This document shows, piece by piece, positions 1-64,000 of a stretch of DNA of 64,000 nucleotides (position 1 is its first letter; each line of letters starts with the position of its first letter). Source of the DNA: Syntrophomonas sp. DTU019 (GTDB lineage: Bacteria > Bacillota > Syntrophomonadia > Syntrophomonadales > Syntrophomonadaceae); contig CAJYDM010000001.1 in assembly GCA_913757435.1 (NCBI GenBank), positions 248,001-312,000 of the forward strand. The letters run 5' to 3'. The position numbers and the translations under genes were made by a program. The notes beneath the pieces were generated by a model, which searched no databases, was not told the origin of the DNA, and saw only the letters and a list, made by a program, of their open reading frames with translations.

Positions 1-2
1 CT

Positions 3-1067
3 TTTCTGTTATTGTTGAGCCGCTTTGCAGTCCCTATGTTCGTTTTCATCACTGGTTTGGTGTTGTTCTATAACCATGGCGATGACGCTCTCAATTACCC
101 GGAGATGGTCAAACGCCGCTTTTCACAGGTTTTCATCCCCTATTGGGTGTGGACCATGTTCTTTTTTGTATGGACCGGTCTGTTATCGGGGCTAGATCCT
201 AGCAGTGAAACCGATATACTGGCCCGGATCGCACAGCTGACCATCTCCGGGGATGGGTATTACCATCTATGGTTCATCGTGATGATACTGCAATTCTACC
301 TGCTCTTCCCCTTATTCAGATATGTAATACGCCGTGGGAGCGTATGGGCGATATGCACTCTGCTGGTAAGTTTCTTGCTTTATCTGGCCTATCTGTGGGG
401 GTATCACCACTTGGCCCCGCTCCTTTATGCCAACAGCAACTCGCCGCTTATTAAAGATATTCTGGATTATCGGGACCGCCTGTTTGTGAGCTGGTTTTTC
501 TATTTCATGCTGGGCGGGTTTGCGGGCTTATACATTAAAAAACTGCGCAGTATGGTGCGGCGCATCCAGCGGTTGAATTGGGTGGTGAATATCACTGCTT
601 TCGCCGTGATCTTCTATCAGATGTCCCAGACCCTGACGCTTACACCCGCAGGATTCTACACTATCAATTACCAACTCACCCTGCCTTTAAGCTATACTAT
701 GACGGTTTACCTGGTGTCATCTCTGATTACCGTTTACTACCTTGCCATTACCTGGCTGTATCGGGTCAGAAGGTTGCGGCAGCTGTTGCGCAGCTTCGGG
801 CAATGCTCATTTGGCTGCTACTTTGCCCATCCCTTTATTCTCCATTACACCGATTCTTTTACCAGGTTTGCTTTTTCAGGTTTTAATACCATAATACAAA
901 TCATTATCACCTTTACAGCCTGTTCTGCGTTAACCCTGCTATTTAGTTTTGGCTTAAGCAGGATGCGGACTCCGGTAGGCGACCTGTTTGTAGGCAAGGT
1001 TCCGGGGGCGCGCCGCAAGGCAAGTCAAAGCCCAAGCCATTCGGCCTCTTTAACTCTGGAGAGGTAG
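3..1067 (+). CDS. Acyltransferase family 3 membrane protein (5' partial)
   Basis: The frame is open from the left edge, so the true start lies outside the window. The visible part has about ten hydrophobic segments. It begins with the 'RFAVPMFVFITG' pattern typical of the first helices of acyltransferase-3 (OafA/NodX-like) proteins, and contains the 'YYHLWFIVMILQFYLL' segment seen in that family. Known members transfer acyl groups such as acetyl to sugars or cell-envelope polymers at the cytoplasmic membrane; the substrate here cannot be told. The C-terminal tail is short, basic and serine-rich. The stop is 3 bases from the stop of the convergent tex gene, so the two genes meet tail to tail with no room for a separate terminator. 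Confidence 0.75.
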   Translation, partial: FLLLLSRFAVPMFVFITGLVLFYNHGDDALNYPEMVKRRFSQVFIPYWVWTMFFFVWTGLLSGLDPSSETDILARIAQLTISGDGYYHLWFIVMILQFYLLFPLFRYVIRRGSVWAICTLLVSFLLYLAYLWGYHHLAPLLYANSNSPLIKDILDYRDRLFVSWFFYFMLGGFAGLYIKKLRSMVRRIQRLNWVVNITAFAVIFYQMSQTLTLTPAGFYTINYQLTLPLSYTMTVYLVSSLITVYYLAITWLYRVRRLRQLLRSFGQCSFGCYFAHPFILHYTDSFTRFAFSGFNTIIQIIITFTACSALTLLFSFGLSRMRTPVGDLFVGKVPGARRKASQSPSHSASLTLER

Positions 1068-1070
1068 TCA

Positions 1071-3215
1071 TTACCCAGCCGGTTTACCGGCTTGTTTCAT
1101 CGACAGGGCTACTTTGTGGCGCTCCTTATCCACCGTAAGCACCATCACTTGTATTACCTCCCCAACTGCTATTACGTCAAGGGGGTGCCGGACAAAGTGC
1201 TCTGCTATTTCTGATATATGAACCAGGCCGTCCTGTTTGATGCCGATGTCGACAAAAGCGCCGAAGTCGACCACATTGCGCACGGTGCCTGGCAATATCA
1301 TCCCCGGGTGCAGTGCTTCTATATCCAGGACATCACTGCGAAACAGCGGTGGCGGCAGATCCTCGCGAGGGTCGCGATGCGGTTTTAAAAGGCAGGCAAT
1401 AACATCACGGATAGTCGGTTCCCCTGCTCCCAACTGCTGGGCCAGTGCTCTCACATCCAACCGGGTGGCTTTCTCCTGCAAAGAACCGCCCCCGATCTCC
1501 ACTACAGAAGAACCCATCCGGTGAAGTACCTCCTCAGCCAGCTGGTAAGACTCGGGGTGGATAGCAGTGCTGTCCAGGAGATTGTCCTGCCCATAAATGC
1601 GCAGAAATCCGGCCGCCTGTTGGAAGGCTTTGGGCCCCAGGCGCGACACTTGCAGGAGTTCATGGCGTCGGGCAAAAGGGCCATTACTGTCACGGTGGCG
1701 GACGATGTTGCGGGCGGTGGTTTTCGACAGGCCGCTCACATAAGAGAGCAAAGCTGCCGAAGCAGTATTCAAGTCTACTCCGACCTGGTTCACTGCTGTT
1801 TCCACCACTGTACTCAGACTTTCGTCCAACTCCCGTTCGGGCAGGTCGTGCTGGTACTGGCCTACCCCTATGGAACGTGGTTCGATTTTTACCAGCTCAG
1901 CCAGCGGGTCCTGCACTCGGCGGGCGATAGAAATTGCGCTGCGCTGTGCTGCATCCAGATCAGGGAACTCCTCCGCACCCAGAGGTGAAGCGGAATAGAC
2001 GCTGGCCCCGGCTTCATTGACAATGGTATAAGGCACCTCTATAGCGTGATTTCTGATCATATCCGCCACAAACCGCTCTGTCTCCCGTGATGCGGTACCA
2101 TTGCCGATGGCGATGGCATCCACTCCATACCTGTCAATAACTTGCAGCATTATGCTTTCAGCCTCATCATTTCGACGATGTGGCGGCGTGGGGTAGATAA
2201 CCCCTACCTCCAACTTCTTGCCGGTGCTGTCAACCACCGCCCACTTACATCCGGTTCTGTAGGCAGGGTCTATCCCCAACACGGTTTTTCCGCGCACCGG
2301 GGGCTGCAAAAGCAGGCTGTTGAGGTTGCGGGCGAAAATGTCTATGGCCTGGCGGTTGGCCTGCTCGGTCAGTTCATTGCGCAGATCCCTCTCTATGGCC
2401 GGTTTCAACAGCCGAGCCAGGCTGTCTTCAACGGCCTTACTGATATATAAGGCTTTTTCCTTGGTTGCAGCGTATTGTCTGTTCAGTTTTTCTCGGGGTT
2501 TATCGCTATCATAAAGCAGAGCTACTTTTAAATAGTCCTCACGTTCGCCACGGTTGATGGCCAGTATGCGGTGAGCGGGGATCCTCTTCACCGGTTCCTG
2601 ATAATGGTAATACATCTTATAGGCTGACTCCGCCGTGGCCTCCCTGGCCTTGACCGTTATAACCCCGTTATTCCGGACATAATCGCGCAGCCAACTCCGG
2701 TTGCCAGCATCCTCAGCCACCTGTTCAGCGATGATATCCATAGCACCCTGTAGAGCCTGCAGCGCATCAGCCACCTCTTGGTTAACAAATTGCGCTGCTA
2801 TTTGCAGGGGGTCGCCATCCTGGGGTGAGAGCAGCCATTGCGCCAGAGGCTCCAAACCTTTATCTCGCGCTACCGCAGCACGGGTGCGGCGTTTGGGACG
2901 AAAGGGCAGGTAAATGTCCTCAATCTCAACCAGTCGAACCGCATTTCTGATTCTAGCCTCCAGGTCAGGCTGCAATTTACCCTGCTCACTGATGAGACGG
3001 ATCACCTCATTTTTGCGGTTTTCCAGGTTGCGATGCCATTTGAGTCTTTCTTCGATGAGTCGGATAGCGACCTCATCCAAGCCTCCGGTCATCTCTTTAC
3101 GGTAACGGGAGATAAACGGTACGGTGTTGCCGTCCTCCAACAATTTAGCCACCATACTGATCTGATGGGGCGGTAGGTTTGTTTCCAAGGATATCTGCTC
3201 ATAAGTGAACTGCAT
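1071..3215 (-). CDS. tex: Tex-type RNA-binding S1 domain protein
   Basis: About 714 residues, close to the usual Tex length. In order: an N-terminal helical Tex domain (about 1-190, with 'VPFISRYRKEMTGGLDE'), a YqgF-like RNase H-fold domain starting near residue 320 ('VLGIDPAYRTGCKWAVVD'), a helix-hairpin-helix region (about 480-560, 'LLSYVSGLSKTTARNIV'), and a C-terminal S1 RNA-binding domain (about 640-712, 'GTVRNVVDFGAFVDIG'). Tex proteins bind nucleic acid and are linked to transcription and to toxin or stress gene expression; the mechanism is poorly known. An ATG lies 15 bases further upstream, but that ATG overlaps a GGAGG ribosome binding site placed 7-8 bases before the internal ATG at 3215, so I take 3215 as the start. 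Confidence 0.93.
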   Translation of the reverse strand: MQFTYEQISLETNLPPHQISMVAKLLEDGNTVPFISRYRKEMTGGLDEVAIRLIEERLKWHRNLENRKNEVIRLISEQGKLQPDLEARIRNAVRLVEIEDIYLPFRPKRRTRAAVARDKGLEPLAQWLLSPQDGDPLQIAAQFVNQEVADALQALQGAMDIIAEQVAEDAGNRSWLRDYVRNNGVITVKAREATAESAYKMYYHYQEPVKRIPAHRILAINRGEREDYLKVALLYDSDKPREKLNRQYAATKEKALYISKAVEDSLARLLKPAIERDLRNELTEQANRQAIDIFARNLNSLLLQPPVRGKTVLGIDPAYRTGCKWAVVDSTGKKLEVGVIYPTPPHRRNDEAESIMLQVIDRYGVDAIAIGNGTASRETERFVADMIRNHAIEVPYTIVNEAGASVYSASPLGAEEFPDLDAAQRSAISIARRVQDPLAELVKIEPRSIGVGQYQHDLPERELDESLSTVVETAVNQVGVDLNTASAALLSYVSGLSKTTARNIVRHRDSNGPFARRHELLQVSRLGPKAFQQAAGFLRIYGQDNLLDSTAIHPESYQLAEEVLHRMGSSVVEIGGGSLQEKATRLDVRALAQQLGAGEPTIRDVIACLLKPHRDPREDLPPPLFRSDVLDIEALHPGMILPGTVRNVVDFGAFVDIGIKQDGLVHISEIAEHFVRHPLDVIAVGEVIQVMVLTVDKERHKVALSMKQAGKPAG

Positions 3216-3324
3216 TGATTCTGCCTCCATAACTGATAAAGCCAGCCCAGTTATTTACAATACTTTTAACTAGTGCTGGCAGCAATAATCATTTGTTTAG
3301 CCGGTTAAGATTGATTTCCCATTA

Positions 3325-3891
3325 TCAGCGGAATTCAACCTGCCAGTATTCCTTAAATAATTGACATAAAGAATTCCACCTGCGGGGATAAGAATTCGAA
3401 CCGCTTTTCTTGATTCTGAAACCTTCAAATTCGATTCGGACTACCCATTCACCGCCCTTGCCCTCATCTGCTTCATAGCGCTCCCCCCAATGGAGCAGCC
3501 CGGCGTCCTTGAGCCCATTTATAAATCCCTCTAAGTCAGGATGTTGCATATTGATGACCTGTTCTTCAAGGGCAGGTTCGTCGCTGCTGCTCTTGTTCCA
3601 GCATTGGTATTTACGCCACAGGCCACGCCTGGCCTGGATGTCGAGTTTCACCTCTACGGTATCTGAGTCCGGGTGGGAGGAGGCTGCGTGTATAAAGACA
3701 ATGTCTCCATAATCCTTGTCTAACGGCACTTGGTCAACCCATATACACTCCTCACAGTCCTGGCAGGGGGGATGATGATGCGGATGGGCCTGTAAACACA
3801 GCCCGCGTCTTTTGAGCGGGCTCCCCTTCGAGCTGCCGGGTTGGAATGCTGGTTCCTGGCCAAATTGACTCTTATTGTCCTCTCTACCCAT
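3325..3891 (-). CDS. Hypothetical protein with His/Cys-rich segment
   Basis: A 188-residue protein with a good ribosome binding site (GGAGG, about 8 bases before ATG). I do not recognise a family. Around residues 35-50 there is a His/Cys-rich stretch, 'HPHHHPPCQDCEEC', which could bind a metal. The rest is mixed alpha/beta-like with many charged and Trp residues and no signal peptide or membrane segment. It lies 24 bases downstream of the next unknown gene on the same strand, so the two may be co-transcribed. The His/Cys cluster is seen directly; metal binding is a guess. Confidence 0.6.
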   Translation of the reverse strand: MGREDNKSQFGQEPAFQPGSSKGSPLKRRGLCLQAHPHHHPPCQDCEECIWVDQVPLDKDYGDIVFIHAASSHPDSDTVEVKLDIQARRGLWRKYQCWNKSSSDEPALEEQVINMQHPDLEGFINGLKDAGLLHWGERYEADEGKGGEWVVRIEFEGFRIKKSGSNSYPRRWNSLCQLFKEYWQVEFR

Positions 3892-3915
3892 TGATATACC
3901 TCCGCAAATGTCTCT

Positions 3916-4308
3916 TTACCAATTCCAGGACCCGTCTGCGTTCCAGCGGCTGGGAGGCGCCTCAGCCAGACCTGTTTTTATCCTCAACCTGTCATTTAAG
4001 GTGCTCTTCTGCTTGAAATATCCTTGTTCGACGCACACCGGATCGGCCTGGTAGGATTTTTGTTCAGCTTCGGCCAGGCTGAGCGCTTTGAGATTGCTCT
4101 CATCCAGGCCAGCAGGATATTTTTTGCCTAAAATGTATGGGGGCGCATAATAAATACCGCTGCTCTGATCCACATAGACCACCGCTTGGGGCGGCGCTTT
4201 GTCAGCAATAATAATAAATTGGCCTACCAGTCCCAGTAAAATCATTATCCCTATCAGGATGGCCAATACGCTGTATACTCTCTCCGATTTAGGCATCTCC
4301 AATTGCAT
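3916..4308 (-). CDS. Hypothetical membrane-anchored protein
   Basis: About 130 residues. One hydrophobic segment lies near the N-terminus (about residues 11-32, 'VLAILIGIMILLGLVGQFII'), followed by an extracytoplasmic-looking domain rich in Tyr and Pro ('GIYYAPPYILGKKYPAG') and a C-terminal 'WNADGSWNW' tail. No family was recognised. A GTG four codons upstream also gives an open frame, but a GAGGTGAT ribosome binding site sits 7 bases before the ATG at 4308, which decides the start. It is probably co-transcribed with the unknown gene that follows it. Confidence 0.55.
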   Translation of the reverse strand: MQLEMPKSERVYSVLAILIGIMILLGLVGQFIIIADKAPPQAVVYVDQSSGIYYAPPYILGKKYPAGLDESNLKALSLAEAEQKSYQADPVCVEQGYFKQKSTLNDRLRIKTGLAEAPPSRWNADGSWNW

Positions 4309-4634
4309 CGAATTTATCACCTCGCCAGTGTTATTATCTCAGTTTTATCCAAGTGTCAGGTTGTTAAGCATAAGACCCGCTAAAATTAGCAGGTCTTCCA
4401 TAAAAAATGCGCCAATCTCGAATTGCTCTGGCCAATCCGACAGCCTACGCCTTAAGTCAACCGTTTTGGATAGCAGAAAAAACGCCAGAGTAGCCCTGCA
4501 ACTGGTTTCCGCGCTCTTAATCCCAGCCTTAATGTATTTCGTCATGGGGATAATCGTTTCCTGCTTAAAATTCCAGCCACTCGGTGAATGGCACCCCAAG
4601 GCCGTAGCTCTTACTAACTACAGCTCGGGGGTAG
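4309..4634. other. Region without a supported gene
   Basis: A minus-strand frame at 4345-4599 (84 codons, with a possible internal ATG start at 4545) is open, but it has only a weak, distant ribosome binding site and no recognisable family. It may be chance. Nothing else stands out here. Confidence 0.3.
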
Positions 4635-4660
4635 GAGGCTGACCGCTTACGGACAGCCTC
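4635..4660 (-). terminator. Hairpin after leuA, possible terminator
   Basis: A perfect 7-bp inverted repeat (GAGGCTG at 4635-4641 and CAGCCTC at 4654-4660) with a 12-base loop, about 25 bases past the leuA stop. There is no clear U-run on the minus strand, so it is only a weak terminator candidate. Confidence 0.35.
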
Positions 4661-4683
4661 TTCAGTGCTCAACTACTGGCAGG

Positions 4684-6186
4684 CTATTCAATATGAGCCG
4701 CTTTGGCGAGGGCATTTACATAGGCCAGTGCACTGGCTTCAAAAATATCAGTGCTTATACCCCGACCAACCACCAGGCTGTTTTTATAACGTATCTTAAC
4801 GGTAGCATCCCCCATGGCTTCTGACCCGCGGCTGACTGACTTGAGGGAATAGTCTTCCAGCTTTACCGTTTTGCCCACAATACGATCAACAGCTTTGAAA
4901 ACCGCGTCCACCGGACCAGCGCCGCAAGCCGCATCACTGCTTACCTGGCCATCAATTTCCAATGTCACTGTGGCGGCAGCATGGGCTGCCCCACTGGAAG
5001 TGACTGACAGCTGCTTGATGGAGATGCCGTTGACTTCCTTAGTGGCATTGCCCATTAAGGCGTGCAGGTCATCGTCAAATATCTCGCTTTTCAGGTCGCC
5101 TAATTCCAGAAATTTAGCATATATATCATCCAGATTTTCCTGTACTCCGGTATACCCCAATTCTTCCAAACGGTGCTTCAGGGCGTGCCGTCCGGAGCGT
5201 GCACTGAGCACTATCCGGCTGCGCGGGATGCCCACCACCTCAGGGTCTATGATCTCATACGTGTTGCGCTCTTTTAGTACCCCATCCTGATGGATTCCCG
5301 AAGCATGCATGAAAGCATTGGCACCCACGATGGCCTTGTGGCTTGGCACCGCTACTCCGGTAATCCTTGAGACCAGGCGACTGGTAGCGGCAATTTCACG
5401 AGTGTTGATCATCACATCCACCCCATAGAGGTTCTTTTGGCTGTAAACCGCCATTATCACCTCTTCCAAAGAAGTGTTCCCGGCCCTTTCACCAATGCCG
5501 TTAATGGTACCTTCTACTTGAGAAGCCCCAGCCCTGATGCCCGCCAGCGAATTAGCCGTAGCCAGACCCAGGTCATTATGGCAGTGGATACTAATGACTG
5601 CATGGTCTATGTTGGATACGTGGTTCTTCAGGTAGGAAATCAACTCCTCATACTGCCATGGGGTGGAGTAGCCTACCGTATCAGGGATATTAACTACCGT
5701 CGCACCTGCCGCGATGACTTTGCTGACTATTTCTACCAGGAAATCACGCTCACTACGGGAAGCGTCTTCGGCGTAGAATTCAACATCACTGACGTATTTC
5801 TTAGCCCGCTTGACTGCTGCCACCGCGGCTTCGACAACCTGAGAAGGCGACATTTTCAGCTTTTTGGCCATATGCACCGGAGAAACCGCAATGCCAGTGT
5901 GAATACGAGGTGCTTCGGCATCCCTCAAAGCCTCGGCACATGTATCAATATCTTTTTCAACTGCACGGGTAAGACCACAAATGGTGGCCCCTTTGATCTC
6001 TTTGGCGATAGTCTTTACCGAATTGAAATCGCCAGGTGAAGAAGCTGGAAAACCCGCTTCAATAATATCAACGCCCAGTTTTACCAGTTGGCGTCCAATA
6101 ACCAGTTTTTCTTTGACATTCAGGGTGATGCCCAGGGATTGTTCTCCATCTCTCAAGGTGGTATCGAAAATATACAGCTTGCGCAT
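4684..6186 (-). CDS. leuA: 2-isopropylmalate synthase
   Basis: A 500-residue enzyme that condenses acetyl-CoA with 2-oxoisovalerate, the first committed step of leucine synthesis. The HMGL-like TIM-barrel domain (about 1-270) carries the start motif 'FDTTLRDGEQS' and the metal-binding 'HCHNDLGLATANS'. A linker and a C-terminal LeuA dimerisation/allosteric domain (about 370-500) follow. The full length with the regulatory domain separates it from shorter barrel-only relatives. The start ATG has GGAGG 8 bases upstream. It lies alone behind a sigma-70-type promoter and a leucine T-box, so expression should rise when tRNA-Leu is uncharged. No other leucine gene is adjacent. An out-of-frame open frame (6068-6250) overlaps its first 40 codons. 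Confidence 0.93.
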   Translation of the reverse strand: MRKLYIFDTTLRDGEQSLGITLNVKEKLVIGRQLVKLGVDIIEAGFPASSPGDFNSVKTIAKEIKGATICGLTRAVEKDIDTCAEALRDAEAPRIHTGIAVSPVHMAKKLKMSPSQVVEAAVAAVKRAKKYVSDVEFYAEDASRSERDFLVEIVSKVIAAGATVVNIPDTVGYSTPWQYEELISYLKNHVSNIDHAVISIHCHNDLGLATANSLAGIRAGASQVEGTINGIGERAGNTSLEEVIMAVYSQKNLYGVDVMINTREIAATSRLVSRITGVAVPSHKAIVGANAFMHASGIHQDGVLKERNTYEIIDPEVVGIPRSRIVLSARSGRHALKHRLEELGYTGVQENLDDIYAKFLELGDLKSEIFDDDLHALMGNATKEVNGISIKQLSVTSSGAAHAAATVTLEIDGQVSSDAACGAGPVDAVFKAVDRIVGKTVKLEDYSLKSVSRGSEAMGDATVKIRYKNSLVVGRGISTDIFEASALAYVNALAKAAHIE

Positions 6187-6250
6187 AGTGTAAGTCCTCC
6201 TTTTTAGTATTCAACGCATTTTTCACTAGGTCAGCAAGGTCTGCTTCCAT
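6068..6250 (-). CDS. Possible leader peptide ORF overlapping leuA start
   Basis: Sixty codons that begin just after the T-box terminator with a very strong ribosome binding site (GAGGAGGTGG, 5 bases before ATG) and run out of frame into leuA for about 119 bases. The first 20 codons, before the leuA start, read like a real peptide with four Leu ('MEADLADLVKNAL'). The rest uses the alternative frame of leuA and looks like chance. It could couple ribosome entry to leuA translation or be a relic. Its existence as a protein is not shown. Confidence 0.35.
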   Translation of the reverse strand: MEADLADLVKNALNTKKEDLHYAQAVYFRYHLERWRTIPGHHPECQRKTGYWTPTGKTGR

Positions 6251-6267
6251 CGCGACCACCTCCTCAA

Positions 6268-6310
6268 AAAATATAAAAACCCTTCGCTCAAAACATTTTG
6301 AGACGAAGGG
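6268..6310 (-). terminator. T-box attenuator terminator
   Basis: A stem of CCCTTCG plus CTCAAAA pairing with TTTTGAG plus CGAAGGG (6280-6310, one bulged base), followed on the minus strand by a T-rich run (TTTTTATATTTTTT). It lies between the T-box bulge and the leuA ribosome binding site, as expected for a transcription attenuator. Confidence 0.9.
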
Positions 6311-6535
6311 TATACTCCGCGGTACCACTCAATTTAGCGACCCGAGCCGCTCACTCTTCTAGATACGGGATTATTAATCCGATATCCGCTTCCTTTTAAC
6401 GGTGGAAGTCTCCGTCCGAGCCTACTTTATATTTCGGTCGGCAACTCCAGGGGGAGTTCGGTATATTGAACCGGCCGCCTCACACCAACCGACGGCTCTC
6501 TGTGTCTCCATCATATATACCTAATAATCCCTGTC
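6268..6535 (-). promoter_or_regulatory. T-box riboswitch, leucine specifier
   Basis: The minus strand carries the diagnostic T-box bulge TGGTACCGCGG (about 6317-6327). Upstream is a stem I region with the conserved GGTGTGAGG pattern and a specifier-loop sequence GAACTCCCCCTGGAG, in which CTC is a leucine codon. Between them lies the usual stem III region. Uncharged tRNA-Leu should pair with CTC and with the T-box bulge and so prevent the terminator at 6268-6310. The specifier agrees with the downstream leuA. The exact 5' end is approximate. Confidence 0.9.
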
Positions 6536-6561
6536 ATGGTCTTTTTAGTGATATTTACAAT

Positions 6562-6590
6562 ATTATACTTAATGCAATTGGGGCGGTCAA
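6562..6590 (-). promoter_or_regulatory. Sigma-70/SigA-type promoter of leuA
   Basis: On the minus strand TTGACC (6585-6590) is followed after exactly 17 bases by TATAAT (6562-6567), a near-consensus housekeeping promoter. Transcription would start near 6555, just before the T-box. Confidence 0.85.
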
Positions 6591-6780
6591 TTTTTTTACC
6601 TAGACTTCTAATACTGAAATATATGCCACCGGGGTTGAATTATTCCCTATATGAATCTGATTTTGTATTGTCTTACTTTCCCCACAATGACTGGTCGACG
6701 GTCCCGGAAACAATACTTAGCTCAATTGACCATGCCAATTCAGCCTTCTACTCCGTGTTGTACCCTAAATAAACAAATAC

Positions 6781-7302
6781 TTAGCGGTTTTCCATAATCT
6801 GCCCAAGCTGCTGGTAAATAGCCACTATGTCAGCGTCCTTGATGCGCACCAACCCACTGCTGGAGGGTGCCACAAAATCATCTACCCCAGCCACCATCTG
6901 CCAAGGCTGCAACCCCCATGAAATCAACTTTTTATTGGAATAAGCCTGGTATACTCCTTTTCCCACATAGCATACCACCCGGGGACGGTATTTATTGATC
7001 TTGTCCTTCAACATCTCCCTACCTCGGGCATACTCTGTTGGGTTTATATCTGCCGCCGCTCTGGTGGGACGGTCCACGATATTGGTCAGCCCAAAACCTA
7101 AATCCAGCAGGCAGTGGCCTTCCTCGGGTTTGTACTTGCGTGGGGTCAAACCGGAGCGGTACAATATGTTCCAAAATCGGTTGCTGGGATTGGCAAAGTG
7201 GTGTCCGGTTTGGCCGGAACGGATGCTGGGGTTAAAGCCTACGAAAAGTATATTTAACCCTGGTTTTATATAATCCGGCACTTTAAGCAAGTGTTTATCC
7301 AT
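6781..7302 (-). CDS. mug: Mismatch-specific uracil/thymine DNA glycosylase (Mug/TDG-like)
   Basis: About 173 residues, a single uracil-DNA glycosylase fold. The catalytic-loop motif 'FVGFNPSIRSGQTGHHFA' and the following 'NPSNRFW' match the Mug/TDG family, which removes uracil or thymine opposite guanine after deamination. Asn in the 'GFNPS' motif is the catalytic residue in Mug. The C-terminal 'VAPSSSGL' corresponds to the second active-site loop. A GTA-AGC-ATG extension gives another start at 7311, but AAGGG is better placed for 7302. No DNA-repair neighbours are seen; it stands alone. Confidence 0.85.
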   Translation of the reverse strand: MDKHLLKVPDYIKPGLNILFVGFNPSIRSGQTGHHFANPSNRFWNILYRSGLTPRKYKPEEGHCLLDLGFGLTNIVDRPTRAAADINPTEYARGREMLKDKINKYRPRVVCYVGKGVYQAYSNKKLISWGLQPWQMVAGVDDFVAPSSSGLVRIKDADIVAIYQQLGQIMENR

Positions 7303-7582
7303 GCTTACCATCCCTTCTGCCCCGATGAGCTTTGATCAACTCCGATGTATGGTTATAGCCTTGAGGTTAGTTCTCCCACACGGTTTATCCCTAATTATAA
7401 TCTTCTTAACACGAAATAGCCTCCCCGACCTAAACTAAAATTTTTGAACTATCCATTTTATTCATATCATGAAACATATTTCAATCTCTGACAGTCTGTA
7501 AAGCAGGAACAAGCCTATGTTAGAATTATTATATAGTTTCAACCGTTATTTCATCACTGTTTGTCCTTCGGGGGGAGAAGTA

Positions 7583-8485
7583 TTGATTAGGCGTATTGCT
7601 GTAATGTTTTTGGTGCTGTTAGTTCTGATTGTAAGTGTTAGTTCCATTTCCGCCGGTCAGCATACATACCTTAATATCCCCTATGGTGAGTCATCAGCGC
7701 AGAAATTGGATATATTTTTGCCTGACGGTTTTGAGGGGCCCTATCCGGTCATTATCTCTATCCATGGCGGCGGTTGGTGCTCCGGTGACAAAGTGGGCCC
7801 GGATACGGAGATAGCCAAATCCGGCCTTAAACGCGGATATGCCGTGGTAGCAGTAAATTACCGTTTGAGCCAGGAGGCCCTGGCTCCGGCGCAAATTCAG
7901 GATGTCAAAGCCGCCATCCGCTTTATCCGCGCCAATGCAGATCGCTACCATCTGGATGCGAATAGATTTGCAGTCTGGGGAAGCTCAGCCGGCGGCGCCC
8001 TGGCTGCCTTGGCAGGCACTACTGCAGGGGTTGCTGCGCTGCAGGATTTGAGCATTGGCTGTGCTGATGAATCTGATCGCGTGCAGGCGGTAGTTGATTG
8101 GTGTGGACCAATTGATCTATCCACTATGGATGCGCAGTTTTTAGCCAGCGGAATAGACGGTGAAAAGATGGACCTGCCCACCTCATATGGCTCTAAATAT
8201 GTTGGCAATAGGATCGGCCAGGCTAATGATCTGGTACAGCTGGTGAATGCCGCTAATTATATCACATCTGATGATCCCCCTTTTTATATACAGCACGGCA
8301 CCGCAGACACCCTGGTGCCTTATCAGCAGTCTCTGCAATTTGCCAAAAAATTGGAGGCCATCCTGGGCGAAGACAAAGTTCATTTGGTTACTATGCCGGG
8401 AATGGGCCATGACGGCCGTGGCTTCACCAATTCCGAAAGTGTTGAAGAAGTACTGAACTTCCTGGACAAAGCCTTGCAGAAGTGA
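7583..8485 (+). CDS. Secreted alpha/beta hydrolase (BD-FAE/esterase type)
   Basis: About 300 residues starting from a TTG that has GGGGAG 5-6 bases upstream; a more distal TTG-like frame at 7517 has no ribosome binding site. The N-terminus is a signal peptide ('FLVLLVLIVSVSSISAG'). The mature part has the oxyanion-hole motif 'HGGGWCSG', the nucleophile elbow 'WGSSAGGAL' and a late 'MPGMGHDG' giving the catalytic His; an Asp lies in 'HGTADTLVP'. This is the typical layout of carboxylesterases of the BD-FAE/lipase family acting outside the membrane. The substrate is unknown and the neighbours do not help. Confidence 0.85.
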   Translation: MIRRIAVMFLVLLVLIVSVSSISAGQHTYLNIPYGESSAQKLDIFLPDGFEGPYPVIISIHGGGWCSGDKVGPDTEIAKSGLKRGYAVVAVNYRLSQEALAPAQIQDVKAAIRFIRANADRYHLDANRFAVWGSSAGGALAALAGTTAGVAALQDLSIGCADESDRVQAVVDWCGPIDLSTMDAQFLASGIDGEKMDLPTSYGSKYVGNRIGQANDLVQLVNAANYITSDDPPFYIQHGTADTLVPYQQSLQFAKKLEAILGEDKVHLVTMPGMGHDGRGFTNSESVEEVLNFLDKALQK

Positions 8486-8771
8486 TCTGGGCCAGTTTGA
8501 ACCACTGTATATTTTGACCCAGGCCTGGTTCATCCATCTCCTCTATCTGCTTTAAATAATAATACCGTCAAGGCTGGGCCCAATATCAGGCAGAGTATTC
8601 AGCCAGCAGAGCAGAAAATGCGGAAGTTTCTTTCCACCTATGAAAGTTTGCCTTTTGAATTATTTATAGACCCCCAGATGAATATTCTTTATCATAGTAA
8701 ATAAGGAAGGTCTTATTCCTCCGATCATTGATTTAATAACGAGCACTAAACATAATATACGTCACGCCATG
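8486..8771. other. Intergenic region, nothing recognised
   Basis: No open frame, hairpin with U-run or clear promoter was seen between the esterase stop and the folded leader at 8772. Confidence 0.4.
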
Positions 8772-8839
8772 TGCTGTTTATGGTTTTCATTAGACTACAG
8801 ATAGAAAACCACAAGGGTAAGGGTAGGTATCAAACAGCA
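8772..8839 (+). ncRNA. Nested-stem RNA structure upstream of C_GCAxxG_C_C gene
   Basis: Two nested perfect stems: an outer TGCTGTTT/AAACAGCA (8772-8779 with 8832-8839) and an inner GGTTTTC/GAAAACC (8782-8788 with 8804-8810). A purine-rich GGGTAAGGGTAGG segment lies between the 3' strands. A GGAGG follows at once (8841-8845), about 60 bases before the next gene. It could be a small regulatory leader; I cannot match it to a riboswitch class. Confidence 0.35.
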
Positions 8840-8908
8840 AAGGAGGCGGTTGGTCAAGTAAGCGAGTTACTATGCTGAGGAGTAGGTAAGTTTTAAGGAG
8901 GGGAATCA

Positions 8909-9427
8909 ATGAGCGAATTCGTGGAAAAAGTCAAAGACAATGCAGCCAATAATTTTAAAGTTGGCCTCAACTGCGCTGAATCAGTGTTTAAAGCGGTTAT
9001 GGATACCGGGGTGGCTCCTGAGTTTCCTGCAGAAGCAGTGGCCATGGCTACCGGCTTCGGAGGTGGAATGGGACTGGCCGGCAACAATTGCGGTGCCCTG
9101 GTAGGTGCGATAATGGCTGTAGGAGCGGTGCATGGGCGCAAAAATCCGCTGGAGGGTGAATTTGCTGAACGCGTGGATCGTTTATACGGTAATCCCGGAC
9201 TGTACAGATTCTTCAATGGAATGTCACATGAATTTAAAGAAAAATATGGCGCTCTAGACTGCAAAACTCTTAACGAGGGCTATCCTGAGTGGCAGGACAA
9301 AGGTCGGTTTAAAGCCTGCATGAAGATGGTTATCGCAGCGGCAGGAATGGCGGCAGAATATATAGAAAAGGGCAACACTGAGGGTTATACTCAACCCTTC
9401 GGAGAAAACGTGGCTGGCAAAGTATAA
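8909..9427 (+). CDS. C_GCAxxG_C_C family redox protein
   Basis: A 172-residue protein with the spaced cysteine pattern that defines the family. Cys lies in 'GLNCAESV' near residue 21, 'GNNCGALVGA' near 58 has the central C-G-A core, and later Cys appear in 'LDCKTL' and 'RFKACMKMV'. The Gly-rich 'ATGFGGGMGLAG' segment precedes the central motif. Members are common in anaerobes and are thought to have a redox or cofactor role, but no reaction is proven. A strong ribosome binding site (AAGGAGG) precedes the ATG. The gene appears monocistronic, with a folded leader upstream and a terminator downstream. Confidence 0.85.
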   Translation: MSEFVEKVKDNAANNFKVGLNCAESVFKAVMDTGVAPEFPAEAVAMATGFGGGMGLAGNNCGALVGAIMAVGAVHGRKNPLEGEFAERVDRLYGNPGLYRFFNGMSHEFKEKYGALDCKTLNEGYPEWQDKGRFKACMKMVIAAAGMAAEYIEKGNTEGYTQPFGENVAGKV

Positions 9428-9454
9428 CCTATATTTTGGTCAATACACAAGTAT

Positions 9455-9482
9455 AAGAAAGCGGCATTGAGCCGCTTTCTTA
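9455..9482 (+). terminator. Rho-independent terminator
   Basis: A perfect 11-bp stem, AAGAAAGCGGC / GCCGCTTTCTT, with a 5-base loop, about 27 bases after the stop of the C_GCAxxG_C_C gene. The 3' arm ends in T-rich sequence. Confidence 0.85.
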
Positions 9483-10041
9483 TTTCACATTCTATGCAGT
9501 CACAGAACGTTTATCTGATTATCCTGGATTGCTGATGTCCAGACAAGATATCCCAATATTCAATGATTTATCTTTAATAAACCCAATCTTGCTCGGCGCT
9601 ATGTACCGCTTCTGCAATTTGTAAAGCGGCTCCATTTGTGCTATTTTGTTATGTAGACCATCATGGGGATAATCAGTCACATATTATCAAAGACAATAAC
9701 ATGATCAGCATATGAGACAGTATTCGAGAGGCAATCCCATAAGAGTTTGGTTTATTTTGTTCCATTATATTAATAAATTAACTAAAAGCAGATCATCCAA
9801 AGTCACTGATGTTGGGAATAATAAACATGAAGGGTTATTAATAAGGTTAATTACGGGTAACAGAGGAATTGTACTTTAGTAAAACACAAATGGGATCAGA
9901 AGTGTTGTCCCTTTCCCGTAACGGAAAGGGACTATCTTTTCAAGCTAAAAAGAAGATTACCAGGCCATCAACGATGATAAACATGACACCTAATTAAGAA
10001 AAGTGACTGTCCGCAGTGAAGATATCTACTAAGCCAATAGG
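9483..10041. other. Long AT-rich intergenic region with one inverted repeat
   Basis: No supported gene. A perfect 10-bp inverted repeat (GTCCCTTTCC at 9907-9916 and GGAAAGGGAC at 9923-9932) is followed by TATCTTTT on the plus strand, so it resembles a weak terminator. No transcript reaching it is evident. The rest shows nothing I can name. Confidence 0.4.
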
Positions 10042-10728
10042 TTAAACATCTTCATCCTGGTCAGTATCGAGTTCCACGCAGGTAAAATCTTTGACAATAT
10101 CCTCTATTACCTCTACCTGTAAGGTTTCATTATCTTTCATGAATTTATAGATGCCATTATTAAAATCGGTACCGATTTCTTTAAAAAAGATGCCTTCACA
10201 GACCGCATCTTTTGAGCATTTGAAAACCAGACGAAAGTGATCGTCTTCCTTTATCAAATAAGAGCGTATGCCTTTTTCGTAATTTAGATGAGGATCTTTG
10301 AGATAACGGGCTACTGATATGATGTGCAAGTCTACAAAGGGTATTTCGCGTAATAATAAATTTACAATCGATTCTTTGGTCATTTGTTCCCAGCGGCTTT
10401 GGGCGGTCTGGCCTATAATTATTTGAGTTATGTTTCTTTGCCGTGCAGTCTCGGCAATCACTTTATAGGTGGGCCGTCTATCATTATCCTTCAGGATAAA
10501 ACCATCAGCATTCATCTCAGCCGCCAACTGTTTCCACTTGGAGATATAATTGGACTTTTCGGCATCCAATTCGTCAAAAGGTTTGGGATCTACAGTCAGA
10601 ATATAGAGCGGGCAATCAAATATTTTGGCAATTGCACAGCCCCGCCGTATGAGCCGTTCACCATTGGGTCCATAATAGACACAAACGAGGATGCTTTCGT
10701 CCATGCGGTTTTTTTTCTTCTTCAGCAT
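10042..10728 (-). CDS. Universal stress protein-domain protein
   Basis: 228 residues. The first 130 or so form a UspA-like nucleotide-binding fold ('ILVCVYYGPNGERLIRRG' at the start, 'ITQIIIGQTAQSRWEQMTKES' as the family's late glycine-containing motif), similar to the USP domain found in KdpD-type sensors. The remaining 90 residues are unassigned and acidic at the end. It has a KKKK-rich N-terminus and a GAGGT ribosome binding site. It is divergent from mrpA with about 145 bases between starts. A link to cation homeostasis is therefore plausible but inferred only from position. Confidence 0.7.
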   Translation of the reverse strand: MLKKKKNRMDESILVCVYYGPNGERLIRRGCAIAKIFDCPLYILTVDPKPFDELDAEKSNYISKWKQLAAEMNADGFILKDNDRRPTYKVIAETARQRNITQIIIGQTAQSRWEQMTKESIVNLLLREIPFVDLHIISVARYLKDPHLNYEKGIRSYLIKEDDHFRLVFKCSKDAVCEGIFFKEIGTDFNNGIYKFMKDNETLQVEVIEDIVKDFTCVELDTDQDEDV

Positions 10729-10874
10729 TTACATCTACCTCGGAATCGCTGTAAAGTCCGTCTAAACCCAAAGACAATTGAGTTAACAATGACTATAACT
10801 CATGGCACATCAACAGTCAATCTAATTTATCTCTTAGCAGTCCCTTAATAACCATCAGTAAGGAGGGAGGATCA

Positions 10875-13283
10875 ATGTCCTGGTTCTATCCCATAATGTC
10901 TACACCATTTTTATCTGCTCTTCTAGTCCCTTTGTTATATAAGAGATTTAACTCTCGCATTCACACAGGCTGGTTCATCCTTCTGGTTCCGTTAACGATT
11001 TTTTGCCATCTTCTGTCTTATGTACGTATGATTGCTTTTAGAAAGACCTTCAATCTGACCCTTCCCTGGATTCCCTCCTATGGTATTAACTTAACTGTCA
11101 ATATCGACGGACTATCCTTTATCTTTGGCCTAATCATCGCAGGGATGGGCTTTTTGGTCGTATTGTATTCCATCTATTATATGTCCAGGCATAAGGAAGC
11201 TCTGGACAATTTCTATATCTATCTGCTCTTATTTATGGGATCCATGCTGGGCCTGGTTTTTGTTGATAATATATTGGTTTTATACCTTTTCTGGGAGCTG
11301 ACCAGCATTTCTTCTTTTTTATTGATAGCCTTTTGGTTTGAACGGCAGAATTCAAGAGCTGCTGCCGGGAAGTCACTGCTGATTACAATTTTCGGGGGAT
11401 TATCGATGCTGGCCGGTTTCCTCCTGCTTCATATCATTACAGATACCTATAGCATTGGCGCAATGATGAGCCAGGCCGAGATGATCCGGTCCCATTCCTT
11501 ATTTATTCCGGCCATGATCCTGATTCTGATTGGGGCCTTTACAAAATCAGCTCAATTCCCTTTCAGCATCTGGCTGCCAGCTGCTATGGAAGCACCTACT
11601 CCGGTAAGTGCTTACCTACATTCGGCCACCATGGTTAAAGCAGGAATCTATTTGGTGGCTCGCTTCACTATCATTTTTGGCGGCACTTCGGAATGGTTCT
11701 GGCTTGTATCTGGTGCCGGTCTGATCACACTGTTATATGGCTCCATCAGCGCAGTAAAACAGACCGATTTAAAAACCCTATTGGCTTACTCCACCATCAG
11801 CCAATTGGGGCTGATTATGACCTTATTGGGGTTGGGATCTGCGGCCTTGTATTTTGACTCCATACAGGAAGGAGCCATATATGCTATAGCCACCTTTGCC
11901 GCCATTTTTCACATGTTGAACCATTCTACATTCAAAGGTTGTTTGTTTATGGTGGTGGGCATTATAGACTATGAACTCGGGACTCGAGATATTAAGAGAT
12001 TAGGGGGCTTGTTCCACTTAATGCCCATTTCTTTTCTACTGACCCTGGCCGGAAGCCTGGCAATGGCAGGCTTCCCCCCTTTTAATGGATTTTTAAGCAA
12101 GGAGTTATTTTTTGCAGCACTGTTAAACGCAGCCCAAATGCCCATTTTTAATATGCCCTATTGGGGTACTATATTGGCATTTCTGGCCTGGTTTGCGAGT
12201 GTGTTAACTTTTGTTTATTGCCTGACCATCCTGCTCAAGACCTTTATGGGCAGAGCAAGAGGTCATAAATTGAAAAAGAAACCCCGTGAAGCTTCGATGG
12301 GCATGTTGATTTCCCCGTTTATACTGGCAGCTCTGGTCATAGGGATCTTTTTCTACCACCAGGTTTTTTCCCAATATTTGCTTATTCCTGCTGGGGAGGC
12401 GGTTCTGCCCACATTGTCCGGCTCTATGCATATTGAAGTCAAGGCCTGGCATGGTTTTAGTACCGAATTATTAATGACCCTGGGAGTAATAGCGGCTGGA
12501 ATATTGTTGTACATAACAATGAGCCAATGGTTGCGGATCTATAATTACTATCCGATGGGTTTGACCTTGAATAGTCTATATGAATTGTTTATGGAAAAGC
12601 TGGAAGGGGGTTCTCTGGCCATAACCAAAGGCTTTATGACCGGCTCGGTAAGGCATTATCTGCTTTATATACTGACATTTATTATCCTGGTTATGGGAGC
12701 CGCTATGCTGCTATTGAAAGGCATATCATTTGACTCATCCCAGGATGCAGTGGTCAGCTTTTATGAACTGGCCTTGCTGTTGGGAATGATCGCTACTGCC
12801 GTAACCGTTCTGTTGGCCGGGGCAAGGCTGACGGCAGTCATTGCTGTAGGGGCTTTGGGGTTTCTGGTGGTTTTCTTTTTTGTCCTCTTTCGAGCACCTG
12901 ATTTGGCCCTTACTCAGTTGGTGGTGGAAACTGTAACCACGGTATTATTCTTGCTGTGTTTTTACCATTTGCCGCAACTGCGTAAGGAGAGCATTCCCAT
13001 AGGCTCTAAGGCAGTAAATGCTGTAGTCTCGGTAGGGGTCGGTATGATTATGGCCGTTGTGGCTCTTTCGGCCAATGGCCTGCGATCATTTGCACCAATT
13101 TCCAGCTATTATGAAAACGCTTATGTGCTGGCTGGAGCCAAAAATATTGTAAATGCCATCCTGGTTGATTTTCGGGGATTTGACACCATGCTTGAAATCC
13201 TGGTGCTTACCCTGGCCGGGCTAGGGGTATATACACTGATAAAACTTCGCTGGGCAGGGGGGAAAGAGGATGAAGCGGCCTAA
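10875..13283 (+). CDS. mrpA: Mrp Na+/H+ antiporter subunit A
   Basis: 802 residues, the usual MrpA length: a NuoL-like proton-channel subunit fused to C-terminal MbhD/MbhE-like helices. Conserved acidic and lysine residues of the antiporter family are visible in 'LFWELTSISSF' and in 'GAFTKSAQFPFSIWLP' and 'HSATMVKAGIY'. The C-terminal part (about 640-800) holds 'FRAPDLALTQLVVE' and 'VDFRGFDTMLEILVL', typical of the fused MbhD/MbhE portion. It exchanges cytoplasmic Na+ for H+ as part of a seven-subunit membrane complex. It is the first gene of mrpABCDEFG, with AAGGAGGGAGG before the ATG. Confidence 0.95.
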   Translation: MSWFYPIMSTPFLSALLVPLLYKRFNSRIHTGWFILLVPLTIFCHLLSYVRMIAFRKTFNLTLPWIPSYGINLTVNIDGLSFIFGLIIAGMGFLVVLYSIYYMSRHKEALDNFYIYLLLFMGSMLGLVFVDNILVLYLFWELTSISSFLLIAFWFERQNSRAAAGKSLLITIFGGLSMLAGFLLLHIITDTYSIGAMMSQAEMIRSHSLFIPAMILILIGAFTKSAQFPFSIWLPAAMEAPTPVSAYLHSATMVKAGIYLVARFTIIFGGTSEWFWLVSGAGLITLLYGSISAVKQTDLKTLLAYSTISQLGLIMTLLGLGSAALYFDSIQEGAIYAIATFAAIFHMLNHSTFKGCLFMVVGIIDYELGTRDIKRLGGLFHLMPISFLLTLAGSLAMAGFPPFNGFLSKELFFAALLNAAQMPIFNMPYWGTILAFLAWFASVLTFVYCLTILLKTFMGRARGHKLKKKPREASMGMLISPFILAALVIGIFFYHQVFSQYLLIPAGEAVLPTLSGSMHIEVKAWHGFSTELLMTLGVIAAGILLYITMSQWLRIYNYYPMGLTLNSLYELFMEKLEGGSLAITKGFMTGSVRHYLLYILTFIILVMGAAMLLLKGISFDSSQDAVVSFYELALLLGMIATAVTVLLAGARLTAVIAVGALGFLVVFFFVLFRAPDLALTQLVVETVTTVLFLLCFYHLPQLRKESIPIGSKAVNAVVSVGVGMIMAVVALSANGLRSFAPISSYYENAYVLAGAKNIVNAILVDFRGFDTMLEILVLTLAGLGVYTLIKLRWAGGKEDEAA

Positions 13284-13695
13284 TGATGTCATTCTGCGAA
13301 CCGTTACCAAAGTAGCGGTGGTGATTATACTCACCTTTTCTATCCATCTCTTTATTTCCGGACATCATTATCCCGGGGGAGGGTTTATTGGAGGGCTGGC
13401 TTTTACGGCAGCTATTACTCTACTCTTCCTGGTTTATGGCATTGACACCATCAGGAAGAATATCTCTGTGGATTTTAAAGCTGTGGCTGCAATTGGGGTG
13501 TTGATATCTGTTCTTACCGGGGTGGGAGGAATGATGGCCGGGAAACCCTTTTTGAACCAAACCAGCGGGCCTGTGGATCTACCGCTTTTGGGGGACACAA
13601 TGCTGGCCACTGCGGTTTTATTCGATGTAGGAGTTGCCCTAGCTGTCATAGGAACAGCTTTGACAATTATTATGAGCATAGGTGATGATCATTAA
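13270..13695 (+). CDS. mrpB: Mrp antiporter subunit B
   Basis: 141 residues, four predicted membrane helices. The 'SGHHYPGGGFIGGLAFTAA' motif is the hallmark of the MrpB/MnhB domain. It overlaps the end of mrpA by 14 bases, so translation is probably coupled. It is an essential part of the hetero-oligomeric Na+/H+ antiporter, with no separate activity known. Confidence 0.94.
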   Translation: MKRPNDVILRTVTKVAVVIILTFSIHLFISGHHYPGGGFIGGLAFTAAITLLFLVYGIDTIRKNISVDFKAVAAIGVLISVLTGVGGMMAGKPFLNQTSGPVDLPLLGDTMLATAVLFDVGVALAVIGTALTIIMSIGDDH

Positions 13696-14034
13696 ATGGA
13701 GACCTTAATGTCAATAGTGGTGGGGATTTTATTCGCCATTGGGACTTATTTGATCTTATCGAAAACGTTGTTGCGGATTATCTTAGGGACATCGATTATT
13801 GGCCACGGGGTAAATCTGCTGATTTTAACCATGGGCGGATTAAAAAAAGGCGGTCCACCTATAATCGGTTTAAATACGCAGTATTTTACCGATCCTCTGC
13901 CACAGGCCCTGATATTAACCGCGATTGTTATCAATTTTGCCACCACGGCACTTCTTCTGGTATTGAGTTATCGTGCCTATGCAGTAGTCGGAACCGATAA
14001 CGTCGAACAATTAAGAGGGCTTGAGGATGAATAA
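13696..14034 (+). CDS. mrpC: Mrp antiporter subunit C
   Basis: 112 residues, a NuoK-like three-helix subunit. 'IGTYLILSKTLLRIILG' and 'GHGVNLLILTMG' are typical MrpC/MnhC segments, with 'DPLPQALILTAIVI' following. The ATG abuts the mrpB stop directly, giving tight coupling in the operon. Confidence 0.94.
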   Translation: METLMSIVVGILFAIGTYLILSKTLLRIILGTSIIGHGVNLLILTMGGLKKGGPPIIGLNTQYFTDPLPQALILTAIVINFATTALLLVLSYRAYAVVGTDNVEQLRGLEDE

Positions 14035-15514
14035 CTTAATCATAGGCCCCATTATTATTCCTATTATTATTGGACTGGTCTTGGTGGTTTGCAGAAACAG
14101 CCTTGGCCTGCATAGGTTCTTAAGCCTGCTCGCCACAGTCCTAATTGGGTTGGCAGCAGTTTTATTACTGGAGCAGATCAGAACCGGAGGGATGCAAATC
14201 CTCAATTTAGGCGGATGGGAAGCACCGTTGGGCATTACCCTGGTTGCAGACATGTTTGCCGTTCTGCTGGTTTTGGTAACAGCCCTGATAGCTTTCTGTT
14301 GCTTGTGGTATGCTTGTTCATCTATTGGGATGGGGAGAGAAAGACACTACTTTTATCCCCTATGTTTGTTCCTGATTGCCGGGGTAAATGGCTCTTTTTT
14401 GACCGGTGATATTTTTAACCTGTTTGTATGTTTCGAAGTCATGCTGGTAGCCTCTTATGTATTGATTTCCCTGGGGGGAACCAAGATCCAGCTAAGAGAG
14501 TCTATTAAATATGTTTTGATCAATATGATCTCTTCTTTTCTATTCCTGGTAGCGTTGGCTTACTTATATGCCATCACCGGAACCCTAAACCTGGCTCACC
14601 TGTCTATTCGGGTTGCGCAATCAGGACAAGGCGGTTTGATGACCGTGGTGGCCTTGTTGTTTCTAACCGTTTTCAGTTTAAAAGCGGCCTTGTTTCTTTT
14701 CTATTGGCTGCCTGGCTCTTACAGTGCCCCTCCTACCGCAATAGCAGCCATATTTGCCGCCTTACTGACCAAGGTAGGAGTCTATGCCATTGTCCGCCTG
14801 TTTTCCTTGGTTTTTTATCATGACCTTGGAGCAACGCATCTCTTCATCGGGGCTTTGGCTGCAGCATCCATGGTGTTGGGGGCCATGGGTGCTGTGGCCT
14901 ATGATGATATAAAGAAGATCATCACCTATAATGTGGTGATATCAATTGGATTCATTTTAGCTGGTTTTGCTTCTTTTTCATTGGTGGGCATGAGGGGAAT
15001 GGTCTATTATTTGCTTCATGATATGATTGTAAAGGCTTTACTCTTTCTTTCGGGGGGCACGGTAATACATCTGACCGGTACGGCCAAAATCAGGGAGGTG
15101 AGCGGCTTGATCCGCCTGCATCCCCAATTGGGCTGGATGTTCTTTATTGCCGCCCTGTCGGTGTCGGGTATACCCCCATTAAGCGGCTTTATCGGCAAGG
15201 TCTTCATCACCACCGGGGTTTTTCAAAGCGCATACTATTGGCTGGGCGGAATCGGTCTGTTTACTAGTCTCATGGTGCTGTATTCGGTTATGAAGATATT
15301 TATGAATGTATTTTGGGGACATACCAATCTTACCGAAGAGACGGAAAAGGGAACAACTCAAGGATTGCTGCCGCCAATTGTCGTCTTGACAGCTTTAACC
15401 ATAGCTCTTGGCTTAGGAGCAGAAGGCATTCACGAGTATGTGGATTTGGCCGTAGAAGGGTTGCTGAATCCGAACCTCTATACAGATGCAGTTTTGGCCC
15501 AAAATGGAAAGTAA
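14027..15514 (+). CDS. mrpD: Mrp antiporter subunit D
   Basis: About 495 residues, a NuoN/NuoM-type antiporter-like subunit with about 14 membrane helices. The conserved glutamate is in 'FVCFEVMLVASY' and the key lysines in 'SLKAALFLFYWLPGSY' and 'ALLTKVGVYAIVRL'. The start is taken at the ATG at 14027, which overlaps mrpC by 8 bases and has AGAGGG upstream; a TTG two codons earlier is less likely. With MrpA it forms the two probable ion channels of the complex. Confidence 0.94.
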   Translation: MNNLIIGPIIIPIIIGLVLVVCRNSLGLHRFLSLLATVLIGLAAVLLLEQIRTGGMQILNLGGWEAPLGITLVADMFAVLLVLVTALIAFCCLWYACSSIGMGRERHYFYPLCLFLIAGVNGSFLTGDIFNLFVCFEVMLVASYVLISLGGTKIQLRESIKYVLINMISSFLFLVALAYLYAITGTLNLAHLSIRVAQSGQGGLMTVVALLFLTVFSLKAALFLFYWLPGSYSAPPTAIAAIFAALLTKVGVYAIVRLFSLVFYHDLGATHLFIGALAAASMVLGAMGAVAYDDIKKIITYNVVISIGFILAGFASFSLVGMRGMVYYLLHDMIVKALLFLSGGTVIHLTGTAKIREVSGLIRLHPQLGWMFFIAALSVSGIPPLSGFIGKVFITTGVFQSAYYWLGGIGLFTSLMVLYSVMKIFMNVFWGHTNLTEETEKGTTQGLLPPIVVLTALTIALGLGAEGIHEYVDLAVEGLLNPNLYTDAVLAQNGK

Positions 15515-15535
15515 GGGAAAGAAGGTGACTTACCA

Positions 15536-16015
15536 ATTTCTCTGCAAGTATTAATAAATATATTAATCGGCGTTTTATGGATGTTTTTTCAGGACAATTG
15601 GAGTGTTTTGAGTTTCACCAGCGGTTATTTGATCGGCTTATTGATTTTATTCGGTTTGCAACGCTTTATCAGCAGTAAGTATTATCTGTTTACTCTACTG
15701 GATGTGTTAAAGCTATTCTTGCTCTTTATTGCTGAACTATTTACGTCCAGTATGGTGGTTATAGGTAAGATTTTACAGCCCAAGATCAACATCAAACCTG
15801 GAATACTGTCTTTGGATACCAGTTTACAAGGGGATGTGGAGGTGACCTTACTGGCCTTACTGCTTACTTTAACCCCGGGTTCGGTGGTAATAGAGATTTC
15901 CCCTGACAATAAGGTTTTATACGTTCATGCCATGGATATTCCCGAACTGAGTGATGGTGTTCGCCGGTCACAAATCAGATTCGAAAGAGCGATTAAGAAG
16001 GTGACCAGGCCATGA
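15536..16015 (+). CDS. mrpE: Mrp antiporter subunit E, probable non-ATG start
   Basis: MrpE is needed for assembly of the Mrp complex. The first ATG (15581) would give 144 residues and cut off the first helix. The same frame is open back to the mrpD stop and encodes the normal MrpE N-terminus ('SLQVLINILIGVLWMFFQ'), but offers no ATG, GTG or TTG. An ATT at 15536 lies 7 bases after AAGGTGA and gives 159 residues, the family's normal length. Alternatively, a GTG at 15525 with AAGGG upstream starts a different frame and would need a 1-base shift. The rest matches MrpE, with a basic cytoplasmic tail. It overlaps mrpF by 4 bases. Confidence 0.85.
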   Translation: MSLQVLINILIGVLWMFFQDNWSVLSFTSGYLIGLLILFGLQRFISSKYYLFTLLDVLKLFLLFIAELFTSSMVVIGKILQPKINIKPGILSLDTSLQGDVEVTLLALLLTLTPGSVVIEISPDNKVLYVHAMDIPELSDGVRRSQIRFERAIKKVTRP

Positions 16016-16296
16016 TACCGTGGATATTGTTTTTTTCCTTAAGTTTTTTGACATTCTCCATATTGGCAACAATTTACCGGTTGATAAAGGGGCCCACCGC
16101 TTCTGAGCGGGTTATGGCATTGGATGCCTTGGGAATTTATCTGATTTCAGGGGTAGCGATATTTTCCATTTTGCTTAAAAGCAGGGCATTTTTTGAAATA
16201 ATACTCCTGATTGGCATTCTTTCTTTCGTTGGTACTATCGCTTTGGCAAGATTTCTTGAGAGGGGTGCTGTCTTTGAGCGAAACCAATCTGATTGA
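16012..16296 (+). CDS. mrpF: Mrp antiporter subunit F
   Basis: 94 residues and three helices. 'RLIKGPTASERVMALDALG' is the MrpF/MnhF signature. The start ATG overlaps the mrpE stop (ATGA-type junction). It belongs to the Na+/H+ antiporter complex. Confidence 0.93.
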   Translation: MIPWILFFSLSFLTFSILATIYRLIKGPTASERVMALDALGIYLISGVAIFSILLKSRAFFEIILLIGILSFVGTIALARFLERGAVFERNQSD

Positions 16297-16639
16297 ATTG
16301 GGTATTGCGATCATTGTGTTGGTTGGGACAATATTCGGCTTTATCAGTTCCATTGGCTTCATCCGCTTGCCGGATATTTACAACCGCGCCCATGCCCTTT
16401 CGAAAAGTTCTACTTTAAGTGTGCTATTTGTTCTTCTGGGGACTTTCCTTTTTTTTGTAATGGTAGAGGGATATTTTAGTATTAAATTGTTTTTGGGGAT
16501 TTTCTTTGTCTTTCTAACCGCTCCTGTGTCTAGCCATGTTATCTGCCGGTCTGCATATCGTTGTCATGTAGAACTGGCCCCAGAAAGCGTGCAAGATGAT
16601 TTAGAAGCGTTAATAGAAGAGTATACCTGTAAGTCATAA
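16274..16639 (+). CDS. mrpG: Mrp antiporter subunit G
   Basis: About 121 residues. The 'IGFIRLPDIYNRAHALSKSS' stretch is the MrpG/MnhG signature; three helices and an acidic tail are present. The longer open frame from 16211 is out-of-frame mrpF sequence. The TTG at 16274 has GAGAGGGG 8 bases upstream and gives the family's usual length, so I use it. It overlaps mrpF by 23 bases and is the last gene of the operon. Confidence 0.9.
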   Translation: MSETNLIELGIAIIVLVGTIFGFISSIGFIRLPDIYNRAHALSKSSTLSVLFVLLGTFLFFVMVEGYFSIKLFLGIFFVFLTAPVSSHVICRSAYRCHVELAPESVQDDLEALIEEYTCKS

Positions 16640-16658
16640 GGCAATACCAACATGCTGA

Positions 16659-16709
16659 CAAAAAACATATTCCTTTAGGCCAGGGGGGAGTAGCCCAAAG
16701 GAATATGTT
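16659..16709 (-). terminator. Terminator of liv operon (possibly bidirectional)
   Basis: A long stem, AACATATTCCTTT with AAAGGAATATGTT (16664-16676 and 16697-16709), extended by GGC/GCC. On the minus strand it ends in TTTTTTG, so it should stop livF transcription. It also lies just past mrpG and may serve both operons. Confidence 0.8.
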
Positions 16710-16740
16710 GTGTAGGGTAATCATTTGTCCATTAAAAGCC

Positions 16741-17457
16741 CTATAATCCCAGGTAGGCCTTTTTAATGTGAGGGTTGTTGAGTAGTTCAGTTGAAGGACC
16801 ATCCATTGTAATAAAGCCGTTCTCCAGCACATATCCCCGTTTGCTTAGGCCAAGCGCTTTCTTGACATTTTGTTCCACCAAGAGAACTGTAATATTTTGC
16901 TCACTTATTTTCCTGATGGTCTCAAATACGGTTCCTGCCAGCAGGGGAGATAATCCCATGGACGGCTCATCCAGCATCAAGAGACGTGGCATTGCCATCA
17001 AGGCTCTTCCTATGGCTACCATTTGCTGTTCGCCTCCACTCATGGTGCGGCCGATCTGATCCTTACGTTCTGCCAGCCGGGGCAGCAGTTCAAAAACATA
17101 TTCCAGGTTCTCTTTGACCTTGCTGCGAGAGCGGGGCAAGGAAGCCCCGATCAGGAGGTTTTCATAAACTGTCATCAGTGGGAACAGCCTCCTGCCCTCT
17201 GGAACCTGAACAATACCCAATGCAGTGATCTTATGAGGTGGAAGATGGTCGATTCTATAACCATCAAGCCATATTTCACCGTTATTAGGAGTGATTATCC
17301 CGGAGATAGTATTGAGGAGGGTGGTCTTGCCTGCACCATTGGCACCGACTATGCTTATTACTTCCCCTTCTTCAATGTTTAAGGAAATATCTTTTAGAAC
17401 CGTTACATCACCATAACCGGAATTTAATTGTTTTATGCTAATCATTGTCATATTCAT
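16741..17457 (-). CDS. livF: Branched-chain amino acid ABC transporter ATPase LivF
   Basis: About 238 residues. Walker A 'GANGAGKTT', signature 'MSGGEQQM' and Walker B 'LLMLDEPSMGLS' are all present, and the C-terminus is the short LivF-type end. It hydrolyses ATP to power import together with LivG. Several ATGs lie close together at the start (17457, 17451, 17445); the exact one is uncertain. The start overlaps livG. It is the last gene of the livKHMGF operon. Confidence 0.92.
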   Translation of the reverse strand: MNMTMISIKQLNSGYGDVTVLKDISLNIEEGEVISIVGANGAGKTTLLNTISGIITPNNGEIWLDGYRIDHLPPHKITALGIVQVPEGRRLFPLMTVYENLLIGASLPRSRSKVKENLEYVFELLPRLAERKDQIGRTMSGGEQQMVAIGRALMAMPRLLMLDEPSMGLSPLLAGTVFETIRKISEQNITVLLVEQNVKKALGLSKRGYVLENGFITMDGPSTELLNNPHIKKAYLGL

Positions 17458-18166
17458 CACCCAAATATGCTTTAATTACCTCAGGATTGCTGGTAACCTC
17501 CTGAGGGCTTCCCTCGGCTATCTTCCTGCCGTAATCCAAGACCACAATACGGCTGCAAATTGCCATGGTGGCCTGTAAAACATGTTCGATCATCATTATG
17601 GTGATCCCATCTTCATTGATAGATTTGATTAGTTTAATCGCCTCTTCGAGTTCTGTAGGATTTAGTCCTGCCAAAACCTCATCTAGAAGCAGCAATTGGG
17701 GATTGGTCGCCAGGGCTTTGGCCATCTCCAGTCTTTTTCGTTCTGGAATGGTTAGGTTGTGTGCCAAAACGTTTTTCTTGGCTTGTAATCCCACCTTTTC
17801 CATAATATTGGAAGCAATCTGTCTAGCCCCCCGAGGGCTGGAGGTTTTAGCAAAGGCGCCAACCATAATATTCTGCTCTACGGTCATGTTGCCGAAAGGT
17901 TTAACCACCTGGAAGGTTCGCCCTATTCCTTTGTGGCATACCTGATAGGGCTTCAGGCCAGTAATATCCTCACTATTGAATAAGACTTTCCCAGAAGTCG
18001 GTTGATAAACCCCGACAATGAGGTTAAAAGCGGTAGTCTTACCAGCTCCGTTGGGGCCGATCAAACCGAGGGCTTCGCCTTCCTCAAGATGCATATTGAG
18101 ATGATTAACTGCTGTGAGGCCGCCAAATTTGATGGTTAAATCTTTAAGCTCCAGAATCTTTGACAC
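17438..18166 (-). CDS. livG: Branched-chain amino acid ABC transporter ATPase LivG
   Basis: 242 residues. Walker A 'GPNGAGKTT', a LivG-specific long loop ('GRTFQVVKPFGNMTV'), a degenerate signature around 'LTIPERKRLEMAKALA' (LivG proteins carry a variant of LSGGQ), and Walker B 'LLLLDEVLAGLNP'. It overlaps both neighbours, livM and livF, consistent with coupled translation. It pairs with LivF at the membrane permeases LivH/LivM. Confidence 0.92.
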   Translation of the reverse strand: MSKILELKDLTIKFGGLTAVNHLNMHLEEGEALGLIGPNGAGKTTAFNLIVGVYQPTSGKVLFNSEDITGLKPYQVCHKGIGRTFQVVKPFGNMTVEQNIMVGAFAKTSSPRGARQIASNIMEKVGLQAKKNVLAHNLTIPERKRLEMAKALATNPQLLLLDEVLAGLNPTELEEAIKLIKSINEDGITIMMIEHVLQATMAICSRIVVLDYGRKIAEGSPQEVTSNPEVIKAYLGDEYDND

Positions 18167-19169
18167 CGCTTACACCTCCTTCTACGGTTTTAGGGCCAGA
18201 AAAGCGCTGCACTATCTGTCCCAGCAGGGCCACTATTCCCCTGGGCTGATACATGATAACCAGCAAAACGATTACTCCATAAATGAATAGATGCAAGCCC
18301 ATCAATTGACCGCCGAGATAAAACCGTATTACCTCACTTATTAGTGAAAGCAAAATCCCGCCAATGACTGGACCTAATATGGTGCCTGAACCGCCTACAA
18401 TACTCAGGAACACCATCTGCGTTGACATGCTGCCGCCGGCAATGGCGTTTGGTTCCAGATAGCGGATCAATACAGCATAGAACACCCCGCCTAATGCAGT
18501 CATAAAGGCGCTGATCATAGCGGCAATCAATTTGTTGTTGCGCACGTTGATTCCCATGGCTGCTGCCGCGTCCTCATCTTCTTTCAGAGCGATCAGACAG
18601 TAACCCAGCTTGGAGGTTTTTATCCAGTACGATACGGCAATGACCAAAAACAACATGAACAGAATTAAATAATAATAGGGAATTTTAGAGCTAAACTGCA
18701 AGGCTGCCGCTGAATCACCCACCATTTTCACGATCAGCCCTTCAGCGCCGCCAACCGAGAATGGCCCCAGTTCATGAGTGCTGTTAATAATAACCACGAT
18801 TCCTTCGGAAATGGCTACCGTGGCAAGAGCGTAATAAGCGCCGCGCAGGCCGAAAGTTGGAAACCCGATCAGCACACTGATTAATACCGCGGCCGCCCCG
18901 CCGACGAATAAACCTAACCAGGGTGAAATACCGAAAGTATTAAACAGCATCATAGTCACATAAGCGCCGGTGGCGGTGTATATCCCGTGTCCCAATGACA
19001 ACTGCCCGGCAAAACCGCCAATAATGTTCCAACTTGAAGCCAGATATGCCCACAACAGACACATGATAATAACATGGAGAAAATACGGCCTGGTAACCAT
19101 CATCGGAACCAGAAGCAGGATTACCACCAGACCAATTAATAATAATAATTTTTTATCGAACTTCACCAT
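18144..19169 (-). CDS. livM: Branched-chain amino acid ABC transporter permease LivM
   Basis: About 341 residues with 8-10 membrane helices. 'NIIGGFAGQLSLGHGIY' near residue 50 and 'LGYCLIALKEDEDAAAAMG', the cytoplasmic coupling-helix region, are LivM hallmarks. A TTG gives a slightly longer form starting at 19181 inside the livH stop region. The sequence around the ATG has GGTGAG very close, so the exact start is unsure. It forms the channel with LivH. Confidence 0.9.
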   Translation of the reverse strand: MVKFDKKLLLLIGLVVILLLVPMMVTRPYFLHVIIMCLLWAYLASSWNIIGGFAGQLSLGHGIYTATGAYVTMMLFNTFGISPWLGLFVGGAAAVLISVLIGFPTFGLRGAYYALATVAISEGIVVIINSTHELGPFSVGGAEGLIVKMVGDSAAALQFSSKIPYYYLILFMLFLVIAVSYWIKTSKLGYCLIALKEDEDAAAAMGINVRNNKLIAAMISAFMTALGGVFYAVLIRYLEPNAIAGGSMSTQMVFLSIVGGSGTILGPVIGGILLSLISEVIRFYLGGQLMGLHLFIYGVIVLLVIMYQPRGIVALLGQIVQRFSGPKTVEGGVSGVKDSGA

Positions 19170-19174
19170 CTCAC

Positions 19175-20056
19175 CTACCAATCATAACGGGAGCCAAACA
19201 TTCCTGAGGGCTTGACAAAAAGCACCATGAGGAAGACGGCGTATACCAGAACCACAGTCAGAGTGGCAGTCATATACTGGGCTCCGATGGACTCGATCAA
19301 ACCAATTAAAATGCCGCCTAGAATGGCACCCGGTACACTTCCCAATCCGCCTAGAACTACCACGATAAAAGCTTTGGTCATAAAAACCTGTCCTACCGAG
19401 GGATGCACATAATAGAAGGGAATTAAGGCTACAGCAGCAACCGCCAGCAATGCCGTCCCCAGTCCGAAGGCAATGGCAAACGTATTGGGTACATTTATGC
19501 CCATCAAGGCGGCTGCATTGCGGTCCTGGCCGGTAGCCCGGATATTGCGGCCAGTTTGAGTTCTTTGCAAAAATAGCCAAAATACCCCGGCGACAACTAA
19601 AGCGATAATCAATCCATAAAAACGTGCCGCACTTACCGTGACCGCCCCCAGAGCGATGGTTTGCTCAGAAAAGCTAGTTTTGGCCATAACATAATCGGCA
19701 CCAAAAATCATCAAGGCTAAATTTTCCAAAACTATAGCCAGTGCTGCGGTCAAGAGCAATACACTAACCGGTTCGCGCACATTCTTTTCTGAATCAAGCA
19801 CAGGCCTGACTAGAAAACGTTGACACAGGTAACCCACTACAAACATGATTGGCCCAACAATAAGGATCAGGATTAAAGGGTTTAGTCCGGTTAGTTTCCA
19901 CAACCAGTATGAAATCATCATGGACAACATCAACAAAGCGCCCTGGGCAAAATTAATAATTTTCATGATACCAAATATCAGGGTCAGGCCCAGTGCAATA
20001 AGGCCATATATAGCTCCCATACTAAGACCGTTGGCGACAACTGACATAAATCCCAC
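19175..20056 (-). CDS. livH: Branched-chain amino acid ABC transporter permease LivH
   Basis: 293 residues. 'GLIALGLTLIFGIMKIINFAQG' spans the conserved first LivH helices; 'TGRNIRATGQDRNAAALMG' is the coupling region. The substrate class (Leu/Ile/Val or other carboxylates) cannot be fixed from the sequence, and some LivKHMGF-like systems import aromatic or short-chain organic acids. Confidence 0.9.
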   Translation of the reverse strand: MGFMSVVANGLSMGAIYGLIALGLTLIFGIMKIINFAQGALLMLSMMISYWLWKLTGLNPLILILIVGPIMFVVGYLCQRFLVRPVLDSEKNVREPVSVLLLTAALAIVLENLALMIFGADYVMAKTSFSEQTIALGAVTVSAARFYGLIIALVVAGVFWLFLQRTQTGRNIRATGQDRNAAALMGINVPNTFAIAFGLGTALLAVAAVALIPFYYVHPSVGQVFMTKAFIVVVLGGLGSVPGAILGGILIGLIESIGAQYMTATLTVVLVYAVFLMVLFVKPSGMFGSRYDW

Positions 20057-20139
20057 TTAGGTTTACACCCCTTTCCAATCGGGAGGAGGGGGGAGATTGA
20101 CCAGGGTGCGGTTAATCTCCCGCCCATCTCAGGGTAGAA

Positions 20140-21405
20140 TTACTTGCCTGCACCCGGGTATGGCCATACTATATGGGAGCCAACTCGAGCCTCTTCTTGC
20201 GGCCAAACAGTAATACGTTCCATTTTGCCATCGACCTTCTGATACTGGCAAATTACTATGGGGGCATTTATCATTTGACCGGTTTCGTCAAATTTAGTTT
20301 GGGCCGCATACATCTGGGTCACGCCTTGGTTAATATCCGTCGCTGCCAGAGCTTCCCGAATCTTTTCGGGTTCAGCGGAAGCGGCTCTTTCCAAAGCATC
20401 TGCTATTATATACATGCCTACATAGGCTTTTACCGCCTCAGCATTCATGGCATAGCCATATTTTTCTTTGAACTTATTATTAACATCTTGGGATGAGGGA
20501 CGGTTGACATCGGGTTCCCAGGTTGAAATATCGAAATAGTACTCACTGGCATTACCGGCCAGGTCGTAGTAGGTAGGATCGGCAAAACCGCCGCTGGTGC
20601 CGATAAATGCCAAGGGTTTAACCTGGTGTTCAGCAAAAGTCTTGGTTAAAAGGGCTGCGTCAGATACATAAGAAACCATCATTATGATATCAGGTTTGAG
20701 CTGTTTAGCTTTCAGCACTACCGGTGTAAGGTCTGAAGAGTTGGTCGGATACGGTTCTTTCATAACGATTTCCAGACCAGCTTCAGGCAGGTATTTTTCC
20801 CAGGCCTTGACTGCACCCTGGCCCCAGGCAGTATTTTCATATATCAGGCCAACGGTTTTTACTGGTGTGCCGTATGTTTTCGCCATCTCGGTAATGAATT
20901 TGGTCTGGTCACGATTACGCCAACTAGTCTTTTCGGCAAGACGGAAGACATATTTAAAGCCGCGTTCTGTGATTTTATCTTCAGAAGGTACATCAACAAA
21001 ATAAGGAACCTTATACCGCTCGGCAACCTCAGTGGATGGCATGGCAACTCCGCTCTGATAACATCCGGTTAAGAGTGCTACCTGCTCCATGGTGATTAAA
21101 CGTTCGGCTTCAGATACGCCTGTAGCCGGATCGCCTTTGCTGTCCGCATAGATCATTTTAATCTGGGCACCGCCAATTGACTTGATACCGCCGGCGGCAT
21201 TAATTTCTTCAATCGCCATATCGCGTGCCTGCTGGCCGATTTTTCCCAGAGGGGCGGCTGAACCGGATAATGGCAGTATCGTACCTATCTTAATTTCTTT
21301 AGCTTTATCAGCGCTATTGCCTCCGCCGCCGCAGCCTGCAACCAGAGAAATCAACATAACCATTGTTACCAACAAACCGATAAACCTGGTACCTCTTTTT
21401 TTCAT
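20140..21405 (-). CDS. livK: ABC transporter substrate-binding lipoprotein (LivK-like)
   Basis: 421 residues. The N-terminus is a lipoprotein signal with lipobox 'LVAGC' near residue 25, followed by Gly/Ser linker. The mature protein is a type I periplasmic-binding fold of the LivJ/LivK family ('IKIGTILPLSGSAAPLGK', then 'LLTGCYQSGVAMPSTEVAE'). It is the first gene of the liv operon with GGAGG upstream. The ligand may be branched-chain amino acids or another small acid. Confidence 0.9.
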   Translation of the reverse strand: MKKRGTRFIGLLVTMVMLISLVAGCGGGGNSADKAKEIKIGTILPLSGSAAPLGKIGQQARDMAIEEINAAGGIKSIGGAQIKMIYADSKGDPATGVSEAERLITMEQVALLTGCYQSGVAMPSTEVAERYKVPYFVDVPSEDKITERGFKYVFRLAEKTSWRNRDQTKFITEMAKTYGTPVKTVGLIYENTAWGQGAVKAWEKYLPEAGLEIVMKEPYPTNSSDLTPVVLKAKQLKPDIIMMVSYVSDAALLTKTFAEHQVKPLAFIGTSGGFADPTYYDLAGNASEYYFDISTWEPDVNRPSSQDVNNKFKEKYGYAMNAEAVKAYVGMYIIADALERAASAEPEKIREALAATDINQGVTQMYAAQTKFDETGQMINAPIVICQYQKVDGKMERITVWPQEEARVGSHIVWPYPGAGK

Positions 21406-21477
21406 CTGAAAGCCTCCTTAATAACTAAAGGATTCATACTGTGGTTAGAACTTGACCATAACAACATTGTGCTTTTG

Positions 21478-21493
21478 TGCAAATCACCTGCCT
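21478..21493 (-). promoter_or_regulatory. Possible sigma-54 (-24/-12) promoter of liv operon
   Basis: On the minus strand AGGCAG-N5-TTGCA gives GG at -24 and TTGCA at -12 with correct spacing, about 70 bases before livK. Two positions of the -24 box differ from consensus, so it is a moderate candidate. A sigma-54 activator is encoded 12 kb away. Confidence 0.45.
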
Positions 21494-22054
21494 TATTAGA
21501 CAAGCAGAGGGGCCTACCGGCGGACAACAGCATTAATCCATGGCATTTTACCCATCCACTCATTTTTTGGAAGGGACTATGAATCATCTACCAATACTTG
21601 TGTCGATTACAATTTGTTACCCTTCACATACATTCACAGTATTAATGCAAGCAATATGCCATTAAACACTTACGGGTTTCTTACGCAATATTTGTGATTA
21701 TAATAACAATTATCTAACTACATTGACCCATTTTTGGTTCATATAAATCATGTTTTAACCGACTTTATTCCCATAATTACGGATTTATAGGCGAGTGATT
21801 CATTTTGTGTTCACCATTTGAGTTTTGAACCGTTTTTGGGTCAGTTATTAATTTAAACGGATTTTTATGGCTTTTCTGTATTTTGTAAACCAAATAAGGT
21901 TTGTCTAAATAAATGATTTGCCGCACATCTTCAGGGTACGAAAATCACCTAATCCTCTAGGAATCGGCCATAAACCCGTTATCTTTTTATCAAAATTGAA
22001 GTAATTTAAGTTATACTCACCAGCTAGCAATTGCATATTAACTGACAAACAATT
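21494..22054. other. AT-rich intergenic region, nothing recognised
   Basis: Lies upstream of the livK promoter candidate and downstream of the CoA-transferase cluster. No supported open frame. Enhancer sites for a sigma-54 activator could be here but no clear palindrome was found. Confidence 0.35.
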
Positions 22055-22084
22055 AAAAAAGGCTGGTCATTTGACCAGCCTTTT
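22055..22084 (-). terminator. Terminator of the Hdr/CoA-transferase cluster
   Basis: A near-perfect stem AAAAGGCTGGTCA / TGACCAGCCTTTT. On the minus strand it ends in CCTTTTTTAATTG. It sits 14 bases past the ctB2 stop, marking the end of the long operon. Confidence 0.9.
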
Positions 22085-22097
22085 GCAGAGCTATTTA

Positions 22098-22835
22098 TTA
22101 CTTGAATTCGAACCCCAATATATTATTGGGATCAACCAGTTTCAGAGCTCTCAGTTCTTCTTCGGTAGGTGGATCCATTACCGGTACGTTTGTCTCATCT
22201 ATTTGCCACCCGGTGTTTTCTTTGACCTCTTCGAGTGTGGTGTACGGGAAAATAGTGTGAACCTTCAAATATTTCTCACCTGCTGGCTTCTTGAAGATGC
22301 ACAGGGTGGTTATTACCGTGAACTCCTTGTTCACATCCGGTGAGGTGGTGGCGAATTCAACATGTTCCACAAATGTGCGTTTATCATGCTGTGGCTTCCA
22401 GATGATGGTCTTCTTAGTCACCGGAGTCAGGGTAGCGCTTCCGGCCCCTCCCGGTCCTCTCAGTTTGGGGTTGTCGTAGGTTCCACCCAGATAAGACATG
22501 GCGATACGCCCGCTTTTATCCATCTGTAAGCAGGATAGGAAGGCGATGTCACCTTTGCCGGAGGAATAAAGGTCAAAGATTTCATCCAAACCGAATGTGG
22601 CTACTGAACCCTCATAGGTGTTAGCGGTCAAGGTTGATGCTACCGTGGGCGGTTTGAGATAGTCATGGTCTACTCCATCGGACAAGGTGAGATAGGTGAA
22701 GGTTTTACCCATGGCCTTGGCGGCTTTCATGGCCACCATGGGGGTTGAGGAAGCCAGGCCGTGAAATACGATATCACCATCGGATATTGCTCTCATGATG
22801 GCAACAGCCATCATTTCAGGTTTTCCATATTCCAT
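22098..22835 (-). CDS. CoA-transferase-fold B subunit lacking the catalytic Glu (ctB2)
   Basis: 245 residues, clearly related to glutaconate-type CoA-transferase B subunits and to ctB1 in the same cluster ('GKPEMMAVAIMRAISDGD' against the 'MMAIATGREFSDGE' of ctB1; both end in a 'NTGW' plus 'PTEEEL/PTEKEL' block). At the place where ctB1 has the catalytic-type 'TEGG', this protein has 'LSDG', so the glutamate that forms the CoA thioester in class I transferases is absent. This recalls IpdB, whose complex IpdAB is a ring-opening hydrolase rather than a transferase. It follows the UGA-containing A subunit by 3 bases. The assignment of a hydrolase-like reaction is inference. Confidence 0.85.
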   Translation of the reverse strand: MEYGKPEMMAVAIMRAISDGDIVFHGLASSTPMVAMKAAKAMGKTFTYLTLSDGVDHDYLKPPTVASTLTANTYEGSVATFGLDEIFDLYSSGKGDIAFLSCLQMDKSGRIAMSYLGGTYDNPKLRGPGGAGSATLTPVTKKTIIWKPQHDKRTFVEHVEFATTSPDVNKEFTVITTLCIFKKPAGEKYLKVHTIFPYTTLEEVKENTGWQIDETNVPVMDPPTEEELRALKLVDPNNILGFEFK

Positions 22836-22838
22836 TGC

Positions 22839-23660
22839 TTAAAGCCTCCCTTCCAGCATCGAATCAGCATATTGCGGGACTTGACCCTCTTTTACAGCCT
22901 TCTGGTAGGCCTTGTGTTTAGGCCATTCCACAGCCTGGTATTCGGGGTAGCATATACCCGGCTTGGCCCCTCCAGGCAGTTCCACTACTGCTTCTACCAG
23001 GAAGTGAGGAACCGCTGTCAATTTAGGTTCTTCTTTCATACGGTAAGTTCCCACAATGCGCTCAGTGGTGACAATGGTCTTCTTAGCCGCTCTGGCCATC
23101 AGCGCATCTTGATAACTGGGGCCGAGTATGCGGCAGTTGCCATAAATATCGGCTTCCTGAACGTGGATGATAGCATAATCAGGCACCAAGGCCTTGACGC
23201 ATACCACTTCAGTGCCATCGAAGGGGCTCTTGACGACCTGGAAGAATTCAGGACGTTTGGCCACCAGATCACTTCCCCACATACCACCTACTGGAAGGAA
23301 TGGAACACCATAAGCTCCCGCACGGAGAGCGTGAATCATGGCCGTTCAAGAGCCTTCAATGGCCTTGGCTTTGGGATTATCACCTTCCATAGACTTGCGC
23401 ATTCCAGGGGCTAATCCAGCTTCGTTTTCCAGTCCAAAAAACCCGAAGTATGCTGTGTCAGCCTGAAAGCTAGCGAATAGAATGTCCGAAGCCAGACCCG
23501 GGGCAGCTCCACAAACCTTAAGTTCTTTAACAGGTTTCTTGGTCAAAGCCAAGGAAAATATGGATGGCGTACGGTGCATACCGTTGCCGCCTATGGCTAG
23601 TAACATACCATCCTTAATCAGATCAGCGGCCTGACTAAGTGACATAGTTTTGTCATACAA
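22839..23660 (-). CDS. CoA-transferase-fold A subunit with in-frame UGA, candidate selenoprotein (ctA2)
   Basis: Read through one TGA (23346-23348), this frame gives 273 residues, a normal A-subunit length. Residues 1-104 are the N-terminal half ('SLSQAADLIKDGMLLAIGG'). After the TGA the frame continues unbroken: 'TAMIHALRAGAYGVPFLP' matches 'IPNRLFGGAMGWPFVP' of ctA1, and 'HVQEADIYGNCRILG' matches 'HVTMADIYGNCIMLG'. The downstream ATG at 23339 has no good ribosome binding site. A SECIS-like hairpin starts 15 nt after the UGA. The predicted Sec is residue 105, three residues after a Glu in 'IEGSU' that falls near the Glu region of IpdA-type subunits. The alternatives are a nonsense mutation or an assembly error. 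It is followed by ctB2. Confidence 0.75.
23314..23330 (-). promoter_or_regulatory. Candidate bacterial SECIS element in ctA2
   Basis: On the minus strand a 6-bp stem GCTCTC/GGGAGC (one G-U pair) closes a 5-base loop CGTGC. The loop's second base is G, 23 nt after the UGA, inside the 16-37 nt window used for bacterial SECIS searches. CAC/GTG and CCAT/ATGG can extend the stem with bulges. Confidence 0.65.
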
Positions 23661-23698
23661 TTGATTTCCCTCCTTAGAAATAGATTTTTAACGATTAG

Positions 23699-24994
23699 CT
23701 AGGCTTTCTGGGGTCTTTTCTGCGTAAACATAACCGCCACAGCCACAACCAGAGCGATCAGGCAGAACATAAAAGCTGATCTGAATCCTGAAGAAGCTAT
23801 GATCTTGTTTACTACCGGTGCCTTCGCAATGATTATGGAAGTAATCTGTTGGAAGGTTGCCCCGCCAACAAAAACGAAAGTGTTTAAGAACCCTGTTGCG
23901 GTACCTTGTACTGCAGGTTCAACATTTTCTTTAAGGTTGCCATACATTACCACAAACCAGCCGTTAAAGAAACCATAAAGGAACATCAACACGCTGATGG
24001 TGCCTTTGGAAAGAGAATCGACCATAAATACCATGGGAAGCCACACCAGAATGGAACAAATCAGCCCCAAAACTACGACCTTCCACTTGGATTTGAGCAC
24101 CTTGTCAGCGATTATGCCTGATAAGGGGCATCCAAAAACCATTCCCAAGGCCACCAGGCTTATAATGCTGCCTGCTTCGGATTTAGTCAGACCATAGACA
24201 TTGATCAACCAGGGGCTGGCCCACAAGCCCTGGAAGGCCATAATGGTGCCATACCAGATGAAGAAAGCAATAATTATGGTCCATACATTCCAACTTGAGG
24301 CAGACATTCCGATAGCCTGGCCGATTGAATAGGTAGAAGATGCCTTCGGCTCCGGGCGTCCTTCAATCTGCGCCGGGGTGGCTCCGCCCACTTCACCAGG
24401 CTTATTGCGAATAATCAGATAGGCCAAGACCGCGACCGCTATGGAAACCACACCTACTGAAGTCATGGAGGCTCTCCAGCCGATCCCTGCCATCAGCGCC
24501 ACTAAAGGGGCTGCAGCGGCCAGTGCGCCCACATTGCCCACTGCCAGGAGAATGCCGGAGTAAGTAGCAAACTCGGTGGATTTAAACCAGTCTGCCAAAA
24601 ATCGCATTGCCGGAACATAGACAAAGCCTACGCCGAAACCTACCAGAAAACGCCCTGCCAGCGCCATGTTGAAAGATCCAGCAGCGGCGAACAAAAGCGC
24701 ACCTGCACCAGCCACTGCCATAAATATCGCCAAGGTACCCCTGATGCCAATACGGTCAGCCAGGATGCCGGCCGGCAGCTGGCCTAGAGCGTAGGCCCAG
24801 AAGTACATGGAGCCAAACAGTCCCAGGCTGGAGGCACCGATATTAAAAGCGGTGGTTAATTCCGGAGCCATAACGGAAGGCGACACCCGGTGGAAATAAA
24901 CAAAGAAGTAGGCGAGGGCTATCACCAGGAATATAACATAGCGATAGGACATGGTTTTCTGGACTGCTTGGGGTGAGAGATTGCTGTTATCCAT
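23699..24994 (-). CDS. Major facilitator superfamily transporter
   Basis: 431 residues with 12 predicted helices. 'QLPAGILADRIGIRG' is the conserved MFS loop 2-3 motif (D-R-x-G-x-R type), and 'GFGVGFVYVPAMRFLADWF' is typical of the sugar-phosphate/organic anion permease branch. It lies between two CoA-transferase-like pairs in one transcription unit, so it probably imports the acid that the cluster activates or exports a product. The substrate is unknown. The spacing to ctA2 is 38 bases. Confidence 0.85.
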   Translation of the reverse strand: MDNSNLSPQAVQKTMSYRYVIFLVIALAYFFVYFHRVSPSVMAPELTTAFNIGASSLGLFGSMYFWAYALGQLPAGILADRIGIRGTLAIFMAVAGAGALLFAAAGSFNMALAGRFLVGFGVGFVYVPAMRFLADWFKSTEFATYSGILLAVGNVGALAAAAPLVALMAGIGWRASMTSVGVVSIAVAVLAYLIIRNKPGEVGGATPAQIEGRPEPKASSTYSIGQAIGMSASSWNVWTIIIAFFIWYGTIMAFQGLWASPWLINVYGLTKSEAGSIISLVALGMVFGCPLSGIIADKVLKSKWKVVVLGLICSILVWLPMVFMVDSLSKGTISVLMFLYGFFNGWFVVMYGNLKENVEPAVQGTATGFLNTFVFVGGATFQQITSIIIAKAPVVNKIIASSGFRSAFMFCLIALVVAVAVMFTQKRPQKA

Positions 24995-25078
24995 TCAAGG
25001 TCTCCTCTCTGATTTATTTCCCAGCCTTTCCGGGGGTGAGGCAGATAGCGCCGCCCCCCGTATGGCCCGGGATGCAAC

Positions 25079-25873
25079 TTATTTCTTGCGCAGTGAACCG
25101 GTTTCGTCCACAGCCCTCAAATTTTCCAGCTCTTTTTCAGTTGGTTCAGGGATCATCTTGACATTTGGTGATACTTTCAGGTCCCAGCCGGTGTTTTCGA
25201 TAATCTCTTCAACTGAGGAGAATACGAAATAGCTGTCCAGATAGAACTCTTTGGTTACCGGATCGGGTCGCAATATTCCCAGATTGGTTACGATTGCACT
25301 GGGTCCGCCTCCCGGAAAACCGTACTTTTTCCTGTCATCACCGCCGTTGATATAGCCCGGGGAAGAAATGTAGTCAACCTTTTCAGCAAAGCGTTTCTTT
25401 TCGTGTGCTGCCATAATGATATACTTTTTGGCTCCGACCGCGATCTCATTGGCTCCGCCGCTGCCATTCAAACGGACTTTGGGCAGAGTGTATTTACCTA
25501 CTTTCCATGGCTGAGTCCCTTCTGTCCATATCCCCGTAGTATTAACGTTGCCGAATTTGTCTATTTGAGCCGCTCCTATAACGGCATTGTCAACTCTTCC
25601 GGAGGCAACCAGCATACCCAAGGCATCAATGGCATTAGTAAAACTGGTGGCATTAGCTGAAATGCGGTTGTCTTCAATACCCCAGGGCAAGCCGCCGACC
25701 GGGGTCGATCCATAAACACCGCCTTCGGTAAAGGCTATCATGTTGGGAGCGTGGTTTCTCTGTGCAAAGAAACCAGCCAGCATGGAGAGACCCACTCCGA
25801 ATATTGCCAATTCTCCGTCACTAAATTCACGTCCGGTGGCAATAGCCATCATTTCATTTTTTGAATAATCCAT
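25079..25873 (-). CDS. Glutaconate-type CoA-transferase B subunit (ctB1)
   Basis: 264 residues. It keeps the class I CoA-transferase glutamate motif as 'AFTEGGVYG' near residue 49, and the Gly-rich 'LNGSGGANEIAVGAKK' region. It pairs with ctA1, which starts the pair 4 bases upstream. Class I enzymes move CoA from a donor thioester to a free acid through an enzyme-bound glutamyl-CoA. The acid substrate cannot be read from the sequence; the GctAB likeness suggests a di- or unsaturated carboxylate. Confidence 0.87.
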   Translation of the reverse strand: MDYSKNEMMAIATGREFSDGELAIFGVGLSMLAGFFAQRNHAPNMIAFTEGGVYGSTPVGGLPWGIEDNRISANATSFTNAIDALGMLVASGRVDNAVIGAAQIDKFGNVNTTGIWTEGTQPWKVGKYTLPKVRLNGSGGANEIAVGAKKYIIMAAHEKKRFAEKVDYISSPGYINGGDDRKKYGFPGGGPSAIVTNLGILRPDPVTKEFYLDSYFVFSSVEEIIENTGWDLKVSPNVKMIPEPTEKELENLRAVDETGSLRKK

Positions 25874-25877
25874 GTTA

Positions 25878-26861
25878 TTACCTCCCTCCCATCAATTCCT
25901 TGATTTCAGCGTCACTCTTGATCCATTTGCGATAAGGATCCACCAGGAAATTGGTGGCGGACTTGCATAGCTGATCAACCTTTTCTTTACCAATAACATC
26001 CAGGAATTCTTCGGGAGTGCTGTAGGATTTGACATATTTGTCGATGTATTCGACGGTGCCTTCCTCGGTCTTGAGAAGCTTGTTCATATAGAACATATGC
26101 TCTTCGTCGCTGTCATAGACACCTGTGGAACAAGCCGGCCAAACGCCCATAGGCCAATAAACCACAGCGTCAACGACCAGATCGGGGATGCGAACCAGGT
26201 TGGGGAATTGCCGCATGCAGTCGGTATCCACGATATAATCGGCCTGGATTACGACCTTTTTGGCAGCGCGGGAAAGTTCGAAACGGCTCCATTCGGTGCC
26301 AAGCATAATGCAATTCCCGTAGATATCGGCCATGGTGACATGGATACAGGCGACCTCCGGATTCAGGGACTTCATAGCACCCATGGTGACTCCGGTAAAA
26401 GGATCTTTAATAGCGGGAATTTTCTTATCATTTGGATAGGTGTCAGGTTCATCTGCGGAAGCCCAGGCTTGGTCTGAACCCCAGCTTACAAAGGTAGGAA
26501 CGAATGGCCATCCCATGGCGCCACCAAACAGGCGATTAGGTATACCACCGTTAGAATAGTCTTCAAGAATGGTTTTTCCACTTTCAACAGCTCTCTTTAG
26601 CCCATTGGCAAAGCCATAAACTTCAAGGCCGGAAAATCCGACTTCCATCCTGGCCACACCACCGGCTGCTGCTAATAGATTGGAACCTTGCGTATTGCAG
26701 TTAGAGATCAGGTTTACGTTCTTAACTCCCTGGCGGACCATTTCACGGAAAAAGGCAATACAGTCGGAGCCGACCGGCAATGCGCCACCGTGGGCAAAGG
26801 TCATACCGTCCCAGGTATATTGAGCAACTGCTTCCTGCATGGTGATCAACTTGTTTTTCAA
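25878..26861 (-). CDS. Glutaconate-type CoA-transferase A subunit (ctA1)
   Basis: 327 residues, similar in size to GctA. 'AVAQYTWDGMTFAHGG' starts the fold, 'LFGGAMGWPFVP' is the CoA-site strand, and 'CIHVTMADIYGNCIMLG' is a family block shared with ctA2. It starts with TTG behind AAGGGAGGG. It has a C-terminal extension of about 60 residues relative to ctA2. Together with ctB1 it should form the active transferase of the cluster, activating an organic acid for oxidation; the pathway is inferred. Confidence 0.87.
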   Translation of the reverse strand: MKNKLITMQEAVAQYTWDGMTFAHGGALPVGSDCIAFFREMVRQGVKNVNLISNCNTQGSNLLAAAGGVARMEVGFSGLEVYGFANGLKRAVESGKTILEDYSNGGIPNRLFGGAMGWPFVPTFVSWGSDQAWASADEPDTYPNDKKIPAIKDPFTGVTMGAMKSLNPEVACIHVTMADIYGNCIMLGTEWSRFELSRAAKKVVIQADYIVDTDCMRQFPNLVRIPDLVVDAVVYWPMGVWPACSTGVYDSDEEHMFYMNKLLKTEEGTVEYIDKYVKSYSTPEEFLDVIGKEKVDQLCKSATNFLVDPYRKWIKSDAEIKELMGGR

Positions 26862-26996
26862 TATAATCCCTCCCTTTTCAGGCGGTCTTTTTGTTTTCTT
26901 TGTTCTCTACGTAAAGTACAATATAATGTGAGTTTGTTTTTGGCTGACTGTAACCCGCAGGCGGCCTTTTTTTCACCTCCAATTGTAAATTTATGA

Positions 26997-27020
26997 GGCA
27001 GCGCAGTCTTTCCCGCTGCC
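26997..27020 (-). other. Hairpin between hdrB2 and ctA1
   Basis: A perfect 7-bp inverted repeat, GGCAGCG/CGCTGCC, with a 10-base loop in the 206-bp gap between hdrB2 and ctA1. No U-run follows, so it may be an RNA processing or stability element separating the Hdr part from the CoA-transferase part of the message. A short open frame here (26858-27055) looks like chance. Confidence 0.35.
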
Positions 27021-27067
27021 CCATAATACATTTCCCTGCAGGTTGGGTTGACCATACTGGGAAAATC

Positions 27068-27934
27068 TTATTCCTTAACCAATCCTTTACTTTTAAGTAA
27101 AGCTGTCGGAGAATTGAATAGTTTATTTATACCCAATTGACCCGGTTTATACCCAAAAGCCAGGCCCATCAATTGAGTAAAATAGATAATAGGCATTCTA
27201 AAGTCCAGACCCATGGCTTTTTGCCGCATATCCAGATTACCCTGACACATCGGGCAGGCCACTACAATAGCGTCTGCTCCGGCTTTCTTGGCAGATTTCA
27301 GTACCTGCCCGCCCAGATCCAATACGATGTCAGTGTCAGAGGCGGCATATCCCCCGCCGCAACACTCCGCTTTGTGTCCCCAGGTAACAGTTTCGGCCCC
27401 CAAGGCTTTCAACAGATTGTCTAATGATACCGGCTGTTCAGGATCATCGAATTGCACCACCTTCTGCGGACGGGTTATAAGACACCCATAGTACGCAGCC
27501 ACACGCAATCCTCGCAACGGTTTGACCACCTGCTGCGCTATGGCTTCCAGTCCGGTTTCTTCCACAAGCAGCTGCAAAAGATGCTCTACCTCTGGTTTAA
27601 CCGGGGCCGGAGACTGCAACATTTGTTCTACTTCGGCCTTCATGTGGGGATTATTGCGGATCTCATGCGAAGCCGTCTTGAGCCGGCTGAAACATCCGGC
27701 GCATACTGCCATCACCTTGTCCATTTTCATATCCTCCGCAATGCTGAGGTTTCGGGCTGAAAGGCCTACCGCCAGCGAGTGATCAACGGAGTGAGCAGCG
27801 GTGGCGCCACAGCAATTCCAATCCTCAATTTCCTGCAAATTAATATTCAGATGTTTGCATACCAGACGGGTGGACATATCATATTCTTTTGACATGGAAT
27901 GCAGTGAACACCCCGGAAAATATGCTACATTCAT
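27068..27934 (-). CDS. HdrB-like CCG-domain protein (second copy)
   Basis: 288 residues with two cysteine-rich CCG domains: 'YFPGCSLHSMSKEY' and 'DWNCCGATAAHSV' in the first half, 'AAYYGCLITRPQK', 'AECCGGGYAAS' and 'ACPMCQGNLDMRQKAMG' in the second. In HdrB these bind noncubane [4Fe-4S] clusters that handle disulfides. It overlaps hdrC2 by 4 bases (ATGA). With hdrC2 it forms the second C-B pair of the module. The in vivo substrate is unlikely to be the methanogen heterodisulfide. Confidence 0.88.
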   Translation of the reverse strand: MNVAYFPGCSLHSMSKEYDMSTRLVCKHLNINLQEIEDWNCCGATAAHSVDHSLAVGLSARNLSIAEDMKMDKVMAVCAGCFSRLKTASHEIRNNPHMKAEVEQMLQSPAPVKPEVEHLLQLLVEETGLEAIAQQVVKPLRGLRVAAYYGCLITRPQKVVQFDDPEQPVSLDNLLKALGAETVTWGHKAECCGGGYAASDTDIVLDLGGQVLKSAKKAGADAIVVACPMCQGNLDMRQKAMGLDFRMPIIYFTQLMGLAFGYKPGQLGINKLFNSPTALLKSKGLVKE

Positions 27935-28530
27935 TCTGCTACCCCCTTTTGGCCAGGCTTCGGTCTGAACAGCCTTTTGACTTTATCCATCCTTTTGACC
28001 CGGGCCGGAATCGGGTTGAGTTTTCCTTTGAAAAACATCTGCGGTCCCAGTTCAGCATTATTAAGATACTGTTTAGACTTAAGATTGTAATTTAAAATTA
28101 GATACAGTTCGGATACTCGCCCAATTTTCTGCACTTGATCCAGCATCAACTCATGGAACAGCTTCACATTTGGCCTGGTTGGAACTATACCCCGGTCAAT
28201 AGCCCTTTCGCGCAAGTAATCTATAATGCGGGGAATGTCGATCCCCGAAGGGCAGCGATCCACGCACAACTGGCAGGCCACACAGCACCACAATGCGTCC
28301 ATTTGCAGCAGTCTATCTTCATTGCCAACCTTGATCAACTGCACGATTTTACGCGGCGTATAATCAAATATATGGGTATTGGAGCATCCACCCGAACATT
28401 TGCCGCATTCCAGGCAGCGTTCGATTTCCACACCGCAATTTTGCAGTATCTCCTGGCTCAGGCTATTGCTCTGCTCATCCAGCTGCAGAGCCTTAAAATA
28501 CTGGTTAACTGGTGAGGTTGTTGCATTCAT
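27931..28530 (-). CDS. HdrC-like 4Fe-4S protein (second copy)
   Basis: About 199 residues. Two [4Fe-4S] ferredoxin motifs are visible: 'CLECGKCSGGCSNTH' and 'CVACQLCVDRCPSGID'. It is the electron wire between HdrA and HdrB in Hdr complexes. The start at 28530 is chosen because GGAGG lies 8 bases upstream; two codons further upstream a GTG is also in frame. It follows hdrA by 13 bases. Confidence 0.87.
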   Translation of the reverse strand: MNATTSPVNQYFKALQLDEQSNSLSQEILQNCGVEIERCLECGKCSGGCSNTHIFDYTPRKIVQLIKVGNEDRLLQMDALWCCVACQLCVDRCPSGIDIPRIIDYLRERAIDRGIVPTRPNVKLFHELMLDQVQKIGRVSELYLILNYNLKSKQYLNNAELGPQMFFKGKLNPIPARVKRMDKVKRLFRPKPGQKGVAE

Positions 28531-28543
28531 CAGCACTTCCTCC

Positions 28544-29581
28544 TTAATCGGCCTGATTCAACACGGCCATAGCCTGCGCGGCTGCAGCCGCCCCCTGCTG
28601 CAGAGCCCCTAGAGTCTCCACCGCAAAGCCGCATGATCCGGCCAGAAATACGCGTTCTTGGACCTTCACTGCCTGGAATGGCTCGGGCTCTATAAACCCG
28701 TAAGCATCAGTTTCCAGTCCGAACATCTCGGCCATCTCGGTAGTCCCCCGGCTGGGGCGTATGGCTGCTGCCAGGACGATGTAATCGGCTCTAACTTCAA
28801 TTGGGACCCCCATCAGGGTATCTTCGCAGCGTATCAACAAGCGGTCATCTTCCGGCAGAACCTTGGCCGGGCGCCCCCGCACATAACGGACGTGTTTATC
28901 TTCTATCACCGAACGCACAAACTCTTCATACTCTTTCCCGCTAGCCCGGTAGTCCATGTAGAACACATAGCTCTTGGCCTCCGGAAGCAGATCTTTGACC
29001 AGACCGGCCTGCTTGGCGGAATACATGCAGCAGATCTTGGAGCAATACGGATACCCTTTAGAACGGTCTCTTGAACCTACACATTTGAAAAAGGCCACCA
29101 CCGGTGGTTTTTCCGGTTTCTTTCCTGCTGACCATTCCTTTAATACGGCTTCAAATTCCAGTGAATCGTAAACATTTGGGAAGGCCCCATGGCCGTATTC
29201 ACCATATCCTGATAAATCCATCATCTCAAATCCGGTGGCAATAATTACTGCACCTACCTGAAGCTCTTCAACTGCTCCGTTAATATTTTTAATTTGTACC
29301 TGGTAACCATTTTCAGTCTTCTGGCAGCCGATGACGGTGCTTTCCAATAAAACCTTAACTGAAGCACTCTGCTCAAGGTCCTTTATCCGCGGCTCTACAA
29401 ACTTGACCGGGTCCTCCCAACGAGGAAAACTGCTGGCCAACTGATTGAGGACTCCGCCCAGACGGTTGCTCTTTTCAACCAGCACCACAGGATACCCAGC
29501 CTGACCCAGCATGCGAGCCGCCTCGATCCCGGCTGCTCCCCCTCCAATTACCAGTGTTGTTTGCTCTTTATGAACTCCCAT
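28544..29581 (-). CDS. HdrA-like flavoprotein (short form)
   Basis: About 345 residues. The FAD-binding 'VIGGGAAGIEAARMLG' and 'GGVLNQLASSFPRW' begin the protein; the 'FFKCVGSRD' and 'YCSKICCMYSAKQA' cysteine motif of HdrA follows near residue 165-195, and the second FAD motif 'VFLAGSCGFAVETLGALQQG' ends it. It lacks the N-terminal and C-terminal ferredoxin domains of methanogen HdrA and the Cys/Sec in the segment after the first FAD motif, so it resembles the small HdrA of sHdr-type complexes. It probably links two C-B pairs to a flavin. The start at 29581 has GGAG 8 bases upstream. Confidence 0.87.
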   Translation of the reverse strand: MGVHKEQTTLVIGGGAAGIEAARMLGQAGYPVVLVEKSNRLGGVLNQLASSFPRWEDPVKFVEPRIKDLEQSASVKVLLESTVIGCQKTENGYQVQIKNINGAVEELQVGAVIIATGFEMMDLSGYGEYGHGAFPNVYDSLEFEAVLKEWSAGKKPEKPPVVAFFKCVGSRDRSKGYPYCSKICCMYSAKQAGLVKDLLPEAKSYVFYMDYRASGKEYEEFVRSVIEDKHVRYVRGRPAKVLPEDDRLLIRCEDTLMGVPIEVRADYIVLAAAIRPSRGTTEMAEMFGLETDAYGFIEPEPFQAVKVQERVFLAGSCGFAVETLGALQQGAAAAAQAMAVLNQAD

Positions 29582-29584
29582 CAC

Positions 29585-30535
29585 TTAAGCTCCTTTCCCC
29601 AATCCAATTCGCTCCAAAACGCCTTCCATGGGAATGGTGTTGGCTGCAAATCCTAATTTGTCAAGATCAATACCCATTGCCAGCCCAATCAATTGACCAA
29701 TGTCAATAACGGGGATATTATACGGCCCGAACCCTCTATTCGCCAGGGCCACCTGTTCCCGGTCCAGGGCAGTATTGCAGCCTGGACAAGTGGTGGTCAT
29801 AAGTTCCACTCCCTCTTCTTTGGCGCTGTCAAACTTACGTCCCAAATGCGGTTGTACCACGCTTTCTTTATGCGTAAAACCACGTCCCACCGAATAGCCG
29901 CAGCACATTCTGCGTTCCTTGTAAAATACCGGGGTGGCTCCCAAGGCTTCGTATATCTCTTCATGGAAAGTAGGCAGATCACCATCGTCTAATATCTCAT
30001 ACTGCTGGGCCAAATAATGGCAGCCATAATGGCTGGCGATACGCAAACCATTAAGGGGGCGAACTACTTTGGCCCGGATTTCATCCAGGAGCAGATAATA
30101 CAGCTCTTGAACGTGGCGTATTCTAACCTTGCCTTGATACTCAAAACCCCATTGCCCGACTATATCATTTGCCATCTTCATGTAGGCGGGGTGGTGTTTC
30201 AATATATGAGACAACTCGGTATTGTACCCGAAACAGCCATTGCAGAAACAATACATATCCAGCCCGGCATATCTTTGCTCCACAATGGAAAGATTGCGGG
30301 CAGTAACCGCCAGTGAAGGTTCGGGAGTATGCCCTGAACAGGTTAGAATATAACCTGAACAACAGGTCTGGTCAGAGTCCATAACCACTTCTATATCTAG
30401 CTTTTTCAAGACTTCCTTTATAGCGCTCTCGGTTCCCGGATATTCCATACTGCCGGTACAGCTGCGAAAAAGGAACAATTTCTCCGGTTTGGTACCCAGG
30501 CGCTCTTGAGGTGTGATCACCCTGGGACTATTCAT
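29585..30535 (-). CDS. HdrB-like CCG-domain protein (first copy)
   Basis: 316 residues. Two CCG-type regions: 'LFRSCTGSMEYPG' with 'DQTCCSGYIL', and 'SHYGCHYLAQQYE' with 'RRMCCGYSVGRG' and 'TCPGCNTALDREQ'. It overlaps hdrC1 by 8 bases. It differs from hdrB2 by a longer N-terminus and altered motif spacing, which suggests the two HdrB copies have different partners or substrates. The cluster chemistry is taken from the family. Confidence 0.87.
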   Translation of the reverse strand: MNSPRVITPQERLGTKPEKLFLFRSCTGSMEYPGTESAIKEVLKKLDIEVVMDSDQTCCSGYILTCSGHTPEPSLAVTARNLSIVEQRYAGLDMYCFCNGCFGYNTELSHILKHHPAYMKMANDIVGQWGFEYQGKVRIRHVQELYYLLLDEIRAKVVRPLNGLRIASHYGCHYLAQQYEILDDGDLPTFHEEIYEALGATPVFYKERRMCCGYSVGRGFTHKESVVQPHLGRKFDSAKEEGVELMTTTCPGCNTALDREQVALANRGFGPYNIPVIDIGQLIGLAMGIDLDKLGFAANTIPMEGVLERIGLGKGA

Positions 30536-31121
30536 TTACAATTCTCCCTTCCAGATAGCTCAAGCGCAACGGCTTCTGCTCAGAATCCTGAAGCTTCTCC
30601 ATAAACTCTCTAGCTCCGGTTTGTTCAAAAATGGCCTGATATTGAGCTTTAGCCTCATCTGATACTGTCGGCCAGGGTTCTGCCCCAACGCCCGTTCTGA
30701 GGCGCCCAATTTTTTCTATACCTTTCTGCCCAGGCACAAAGGTTAGACCGTGATCAAAAGCTTTAAAAACGAATTTGTTTATGCCGTTTACATATTTCTG
30801 CCCGTATCCATTTTCCAAAGCCATATAGCGCAATTGCATCATCAACAGGGGATAATTAATGTCCACCGGGCATACCCGATAGCAATTGGCGCACCAAAAA
30901 CAGCGCCAGATCTCCTCACTATCCAGCAGGCGAGTTATACTGCCTGATAAAACGTCATTAATAATCGCTCTGGGATTGTATGAGGGAGTGATGGCTGCCA
31001 CCGGGCAATTGCCTGTGCACTTACCACACTGCAGGCATTGCTCCAAATTCTCCACCAGGTGGTAGCGATCCACTTTGTGAATTAGTTCGGGATCCCATTC
31101 CCGGTCATGCTCTCTAGGCAT
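30528..31121 (-). CDS. HdrC-like 4Fe-4S protein (first copy)
   Basis: About 197 residues and the first gene of the catabolic cluster. Two [4Fe-4S] motifs: 'CLQCGKCTGNCPVAAI' and 'CFWCANCYRVCPVDIN'. An ATG two codons upstream is too close to GGAG; the ATG at 31121 has it 8 bases away. Order on the message is hdrC1-hdrB1-hdrA-hdrC2-hdrB2, the C-B-A-C-B arrangement that recalls sHdr operons. A sigma-54 promoter lies about 60 bases upstream. Confidence 0.87.
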   Translation of the reverse strand: MPREHDREWDPELIHKVDRYHLVENLEQCLQCGKCTGNCPVAAITPSYNPRAIINDVLSGSITRLLDSEEIWRCFWCANCYRVCPVDINYPLLMMQLRYMALENGYGQKYVNGINKFVFKAFDHGLTFVPGQKGIEKIGRLRTGVGAEPWPTVSDEAKAQYQAIFEQTGAREFMEKLQDSEQKPLRLSYLEGRIVNE

Positions 31122-31180
31122 TTGCATCGCTCCTTTATTATTTGGGAATATTTATTTTGGTCGATCTATTGTCACTAGTT

Positions 31181-31196
31181 TGCATAAACCATGCCA
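31181..31196 (-). promoter_or_regulatory. Sigma-54 (-24/-12) promoter of Hdr/CoA-transferase cluster
   Basis: The minus strand reads TGGCAT-N5-ATGCA with exact -24/-12 spacing (GG and GC ten bases apart), 60 bases before the hdrC1 start. The nearest upstream gene on the same strand, past an insertion sequence, is a sigma-54 activator, which supports the call. Confidence 0.7.
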
Positions 31197-31243
31197 ACTC
31201 ATACAAAGCCCTATATTTCACAAACCCAGCAATAATGACAATT

Positions 31244-31356
31244 AAAAAGTGTCAGGTTTCAGTCTTTTTGTCCTAATTCCTGACACTTCATTAAGTATGT
31301 TCAAATTAATATGCTTAATATGCGGTTTTTCGCTGGTTACAATAAAACATCAGCCT
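31244..31356. repeat. Left copy of 113-bp target-site duplication
   Basis: Identical over 113 bases to 33299-33411 by direct reading. The two copies abut the insertion sequence on each side in direct orientation. The duplicate includes the hairpin GTGTCAGG...CCTGACAC and a tandem TTAATATGC TTAATATGC. Confidence 0.9.
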
Positions 31357-33298
31357 CCTGACTTTTGCAAAATAGAGGAAGAAGAAAGCTCTCCGCGCCC
31401 CTAGATGATAGGCAATTGAGAGCTTTTCTTTTAATTGTAGGATTGTATATCTAAGCTTTGCGGATGTCTTTCAGTTTACCATACGGTAAGATTTCAGGAA
31501 GTTGTAAAGTACTTAGGATTGCCGAAAAGTCTTCATTTGATTGGTTCTTTAGATAATATGAGCTGTTGCTTTTTGCATCATCAATAACAGTAAGATTAGC
31601 ACTTCGAAGAGCATCTTGGATCTTTTCGGTAGACAACTCAAGTTTTTCTTTTCTGAGTTTGTATTCTAGATACCGCTGGATTACCAAAGCCAGGTAGCAC
31701 ATTACGAAATGGCCGCGAATACTCGATTCTGTCCAAACAAAGATGGGTCTGGCCTCTAAATTGCTTTTCATAACCCTGAAGCTCTCCTCAATCTTCCAAA
31801 GGCCTTGATAGATCCCTATCACCTGCGCCGCTGACAGGCTTTTGTCCGAGCTTTGAATTCCATAATATCCATCGAATTGTGCATCCATTTCAACCTGATT
31901 TTCGTTGAATGAAACGTGATCGTCATCAAAAATGGCCAGTTGCACATACTTTTTGCCACCCTTTTTCATTTCTGCTTTGAGACTGGATTTGGAGTCCACA
32001 AGGCGCCGGGACTTCTCTATCAATCGTTCGCGGTCTCTACGGTCTTTCTCAGCACGTTTAGCTGACCAAGTTATCACCATATTGTCATCGAGCAAGACTT
32101 TTTCGCCATTAATCTTAACACTGTTCTGAAAATTGCAGACCTTCCATTTAAATTGCGGGCTCTCCACAGTGTAGCCCTCGTCCCCAAGAACTAGGTTCTT
32201 AATTGCTTTACTTGCAGATCGGATTTTGTATGCCATGACATAATCAAAACCTTTTGACCTGAGGTAGGCCAGGTTCTGTTTAGAATTTAGCCCACGATCA
32301 GCGGTTATTATAATCTTCTTTATGCCATAGGTTTCCCGTAAGTATTCCATAACTGGCACCAGCGTCTTAAAATCATTGGTATTTCCGGGGAACAGTTCAT
32401 AGCTAATTGGGATGCCCTCATCGTCAATTAAGAGCCCCATTACGACTTGGACCTGATTTACTTTGTTGTCTTTAGAATAACCGAACTTCTTAAGTTCATC
32501 GGCTCTGACTGACTCAAAGTAATAAGTGGTAACATCGTAGAAAGCAACTCCAAGGTTGCGTGTCATTTTAAGTGATAGCTGCTTGTTCAAGTGCCTTTCC
32601 AGAGATTTCTTTTCATTGGCAAGAAAAGAAAGACTCCGGTATATTTGTTCTAAATTCATTTCCTTGGAGTTGATAAAGAACTCCTTTTGTTCAAAGCTCT
32701 TTTTCTTTGATGCCGGTTTTAGCAGCCGGAAGTAAACGAGCATAGATGTCGTATCTTTGACTTTGAACTTAAGGTTGGAATCACGCTTCTGGCGATAATC
32801 GAAGAAGTAATCAAGTTTCAATTCATCCCAGATACTCTCGTATACCTTAACGCCGTAATTACGAATAGGAAAGCCTTTAGCAGCGTCGTTATCAGATCCT
32901 TCCAGGTAATGCTGGATATCTTTAAATATTGCTTCTTGTTTAAGACTCTCGTTGAAAGCCCTGGACTCCCGGCATTCTCTGCGCAAACGATTCAGAATTC
33001 CAGGCTCCTGCGCTTCCAATTCGTCTGCACGCCCTAATACCTTAAGTACCCTGGTCTTGGGCTTCTTATTAACTGGATCCCGATAAGACTCCACGATTCT
33101 CACATATTTGATCCCTCGGCTGTTATATACCTGTAGACTGCTCATGCCTGCACCCCTCGTATGAACCAAGTATAGTATAACCATATTATAACATACATAC
33201 GTTAGATATACAGTAGAGGGATATAAAAAATACCCGATAAATACTAATATTACAGCATTTACACGGGTATTCTTTTCAGCTTATCTGCAAAAGTCAGG
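31357..33298 (-). mobile_element. IS1634-like (IS4-superfamily) insertion sequence
   Basis: 1942 bp bounded by the 13-bp perfect terminal inverted repeat CCTGACTTTTGCA (31357-31369, and its complement at 33286-33298). It carries one full transposase and is flanked by a 113-bp direct repeat. Very long, variable target duplications are a known property of IS1634, and the transposase looks like that family. The element appears complete and recently inserted, since both target copies are identical. Confidence 0.92.
31451..33145 (-). CDS. IS1634-family transposase
   Basis: About 564 residues. 'KKIIITADRGLNSKQNLAYL' carries the second Asp of the DDE triad, and 'IYQGLWKIEESFRVMKSNLEARPIF' is the Y-x(2)-W-x-I-E-x-x-F-R (YREK-like) region with the catalytic Glu. 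'VAFYDVTTYYFE' supplies the first Asp. These match IS4-superfamily DDE transposases with a large insertion domain. The start is set at the ATG at 33145 because GAGGGG lies 7 bases upstream; an open frame extends 13 codons further. No frameshift is seen, so it may be active. Confidence 0.92.
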   Translation of the reverse strand: MSSLQVYNSRGIKYVRIVESYRDPVNKKPKTRVLKVLGRADELEAQEPGILNRLRRECRESRAFNESLKQEAIFKDIQHYLEGSDNDAAKGFPIRNYGVKVYESIWDELKLDYFFDYRQKRDSNLKFKVKDTTSMLVYFRLLKPASKKKSFEQKEFFINSKEMNLEQIYRSLSFLANEKKSLERHLNKQLSLKMTRNLGVAFYDVTTYYFESVRADELKKFGYSKDNKVNQVQVVMGLLIDDEGIPISYELFPGNTNDFKTLVPVMEYLRETYGIKKIIITADRGLNSKQNLAYLRSKGFDYVMAYKIRSASKAIKNLVLGDEGYTVESPQFKWKVCNFQNSVKINGEKVLLDDNMVITWSAKRAEKDRRDRERLIEKSRRLVDSKSSLKAEMKKGGKKYVQLAIFDDDHVSFNENQVEMDAQFDGYYGIQSSDKSLSAAQVIGIYQGLWKIEESFRVMKSNLEARPIFVWTESSIRGHFVMCYLALVIQRYLEYKLRKEKLELSTEKIQDALRSANLTVIDDAKSNSSYYLKNQSNEDFSAILSTLQLPEILPYGKLKDIRKA

Positions 33299-33342
33299 AA
33301 AAAGTGTCAGGTTTCAGTCTTTTTGTCCTAATTCCTGACACT
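33299..33342 (-). terminator. Hairpin with U-run in target duplication (regulator terminator)
   Basis: On the minus strand AAGTGTCAGG pairs with CCTGACACTT across a 22-base loop and is followed by TTTTT, so it looks like the terminator of the sigma-54 activator gene 140 bases upstream. It is copied at 31244-31287 by the target duplication, now between the IS and the hdr promoter. Confidence 0.55.
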
Positions 33343-33411
33343 TCATTAAGTATGTTCAAATTAATATGCTTAATATGCGGTTTTTCGCTGGTTACAATAA
33401 AACATCAGCCT
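33299..33411. repeat. Right copy of 113-bp target-site duplication
   Basis: The direct repeat partner of 31244-31356, adjacent to the right end of the insertion sequence, with no mismatch found. Confidence 0.9.
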
Positions 33412-33482
33412 GGGCCCCACGAAATGGATACTAATGGTTCTTCTCATAAAAGCAGTGATATCGGAATATATCTCTCAAGGAA

Positions 33483-35306
33483 TTATGCCATAGGCAGTCG
33501 GGGCTCGGGCCGGGAGGGTTTGCCGTCAATATTTAAAGCCCTCATTTTATAATACAGGGTGCTGCGCGGGATCCCCAAGAGCTGCGCTGCCTTGGCCTTG
33601 TTATATCTGGTCTGCTGCAGGGCCTGGGTGATGGCTGCCCGCTCATGCTGATCCATGATGTTATCCAGTTGTGAGGTGGCCGCTTCCAGTACATGCCGGC
33701 TGTGACTCACAGAGCTTTTCTCTACACCTTGTAAGACATCCATTACCCCTGCTTCCTCCAGGGAAAGAGCGGTAATATAATCGTCCTCCATCAGTATAAC
33801 CACACTCTCCAAGAGGTTTTGCAACTGTCGTACATTGCCGGGCCAGTGGTAATCAGTCAGCAGTTTCAGAACCTCACGGTCGATGCCCTTGATATTACGT
33901 CCATACTCCATGCCTAATTTGCGCAGGAATAATCTGGTCAGGCCAGGAATATCATCCCTGCGCTCCCTCAAAGGCGGTATCTCCAGGACTACGACACTCA
34001 GCCGGTAATACAGATCACTGCGAAACAATTTCTCTTCTACCAGTTCGGCCATGTTGCGATTGGTGGCAGCTATAATACGCACATCGGCGTTAATGGGAGA
34101 AGCCCCCCCCACTCGGTAAAAACGCCGTTCTTGCAATACCCTTAGTAATTTGGCCTGCATTTCTAGTGGCAGTTCGCCAATTTCATCCAGAAACAGAGTT
34201 CCTTCATTAGCCAATTCGAACTTACCGGCTTTTCCCTGCCGATTGGCCCCGGTGAATGAGCCTGATTCATAGCCGAACATTTCGCTTTCAAAAAGGGTTT
34301 CAGGTATAGCGCTGCAGTTGATCTCTATATAAGGGTTTTTGGCCCGTTTACTGTGGTTGTATATCACCTGGGCCATAATCTCTTTTCCAGTGCCGCTTTC
34401 ACCCTGTATCAATACCGTGGCGTCTGTAGCAGCCACCCTCTTGGCCTGCTGCAATACCCGCCGGGTTTCAGGGTTGACAGTGTAGAATGGTTCATCCCCT
34501 AATATATCCTGAGTTTCAATTATGCGCTCCAGCTTTCTTACTTTAACCTGGGCATTTTCTAGTCTATCTATCAACCGGCGGATATGACTGACATCCAGAG
34601 TAGTGCAAACCGCACCCAAAAAAGCTTGGTCAGAAAAAACCACCGGCACTGCGTTACGAATTACGTATAATCCATTATTCAGTTCGGTAAGTACATGTTG
34701 ATAGGACTGCCTATTGTTAATGACTTTTAAAAGCAGATCGTCAGGGAAAAAATCCTCTAGTTTACGGCCGATTATCTTCGCAGCAGGCACATCAAACAGC
34801 CTTTCGGCGCCGGTATTCCAGAAATTGACCCGACCGTCGCAGTCTATAACCTGAATACCTTCGGCTATGTTTTCCAGAACTGCGTACATATGCTCACCCA
34901 GCATCTCCAGCTTGGAAGAAAAGCCGTTACAGACATCGCGGGCAGTGAGGATGCCTACCACTTCGCCTTTTTCGTTAAGCACCGGAAGGCGGCCTATGTT
35001 CCTGGACCGCATGATGTCACGTGCTCGAGTCAAACCTTCATCTTGAGTAGTTGTAATGGTTGGGTGGCTGCACAGGCTTCTTATGGGAATGCCTTGAGGC
35101 AATCCATTAGTGACGGTCCGCACCAAGGTTTCTCTGGTAACCAGGCCCATAAATACCCCTTCATCATCGACCACCACCACTTCTCCCCAGTGGTTCTTAA
35201 GGATCTGGTCCAGGACGTTTTCCACATTTTCGTCATGTTTGACCAGCCCATAGTCCTGTGTCATGGCTTCCCCAACACACAAATCAGTTATGCGCAAATC
35301 TGGCAT
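33483..35306 (-). CDS. Sigma-54-dependent transcriptional activator with CBS and PAS domains
   Basis: 607 residues. In order: two CBS motifs (about 5-115), a PAS sensor (about 130-240, '[21 protein letters not shown]'-type start), an AAA+ ATPase (about 285-515) with Walker A 'GESGTGKE', the sigma-54 contact loop 'GSFTGA' and Walker B '[10 protein letters not shown]', then a Fis-type helix-turn-helix (about 555-590, '[21 protein letters not shown]'). It drives transcription from -24/-12 promoters, here most likely that of the Hdr/CoA-transferase cluster just downstream. CBS domains often bind adenine nucleotides or CoA esters; the signal is unknown. It is cut off from its probable target promoter by the IS. 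Confidence 0.92.
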
Positions 35307-35499
35307 TTTATCACATCCTTGCTACTTAAGCGGTCTGTTAAGCTGTCCCTAATTCAAAATAAAAATAGCATTGTCGATATCTTGTCCAATAAAACCAATA
35401 TATAACTCTTCCTAAAGTATGAATCCATTATGATTTATGGGTATTTATGCCATATTTTGTCGAATGTCTCTGCCTAGACTACAGCTTCATCTCGCATCT

Positions 35500-36096
35500 T
35501 TAAAGCAATACGGATTCCAGCAGCAATTGTATATATGCATGTCTGACTGTTTCATCCTTAAGATCTACACCCATCATTTCAGTAATATAACTTCCCATTA
35601 AAATGGGGAACGACAATGCGCTCAACAAATAAAGGGTGCGCATATAGAGGGCATTTTCATCTGCCTCAGGCTTGATCTCAGACAGGACCTGTTTGATTGA
35701 GGCTATACCTTCAACTTTTAGAAATGTCATGTATTCAGCATGCTTATCGAGCGGTTTATTGTGGATGGCATGGTCGATCATTTTTTTTATTAAATCGGGA
35801 TACTTATTAATTATCTCAGTATATTGATTAATAAATGCTAACAGCCTGGTTGCCGCATCTGTTTGGTCGGAATGGAGCACCGCAAAGGTTTTTCTAATCT
35901 CACTGTTGACTGTTGCCAGAGCGGTATCGATCACGCCATCTTTAGAACCGAAGTGGTAGTTTACTGCGGCTAAGTTGACATTGGCTCGGGCGGCGATTTT
36001 GCGTATGGTGATATTATGAAACCCCTCTTCGGCGATGATGTCCATGGTTGTCTTTACAATTTTTTGTTTAGTGGTCAGGTTTTCCCAGTTATTCAT
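35500..36096 (-). CDS. TetR-family transcriptional regulator
   Basis: 198 residues. The N-terminal TetR helix-turn-helix is clear: 'IIAEEGFHNITIRKIAARANVN' region followed by 'AAVNYHFGSKDGVI'. The C-terminal ligand domain is not assigned. It is divergent from the giant activase gene, with about 170 bases between starts, so it probably controls that gene and itself. An AAACATGGTTT near-palindrome lies in the gap at about 36117-36127 and could be its operator. Confidence 0.88.
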   Translation of the reverse strand: MNNWENLTTKQKIVKTTMDIIAEEGFHNITIRKIAARANVNLAAVNYHFGSKDGVIDTALATVNSEIRKTFAVLHSDQTDAATRLLAFINQYTEIINKYPDLIKKMIDHAIHNKPLDKHAEYMTFLKVEGIASIKQVLSEIKPEADENALYMRTLYLLSALSFPILMGSYITEMMGVDLKDETVRHAYIQLLLESVLL

Positions 36097-36266
36097 TACA
36101 CATCCCGATTTGTTTTAAACATGGTTTGATATCAGCATAGTACATTACCCCATCAGATTCAACACTGATAATGTTACTGATTGACACCACGGGTATTCTA
36201 ACCTACCATAAGGATAAGCTGAATTCAAACATCGTTTTAATTTTGCTGGATTGGGGAGGAACCATG

Positions 36267-39200
36267 ATGGGCAACCATCTTAAGATTGGACTTGATGTTG
36301 GATCGACCACCGTCAAGCTGGTTATAATGGCTGAGGATCAGGTGATATACTCTGATTACCGTCGCCATTATGCTGAAACCAGAAGGCATACCATAGAGAT
36401 ACTTCAAAAAGCCCGGGAACAAATCGGCAACCGGTCCTTCACTGCTTTGATCAGCGGATCAGCCGGATTGTCTATTTCCTCCTGGTCGGGCATTGAGCAT
36501 ATTCAAGAGGTTATCGCCTGCAACACGGCCATAGCTCGATACATCCCGCATACCGATGTCGCCATCGAACTGGGGGGCGAGGATGCTAAAATCACCTTTT
36601 TCCGCAATGGTCTGGATCAGAGGATGAACGGCATCTGCGCCGGAGGCACCGGCGCTTTCATCGACCAGATGGCAGGCCTGTTAGGGACCGATGTCAATGG
36701 TTTGGATCGATTGGCGGCCCAGGCCCGGACAGTGTATCCGGTAGCAGCCCGCTGCGGGGTGTTCGCCAAAACAGATATACAAGTGCTTTTGAATGAAGGC
36801 GCAATTAAGGAGGATATTGCCCTTTCGGTGTTTCAGGCGGTAGTGAATCAGACTATCAGCGGTCTGGCCTGGGGCCGGTCCATAACTGGAAATGTAGCCT
36901 TTCTGGGAGGCCCCCTGGCATTTCTCCCTCAACTGCGACGCAGATTTCAGGCAACTCTGGGATTGAGTGATGATCAGGCGATTTTCCCGCTTAATGGTCA
37001 GTTCTATGTGGCCATCGGAGCAGCCCTGGCATCTGAGCATAATCAACCTTTGCGTTGGCCGGCCTTGATGAAACGCCTGGAAACCGCCTGTCAGACTGAC
37101 GACCAAAAGGCTCCCCCTTTAAGCCCCTTGTTCGAAGACGAGCATGATTACGCCCGGTTCTGCACCAGGCATGAACAGCATCGGATAAAGCGTCGTGACC
37201 TGGCAGACTTTATTGGGGACTGTTATCTGGGCATAGATGCTGGTTCGACCACTACTAAAGCTGCTCTCATCGATTCCGAGGGGAGTCTGTTGTATTCTTA
37301 TTATGCTAATAATTCCGGCAGTCCCCTCGGTTCAGCCCTTAATATTTTGAATGATCTGTTTTCTTGCTGGCCGTCAGAGGCCAATCTAGCCTGCACGGCA
37401 GTGACCGGCTATGGCGAAGCTCTGCTTAAGGCAGCCCTACATACTGATGTAGGTGAAGTCGAAACTGTAGCCCACTATACCGCCGCCAAGTTTTTCAACC
37501 CTGAAGTCGACTTTATCCTGGACATTGGCGGACAGGATATGAAGTGCCTGCACATAACGGACGGGGCAATAGACAACATCATGCTAAATGAATCCTGTTC
37601 TTCCGGGTGCGGTTCATTTATCGAGGGTTTCGCCCATTCTTTAGATATAAGTGTACAGGATTTCGCTTCTCTGGCAGTCAGCTCCAAATCACCGGTCGAC
37701 CTGGGTTCACGCTGTACCGTTTTTATGAATTCAATGGTAAAACAAGCCCAAAAAGAGGGGGCCTCGGTGGGCGACATCTCCGCCGGGCTCTCTTATGCGG
37801 TTATCAAGAACGCTCTATTCAAAGTAATAAAAATGAGGAGTCCCGCTGACCTGGGACAAAACATAGTGGTGCAGGGTGGTACTTTCCAAAATGACGCCGT
37901 CTTGAGGAGCCTGGAGATCATCTCTGGCAAAGAGGTTATAAGGCCGGATATAGCTCCCCTGATGGGGGCTTTCGGGGCCGCCCTGATCGCCAGGAATAGC
38001 AGCCGCCCAGGGCAGAAGAGCTCACTCTTGAGCCCCGACCAACTGCAACAGTTTTCAATTCAAACCCGCATGAAACGTTGCGGTGGCTGCGAAAACAACT
38101 GCATGCTCACTTTGAACAGGTTTGCCGACGGAGGGCGCTTCATTTCCGGGAACCGCTGTGAAAAGCCGGTCGTCAAAGGCAAGACACAGAATACCCCACC
38201 CAATCTGTTTGCCTACAAATATCAGCGGCTGCTGAGCTATCAACCCCTGCCTGAAACAGCGGCATCCCGAGGAGTTATCGGCATTCCCATGGTCTTGAAT
38301 ATGTATGAAAACTATCCCTTCTGGTTCACCTTCTTCACTGCCCTGGGATTTAGTGTCCGCATTTCACCGCGCTCTTCACGTTCGCTGTATGAATCGGGCA
38401 GTCACACCATTCCCTCGGATACTGCTTGTTTTCCTGCGAAACTGGCCCATGGCCATATAGCTGCTCTGATCGAGCAAGGCATAAGAGTTATTTTTTATCC
38501 TTCCATCATTCATGAGCAAAAGGAACAAGCCGAGGCCAACCACCATTTCAATTGTCCAATGGTGATCTCTTATCCCGAAGTAATCAGAAACAACATGGAA
38601 ATGATCGGGGAGCAACAGGTTGTATTTATGAACCCCTTCCTCCCCTACAGTGATCCCAAGAGGCTCATCACCCGGCTCACTGAGGAGTTTAGTGGGTTCG
38701 CTATCCCTAAGGCAGAGGTAGCCCGTGCTGTGGCTTTAGGCTTGCAGGAAGACCAAAGTTTTAAAGCCGATATCCGCCGTAAGGGGCAGGAAACACTTGA
38801 TTACATTCGTAACCATGGCATCCCGGGCATCGTCCTGGCAGGCCGTCCGTATCATATCGACCCGGAGATAAACCACGGCCTGCCGGAAATAATCACTTCG
38901 TTGGGCATGGCAGTCTTGACTGAAGATTCCATAGCCTACCTGGGACAGGTTGAACGGCCTTTGAGGGTTATTGATCAGTGGATGTATCATTCACGGCTTT
39001 ATGCTGCGGCTAGTTTTGTCTCCACACAGCCTGATTTGGAATTGGTTCAGCTGAACTCCTTCGGATGTGGCTTAGATGCCATTACCAGTGATCAGGTGCA
39101 CGAAATCCTCAGATCCCGAGGTAAGATATACACCCTGCTTAAAATCGACGAAGGCTCCAACCTGGGCGCCGCCAGGATCAGGCTGCGCTCGCTTCAAGCC

Positions 39201-40556
39201 GCCATCAGGGGCAGGTCGGGCGCAGAGGTAGTTAAAACACCACATTCCTATGTTCAGCAGAGGATAGTATTTACCACTGCCATGAAAGAGCAGCATACCA
39301 TCCTGTGTCCGCAGATGTCACCTATTCATTTTGAATTGCTGCAAACGGCGATGCAGAGCCACGGATATCGGATCGAGGTTTTGCCCGAAGTCGACCGAGC
39401 GGCCATTGATGAGGGCGTGAAATATGTGAACAATGATGCTTGTTATCCGGCCATCATCGTTATCGGGCAGCTCCTTTATGCCCTGCAATCAGGACGGTAT
39501 GACCTGAACAACACTTCCGTAATCATTAGCCAGACTGGGGGAGGATGCCGGGCTACCAATTATATCGGCCTCTTGCGCAAAGCCCTTAAAGAAGCTGGCT
39601 TCCAGGGGATACCAGTCCTATCCGCCAATCATTACGGGTCGGAAAAAAATCCGGGCTTTAAGATCAGTGCAGGATTGATCAAAAAGGCTTTGGTCGCGGT
39701 AGTATACGGTGATTTGCTGATGAGAGTGCTGCATCGTGTACGTCCTTATGAGATCATCCCCGGCTCAGCCGACATGCTCTATAAGAGATGGGTGAAGCGC
39801 TGCCAGGCCCAGATACACTCCGGTGACAGACATGAATTTGAGGCCAACGTGAAAGGTATAATTGAAGAATTTGACCGTCTGGAGATTTCCTCACAACTCA
39901 AGCCCCGGGTGGGCATCGTGGGGGAAATACTGGTTAAATACCACCCCGCCGCCAACAATAATATCGTTCGTTTACTGGAAAATGCCGGCGCTGAGGTAAT
40001 TGTGCCCGAACTGCTGGATTTCTTCCTCTACTGCGCTTACGACTACCTGTACAATTACCGTTACTTATACGGAAAGAAGCGCTATCTCTTGATTGGTAAA
40101 TACCTGATCAATTACCTGGAAAAGCAACGCCGCCTGGTCAACTCCCTGCTTAACCGCAGCCGCCGTTTTTCTGCCCCCGCTTCCATATATCACAAGGCCG
40201 AGCTAGCGCAAGAAGTAATGTCACTTGGCCACCATTGCGGAGAAGGCTGGTTTCTCACCGCAGAGATGATCGATATGATCATCAGCGGGATTCCCAATAT
40301 TGTCTGTTTGCAGCCTTTTGGTTGTCTGCCCAATCATGTCACCGGCAAAGGCATGTTGAAGGAAATCAAGAGGAAGTATCCACAGGCAAATATTACTGCC
40401 TTGGACTATGACCCCGGGGCTAGTGAAGTAAATCAGTTCAACCGTATCAAGTTGATGCTGGCAGTGGCATTCGCCAACCTGCAAGACTCAGCCAGCCCTA
40501 CTAAACCATCCGGCATATCCTCTTACCCTTGTCTCAGTGACCACTTCCCCAGTTGA
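36267..40556 (+). CDS. Fused acyl-CoA dehydratase activase (BadF/HgdC-type) with DUF2229 and HgdB-like regions
   Basis: About 1429 residues. Two ATPase domains of the BadF/BadG/HgdC (ASKHA) type: the first from residue 5 ('[13 protein letters not shown]', '[12 protein letters not shown]', '[12 protein letters not shown]' with the cluster cysteine), the second from about 320 ('[13 protein letters not shown]', '[10 protein letters not shown]', '[14 protein letters not shown]'). A cysteine-rich linker follows ('[13 protein letters not shown]', near 600), then a DUF2229-type region (about 670-900) and an HgdB-like part ('[16 protein letters not shown]', near 1055). Activases deliver low-potential electrons to 2-hydroxyacyl-CoA dehydratases; the role of these large fusions is unproven. 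GGGGAGG fixes the start. It is divergent from TetR. Confidence 0.9.
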
Positions 40557-40578
40557 CACCATACCCTTATAATAATTT

Positions 40579-40623
40579 GTCTCTGAGGTTTCAGTTCTGA
40601 GTCAGAACTGCAATCTCAGAGAC
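40579..40623 (+). terminator. Long hairpin after the activase gene
   Basis: GTCTCTGAG (40579-40587) pairs with CTCAGAGAC (40615-40623), and the inner AGTTCTGA pairs with TCAGAACT, making a 45-base nearly perfect hairpin 23 bases past the activase stop. There is no U-run, so it may be a Rho-independent-like barrier, a stability element, or a remnant inverted repeat. Confidence 0.45.
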
Positions 40624-40637
40624 TAATGAATTACAAA

Positions 40638-41120
40638 AATGAACCCACCAGAGGAACCTTGGTTCCTGGTGGGCATCAAATAAATATATATGAAAAGGAG
40701 TTAGGGGGGAATAAAACATACACCAATTATTTATGCAACATTCGTGCCATTATGCAAAGATGAACCGAATGTGTTATAGGAAGCTCACAAATATATTGTA
40801 AATGGATCTTGTTGACTGGTTTTTTAATATCTTTGTTACTTTCCATTGCGGTTATTTGACAAATTTCGACTATTGTCAGTTGATATTTGTAGCTGAGGAA
40901 GAACACGCTCGTATCATTGTAGATACAATAATGCAAAAAAATGACCCACTAGGGGATGGGTCCTAACTAATATATATAAGGAGTTGGGGGGAATTACATT
41001 CACTACCGTCTCTATAGTGCAATTTATATGCCACAATACGATGAAAAGTACAAAAAAATTACCCACCGAAGAAGCGGCGGGCTACAAATATATTGAAGAG
41101 GAGTTTAGAAAGGCTAATTA
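40638..41120 (+). repeat. Three degenerate hairpin + AT + G-rich units
   Basis: Unit 1 (about 40638-40705): stem CCCACCA/TGGTGGG, then AAATATATATG, then AAGGAGTTAGGGGGGAAT. Unit 2 (about 40938-40996): stem GACCCA/TGGGTC, then ATATATATA, then AGGAGTTGGGGGGAAT. Unit 3 (about 41058-41120): CCCACCG...CGGCGGG-like arms, AATATATTG, GAGGAGTTTAGAAAGG. The order of parts is the same, so they share ancestry. Confidence 0.5.
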
Positions 41121-41439
41121 ATATTGTAAGATCATGTTAAATGATCTGTCCTAATTTGTCCCCAATCAAAAAAATATATACGGCTGAGTGACGCTTAAAG
41201 TAAAGACAACGCCATCCAATATTAAACTAATGCAACATCTGTGCCAATTAAATAATAGCATCAATGGTCCAAAATTGGCAACCCAATTTCGCCGAAACGT
41301 TTCTATTTGTTCTAAATTCCGACAAAAGTGTCCATTTGTGTTTCAGCATTTGTACACATACAACTGGCCTTTTCTATCAACCGAACTATACCCCAGGAAG
41401 AGACTCTACTCAGGTATATGTCCTCCCTTTGGGATAATC

Positions 41440-42861
41440 TCATTCTGATTCTGAGCCGCATAGCTGTGGCAGTGAGGCAGTACGTTCATTGGACTCTGCT
41501 TCAGGATCTGGCTGGTGGTCAGTCTCCCTCCGCAAGTTCTTCATTTCAAAAAATATCATGGTAGCGGACAGTGTAATTGCCAGGCCATCTGCAATCGGCG
41601 CCGACCGCCATACTCCTTCTGCACCCCAAAAGCGAGGCAAAACTAACAGCAACGGGATGAAAAACAGGATCTGCCTGGAGAGGCTTAAAACTGCAGCCTG
41701 GCGGGCTTTGCCCACTGCCTGAAAATAGGTGGTGCTGACTATTTGAAAACCCACCAGGGGGATCAAAGCCATGTATATAAGCATGGCATGGGTGGTAAAG
41801 GCAATCAATTCGGTGTCACCTTCGCAAAACATACCCACCAGTTGCTCAGGCCAGATATGCAGCGCCAGGTAGCCTATCAGTACTATGCCGGTGCCTGCCA
41901 GAACCGCCAACCTCCAGGTTTCACTGACCCTCTTATACAGCCGGGCCCCATAATTATATCCGATCAAGGGCTGGGCACCCTGGGCCACTCCAAGTACCGG
42001 CATGAACAATAATGTAGCTATACTCATTACTATGCCAATGGCAGACAGGGCCATATCACCGCCATATGTTTTCAGTGTATTGTTGAGAATTATCTGCTGT
42101 ACGCTGGCCGCCATCTGCATAGCAAACTGCCCAAAGCCTATAGCCATGATCCCCGAAAGAACCACCCACCTGGGCCGCAGGTTAATTAACCGAATTTTAA
42201 CCAGACTGCGACCGGTGACAAAATAAGCGATGACCCATAGAGCGGATATCAATTGGGCTAATATAGTGGCAAAGGCAGAGCCTTTCATGCCCCAACCAAA
42301 AATAAAGATAAATACGTAATTGAGAATAATATTGAACAGCGCACCTATTAATTGGGTGTACATAGCTACTTGAGGATTGCCTTCGGCACGGATAAAATTA
42401 TTGGCCCCCATACTTATGGAACCAAACACTGCCCCCAGCATGATTATCTGGGTGAAGTCCATAGCATAAGGCAAAACATCGGGACTGGCTCCACAAAAGA
42501 CCAGGATCGGTTCGGAAAAAACAAAAAACAGCCCTGCCACCGCTGCTGGCATCAATACCAGCATGGTCATGGCATTACCGGCGATCCGCTCGGCTTCTTC
42601 TTTTTTCTGCTCGCCCAGGCGAATGGAGATCAAAGCTGTTGCCCCTACCCCCACCAAGATAGATACCGCCATCAATACCACCATTAACGGAAAGGCGACA
42701 GTAACACCCGCAATGCCCAAAGACCCAATTCCCCTACCAATAAAAATGCGATCGATGACATTGTATAGAGAGTTGACCAGCATGCCGATGATGGCCGGCA
42801 GCGAGAAGCTCCATAACAGTCGGCCTATGCTTTTCTCCCGCAGTTCCAACGAACGATCCAT
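41440..42861 (-). CDS. MATE-family efflux transporter
   Basis: 473 residues with 12 predicted helices in two similar halves. 'SLPAIIGMLVNSLYNVIDRIFIG' at the start and 'GVGATALISIRLG' are typical of MATE (NorM/DinF-type) proteins, which expel drugs or metabolites by H+ or Na+ antiport. The ATG has AAGGAG upstream. It follows a MarR regulator by 25 bases on the same strand, a classic regulator-pump pair. The terminal tail is polar and dispensable-looking. The substrate is unknown. Confidence 0.9.
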   Translation of the reverse strand: MDRSLELREKSIGRLLWSFSLPAIIGMLVNSLYNVIDRIFIGRGIGSLGIAGVTVAFPLMVVLMAVSILVGVGATALISIRLGEQKKEEAERIAGNAMTMLVLMPAAVAGLFFVFSEPILVFCGASPDVLPYAMDFTQIIMLGAVFGSISMGANNFIRAEGNPQVAMYTQLIGALFNIILNYVFIFIFGWGMKGSAFATILAQLISALWVIAYFVTGRSLVKIRLINLRPRWVVLSGIMAIGFGQFAMQMAASVQQIILNNTLKTYGGDMALSAIGIVMSIATLLFMPVLGVAQGAQPLIGYNYGARLYKRVSETWRLAVLAGTGIVLIGYLALHIWPEQLVGMFCEGDTELIAFTTHAMLIYMALIPLVGFQIVSTTYFQAVGKARQAAVLSLSRQILFFIPLLLVLPRFWGAEGVWRSAPIADGLAITLSATMIFFEMKNLRRETDHQPDPEAESNERTASLPQLCGSESE

Positions 42862-42886
42862 AATTGCTCCTTCCCTATTTCAATGC

Positions 42887-43333
42887 TTATAATCTCTTCG
42901 TAAAATCCACCACATAACGGAGATTTTCTAAAAATCGATCCATTTCCTGGGGGGGCACATCTTTAAAAAGGTCTCCCAGCAATGCGGCGTAGACTTCCAT
43001 GGTCTTTTCCATGTGCGCCATGCCCGATTTGCTCAATGACAATATCACCCTGCGGCGATCATCTGGATCAGCCCTGCGCACTATCATATCCATGGCTTCC
43101 AACTGGTCTATCATAGTGGTAAGGCTGCCCTTTTCGATATCCAGCCTGCGGCCGATTTCGGTTGCGGTCAATCCATCATAGCGGAATAACAGATTAATGA
43201 TCTTAAACTGGTTTTTGCTCATCTGCTGACAGCAGGTTTGATTTTTGCGCATTTGGACAAACAGCTTTTCGTGGCAGAAGCCTAAAAAGCCCATCATCAA
43301 AGTATGGATCTCCCTGGTGCCCTCGTGATACAT
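42887..43333 (-). CDS. MarR-family transcriptional regulator
   Basis: 148 residues, with the winged-helix core: 'TATEIGRRLDIEKGSLTTMIDQLE' as recognition region and the wing 'DPDDRRRVILSLSKSG'. MarR proteins are dimeric repressors released by phenolic or drug-like ligands. It probably represses its own transcription and the MATE pump that follows it in the same unit. A vicinal Cys pair ('TCCQQ') in the N-terminal helix might sense oxidation, but this is a guess. Confidence 0.88.
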   Translation of the reverse strand: MYHEGTREIHTLMMGFLGFCHEKLFVQMRKNQTCCQQMSKNQFKIINLLFRYDGLTATEIGRRLDIEKGSLTTMIDQLEAMDMIVRRADPDDRRRVILSLSKSGMAHMEKTMEVYAALLGDLFKDVPPQEMDRFLENLRYVVDFTKRL

Positions 43334-43481
43334 GGCTTACTCCTTGAAAAATTGTTAGATATCTTACTGTTAGAAAACTACTATATTTTATTACAAGCCA
43401 GCCTACCGGTCAACTTTTATTTAATCACTCTATGCTCAACCCGATTTGAGGACAGTTGCCGTGATATATAGGTACGGCGAA

Positions 43482-43504
43482 AAAAGAGCCTGATAGGCTC
43501 TTTT
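43482..43504. terminator. Hairpin terminator downstream of the EamA gene
   Basis: AAAAGAGCC / GGCTCTTTT with a short loop. The minus strand ends in TTTTTTCGCC, fitting termination of the EamA-like gene; the plus strand also ends in TTTTG. Confidence 0.75.
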
Positions 43505-43540
43505 GTGGTTTAAATATCGCATATGCTGAAGATATGGATC

Positions 43541-43960
43541 CTAATGCTGTATCAACAACAGGCCGAGCAAACACAGCACTACACCGAATATGTTCTGCAG
43601 GGTGAGTTGCTCTTTATAAAAAATAATGCCAATTAACACCAGCAGTGCCGCTACCATCACGTTAGCTACTCCGGCAGCCAGACTGATTTTCCATCCTGCC
43701 CGGTAGGCCAGCAGAAAGCCGGCCTCAAGCCCTATTATAGAGAAGCCCAGGGCTATACTGGCCCAATGGATCTGTTTATAAAACGCTATTCCGGAGCCAT
43801 TTCCCTGGAAGAAGGGCAGAGCTACCAGGCAGGCGATAGCAGCAGTCAGATAAGTTACTACCAGGGTAACCAGGGGACTAATATTGGATGGTATTGCTTT
43901 TTGAAAGATATGATACAGAACGTTTGATACAACAGCCAGACCTATTCCCAGGTAATTCAT
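43541..43960 (-). CDS. EamA-type half-size membrane transporter
   Basis: About 139 residues and five helices, one EamA (drug/metabolite transporter) repeat rather than the usual two. It ends with 'KEQLTLQNIFGVVLCLLGLLL', the conserved last helices. Half-size members work as dimers. The start is placed at the ATG with GAGAGG 6 bases before. It stands alone, so its substrate is unknown. Confidence 0.75.
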   Translation of the reverse strand: MNYLGIGLAVVSNVLYHIFQKAIPSNISPLVTLVVTYLTAAIACLVALPFFQGNGSGIAFYKQIHWASIALGFSIIGLEAGFLLAYRAGWKISLAAGVANVMVAALLVLIGIIFYKEQLTLQNIFGVVLCLLGLLLIQH

Positions 43961-44227
43961 AGTCAACCTCTCATAGCCCGCGCAATTTTGTCTACGGATA
44001 GTACAGGCATTATTGCGATTATAAGAGACCCGCGAATTTTCGTCAAATATTGCATTACGATTAATGTTGGTAATACGCCATCGCCTGTATAAGTTGTCTT
44101 ACTTCAGGGGCCTGGCGTATTTTCCTGACAAACCAGCAGCCATTAATTATAATGACACTAGGGTTGTTCGGACAAGTAATATTGGATAATAGGGATTATT
44201 GTTTAAGGCAGGAAAATTAGCTCTGAT

Positions 44228-44959
44228 ATGAAAAGTAATGCTATCGTGCTATCCAAGATTAATAAATTCTACGGTGAACAGCAGGTCCTCAAGGACATCG
44301 ACCTGGAGGTACCTCATGGCCAGATATTTGGCCTGCTGGGGCCTTCCGGCTGCGGCAAGACCACTATGGTAAAAATTATTGCGGGCATTCTGGAGTCCAC
44401 CTCCGGCCAGACCTATGTACTTGAGCAACGTATGCCCGACTTGAACGCAATGAACCAGATCGGATACATGTCACAGTCGGATGCTTTATATGAAAATCTT
44501 ACCGCTGCTGAAAACCTTCATTTCTTCGGTTCCATCTATGGGATGAACAAAGCGGAGGTAAATAGTCGGGCGGTGGAAGTGATGGAACTGGTCAGCCTGG
44601 GTGATGATCTGCAGAAACCGGTTAACGCTTATTCGGGCGGCATGAAACGGCGGCTTTCCCTGGCTATCGCCTTACTGCACAACCCTCCCCTTCTGGTTCT
44701 GGATGAGCCTACCGTGGGTATTGATCCGCTGCTGCGCCAGAGCATTTGGAAGGAACTGAATAACCTGGCCGACCGAGGTGTGAGTATACTCCTGACTACA
44801 CATGTGATGGACGAAGCCGAAAAGTGCCATCAGCTTGCCATGATGCGGGAGGGCAGGCTTATTGCCACCGGAACCTCACAGGAACTGCAGAGCCGCATCG
44901 GTGCCAGCAGCATCGAGTCAGCCTTTATTTATTATGGAGGTCATCAGCATGAGGGTTAG
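44228..44959 (+). CDS. ABC-2 type exporter ATPase
   Basis: 243 residues. Walker A 'GPSGCGKTT', signature 'YSGGMKRR', Walker B 'LLVLDEPTVGIDPLL' and switch His 'TTHVMDEAEKC' are all present. It powers the permease encoded directly after it, with an 11-base overlap. Together with the adaptor lipoprotein that follows, this forms a probable export system for a drug or lipid-like molecule. Confidence 0.92.
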   Translation: MKSNAIVLSKINKFYGEQQVLKDIDLEVPHGQIFGLLGPSGCGKTTMVKIIAGILESTSGQTYVLEQRMPDLNAMNQIGYMSQSDALYENLTAAENLHFFGSIYGMNKAEVNSRAVEVMELVSLGDDLQKPVNAYSGGMKRRLSLAIALLHNPPLLVLDEPTVGIDPLLRQSIWKELNNLADRGVSILLTTHVMDEAEKCHQLAMMREGRLIATGTSQELQSRIGASSIESAFIYYGGHQHEG

Positions 44960-45965
44960 AGCCCTGGTTTGGCGAATATTACACCAACTGCGCCATGACC
45001 GCCGTACCCTGGCGTTGATGCTGGGCGCCCCCATCCTGGTCCTCACCCTGTTATATTTCATTTTGGCCGAATCGCAACCGATAGTTAAGGTAGCAATCAT
45101 AAATGCTCCGGCAGAATACGTTGAGCGACTGGATGATTATAATATCATGGCCTTCCGCTACCCACCCCGTGAGGCCAGGCAATCCTTGGAGCAGGGGGAG
45201 GTGGTGGCCGTAATAAATATGGTCAGCAATGTCGCTCAGGTGGAAATTGACGCCAGTAATCCCTCCAAAGCCAATATGGTTTTATCAGCCATAGAACAGG
45301 CCAAAATGGTAAAGCCCGATGTTCGACAGGATCTGCAAACCGAAGTGTCCTATGTTTACGGCTTTGAAGACCTGCCCATGTTCGATACCTACGGGGCGGT
45401 TTTAATAGGGTTCATGGTATTTTTCTTTGTCTTCCTGGTAGCAGGGATATCATTTCTGCAGGAACGGACTTCAGGAACCCTGGAGAGGCTCTTGTCCACC
45501 CCCATCAAACGCTGGGAGATCGTGGCCGGATATGTGATCGGCTTTGGCCTGGTGACAGTCCTGCAATCGTTTATTATCTCCTGGTACTGTGTATACGTCT
45601 TGAAGATAGTCATGGTCGGGTCTTTTGCCCTGGTGCTGTTGATCACCCTGCTATCTGCCATGGTAGCCCTGACCTTGGGCATACTTGCTTCCACAGCCGC
45701 ATCCAGCGAATTTCAGATGATGCAGTTCATCCCCATAGTTATAATTCCTCAGGTGTTTTTTAGCGGCTTATTCGATCTATCGCCAGCCCTGCAGGTGGTA
45801 GAGATGTTCATGCCTCTGCACTACATCGCTGACGCATTGCGGCAGGTGATGATAAAAGGACAGGGACTGGCTGCCATTAGTTTCGATCTGGCAGTTATGC
45901 TTGGCTGTTCAGTTGTTTTTATGGTACTCAACACCGCTTTATTAAAGAAATATCGGCAAATTTAA
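44949..45965 (+). CDS. ABC-2 type exporter permease
   Basis: About 338 residues: one N-terminal helix ('LALMLGAPILVLTLLYFIL'), an extracytoplasmic domain (about 50-140), then five helices including 'GISFLQERTSGTLERLLSTPI', the ABC-2 signature before the core helices. The open frame extends upstream into the ATPase gene, but GGAGG 8 bases before the ATG at 44949 sets the start. It is YhhJ/YbhR-like. Confidence 0.9.
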   Translation: MRVRALVWRILHQLRHDRRTLALMLGAPILVLTLLYFILAESQPIVKVAIINAPAEYVERLDDYNIMAFRYPPREARQSLEQGEVVAVINMVSNVAQVEIDASNPSKANMVLSAIEQAKMVKPDVRQDLQTEVSYVYGFEDLPMFDTYGAVLIGFMVFFFVFLVAGISFLQERTSGTLERLLSTPIKRWEIVAGYVIGFGLVTVLQSFIISWYCVYVLKIVMVGSFALVLLITLLSAMVALTLGILASTAASSEFQMMQFIPIVIIPQVFFSGLFDLSPALQVVEMFMPLHYIADALRQVMIKGQGLAAISFDLAVMLGCSVVFMVLNTALLKKYRQI

Positions 45966-45981
45966 TAGAAATGAGGGGAAT

Positions 45982-46971
45982 GTGGTGCGACAGAAAACTA
46001 CACTTATAGCCCTTTTCCTGGCCGTCTTATTGCTCAGCGGATGCTCGGGATCAGACTTGAAGCTGCACGGTATAGTGGAAACCGAGGTTTACTCCCAATA
46101 CTGCGAGGTGTCAGGTAAGATCTTAGATTTTCCGGCAACATTGGGCCAAAAAGTCAAGCGGGGTGATATTGTAGCGATTATCGATGACAGCAATGAAAGA
46201 TACCTTTTGGAACAACTGCAGTCCGGCTTGAACAAAAAGAAGGCAGCCCTGGCCGATTTGCAGAGTGCGATCGATCCTGCTGAAATTAAACAGGCTCAAA
46301 ACAATGTCACCCTGGCTGAACAGGCTTATGAAGGTGCTCGTCTCAGCCTGCAGCTAGCCCAGCAGAAATACAGTGATATTCAAGCTTTATTCGAAGCCGG
46401 GGGCATTTCCCAAACATCCTGCGATGATGCCAAATATCAGCTCGATCTGGCCACCATTGCTTTCGCGTCGTCCGGATTGCAGGTCGACAACGCGCGCCAG
46501 AGGCTGATCATCCTGCAAAAAGGCCCTGACCGGGAGAAGATCACGGCAGCCCAGGCTGATATCGAGCTGACCGAGAGCCAGATACGTCAGTCACAGGCCA
46601 ATCTTTCCAAATATAAAATAGTTGCCCTGAGTGACGGAATTGTGATCACAAAGAATTACCTAACCGGTGATATGGTAAACGTGGGTGCCAATCTAGCCGA
46701 AATAGCATCTCAGCAGGATAAATACCTGGTGGCTTATGTTCCAGTTGATTCGGCCAACCTTATCGATTATGGTCAGGAATTATCGATATTCAAAGGAAAA
46801 AATGAGTATAAAGGCACAGTCAGTTTCATTGACCTGGAGGCCAAATACACCCCCAAAGACATGCAGACCAGCGCTAATAAGAATAAGGACAGCATCAAGA
46901 TCAAGATCAAGCTAGCCGCCGATAATCCCCTCAAGCCCGGGGAGATGGCAGAACTGGTGATCAGCCGCTGA
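45982..46971 (+). CDS. HlyD-type membrane fusion lipoprotein
   Basis: 329 residues starting at GTG with GAGGGG upstream. A lipobox 'LLSGCS' lies near residue 21. The biotinyl-lipoyl-like domain ('CEVSGKILDFPATLGQKVKRGD') is split by a long alpha-helical hairpin (about 70-195) and followed by a beta-barrel ('SDGIVITKNYLTGDMVNVG'). It acts as the adaptor of the adjacent ABC-2 exporter at the outer face of the membrane. Such adaptors occur in Gram-positives too. Confidence 0.88.
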   Translation: MVRQKTTLIALFLAVLLLSGCSGSDLKLHGIVETEVYSQYCEVSGKILDFPATLGQKVKRGDIVAIIDDSNERYLLEQLQSGLNKKKAALADLQSAIDPAEIKQAQNNVTLAEQAYEGARLSLQLAQQKYSDIQALFEAGGISQTSCDDAKYQLDLATIAFASSGLQVDNARQRLIILQKGPDREKITAAQADIELTESQIRQSQANLSKYKIVALSDGIVITKNYLTGDMVNVGANLAEIASQQDKYLVAYVPVDSANLIDYGQELSIFKGKNEYKGTVSFIDLEAKYTPKDMQTSANKNKDSIKIKIKLAADNPLKPGEMAELVISR

Positions 46972-47005
46972 AGATGTCCAAGAGGCTCCTCGATGCTTGT
47001 TTTCA

Positions 47006-47722
47006 CTACCTCAGGACATTGCTGCGATAAGGATTATCCTCACTGATCACCACAGCCAGCAAAGTCCAGGCAGGGATATAAGCGGCCCACACCACATTCT
47101 GCATCCAGGGCTGGTATAAGGCAGTATACTGCAGATTAAAATGGACGTAGGCCACGGCCAGGTCGGATACGAGCATCAGAATAGCTGAGATTGCCAACAG
47201 CAAGGCGATCTTAATACGGTAATACCTTCTGAAAATGGTGCATATCGAAGTCCATGCCATATAGTTCAGAATCACCCCAAAGCATAATACTCCTACCAGT
47301 TTCCAGACGGGGATTTCTGAAAGCGGCAAAGTAGCCAGCACCGCCAGAGAGATACTTACCAACAATATAGCACTTATTACCTCCCCCACTCCGATGCGGT
47401 AATTCTTTCGATTGGCTCCTATTAAACACAAATATGCCGCGGCAAAACCCGCTGAACCTGCCACGGTATAATCAAATCCGGTAATAGTGGGCAACAAAAC
47501 CAAAAATAAATCCGCAATGGCGACGCATAACAGAGCCAGACTCATCAGTTGCTGTTCATTTCCGATTTTATTCACCCATTGTGCTGCCAGATACAGCGTA
47601 ACAACGGTGATATATTTTACATATTGCACCAGGTCGTATCCGGTGAAAAAATTATCCAGGATAAGGATAAATACGGTCAAAGGCAAATATACTGACAACA
47701 AAACCCGCTGTGCGTTGTTCAC
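47006..47722 (-). CDS. YhhN-family (lysoplasmalogenase-like) membrane protein
   Basis: 238 residues and about eight helices. 'ALLCVAIADLFLVLLP' and 'ISAILMLVSDLAVAYVHF' resemble the two Asp-containing helices of the YhhN/TMEM86 family, which hydrolyses lysoplasmalogens. The rest is weakly conserved, so the enzyme role is a family inference. Plasmalogens are common in anaerobic Clostridia. It is convergent with the exporter genes. Confidence 0.6.
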   Translation of the reverse strand: MNNAQRVLLSVYLPLTVFILILDNFFTGYDLVQYVKYITVVTLYLAAQWVNKIGNEQQLMSLALLCVAIADLFLVLLPTITGFDYTVAGSAGFAAAYLCLIGANRKNYRIGVGEVISAILLVSISLAVLATLPLSEIPVWKLVGVLCFGVILNYMAWTSICTIFRRYYRIKIALLLAISAILMLVSDLAVAYVHFNLQYTALYQPWMQNVVWAAYIPAWTLLAVVISEDNPYRSNVLR

Positions 47723-47961
47723 TTCAAGCTGTCCTCCATTATTTGCAAGCCTCGAACTTCCGTATATTTATACGCTCAGATGGCAAGATTAAGTCTACCA
47801 AACCCATTTATATAGCCCATGGCCGTTCAATAAAAGGTCCTTATATTGCCTGATTCTCAGTTTACTACCATTTTTGGTTGAGCATTTGGGCAATCCGTGT
47901 TACCATACCCATATAGGGTATATTCATAATGCTTTGAACTTGAAAGGAGGCATCATTTAAC

Positions 47962-48231
47962 ATGGAAGTTATAAAGGCAACTCCATCCGCCATTGAGGAC
48001 TTAAAAGGGATCCTGTCAGCCCAGAAGATCGCAACCAATAACCTGCGTATCATTGCCAACGTTGGGTGAGGGGGCATGGCTTTTAATCTGGTTCTGGATG
48101 AACCAGCTGAGGGTGACAAAGTCCAGGAACACCATGGTATCAAATTTACGGTGGAAAACCATATCTATGAAAATTACGGACCTTTCGTGCTGACTTCAGT
48201 TAAACACGTGAACAGGTTTTTCTGCAGCTGA
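47962..48231 (+). CDS. HesB-like selenoprotein with in-frame UGA at codon 36
   Basis: The frame starts at an ATG after AAAGGAGG and is interrupted by TGA at 48067-48069. Translated through as Sec (U), it reads 'LRIIANVGUGGMAFNLVLDE', where IscA/HesB proteins have 'GCSGMAY'; thus U replaces the first cluster-ligand Cys. 'GIKFTVENHIYENYGPF' continues the HesB fold. With the next TGA (48229-48231) as stop it has 89 residues, matching the known small HesB-related selenoproteins. That second TGA falls in 'CSUGE', exactly where IscA has 'CGCGE', so it may also encode Sec; the frame then stays open to 48375 but would run through a terminator. A SECIS-like hairpin follows the first TGA. Confidence 0.85.
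48088..48106 (+). promoter_or_regulatory. Candidate bacterial SECIS element in HesB-like gene
   Basis: A perfect 7-bp stem CTGGTTC/GAACCAG with the 5-base loop TGGAT. The loop G (48096) is 27 nt after the first UGA. This fits the bacterial SECIS pattern of a stem-loop with a G in the first two loop positions at 16-37 nt. Confidence 0.8.
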
Positions 48232-48311
48232 GGGGAGAAAAACAGCCTGAGGGAGGCGGGTGTGATTCCTGCACCTCCTGTTAACACAGACTCAAAGATC
48301 ATAAATGATGT

Positions 48312-48344
48312 AAAGCCTGCCAGGATTGACCTGGCAGGCTTTTT
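48312..48344 (+). terminator. Rho-independent terminator of HesB-like gene
   Basis: A perfect 13-bp stem, AAAGCCTGCCAGG / CCTGGCAGGCTTT, with a 5-base loop and a run of five T. It lies 80 bases after the second TGA of the HesB-like gene and inside any frame extended past it, which favours that TGA as the stop. Confidence 0.9.
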
Positions 48345-48710
48345 ACTTGTCTTGCAACATGCGAGATGGAAGTAAAGAATAGAATTGTATAATGTGGATA
48401 ATTGCTGTGTTGATGTCAAATCACATCTGACATACCACTATATACCATACCCCTCCCACCTATAACCTCTATTACAGTATACTTCGCCCATTGCACCATC
48501 CTTTCACCTCCATCCAAAACAATATACCCATATTTACCAAAAGGTAGCGGCAGAAAAAAGTCGAATTATCTAGGCGCAGGGTGAAAGAACATTTCCTGGA
48601 TTATTATCAAAACCGCCTCAGCTATGGCAGTCTTTCCAGGACTAAATGTTTTCACCCAAAGCAACTCATTTTTGGGAAACTTGCACTGATTGGAAAGGAG
48701 AACTAGAACA
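48345..48710. other. Intergenic region, nothing recognised
   Basis: AT-rich, pyrimidine-rich on the plus strand in places (ACCCCTCCCACC near 48450). No supported gene or promoter was found before the ribosome binding site of the next gene. Confidence 0.35.
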
Positions 48711-49340
48711 ATGAAAAAAAGGATCGCGTTGCTGTTGTTGACAATCTTTATGGTTTCCACCCTGACCTTCCCAGCTCTGGCCGAATATTCGAGTTATAGC
48801 AGCCTTAAAGCTCGAAATACCTATGGCAGAGACTACAGGATCGTAACCCGGGACCGCGCTTCGTCTAAAGCGGTCATCGCCATCCATGGCGGGGGTATAG
48901 AGTTTCATACCGATGATATTGCCTCTGCCATAGCATCCCGGGGAGGCTACGATTACTATGGTTTTATCGGCTTGAGAAAAGGCTTCGGATTGCATATCAC
49001 CTCCACCAAATTCAGGGAAGCCCGGGCTGTAAATTTGGTTAGAAAATCGACCCGCACCGTTGCCATCCATGGCTGCGGGGGTACCAGCCGGGCTGTCACC
49101 TATGTGGGCGGTCGCGACAAATATCTGGGCAACAAAATCAAAGCTGAATTACGGAAGGCAGGGTTTAATGCCGTCACTGCTCCCGCCCGCCTGGCAGGAA
49201 GTTCCAAGGCCAACATCGTCAACCGCAACAGGATAGGCAAGGGTGTACAACTGGAACTCAGCTCTCCCATGAGATCTAAACTTGCCAAGAACCGCACTCT
49301 GTTCAACCGCTATGTGAACGCCGTCAACCGGGCTATGTAG
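48711..49340 (+). CDS. Secreted poly-gamma-glutamate hydrolase-like protein
   Basis: About 209 residues with a signal peptide ('RIALLLLTIFMVSTLTFPALA'-type, first 24 residues). The mature part has 'AVIAIHGGGIEFHTDDIASA' and 'HITSTKFREARAVNLV', and 'VAIHGCGG' later, the His-rich zinc-site blocks of the phage PghP-like poly-gamma-glutamate hydrolase family (carboxypeptidase-like fold). It would cleave gamma-glutamyl polymers outside the cell. The longer open frame from 48690 lacks a ribosome binding site; GGAAAGGAG fits the ATG at 48711. It is followed by a strong terminator. Confidence 0.82.
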   Translation: MKKRIALLLLTIFMVSTLTFPALAEYSSYSSLKARNTYGRDYRIVTRDRASSKAVIAIHGGGIEFHTDDIASAIASRGGYDYYGFIGLRKGFGLHITSTKFREARAVNLVRKSTRTVAIHGCGGTSRAVTYVGGRDKYLGNKIKAELRKAGFNAVTAPARLAGSSKANIVNRNRIGKGVQLELSSPMRSKLAKNRTLFNRYVNAVNRAM

Positions 49341-49396
49341 GTAAAACGACACCAGGGTGCATTTTCCCGTGTCAATTAAATCGCCGCATATAACGT

Positions 49397-49440
49397 GGGC
49401 ACAAGGATTTCTCCGAAAAATCCTTGTGCCCTTTTATTTT
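49397..49440 (+). terminator. Strong Rho-independent terminator
   Basis: A perfect 14-bp stem GGGCACAAGGATTT / AAATCCTTGTGCCC, followed by TTTTATTTT. Placed 57 bases past the poly-gamma-glutamate hydrolase-like gene. Confidence 0.93.
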
Positions 49441-49621
49441 CCCGGAGATCAATGATCACTCCGCTTTTCTCCGTTCTCCTCCTTGATATATCCGGTGGTC
49501 GGATGGCTTTTTGGCAGGGGTCTATGCATGAGTTGTACCATTTCCGGGAATGAATAGTAGACTGAAGCCGATCCCCTTATATACAATTGTAGGAAAGAGT
49601 TCATGAAGGAGCAAAGCATGT

Positions 49622-50776
49622 ATGAACAGATCAACGCCATCGTCGCAAACTGAACAATTGTCACCTTTTATTGTCATGGAGGTCTTGGAGAAAGCCCAGG
49701 CCATGATGTCTCAGGGTGAGGACATTATCCATCTGGAGGTGGGCGAACCCGATTTCTCTACGCCTGAGCCCGTCAAGGAAGCACTGCTGCAGGCCATCAA
49801 GGACAATGACACCCATTACACTCACAGTATGGGAAAACTGACCTTGAGGGAGGCCATCTGCGAGCATTATTGGAATAAATACCGAGTCGAGATCACCCCT
49901 GAACAGGTACTGGTCACTTCCGGAACCTCGCCGGGAATGTTGATCATGTTTTCAGTCCTTTTAGAGAGGGGGGAGGAAATAATACTGCCTGACCCCTATT
50001 ATGCCTGCTACCCCAACTTCATCAATTATGTGGGTGGTAAAACGGTTTTCCTGCCAGTTTCTGAAGAAGACGGATTCAAATACCGGCCCGATGTCATCAA
50101 ACAGCACTTGAGCCCGCTTACTCGGGCGGTATTGCTCAACTCCCCAGGCAATCCTACTGGCGTGGTGTTTAGTGCTGCAGACCTAGAATCTCTGGCCCAA
50201 CTTGATACTATTATTATTGCTGACGAGATTTATAATGGGCTTATATATGAAGGTGAACAACATACTATCCTCGAATACACCGACCAGGCCTTTGTGGTCA
50301 ATGGTTTTTCCAAGCTCTATGCTATGACCGGATGGCGTCTGGGCTATGTGATTGCGCCTCGCCAGTATATACGAGCCATGCAGATAATGCAGCAGAATTT
50401 TTTCATCTGCGCCTCCTCATTTGCCCAGGAGGGAGGCATCGCTGCCCTGCGCCAATGCGAACCCGATGTGCAGAGAATGCTGGAGATATATAATAAGCGC
50501 CGCCTCTATCTGTTAAGCCGCCTAAAAGATATGGGAATAGCTACCCGGCATGATCCTCAGGGAGCCTTCTACGCACTTGCCAACGTCAAGCAATATACTG
50601 CTGACTCCTACCGGTTCGCTTTTGACATCCTCGAGCAAGCCAAAGTGGCGGTCACTCCCGGCATAGACTTCGGGCCCAATTGTGAGGGCTATATCCGCTT
50701 TTCCTATGCCAACTCCCTGGAGAACATTAAAGAAGGGCTGGATCGGCTGGAAGCGTTTCTAATAAGCCTGAAATAG
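49622..50776 (+). CDS. PLP-dependent class I/II aminotransferase
   Basis: 384 residues, fold type I. 'LEVGEPDFSTPEPVKEA' at the start, 'SPGNPTGVV' and 'IIADEIYNGLIYEG' in the centre, the PLP lysine in 'NGFSKLYAMTGWRLGY', and the substrate-carboxylate Arg in 'GYIRFSYANS' near the end are all visible. Such enzymes transfer amino groups between aspartate, aromatic or other amino acids and 2-oxoglutarate. AspC/PatA-type specificity cannot be separated by eye. No biosynthetic neighbours are present. Confidence 0.9.
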   Translation: MNRSTPSSQTEQLSPFIVMEVLEKAQAMMSQGEDIIHLEVGEPDFSTPEPVKEALLQAIKDNDTHYTHSMGKLTLREAICEHYWNKYRVEITPEQVLVTSGTSPGMLIMFSVLLERGEEIILPDPYYACYPNFINYVGGKTVFLPVSEEDGFKYRPDVIKQHLSPLTRAVLLNSPGNPTGVVFSAADLESLAQLDTIIIADEIYNGLIYEGEQHTILEYTDQAFVVNGFSKLYAMTGWRLGYVIAPRQYIRAMQIMQQNFFICASSFAQEGGIAALRQCEPDVQRMLEIYNKRRLYLLSRLKDMGIATRHDPQGAFYALANVKQYTADSYRFAFDILEQAKVAVTPGIDFGPNCEGYIRFSYANSLENIKEGLDRLEAFLISLK

Positions 50777-50800
50777 AACGTAATAGCAGCGCTAGTATCG

Positions 50801-50833
50801 AAAAGGGCCGCAGGCACAAATCTCCTGCGGCCC
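50801..50833 (-). terminator. Terminator between aminotransferase and MaoC genes
   Basis: A perfect 10-bp stem GGGCCGCAGG / CCTGCGGCCC. On the minus strand it is followed by TTTTCG, fitting termination of the MaoC gene; it may also act on the convergent aminotransferase message. Confidence 0.75.
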
Positions 50834-50858
50834 AACTGCAATCAGCAAATGCCTTCGC

Positions 50859-51320
50859 TTAAGCTTTTTTCTTAGCCATCATGGTAGTCTGGTATTCAAT
50901 AACCTGCTGACCACGCTGATTATAAGTCTTGTTCTTATAAATGAAAAGATTCATTTCCGGGTTCTTGGTAGGGCGGAAATCAACCACTTCGGCGTTTGCA
51001 GTCAGGGTGTCTCCGAAGAGGACCGGAGTAGTAATTTTAACATTGTCGATTCCAATATAAGCATAGATTTCATATCCGACATCTTCCAGCAAGTAGGCTA
51101 TGGTATCGGCATGATGCACCAATCCATCAGCCACTGTAAAAATAATCGGACCGGCCAGAGAGCGTTCTTTAAACCAGGTATTTTTTGCGTATTCCGAATT
51201 GCTATGTACCGCCATATTGAACCAGGTCAGTTGATGAAGAATGGAAAAATCTCCTACATCAAGGGTACGGCTAACCTTACAAGGAATTTTGGTACCGGGT
51301 GCCAGTGTGCCATTACTCAT
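50859..51320 (-). CDS. MaoC-like (R)-hydratase/thioesterase-fold protein
   Basis: 153 residues, single hot-dog fold. The middle block 'ERSLAGPIIFTVADGLVHH' and 'VKITTPVLFGDTLTANAEVVDF' match the MaoC dehydratase family (the second is the conserved 'P-V-x-x-G-D-T-L' strand). MaoC proteins hydrate enoyl-CoA to (R)-3-hydroxyacyl-CoA, feeding polyhydroxyalkanoate or beta-oxidation branches. The usual catalytic Asp/His pair near 'D-x-N-x-x-H' is not clear here, so activity is uncertain. A decayed gene lies directly upstream. Confidence 0.8.
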   Translation of the reverse strand: MSNGTLAPGTKIPCKVSRTLDVGDFSILHQLTWFNMAVHSNSEYAKNTWFKERSLAGPIIFTVADGLVHHADTIAYLLEDVGYEIYAYIGIDNVKITTPVLFGDTLTANAEVVDFRPTKNPEMNLFIYKNKTYNQRGQQVIEYQTTMMAKKKA

Positions 51321-51413
51321 TTAACTTCCCCTCCTTAATTTATACTGCCTATTTTATCCCCCGCAGGGAATTGCAGAACAAGCATGGACTCCGCCTTAAT
51401 TCACGTACACCCC

Positions 51414-51760
51414 TCAATCAACGCTTGATTGCGCTTGTATACTGATTAAGGCCATCTGCTCATAACCTGTGCGGAAAGTCTCTAAACCCTTATTTGAGGC
51501 CTCGGCCGCATGCAGTGACCTCATCCCCATGAGTTCATTAAAGCCTGCCCGCCATACTAGGTACTCTCCTCATCTCCATCTTAGTTACCAGCTCGGCGCT
51601 TAACCACCACCTCCCCGGATCAGACTCTGCCAAGGGCTCTCCAGTTTAAAGCATTGGCCTGTCTCACCGCCTCAGATCAATAAGCCTGGGACAGGAAAAA
51701 GAGGACTGTCAAAGCCTTCGATTGGAAGGTTCTGACCCGTGCCGCTCAAATGCTTAAAAT
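51414..51760 (-). pseudogene. Decayed small coding region upstream of the MaoC gene
   Basis: Protein-like pieces in successive minus-strand frames suggest one gene broken by several frameshifts: 'EAVRQANALNWRALGRV', then 'AELVTKMEM', then 'LVWRAGFNELMGMRSLHAAE' running on to a TGA at 51414. The helical, charged character resembles phasins or similar granule proteins, and the neighbour is a MaoC-type hydratase, but I cannot assign a family. The limits are approximate. Confidence 0.4.
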
Positions 51761-52351
51761 ACTGTCTAAATGGTTTTATCTATATTAAGCGGAAATCGTT
51801 AGAAACGGGTAGTCATCCCACAAGTCTTACATTTCTATACTATACATTAATAGCTATTATTGGTGTGCAGGTCATGGTACATCTCTCTAAATTCCATCGC
51901 ACTGCCGCTGTCCACCTAAAATATTGGCAGGAATAAGCTGATTATTATGCTATAAAGAGTGTGTCTGGTGGGTTACAAATAGCTTAACATACCCCTGGGC
52001 TTTAGTAAATTTTAATAAAATCCAAAAACACAGCTTATTTCTCTACCATCGTCACTGGCCTGAATCCGATCCACAGACTCCATGCCGTCTTTTTCCATTT
52101 TTCTTTCAATCCCGATATTCGGAGCGCTACCCAGCTCTGCGGGGCTTCGTGATCCTCCCGAAGTAGTATACCCGGTTAATAAAAGTTTCCTTTCACTCGG
52201 CACTTGTGCATTCATTTCGAGGTTGGCATTACTTGTCTAAGTATCCGAGTCCAAAGTGCTTCTTAGAGGTTGATAGCAGAGGAATATGTGCAAGGTTAAG
52301 CAAAATACGTAGTATTATATAAAGGCAAAACTTACAGGCAGGTGAAGCAGC
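51761..52351. other. Intergenic region, nothing firmly recognised
   Basis: A 67-codon minus-strand frame at 52012-52215 has no family likeness and a poor ribosome binding site. Otherwise no gene or clear structure. Confidence 0.35.
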
Positions 52352-52816
52352 ATGATTTCCATATTCTTATTGGCAGTTGTGGTTGTGGTCGTATTCCTGG
52401 CCCTGGCATTTATATCGGCCGCAGCGGTAAAAAATGAACCTCACGAAGGAGGAGAAACGATGGTCAGAAAAGTCTATGTATACCTGGTACTGTTCGCAAC
52501 CTTAATGATGATAATCGGTGGGAGCGTTGCCGCCTTTATGGCCGCGACCGACCTGATAGCCCCTGCCCCCTATCACCAGACTTACGCAGAGTTCAGACAG
52601 TTTGGCGGCAATGACAAAACCCTTAACCCCAGCTCACAGGATTTAACTGAGGATGAATGGATGGCCAGGTATCAGAACTTAGTAGACGCAGAAAAGCAAC
52701 GGCAGGCTGACCGGGCAAAGAATAATCTGATCAAAAGCCTGGGCTGGGTTATTATTCCTCTGCCGGTCTTCATATTCTTCCAGCGCCGTTTCCTGGGTCA
52801 ACCTGAACAACACTGA
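52352..52816 (+). CDS. Hypothetical protein with two or three membrane helices
   Basis: 154 residues. An N-terminal helix ('FLLAVVVVVVFLALAFISAA'), a second one near 38-62 ('VYLVLFATLMMIIGGSVAAF'), a charged middle region, and a third hydrophobic stretch near the end ('LGWVIIPLPVFIFFQ') are visible. The architecture resembles small DUF-type membrane proteins, but I do not recognise the family. AGGTGAAG lies upstream of the ATG. Confidence 0.6.
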   Translation: MISIFLLAVVVVVVFLALAFISAAAVKNEPHEGGETMVRKVYVYLVLFATLMMIIGGSVAAFMAATDLIAPAPYHQTYAEFRQFGGNDKTLNPSSQDLTEDEWMARYQNLVDAEKQRQADRAKNNLIKSLGWVIIPLPVFIFFQRRFLGQPEQH

Positions 52817-52906
52817 CCAGACCGGTCTCAAGATGATCAGCGCCCTTCCGGTAGACTCTCTTTTTGAGCATTATTTTAAAAAAATCACCACTACCGCTTC
52901 TACCGA

Positions 52907-52931
52907 ACAAAAAAGACCCTTATCGGGTCTT
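52907..52931 (-). terminator. Terminator between convergent genes
   Basis: AAGACCC / GGGTCTT stem with a 5-base loop. The minus strand continues TTTTTTG, so it should end the message of the 45-residue gene at 53015-53152. Confidence 0.75.
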
Positions 52932-53014
52932 AATTAGGGTGCTGATTATTTTGTTTACTGTCCAATATAAAACCGGGCATAATCAAAAAGGCTGAGGGCT
53001 TCGCAGTCCTAAAA

Positions 53015-53152
53015 TCATCCTGCGCCTAGCGGCTTGGAGTCCCCGTAAACTCCAGGTTTCTTACAGTTATCACCCTCTTTTTCAGGACAGTCGTTGTCCT
53101 GGGTATGTTTGAGCACTTTTTCAATCTTTTTAAGTTCATCTTTACCTGACAT
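53015..53152 (-). CDS. Small Cys-containing protein (45 residues)
   Basis: A short gene starting at ATG with GGAGGG 6 bases before it; the open frame extends upstream without a ribosome binding site. The N-terminal half is helical and charged ('GKDELKKIEKVLKHT'), and the C-terminal half holds two Cys ('NDCPEKEGDNCKKPG'). No family was recognised. The strong ribosome binding site and the terminator after it make it likely to be real. The Cys pair could bind a metal. Confidence 0.6.
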   Translation of the reverse strand: MSGKDELKKIEKVLKHTQDNDCPEKEGDNCKKPGVYGDSKPLGAG

Positions 53153-53332
53153 ATTTTCCCTCCTTTGTGCATTTAGCTTGGATTTACTTTTAGTATTATT
53201 GTAATTCTGGTTTTCTATTCTACGTTCGCAACCTTGCACCACATCTCAAAAGCAGCCTATAAGTTTAGGTGATTTCCCCAACCTCAAGCCAGGGCGTATT
53301 TTTTGTTATAATCCTGTTAAGGAGGTGATTAT

Positions 53333-54535
53333 ATGCCAAAACTGCCAATTTTGGTCGTGTTGTTAGTGCTGTGTTTGGCAGCTGGCTGCAGCTCGGTCGA
53401 TCCCCAACCCGGCAACAATAACACACCTATTGAAAAAACAGCTGGAAGCCCTTCAAGCAGCTCCGGAAGTGTGAAGCTGGTTGAAGCCTATCCAAACCTC
53501 ACTTTCAATCAGCCTCTCGATTACCACCCCGCCAATGATGATAAGGGCAGAGTATTTGTTGTCGAAAAGACCGGCACAATACTGGTATTCCATAATGATC
53601 CTCAGGTTCAGACCACGCATGTATTTATGGACCTGACCAACCGAGTAGACAGCAGATCCCCGGAAAAAGGCTTGTTGGGTTTTGCTCTGCACCCAGATTA
53701 TCAACACAATGGCTTTTTCTACGTAAACTATACCGATCAGAATAGCACCGTCATAGCACGCTACCAGGCAGATCCTGGCGACCCTAACCGGGCTTTGCCG
53801 TCCAGCGAAAAGATTATTCTCACCTTTCCCCAACCGTATGCCAACCACAATGGAGGGCAACTGGCCTTTGGTCCCGACGGTTATCTCTATATCGGCAGCG
53901 GAGATGGCGGAGCGGCAGGCGACCCCCAAAATAATGCTCAAAACCTGGGCAACTTATTGGGTAAAATTTTGCGTATCGACGTTGACCGTTCTGCTGACGG
54001 TATGGCCTATGCCATACCGCCGGACAATCCCTTCTTTGCGAATAAACAGGGTTTTAGAGAAGAAATCTATGCTTATGGGTTAAGAAACCCCTGGAGATTC
54101 AGCTTCGATCAGGTTCGTGGCTGGCTTTGGGCTGCGGATGTTGGCCAAAACAAGGTAGAAGAGATTGATATTATCCATAAAGGTGCCAATTATGGGTGGA
54201 ATAGAATGGAAGGCAGTCTTTTCTATCCATCCACAGCTTCATTTGATACTACCGGATTTACCATGCCGGTATGGGAATACCAGCATCCCCAGGGCAATTC
54301 CATTACCGGCGGATACGTCTATTACGGCAAATCAGCTCCCAGCTTGAATGGATGGTATGTATTCGGTGATTTTGTCACCGGGATGGTCTGGGCGGTAAGG
54401 CTTGATGAAAATATGAAGGCAGAAAGTCGCACCTTGCTTGATACTGATTATAATATTTCATCATTTGGACTTGATCAAAATAACGAACTGTATGTACTTG
54501 ATTATAATGGCAAAATATATAGACTAGTGGAGTAA
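53333..54535 (+). CDS. PQQ-type sugar dehydrogenase-like lipoprotein
   Basis: 400 residues. The N-terminus is a lipoprotein signal (lipobox 'LAAGC' near residue 19), then a six-bladed beta-propeller of the soluble glucose/sorbosone dehydrogenase family: 'GLLGFALHPDYQHNGFFYV', 'NHNGGQLAFGPDGYLYIGSG', 'AYGLRNPWRFSFD', 'GANYGWNRMEG'. In Acinetobacter-type enzymes PQQ binds here. In anaerobes the cofactor and reaction are uncertain, and some members may only bind sugar. A consensus AAGGAGGTGAT precedes the ATG. Confidence 0.88.
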   Translation: MPKLPILVVLLVLCLAAGCSSVDPQPGNNNTPIEKTAGSPSSSSGSVKLVEAYPNLTFNQPLDYHPANDDKGRVFVVEKTGTILVFHNDPQVQTTHVFMDLTNRVDSRSPEKGLLGFALHPDYQHNGFFYVNYTDQNSTVIARYQADPGDPNRALPSSEKIILTFPQPYANHNGGQLAFGPDGYLYIGSGDGGAAGDPQNNAQNLGNLLGKILRIDVDRSADGMAYAIPPDNPFFANKQGFREEIYAYGLRNPWRFSFDQVRGWLWAADVGQNKVEEIDIIHKGANYGWNRMEGSLFYPSTASFDTTGFTMPVWEYQHPQGNSITGGYVYYGKSAPSLNGWYVFGDFVTGMVWAVRLDENMKAESRTLLDTDYNISSFGLDQNNELYVLDYNGKIYRLVE

Positions 54536-54567
54536 AGCCCGGCAAATGTCGGTGCGGTAATGATGAT

Positions 54568-54960
54568 ATGTCTTACTGGCTTTTAAAAACCGAACCTGAA
54601 GATTACTCATGGGATGACCTTATAAAGGAAAAAGAGACGGTTTGGGAAGGTGTCAAGGCTCCTAAGGCTTTGTCCAATATTCAAAAGATGGAGCCCGGCG
54701 ACCTGGCCTTCATATATCACACCGGTAAAGAAAGGGCCATAGTGGGGATAGCGGAGATAATCAGTTACCCCTACAGGGATGCTCAGGAATCGGGATTGGT
54801 CTTTAAGGTGGTCCCGGTAAAACCGCTGTCCCAAAGGGTGACTCTATCAGAGATAAAGGCCAGCCAGCAGTTTAACGACTGGGACCTGGTTAAGTTGCAG
54901 CGCCTGTCTGTGGTGCCGGTAACCCCTGAACAGTGGCATAGTATAATCAATTGGAGGTAG
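54568..54960 (+). CDS. EVE-domain protein
   Basis: 130 residues, a single EVE (PUA-like) domain: 'YWLLKTEPEDYSWDDL' at the start, 'VWEGVKAPKALSNIQKM', 'GDLAFIYHTGKERAIVGIAE' and 'FKVVPVKPLSQRVTLSEIK'. EVE domains read modified bases in DNA or RNA and often occur in defence islands, but no defence gene is near. It is 32 bases after the dehydrogenase-like gene with a weak ribosome binding site, so it may be translated from the same message. Confidence 0.9.
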   Translation: MSYWLLKTEPEDYSWDDLIKEKETVWEGVKAPKALSNIQKMEPGDLAFIYHTGKERAIVGIAEIISYPYRDAQESGLVFKVVPVKPLSQRVTLSEIKASQQFNDWDLVKLQRLSVVPVTPEQWHSIINWR

Positions 54961-55017
54961 ACACTCTGGTTAATCATAATAGCCCAGCGGACAGTGCGTA
55001 GAGCATTAACAGAATAA

Positions 55018-55054
55018 CAGGCAGTGACAACCCGTTCGGGGTAATCACTGCCTG
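55018..55054. terminator. Bidirectional hairpin between convergent genes
   Basis: CAGGCAGTGA / TCACTGCCTG, with an inner ACCC/GGGT stem, between the EVE gene and the convergent ykuS-like gene. There is no long U-run on either strand, so termination strength is uncertain. Confidence 0.6.
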
Positions 55055-55077
55055 ATGGTTGATTTGATACTCTAAGA

Positions 55078-55329
55078 TCACTGCATATGCCTGGAAAATT
55101 GTTTAATGGTCATCCATATTTCTTCTGGGGTCATGCCTTCGGCACTGACTACCGGTGCGTCGATCCTGATGTCGGTCATACCCAGAAAGTTTCTGTCCAT
55201 ACCCGATAGAATCACCGCATCGACCTTCTGGTTTTGAGCGGCATCGATATCTATGATCCGGCATCCCTGCTCGCTCAGGTAATTTTTCACCGGTGCCAGT
55301 CCATCGTCAACTGCAACGACTTTGTTCAA
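55078..55329 (-). CDS. YkuS-family (UPF0180) protein
   Basis: 83 residues, near the usual length. The start 'VAVDDGLAPVKNYLSEQGCRI' and the middle 'AVILSGMDRNFLGMTDI' with 'APVVSAEGMTPEEI' follow the UPF0180 pattern seen in Bacillus YkuS. The function is unknown. It stands alone, convergent with the EVE gene. Confidence 0.8.
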   Translation of the reverse strand: MNKVVAVDDGLAPVKNYLSEQGCRIIDIDAAQNQKVDAVILSGMDRNFLGMTDIRIDAPVVSAEGMTPEEIWMTIKQFSRHMQ

Positions 55330-55443
55330 CCTGTCACCTCCCAGCCAAATAGTATCTATATTATGTGGTTACAAGACCGCCTTTATGCCTGGTCAGCTGG
55401 ACTGCTGCCACCGGTTTTGTTGCCGCCGATATCCAAGTTGACA

Positions 55444-57915
55444 TCATAGTTTTAGCATTTTTTTTGCTTTGGCACTTAAGGTCTGCTTGCAGCGGGGATA
55501 TTCTTCCCATGGATCTATGCCTGATTTCAGCCGCTGGCTGAGGTTGGCAATGGTCCAATGCGCCCCTCCGCTTAACATGGGGAGTTCCTCCCAGGAGCAA
55601 GGCAATGATACTCCCAGGCCTGGCCGCGCCCTAGCTGAGAAGGCAGCCACTGTCGTTGCACCGCGGCTGTTGCGAATATAATCCACGAATATTTTGCCTA
55701 TACGGTTGCGCGGACCGCTCAGGGAAGCGAAGCGATCAGGCAGAACCGCGGCTAGATGTTGCGATACGGCTCTGGCAAAATCCCTGACTGCCTCCCAGTC
55801 GTGGCGTGGAGATAACGGCACCACAATGTGCAGCCCTTTGCCGCCGCTAGTCTTTAAAAAACTGCGTAAACCCAATTCTTCCAGCAAGGTGCGGGTAAGT
55901 TCAGCAGCTTCTTGCATGGTAGGCCAACCGACTCCCTCTCCGGGATCCAGATCCAAAATCATTCGGTCTGGCTGGTCGATCTTACTGGTAGTGGCGTTCC
56001 AGGTATGAAATTCGATGACATTCATCTGTACGGCTCCGAACAGGGCTTTCACCGAGTCTACCTCAATCATGGCCTTATGCCCGGGATCCAGCTCCAGATC
56101 CAGGCGCTTCAGTTCGGGGATGTGCATGGTATCGGCATGCTTCTGGAAGAATAACTGCCCTTCCACCCCTGACGGTGCACGCAAGAAGGATACCGGACGA
56201 TTCTTTAGGTGAGGCAGTATCCATTTTGATACCATTTGATAATACTCCACCAGATCCTGTTTCTTCAGGCCAGTACTGGGGTCTACCACTCGTTCCGGAT
56301 TAGTAATTTTGTGATCAGCGGTGCTGGAAGAGATTGGTTTAGGTTCAACAGAAGCTCTGCCTGCTTTGCTCCTGGAGCGCGGCAAGGGCCCGGCTGCTTC
56401 ACGAGTGATCGATTTTGCCGCTATGTCCTGGCGCAATCCGCGGTATACGGCCTGCCGCAGCCTGCCGTCGGGAGTCCATTCAGCGAAAGAAACCTCTGCC
56501 ACCAGTTCCGGCCTGACCCAATGTCCTTTAACATCTTTCGGTTTCTCATGCAACGCGGTCTGGTCAGTTGCCAGACTGGATAGTTTATCTTTTAGCATAC
56601 GCATAGTCTTATGGTCGAACCCCGTTCCTGCCTTTCCAGCATAGCGCAGCTTCCCCTCCTCATCATGAACCCCTAGAATCAGCGAGCCAATAGCCCGACC
56701 GGGATCCTTGGAGTCGGTATATCCTACCACCACAAACTCCTGGCGGTGATCGCATTTTAGCTTGACCCAGTTCGCTGACCGGGCGGAAACATAAGTGGAA
56801 TCACGACGTTTGCCAATTATCCCCTCCAAGCCCATCTTACAGGCGCTTTTAAATATCTCGCTGCCGCTGCCTTCAAATGCATCGCTGAATTTTATCAACG
56901 GACTAGTGGATAGAGCCAGGACTTTTTTTAACAGCTCACGCCGCTCAGACAGGGCTGATTGGCGGAGGTCAAAGCCGTTATAAAAAGGCAGGTCGAACAC
57001 AAAATAGCGGATGTCACCGACCCGGGAGGAATCGAAGGCATTTTGCAGAGCGGCAAAGTCAGGGGTGCCGTCTGCCCTAAGCATGACGATCTCACCATCC
57101 AGCCACCCCGGTTCGATCTTGAGCCCTCTGAGAGCTGCTGCCAGGCCTGACAACTTTTCAGTCCAATTGTTGCCATTGCGTGTATATAAAGCCACCCTGC
57201 CTTCATCAAAGTGGGCCAGAATACGATAGCCATCGAACTTTATCTCATAACTCCAATTATTATCTGATGGGATTTCCTCCACCAGAGTTGCCAATTGCGG
57301 CGCAAGAACTGACGGGACTGGGCCGGTTTTAGCCCCGGCGGGTATTAATGGAGCTTCGCTTTGAGTCAGCACACTCCCAGGCAGCCTGTCAACCACATCT
57401 TCCCCGGAATTCGGCTCGGCGAAATTGTCCTTTTCCTTTATGAGCAGCCAGCTTTCTTGTTTTACTTCCGTTTTTTCTTTAATGCGCACCAGAGCCCAAG
57501 CCCCGTTAAGCTTCTCACCACTCAGGCGGAATTTCAAATTTCCGGCAGCCAAGCTCTTAAACGGATCCCCCACTGGCTCCCATACACCCCTGTCCCAGAT
57601 TATCATACTCCCGGCACCATACTGTCCGAACGGAATGATGCCTTCAAACTGGGTATAATCCACAGGATGATCCTCAGTCCTCACCGCCAGGCGCTTTTGT
57701 GCGGGATCCAGGCTGGGACCTTTGGGAACCGCCCAACTTATTAAAACCCCATTAAGCTCCAGGCGAAAGTCATAGTGGTGACTGCGGGCATCATGTTTTT
57801 GGATCACAAAGGACAGCCTGGAATTTTCCCTATCAGCATCACCTTCAGGCTCCGGAGTATTTGCAAAGTTTCTTTTCCGCTTATACGGTGAAAGCGGGTC
57901 GACGGATTTTTTCAT
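55444..57915 (-). CDS. ligD: Multifunctional DNA ligase D
   Basis: 823 residues with three enzymatic parts. An N-terminal 3'-phosphoesterase domain (about 30-165; 'HDARSHHYDFRLEL'), an ATP-dependent ligase (about 200-500; the nucleotidyl Lys in 'YEIKFDGYRI', 'EGIIGKRRDSTYV'), and a C-terminal primase-polymerase (about 540-800; 'MILDLDPGEGVGW', 'SGGKGLHIVVPL'). Order PE-ligase-polymerase as in Pseudomonas LigD. It mends double-strand breaks by non-homologous end joining with Ku. No ku gene is in the window; it may be elsewhere. A small unknown open frame lies just upstream. Confidence 0.95.
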   Translation of the reverse strand: MKKSVDPLSPYKRKRNFANTPEPEGDADRENSRLSFVIQKHDARSHHYDFRLELNGVLISWAVPKGPSLDPAQKRLAVRTEDHPVDYTQFEGIIPFGQYGAGSMIIWDRGVWEPVGDPFKSLAAGNLKFRLSGEKLNGAWALVRIKEKTEVKQESWLLIKEKDNFAEPNSGEDVVDRLPGSVLTQSEAPLIPAGAKTGPVPSVLAPQLATLVEEIPSDNNWSYEIKFDGYRILAHFDEGRVALYTRNGNNWTEKLSGLAAALRGLKIEPGWLDGEIVMLRADGTPDFAALQNAFDSSRVGDIRYFVFDLPFYNGFDLRQSALSERRELLKKVLALSTSPLIKFSDAFEGSGSEIFKSACKMGLEGIIGKRRDSTYVSARSANWVKLKCDHRQEFVVVGYTDSKDPGRAIGSLILGVHDEEGKLRYAGKAGTGFDHKTMRMLKDKLSSLATDQTALHEKPKDVKGHWVRPELVAEVSFAEWTPDGRLRQAVYRGLRQDIAAKSITREAAGPLPRSRSKAGRASVEPKPISSSTADHKITNPERVVDPSTGLKKQDLVEYYQMVSKWILPHLKNRPVSFLRAPSGVEGQLFFQKHADTMHIPELKRLDLELDPGHKAMIEVDSVKALFGAVQMNVIEFHTWNATTSKIDQPDRMILDLDPGEGVGWPTMQEAAELTRTLLEELGLRSFLKTSGGKGLHIVVPLSPRHDWEAVRDFARAVSQHLAAVLPDRFASLSGPRNRIGKIFVDYIRNSRGATTVAAFSARARPGLGVSLPCSWEELPMLSGGAHWTIANLSQRLKSGIDPWEEYPRCKQTLSAKAKKMLKL

Positions 57916-57993
57916 GAGGTTCCCTCTTTTGCTGCTATTAACTGGTGATCAGGTTTATCTCCAGGCTCGGAAAACCGCGGTTGCTATCCGACC

Positions 57994-58140
57994 TTATCTT
58001 CCTTTGGGTGTTTCTCCCAAATTGCCAGCATCAAATATCACCGCCAAGGTGATTGTATTCATATGCTGTCCGATTTCAAGGGAAACAACGCGATAAAATC
58101 CAGTTAACTTATTTTTCACCTGAACGGTAACCCTTGTCAT
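57994..58140 (-). CDS. Possible small ORF upstream of ligD
   Basis: 48 codons with a protein-like composition ('VTVQVKNKLTGFYRVVSLE', 'NTITLAVIFDAGNLG'). There is no Shine-Dalgarno before the ATG, but an AT-rich promoter-like stretch (TATTATATTA) lies within 25 bases, so a leaderless start is possible. No family was recognised. Confidence is low. Confidence 0.3.
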   Translation of the reverse strand: MTRVTVQVKNKLTGFYRVVSLEIGQHMNTITLAVIFDAGNLGETPKGR

Positions 58141-58187
58141 GCACGGCTAATATAATATGATACGGAAATGTCGCTTTCAGGCAGTTT

Positions 58188-58298
58188 ATGGAAGGAGACC
58201 AGGTCGAGGATTTGTTGCAGGCGGGTGTGGTTGTGACCGGTTTTCGGAAGATTGGAGCATCAAGATACCTTAACGAGATGGAGGGATTGAAAATGTAG
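58188..58298 (+). CDS. Possible 36-residue ORF before the unknown membrane gene
   Basis: 36 codons ('MEGDQVEDLLQAGVVVTGF' at the start) ending 17 bases before the next start. Composition looks protein-like, but the ribosome binding site is weak. It might be a small partner or leader of the membrane protein and AtpE that follow. No family was recognised. Confidence 0.3.
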   Translation: MEGDQVEDLLQAGVVVTGFRKIGASRYLNEMEGLKM

Positions 58299-58315
58299 CG
58301 AAGGGAGGTGTTAGC

Positions 58316-58633
58316 ATGACTGAATTACAACAGCATTTTCTGTTTTATGTGTTTGTTTATTACCTGATCAAAGGCGGAATCTATATTGCTCTCTATATAG
58401 GAACCATTATCGCCGAGCAGGTAGCCCGACAACGGCAGGAAGTCATAAGAAAATACTATCAGAAAAAAAGAGCCGACGAGCGGCAAAAATGGAAAGTGGC
58501 ATATAGTTTATTTGATGACACCCAAGCTTTGCCAGCACACCAACCGTTAACCTTAGCTCAGCTGGTGAATAACCCCAAGTCTTTCACAGCGTATTCCTTT
58601 GTCGACAGCGATGGGCAAAGACCCATAATTTGA
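58316..58633 (+). CDS. Hypothetical small membrane protein preceding orphan AtpE
   Basis: 105 residues. One or two N-terminal hydrophobic stretches ('FLFYVFVYYLIKGGIYIALYI') are followed by a basic, charged helix ('RQRQEVIRKYYQKKRADERQ') and a soluble tail. AAGGGAGG precedes the ATG. I do not recognise the family. The order (helices, then a long charged helix) superficially resembles the b/stalk-type layout of ATP synthase accessory proteins, and the next gene encodes a c subunit 131 bases away, but homology is not shown. Confidence 0.55.
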   Translation: MTELQQHFLFYVFVYYLIKGGIYIALYIGTIIAEQVARQRQEVIRKYYQKKRADERQKWKVAYSLFDDTQALPAHQPLTLAQLVNNPKSFTAYSFVDSDGQRPII

Positions 58634-58764
58634 ACTTCGCATAGTTGTTTTATTGACGGCTGATGGCAAATACTTTTGAGTCGCTATAGTCAAGCCGCTT
58701 TATCATTCCCCTCAACGAAGCCTGGCGGAACTGTGCACTGTCGAATGGAAGGAGGGGAAATCCT

Positions 58765-58989
58765 ATGGAATTGTTTGCTTTGAGCGCTGGTCTGGCAGTA
58801 TCCATCGCTGGCATCGGCGGCGGTATTGGTATGGGTTTGCTGGGTGGCAAATCCTTCGAATCAATAGCCCGGATGCCTAAAATCCGCGAAGAAGTTAGAA
58901 AGCTATTATTCGTCTCCTTGGCATTTATCGAAACACTGACCATTTACGGTCTGTTGATAGCGCTGATGCTGGTGGAAAAAATGAATTAA
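58765..58989 (+). CDS. atpE: F-type ATP synthase subunit c (orphan copy)
   Basis: 74 residues in two helices: the Gly-rich first helix ('IAGIGGGIGMGLLGGKSFES'), the polar loop 'ARMPKIREE', and the second helix with the ion-binding Glu in 'AFIETLTIYGLLIAL'. The Na+-type Gln of helix 1 is Met here ('GIGMG'), while 'ET...Y' of helix 2 is compatible with Na+ sites, so the coupling ion is unclear. GGAGGGG precedes the ATG. No other ATP synthase gene is in the window, so it is detached from any atp operon seen here. Confidence 0.9.
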   Translation: MELFALSAGLAVSIAGIGGGIGMGLLGGKSFESIARMPKIREEVRKLLFVSLAFIETLTIYGLLIALMLVEKMN

Positions 58990-59022
58990 TATAAATGGTA
59001 GTCTAGTATTTACTTTTCCCTA

Positions 59023-59108
59023 TCAGGCGGGGTCAAGCAACTGGAGACCCGCGCGCCTGACAGGATTCTGCCGAGAGGTCGAGGGAATGGGGACCATCTA
59101 ACCTCTGG
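59023..59108 (+). ncRNA. Possible structured RNA downstream of orphan atpE
   Basis: Two adjacent hairpins. The first: TCAGGC and GGGTC pair with GACCC and GCCTGA (59023-59060). The second: AGAGGT (59074-59079) pairs with ACCTCT (59101-59106), with an alternative inner GGTC/GACC. Loops are purine-rich (GAGGGAATGGGG). There is no U-run and no gene follows on this strand. It may be a 3' element or a small RNA; no known class was matched. Confidence 0.35.
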
Positions 59109-59497
59109 GAGAACAATAGCATAAGGTTTTGACCATAGTAATTGCAGCTATAAATCGTCAGCGATTCCATTGTCCTAATTTGAGTGTTACAGATTTAACA
59201 AGCTCAATTGGTCTCTGATATTCTATTCAGGCTGATATAATTTTGTGCACCGATAACTGATATCATAAGTATTTTGTTATAACCCACTCAGGTATTATTA
59301 GGTTTTTTACCTCTTTTCGGAGCTGTCGCTCTGGTAACATCACCTCACCCGGCATTGTTATGTTTTTAACAAGCGTACTCGGTCTTCTAATTCCTATAAT
59401 ATGATGTATCAAGCCTTAATGTGCATTCATAGAGGGTTATAAATTTAATACTGACTGTTAAACAGATATGCTCGGAGCTGATTACGCTTAACCCCAT
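59109..59497. other. AT-rich intergenic region, nothing recognised
   Basis: No supported gene between the folded element and the minus-strand USP gene. Short T-runs (GGTTTTTTACC near 59300) are present without convincing stems. Confidence 0.35.
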
Positions 59498-59929
59498 CTA
59501 ATAATCACGATAAATAAGTACCGGGCAGTGCGCATTATGCAGCACTCTGTGGCTTACGCTCCCCAGCACCATCTCTTTAGCCACTGAAAGTCCCCGGCTG
59601 CCCATCAGGATGCAATCATACTGATGCGCCTTAGCATACTCCAAAATCTGCACACCCGGGTCGCCGCAGACTACAACTGTATCAACTGCAACGCCCCCCC
59701 TTTCCAGACTGGCCTGGGCATTTTCGACCACCATATTGGCTAGCGGTTCTAGCTTGTTGGCATCAGCCACCATGAAATCCATGACCCGCAAAGGCAACGA
59801 TTGCGCCTGGTCAACACTTATCAAGGTGACAGATGCAGCCATTCCACATTTGGCCAGGTTTTTAGCCAGTTCAATGGCCCCCTGCGAACTCTTGGATCCA
59901 TCTACTGCTACTAATAATTTGTTAAACAA
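59498..59929 (-). CDS. Universal stress protein (UspA family)
   Basis: 143 residues, single USP domain. 'KLLVAVDGSKSSQGAIELA' at the start and the ATP-binding loop 'GSRGLSVAKEMVLGSVSHRVL' (G-x2-G-x9-G-S type) place it in the ATP-binding UspA class. The role in stress or starvation signalling is generic. It stands alone. Confidence 0.9.
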   Translation of the reverse strand: MFNKLLVAVDGSKSSQGAIELAKNLAKCGMAASVTLISVDQAQSLPLRVMDFMVADANKLEPLANMVVENAQASLERGGVAVDTVVVCGDPGVQILEYAKAHQYDCILMGSRGLSVAKEMVLGSVSHRVLHNAHCPVLIYRDY

Positions 59930-60358
59930 CTGGCTTCATTCCTTTCGATGTTTTATACCCTGTTCACTCTCATACTATGTGGTCTAATGATGAAGCATAT
60001 CCCGGACTGACATGGTTGCTACTATGTATCTCTGCCTTTAAATTACTATACTTTTGCCCGCCTGAATAGGCCATTTGCTCAATGCCATCGGGCATGGCCA
60101 CTGCTACGAATGTTATCGGTTTCTGGAGCAGGCAGCACCAGCGGCTTTTACTTCCTGATGTTGAAGAATCGGCCTCCACTGCCGGAGCGGCTTCACTTTG
60201 GTAGTCTGCTTTGATGGGGTCTATTTAGTGCAAACGGCTTGGCAATCCCACCTGATATTGATAACACCGCCAAATTATAGCCGTCCCTTCCCTTAAGGTA
60301 CCATCTGCTAATTCCTCTCATATGATAGCTTAGATAAACGCTAATGGAGGAACTTACT
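59930..60358. other. Intergenic region, nothing recognised
   Basis: Two minus-strand frames (59970-60179, 60193-60426) lack family likeness and ribosome binding sites and are probably chance. No hairpin terminator was seen. Confidence 0.35.
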
Positions 60359-61669
60359 GTGCTCAGTCCATCGATGATCAAAATGGTACGCCGCCATCCC
60401 CACAAAATGGACAAAGAACTCCGCAACGCTATGGTCGGTCTCTATCACCCCTTCCGTCGGGTCCCCTGTTTCCTGCATTCCAGTCTGGAAAAGTTATTTA
60501 GAAAAACCAAAAAATATGCGGTGATTATTGAATTTCACCATGATCAAGGGGAATTTAAGAGCCAGGTAAAAAATGCGGACACCTTAATTGCTAAACAATT
60601 TCGATCCCAGATCAAAAAGCACTTCCCCAGTGTCTACAGTTGTTCTGCAGTACTAACCCCCGCCGCTCTGGAGAAATTGCTGGATAGCACCCCATCTATT
60701 AAGAAAATCTATATGGACCGGGAAATTCACACCCTTCTTAACGTTGCCCGTGGGGCGGTCAGAGCAACCGCATCCGCAGTCACTGAATTGACTGGCAAGG
60801 GCATCACCATAGCGGTTATCGACACCGGGATCTATGAACACCAAGACTTGGCCGGAAGGATCAAGGCCTTTAAAGATGTGACCAGCAGCAAAACGGCGCC
60901 TTATGATGACAATGGCCATGGCACTCATTGTGCCGGAGATGCTGCCGGTAACGGGGCCGCATCCAATGGCAAGTATAAGGGATTAGCCCCGGAAGCCGAG
61001 CTGGTTGGAGTGAAAGTGCTCACCAAAACGGGTTCTGGCTCACTTTCTGGAGTTATGGAAGGTGTGCAATGGTGTATCGACAATAAGGATAGATACAATA
61101 TCAATATTATTACCATGTCGCTAGGCAGCAGTGCAGTCACATCAGCCAGTGACGATCCTATGGTAAAAATCGTGGAAAAGGCTTGGGATCTGGGCATGGT
61201 GGTGGTAGTTGCCGCCGGAAATGAAGGACCAGATGAGAAAAGCATTTCCAGTCCCGGTATAAGCCCAAAAGTGATAACCGTTGGGGCTATGGATGACAAA
61301 GACACGGTGAGTCGAGTTGATGACCAAATAGCCGCTTTTTCCAGCCGGGGACCTACTGTTGACGGGCTGGTGAAGCCGGATGTGTTGAGCCCGGGGGTGA
61401 ATATCATCTCCCTGCGCTCACCCAACTCCTTTCTCGACAAACAGAACAAGACCGCCCGAGTCGATAATGACTATTTCAACCTGTCCGGCACTTCCATGGC
61501 AACTCCCATCTGCGCTGGCATCGTAGCCCTTATTCTGCAGTCCCACCCCCAACTCAGCCCCGATGAGGTTAAAAAGCACTTGCTGGAGACGGCAGAGAAC
61601 TGGAATCTGTCGCAGTATGATCAGGGAAAAGGCTACTGCGATGCCGAAAAAGCGGTGAGAAAGCCGTAG
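60359..61669 (+). CDS. aprX: AprX-like intracellular subtilisin-family serine protease
   Basis: About 436 residues without a signal peptide. The N-terminal part resembles Bacillus AprX ('MVRRHPHKMDKELRN', 'VPCFLHSSLEKLF'). The S8 catalytic triad is clear: Asp in 'AVIDTGIYEHQDL', His in 'NGHGTHCAGDAAG', Ser in 'SGTSMATPICAG', with the oxyanion Asn in 'VVAAGNEGPDE'. A GGAGG 8 bases before the GTG at 60359 sets the start; the ATG at 60344 contains that site and is rejected. AprX acts inside the cell in stationary phase in Bacillus; its targets are unknown. Confidence 0.92.
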   Translation: MLSPSMIKMVRRHPHKMDKELRNAMVGLYHPFRRVPCFLHSSLEKLFRKTKKYAVIIEFHHDQGEFKSQVKNADTLIAKQFRSQIKKHFPSVYSCSAVLTPAALEKLLDSTPSIKKIYMDREIHTLLNVARGAVRATASAVTELTGKGITIAVIDTGIYEHQDLAGRIKAFKDVTSSKTAPYDDNGHGTHCAGDAAGNGAASNGKYKGLAPEAELVGVKVLTKTGSGSLSGVMEGVQWCIDNKDRYNINIITMSLGSSAVTSASDDPMVKIVEKAWDLGMVVVVAAGNEGPDEKSISSPGISPKVITVGAMDDKDTVSRVDDQIAAFSSRGPTVDGLVKPDVLSPGVNIISLRSPNSFLDKQNKTARVDNDYFNLSGTSMATPICAGIVALILQSHPQLSPDEVKKHLLETAENWNLSQYDQGKGYCDAEKAVRKP

Positions 61670-61767
61670 CTGGGCCGATAATGATGATTGGCAAATTGCT
61701 TATTTCCCTCCGCGGTTTCAACACCAAAACCGATCAGCGCATTTAAGAAACCTTGAAAGCAGATGCC

Positions 61768-61795
61768 AAAGGGGCCTTGACAGGCCCCTTTATTA
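61768..61795 (+). terminator. Rho-independent terminator after the AprX-like gene
   Basis: A perfect stem AAAGGGGCC / GGCCCCTTT with a 6-base loop, followed by ATTATT. It lies about 100 bases past the protease stop. Confidence 0.8.
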
Positions 61796-62154
61796 TTAAC
61801 AAAACCATTCTCAGGAAGCTCCCTCTTAAACATTACCGTTGTTGATTGGCTCCTACAAACACCATTTAACTTTCATTGTTGCTTGTGACTGCCTGCCTGC
61901 TTTATTCTATTGTCAACCCCCTCCGCCTCCAGCAATTACAGCAAGGCCCCGGTGTAATATTTCCAGCATGTCGATGCAGACTTATGTTGAAAGCGGCAAT
62001 AGCCTAAGATTTAACAACAAATTTACCATGTTCTTATGATTAGACTAGCGAAATTCCTATTACCCATCCCGAAAAAAGTAGAAATTTTGTTTGATGGACC
62101 ATTTTGGTGCAGGATTTATGGCAACATTGTTGAATAATGTAAATTGATAAGTGA
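61796..62154. other. Intergenic region, nothing recognised
   Basis: No supported open frame. It should hold the promoter of the leader RNA that follows, but no clear -35/-10 pair was picked out. Confidence 0.35.
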
Positions 62155-62336
62155 ATATACTCCGATCCTTTGAGCCTAAAGTGCCAACCAAGGTTCTCAG
62201 GACGATAGGGTAGGTCTGGAAACGGGTCTGCCTCCCGTTGGAAAGGAGTGGGCTGAATCGAAACCGCGATCACAGGGTGCTGTTTTTGTCATTGCACTAT
62301 TATGATCAGGTTTTGGGATGCTATTAGGTAGACACT
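62155..62336 (+). promoter_or_regulatory. Riboswitch-like leader before metal-uptake type genes
   Basis: A GC-richer, purine-loop-rich leader in an AT-rich setting, ending in a strong terminator. It contains the stem AACGGG/CCCGTT (62221-62226 with 62234-62239), a small AACC/GGTT hairpin, a loop GGAAAGGAG, and a conserved-looking GAATCGAAACCG stretch. From memory the layout recalls Moco/Tuco-type (molybdenum or tungsten cofactor) leaders, which precede oxyanion transporters. That class is unverified. Confidence 0.45.
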
Positions 62337-62366
62337 AAACCCGGCAGCTCCTGCTGCCGGGTTTTT
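62337..62366 (+). terminator. Attenuator terminator of the leader
   Basis: An 11-12 bp perfect stem AACCCGGCAGC / GCTGCCGGGTT with loop TCCT and a T-run of five. It lies between the folded leader and the first gene. The next 11 bases after it (GCAGCAGGAGC, 62371-62381) can pair with GCTCCTGCTGC inside the stem and loop. Confidence 0.9.
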
Positions 62367-62446
62367 CCGTGCAGCAGGAGCGCAGTATGAGATTAGTGCA
62401 CTTGAAATACATGCGTAGACCGAGGAGAAAGAAGGGGGCTGAAACT

Positions 62447-63037
62447 ATGCAGAGGTGGTTGTTAAGCGTAGCCATAGCTTTGCTTGGCGTGTTAATCCTG
62501 GGAGTGGGGATGGCATCAGCAGCAGAGGCAGGTGGGAGTGGAAGTGGGGCATCATCCGCATTTGCACTGGTTTCCTCATCGATTCCTGACGGCGCCCATG
62601 ATGTGCTGCCTGATAGTCAGATACAGCTGAAGTTTTCTAAGAATGTCACCAACATAACTGTTAAAGAAAACAATCAGTCTTGTTTTTCAATGGTTGATAA
62701 CCTGGGAAACAATATAGCTTTGAATGTCATTATGGCAGATGACCAGTTGGAGAGAGATAAGAGAAACGACATCGTTATTGCACCGGTCAACCCTCTAAGT
62801 GAATCCAGGCTGTACACTCTGACCATCAGTGAAAACCTGACCTGCAAGAACGGCCAAACCTTGGAGAAGCCGCAAACTATTACTTTTTCAACCATAGGAT
62901 ATGAATCAAATCAGGCTACAACTCTGCCCGGAACGAGTCAAACCGAGAGCAGTATCGCAAATAAATATCTTTGGCCAGTGACAGGGTTGGTAGTGGTATT
63001 GGTTCTGGGTTGGTTCTTACTGAAGAGAAAGCGCTAA
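62447..63037 (+). CDS. Membrane-anchored Ig-like (Big_5/SbsA) domain protein
   Basis: About 196 residues: signal peptide ('LLSVAIALLGVLILGVGMASA'), a Gly/Ser linker, one SbsA/Big_5 Ig-like domain (about 45-155; 'SSSIPDGAHDVLPDSQIQLKFS', 'LYTLTISENLTCKNGQTLEKP'), then a C-terminal helix ('WPVTGLVVVLVLGWFLLKRKR') as anchor. Earlier frames upstream are rejected because GGGGG lies before the ATG at 62447. It precedes a FecCD permease by 15 bases, so it may hold or sense the transported compound. Its role is unknown. Confidence 0.8.
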   Translation: MQRWLLSVAIALLGVLILGVGMASAAEAGGSGSGASSAFALVSSSIPDGAHDVLPDSQIQLKFSKNVTNITVKENNQSCFSMVDNLGNNIALNVIMADDQLERDKRNDIVIAPVNPLSESRLYTLTISENLTCKNGQTLEKPQTITFSTIGYESNQATTLPGTSQTESSIANKYLWPVTGLVVVLVLGWFLLKRKR

Positions 63038-63052
63038 GACACGGCATAATCG

Positions 63053-64000
63053 ATGAAAAGCAACAAAATTAGCAAAAAACTATTATTTAGCGCCTGCATA
63101 TGTATACCTGTGGTGCTGGTCTTTGTCTCCTTATTCATAGGACGATATCCCCTTTCGCTGACCGAGGTGGTGACAATTCTTCAGTCAGGGATAAATTCAA
63201 CCACCCCGGGGGTTTCTTCCATAAAACATGCTGTAGTATGGGATATGCGTATGCCCAGGGCTCTTATGGCACTGACAGTGGGTGGCGCTTTGGCGGTCAG
63301 CGGCGGGGCGCTGCAGGGTGTATTCAGAAACCCCTTAGTGGATTCTGGACTCCTGGGTGTCAGTTCCGGGGCTGGTTTTGGTGCCTGTCTGGCTATCATA
63401 TTGTTTGACAACATTTTATTTACTTATATTTTGGCCTTTGCTTTCGGCATATTAGCTGTTGTTTTAAGTTATGTCACTGGAAAGATATATAAGACTGCTC
63501 CCACCGTTACTCTAGTTCTGGGTGGGGTAATAATTTCGGCAATATTTGCAGCCCTGATATCTTTCACCAAATATGTGGCTGACCCTTATGAACAGCTTCC
63601 CGCCATTACCTTCTGGCTGATGGGAAGTCTCTCCCGGGCAAATTACCATGATCTGGCTATAGCCTTAGTTCCAATACTAATAGGTGTAACCGGTATTATG
63701 CTGATAAGGTGGCGAATCAATCTGTTATCTATAGGAGAACGGGAGGCAAAAACATTGGGAGTCAATACTGCTCTATGCAGAAATATCATCATTGCCTGCA
63801 CCTCTTTGGCTACCGCAGGGGCAGTATGCATGAGCGGTATTATTGGCTGGATAGGATTGGTCATTCCTCATATCGGCAGAATGATAGTGGGAAATGACAA
63901 TCGCATTCTGCTGCCGCTGTGCATAGCCCTGGGCGGGAGCTTCTTATTGATTGTAGACAATATCTGCCGCTCCCTGACTGAAGGCGAGATCCCCCTGGGG
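63053..64000 (+). CDS. FecCD-family ABC transporter permease (3' partial)
   Basis: The frame starts at ATG 63053 and is open to the right edge (316 codons seen). 'GRYPLSLTEVVTIL', 'WDMRMPRALMALTVGGALAVSGGALQGVFRNPLVDSGLLGVSSGAG' region and 'WIGLVIPHIGRMIVG' are hallmarks of BtuC/FecD permeases. These import cobalamin, iron chelates, or in some cases molybdate or tungstate. It follows the Ig-like gene in the same unit, under the riboswitch-like leader. The ATPase and binding protein are expected beyond the window. Confidence 0.9.
   Translation, partial: MKSNKISKKLLFSACICIPVVLVFVSLFIGRYPLSLTEVVTILQSGINSTTPGVSSIKHAVVWDMRMPRALMALTVGGALAVSGGALQGVFRNPLVDSGLLGVSSGAGFGACLAIILFDNILFTYILAFAFGILAVVLSYVTGKIYKTAPTVTLVLGGVIISAIFAALISFTKYVADPYEQLPAITFWLMGSLSRANYHDLAIALVPILIGVTGIMLIRWRINLLSIGEREAKTLGVNTALCRNIIIACTSLATAGAVCMSGIIGWIGLVIPHIGRMIVGNDNRILLPLCIALGGSFLLIVDNICRSLTEGEIPLG

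Follow-up and report, generated by a model that had tools for sequence, protein, structure and literature searches.

Does the in-frame UGA of ctA2, a gene for a CoA-transferase-fold A subunit in Syntrophomonas sp. DTU019, mark a broken gene or encode selenocysteine (Sec), and what would selenium do in such a protein? The window, the whole stretch of DNA analysed here, spans 64,000 nucleotides of this genome. The features that define the gene are:

22839..23660, minus strand: ctA2, predicted full-length A subunit of CoA-transferase fold with Sec, 273 aa, translated from a TTG
23346..23348, minus strand: in-frame UGA, the putative Sec105, with the TTG at 23658-23660 as codon 1
23668..23675, minus strand: Shine-Dalgarno sequence of ctA2, AAGGAGGG, read from the sequence

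An earlier note had described a single TGA at codon 105 in an otherwise intact 273-codon frame and proposed that it is read as Sec. Re-reading the frame bore out the first part: positions 22839-23660 hold 273 codons and a stop, and the TGA is the sole interruption. Both halves of ctA2, on either side of the TGA, match Pfam CoA_trans and are under purifying selection (low dN). A GGAGG equivalent to the ctA2 Shine-Dalgarno sequence was found in 15/15 orthologues. The internal ATG that follows the UGA (23337-23339) is not conserved among the Sec-type homologues. Since an ATG, GTG or TTG lies within nine codons after the UGA in only 10 of the 34 Sec-type genes, a separately translated C-terminal half is unlikely.

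The C-terminal half of ctA2 was then used as the query against 101 genomes. Fifteen close orthologues were recovered besides the window, 14 of which extend past the site, and these 14 and the window all carry TGA there (15/15). Sixteen loci, with TGA in all, came from a scan of 84,980 species genomes; they include metagenome-assembled genomes labelled Syntrophomonas, Desulfosporosinus and Pelotomaculum. A phylum-wide search and its follow-ups raised the total to 34 distinct TGA sequences, many of them from metagenome-assembled genomes, with identity to the window down to about 35%. The Sec codon is TGA in 34/34 distinct Sec-type genomes from several Bacillota families and TAA or TAG in none. 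The viral contigs searched yielded no relatives. The ctA1 paralogue also contains stops in two genomes (G018:C289:13124-13786 and G050:C207:1864-2691), which are perhaps assembly errors or decaying copies. As these are TAG and TAA, respectively, random assembly stops look different from the TGA of ctA2.

The residues that occupy the Sec column in other homologues were also compared. Cys, encoded by TGT, stands at exactly this column in three homologues (L076, L077, and L079), Glu stands there in nine homologue sequences, and the canonical paralogues mostly have Asn or His. A reading in which Cys homologues do not exist was ruled out by the three TGT sequences of the phylum-wide search. The presence of Sec (UGA) in 34 relatives and of Cys in three, which the earlier note had expected if its reading were right, supports Sec at this site. 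A homologue tree built after removing the Sec column separates the Sec, Cys and Glu sequences (support 90) from those with Asn or His, and places two Cys sequences as sister to the 25 type I Sec proteins (support 94). The deep joins of this tree are uncertain because of long branches. The genomes with the Cys form have selA too, so this form is not explained by missing Sec machinery.

Downstream of the UGA lies the hairpin that the earlier note had drawn with a 5-base loop, at exactly the coordinates it gave:

23314..23330, minus strand: bSECIS hairpin GCUCUCCGUGCGGGAGC, with six pairs and the 5-nt loop CGUGC, the loop lying 21 nt downstream of the UGA

The window's own fold is mildly unusual at the hairpin (z -1.5), and an extended lower stem seen in it was dropped as not conserved in relatives. 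A hairpin of this kind is found at the same place in 34/34 TGA homologues. The rule applied (6 bp, loop start 21-23 nt after the UGA) has a background of 243/4494 codons (5.4%) in 15 neighbouring genes, and 9/40 sense homologues satisfy it. In 15 orthologues, third positions are nearly fixed at codons +6 to +10 (Ala-Leu-Arg-Ala-Gly) while the flanking ones vary, and a whole-gene scan ranks these codons above every other five-codon window for conservation. The second-highest separate peak is found at the 3' end of ctA2, adjoining the start of ctB2. Across 19 aligned sequences, the six pairs are intact in 100% of cells, two pairs are changed on both sides with five compensatory cells, and the covariation is stronger than in any shuffle or slid control. 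The proposed hairpin is thus upheld by its conservation in 34/34 genes, its covariation and its frozen third positions.

At the same distance after the UGA, the Sec genes of type II have a hairpin of different sequence, GCGCUCCAGGCUGGAGCG, and those of type III have GGACUGCGGGCCGCAGUCC and GGGCUGCGGGCCGCAGCC. Across the Sec genes, the loops are CGUGC, GUG or GGC at 21-23 nt, the stems have 6-8 bp, and the minimum free energies of 28-nt segments range from -8.1 to -16.5; taken alone, the 17 nt of the window's hairpin fold less stably (-6.9). The mean folding energy is -10.4 in Sec genes versus -4.3 to -6.5 in the sense groups (Mann-Whitney p 3.5e-10, uncorrected for relatedness). The hairpins of the Sec genes satisfy published bSECIS constraints (PMC13188914). 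An Rfam search on the ctA2 gene gave no match at the hairpin, and family RF00031, which had no match in any control genome, was uninformative. These observations bear on whether the UGA is a real stop, produced by a split gene, a pseudogene or a sequencing error. Standard gene callers would indeed see two ORFs here, but a TGA at this very codon in each of 34 genomes with no conserved start afterwards, the low dN in both halves, the frozen hairpin, and the Cys and Glu homologues that have no stop make a true stop very improbable.

The window's genome holds all four selenium genes that the earlier note had named, selA, selB, selC and selD. selA lies next to selB, tRNA-Sec follows at a distance of about 9 kb, and selD, which itself contains a TGA, is nearby. 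In the first set of 16 genomes, selD exceeds the cut-off in 16/16 and selB is present in 16/16 (15 hits above the cut-off plus one fragment at a contig edge); selA was found in 6/6 further Sec genomes tested. TGA serves as a normal terminator in this genome, and 6 of the 33 window ORFs of at least 200 aa end in it. Reassignment of UGA to a standard amino acid in this lineage would fit an in-frame UGA alone. These terminating TGAs, the tRNA-Sec, and a column filled by Cys, Glu, Asn or His, not Trp, leave it hardly any probability. On this comparative evidence, UGA 23346-23348 very likely encodes Sec, as the earlier note had suggested and as the selenium genes, the Sec/Cys column and the covarying, conserved hairpin support. 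ctA2 looks like a gene broken by a stop and is very probably read through with Sec.

The AlphaFold2 model of full-length CtA2, with Sec given as Cys, has a pLDDT of 93.4. In this model, residue 105 opens helix 105-117 immediately after strand 99-102. The nearest solved structure is IpdA (TM 0.89), followed by GctA and AibA. An ungapped count from the PF(L/I)P motif places Sec105 on Glu105 of IpdA, a Gln of GctA and a Gly of AibA. The HMMER alignment to IpdA has a two-residue gap next to the Sec site, so the match to Glu105 rests on the ungapped count and on the MAFFT-aligned Glu homologues. The earlier note had put Sec near the active site, beside a Glu thought to match IpdA. The location stood and the Glu did not, for it is Sec itself that falls on the catalytic Glu105 column. 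An active-site role for Sec105 is highly probable. IpdA/IpdB is the COCHEA-CoA hydrolase (PDB 6co6, 6co9, 6coj, 6con), and its catalytic residue, replaced in the E105A mutant (6coj), likewise belongs to the A subunit. CtA2 differs from IpdA in having Sec in place of Glu105, in its gene neighbourhood and in its anaerobic Bacillota hosts, and the two share 27% identity.

The B subunit next to ctA2 and the paralogous pair in the same operon are encoded as follows:

22098..22835, minus strand: ctB2, partner B subunit without the CoA-transferase Glu, adjoining ctA2 in the loci examined
25079..25873, minus strand: ctB1, B subunit that keeps the catalytic Glu (FTEGG)
25878..26861, minus strand: ctA1, canonical A subunit with Asn at the Sec column

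In canonical CoA-transferases of this class, a Glu of the B subunit carries the acyl group. CtB1 has this Glu in all the loci examined, whereas no B subunit paired with an examined Sec, Cys or Glu A subunit does; the CtB2 orthologues read LSDG, ITGG or IAGG, with no Glu at or beside the transferase column. The alignments indicate a consistent swap, in which an A subunit with Asn goes with a B subunit with Glu, and an A subunit with Sec, Cys or Glu goes with a B subunit that has none. By family and fold, CtA2 belongs to the Class I CoA-transferases, and it shares Pfam PF01144 and overall fold with glutaconate CoA-transferase (GctA/GctB, 1poi). However, the B subunit of that class has the catalytic Glu, which GctB keeps, and GctA has Gln at the Sec column; the true counterpart of GctA/GctB is the ctA1/ctB1 pair of the operon. 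Because CtB2 has lost the transferase Glu and its paralogue CtB1 keeps it, CtA2/CtB2 is probably not a CoA-transferase.

Sec could instead stand in for Glu as the acyl carrier of a true CoA-transferase, through an acyl-selenoester intermediate. Such an enzyme would agree with the family fold, and acyl-selenoesters are chemically feasible. It is nevertheless improbable given the canonical pair already in the operon, the loss of the carrier Glu from B, and the use of Glu at this A-subunit column by a hydrolase in IpdA. A decarboxylase like AibA/AibB (3-methylglutaconyl-CoA decarboxylase; 5mzw) has the B subunit in its favour, since AibB is the closest relative of CtB2 by sequence (E about 1e-20) and by fold and both have lost the transferase Glu. 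Against the proposal, AibA has Gly at the Sec column, and mutants of Cys56, a residue of AibB, retain activity (PMC7756340). With such mutants and that Gly, the AibAB reaction seems to need no nucleophile, which would make Sec pointless, and this reading has little chance of being correct. CtA2/CtB2 is probably an enzyme of acyl-CoA chemistry, with its active-site group relocated to the A subunit and turned into selenium.

The remaining genes of the operon, and its putative regulators, are:

23699..24994, minus strand: MFS importer (organic anion type)
27068..27934, minus strand: hdrB_1, two-CCG heterodisulfide reductase B-like protein
27931..28536, minus strand: hdrC_1, 4Fe-4S HdrC-like protein
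28544..29584, minus strand: hdrA-like flavoprotein, 346 aa
29585..30535, minus strand: hdrB_2, two-CCG HdrB-like protein
30528..31127, minus strand: hdrC_2, 4Fe-4S HdrC-like protein
31181..31197, minus strand: putative sigma-54 promoter TTGGCAT-N5-ATGCA before the operon, a consensus match only
33483..35306, minus strand: sigma-54 activator (CBS-PAS-AAA-Fis), whose gene accompanies the operon in relatives

Most genomes share the order sigma-54 activator, hdrC, hdrB, hdrA, hdrC, hdrB, ctA1, ctB1, MFS, ctA2(Sec), ctB2. A second arrangement does without ctA1/ctB1 (L084, L085), and a third without ctA1/ctB1 and MFS (L086). Hdr genes lie beside the type I Sec genes in most loci whose contigs reach far enough. 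No Hdr genes neighbour the Sec genes of types II and III or the Cys forms. Directly after ctB2, six genomes encode a CoA-disulfide reductase-rhodanese fusion; with only six such cases, it was rejected as an obligate partner. A thiolase gene stands beside ctA2 in two genomes: in G018 (L036 11320-12510) it lies between the MFS gene and ctA2, and its relative is beside ctA2 in G024 (L044). Scans for sigma-54 promoters gave mostly chance-level counts, and only the site before hdrC_2, also found upstream of hdrC_2 in a same-genus relative (two species), was kept as a suggestion. A transposase (31451-33184) separates the sigma-54 activator from the operon in the window; in the same-genus relative L033, the activator lies about 0.26 kb upstream of hdrC_2.

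The explanation that best covers these data, and which we consider likely as a whole, is a CtA2/CtB2 enzyme with Sec105 inserted through the hairpin and SelB, selenolate chemistry, and exchange with thiols and Hdr. SelB would insert Sec at UGA 23346-23348 using the hairpin at 23314-23330. CtA2 and CtB2 would form a heteromeric enzyme of the glutaconate CoA-transferase/IpdAB/AibAB fold, with Sec105 of CtA2 as the catalytic group at the N-terminus of a helix, in the IpdA Glu105 column, and no Glu from CtB2. An organic acid may be imported by the MFS protein and activated with CoA by CtA1/CtB1. The selenolate would then attack the acyl group, or a nearby carbon, of the activated acid. A thiol would free the selenium, giving a selenenylsulfide or a disulfide, which would exchange electrons with the HdrABC-like complex, or with the CoA-disulfide reductase where present. 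The two disulfide-reductase modules around CtA2 (Hdr and CoA-disulfide reductase) suggest the selenenylsulfide stage. A selenol-thiol redox cycle is the favoured but unproven mechanism. Coupling of this redox chemistry to Hdr draws on guilt by association and is put forward tentatively. The same caution holds for a covalent selenolate-acyl-CoA adduct that is resolved through a selenenylsulfide and exchanges electrons with a dedicated Hdr-like complex.

A non-redox role for a real Sec is the most serious competitor. CtA2/CtB2 could be a hydrolase or C-C lyase like IpdAB, in which a beta-dicarbonyl-type acyl-CoA is opened by the selenolate, as nucleophile or base, and Hdr is needed only elsewhere in the pathway. 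The shared column with IpdA Glu105, IpdA as the nearest fold, the Glu homologues on the same side of the tree, the thiolase beside ctA2 in two genomes and the missing Hdr beside Sec types II and III all point this way. By contrast, type I Sec genes adjoin Hdr in most sufficiently long loci, the CoA-disulfide reductase follows ctB2 in six genomes, and a selenol would be an expensive way to achieve simple acid-base catalysis. We regard this hydrolase or lyase as possible, at about one chance in three. If the adduct and its coupling to Hdr are real, CtA2 would represent new selenoenzyme chemistry and tie the acyl-CoA catabolism of syntrophs and sulfate reducers to Hdr-type electron flow.

ctA2 resembles known bacterial selenoprotein genes in its UGA, bSECIS, SelABCD machinery and Cys homologues. 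A 2026 review lists 119 prokaryotic selenoprotein families, its table including those of Haft and Tolstoy 2025, and has no CoA-transferase-fold family among them (PMC13188914). No selenoprotein model of NCBIfam release 20 matches ctA2, and no description of a Sec CoA-transferase was found in the literature, most subscription papers and bioRxiv preprints lying outside the search. The earlier note's statement that no described selenoprotein was known to it in the CoA-transferase family agrees with both the list and the literature searched. As judged from sequence, CtA2 is very probably a new selenoprotein family of CoA-transferase fold, with selenium in the active site. The family may have been overlooked because the closest ctA2 homologues have no Cys, while the search strategies in the literature consulted use Cys homologues, or SECIS rules together with such homologues. 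In syntrophic and sulfate-reducing bacteria, annotation is likely to have split each of its genes into two seemingly broken pieces. The family would add selenium to an enzyme fold without a listed selenoprotein, in which one active-site column takes Asn/His, Glu, Cys or Sec while the catalytic group changes subunit, and its uncharacterised operon joins acyl-CoA chemistry to Hdr electron transfer.

Several further neighbourhoods were recorded. In the window, a sigma-54-like site TGGCATATTGCTTGCA (21646-21661, minus strand) precedes LIV-type ABC transporter genes (16741-21405), which suggests that these genes may share control with the Sec operon. The type II Sec homologues L091 and L092 (G419, G290), with the motif DHTUPG, lie near adenine deaminase genes, and L091 also has a sodium:sulfate symporter family gene nearby. 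The type III Sec gene (L089) adjoins a xanthine/uracil permease. Type II and III Sec proteins are possibly purine-related Sec enzymes. Near one Cys form, L088 6919-8445 (G355) encodes a protein that combines a thioredoxin fold with a pyridine nucleotide-disulfide reductase.
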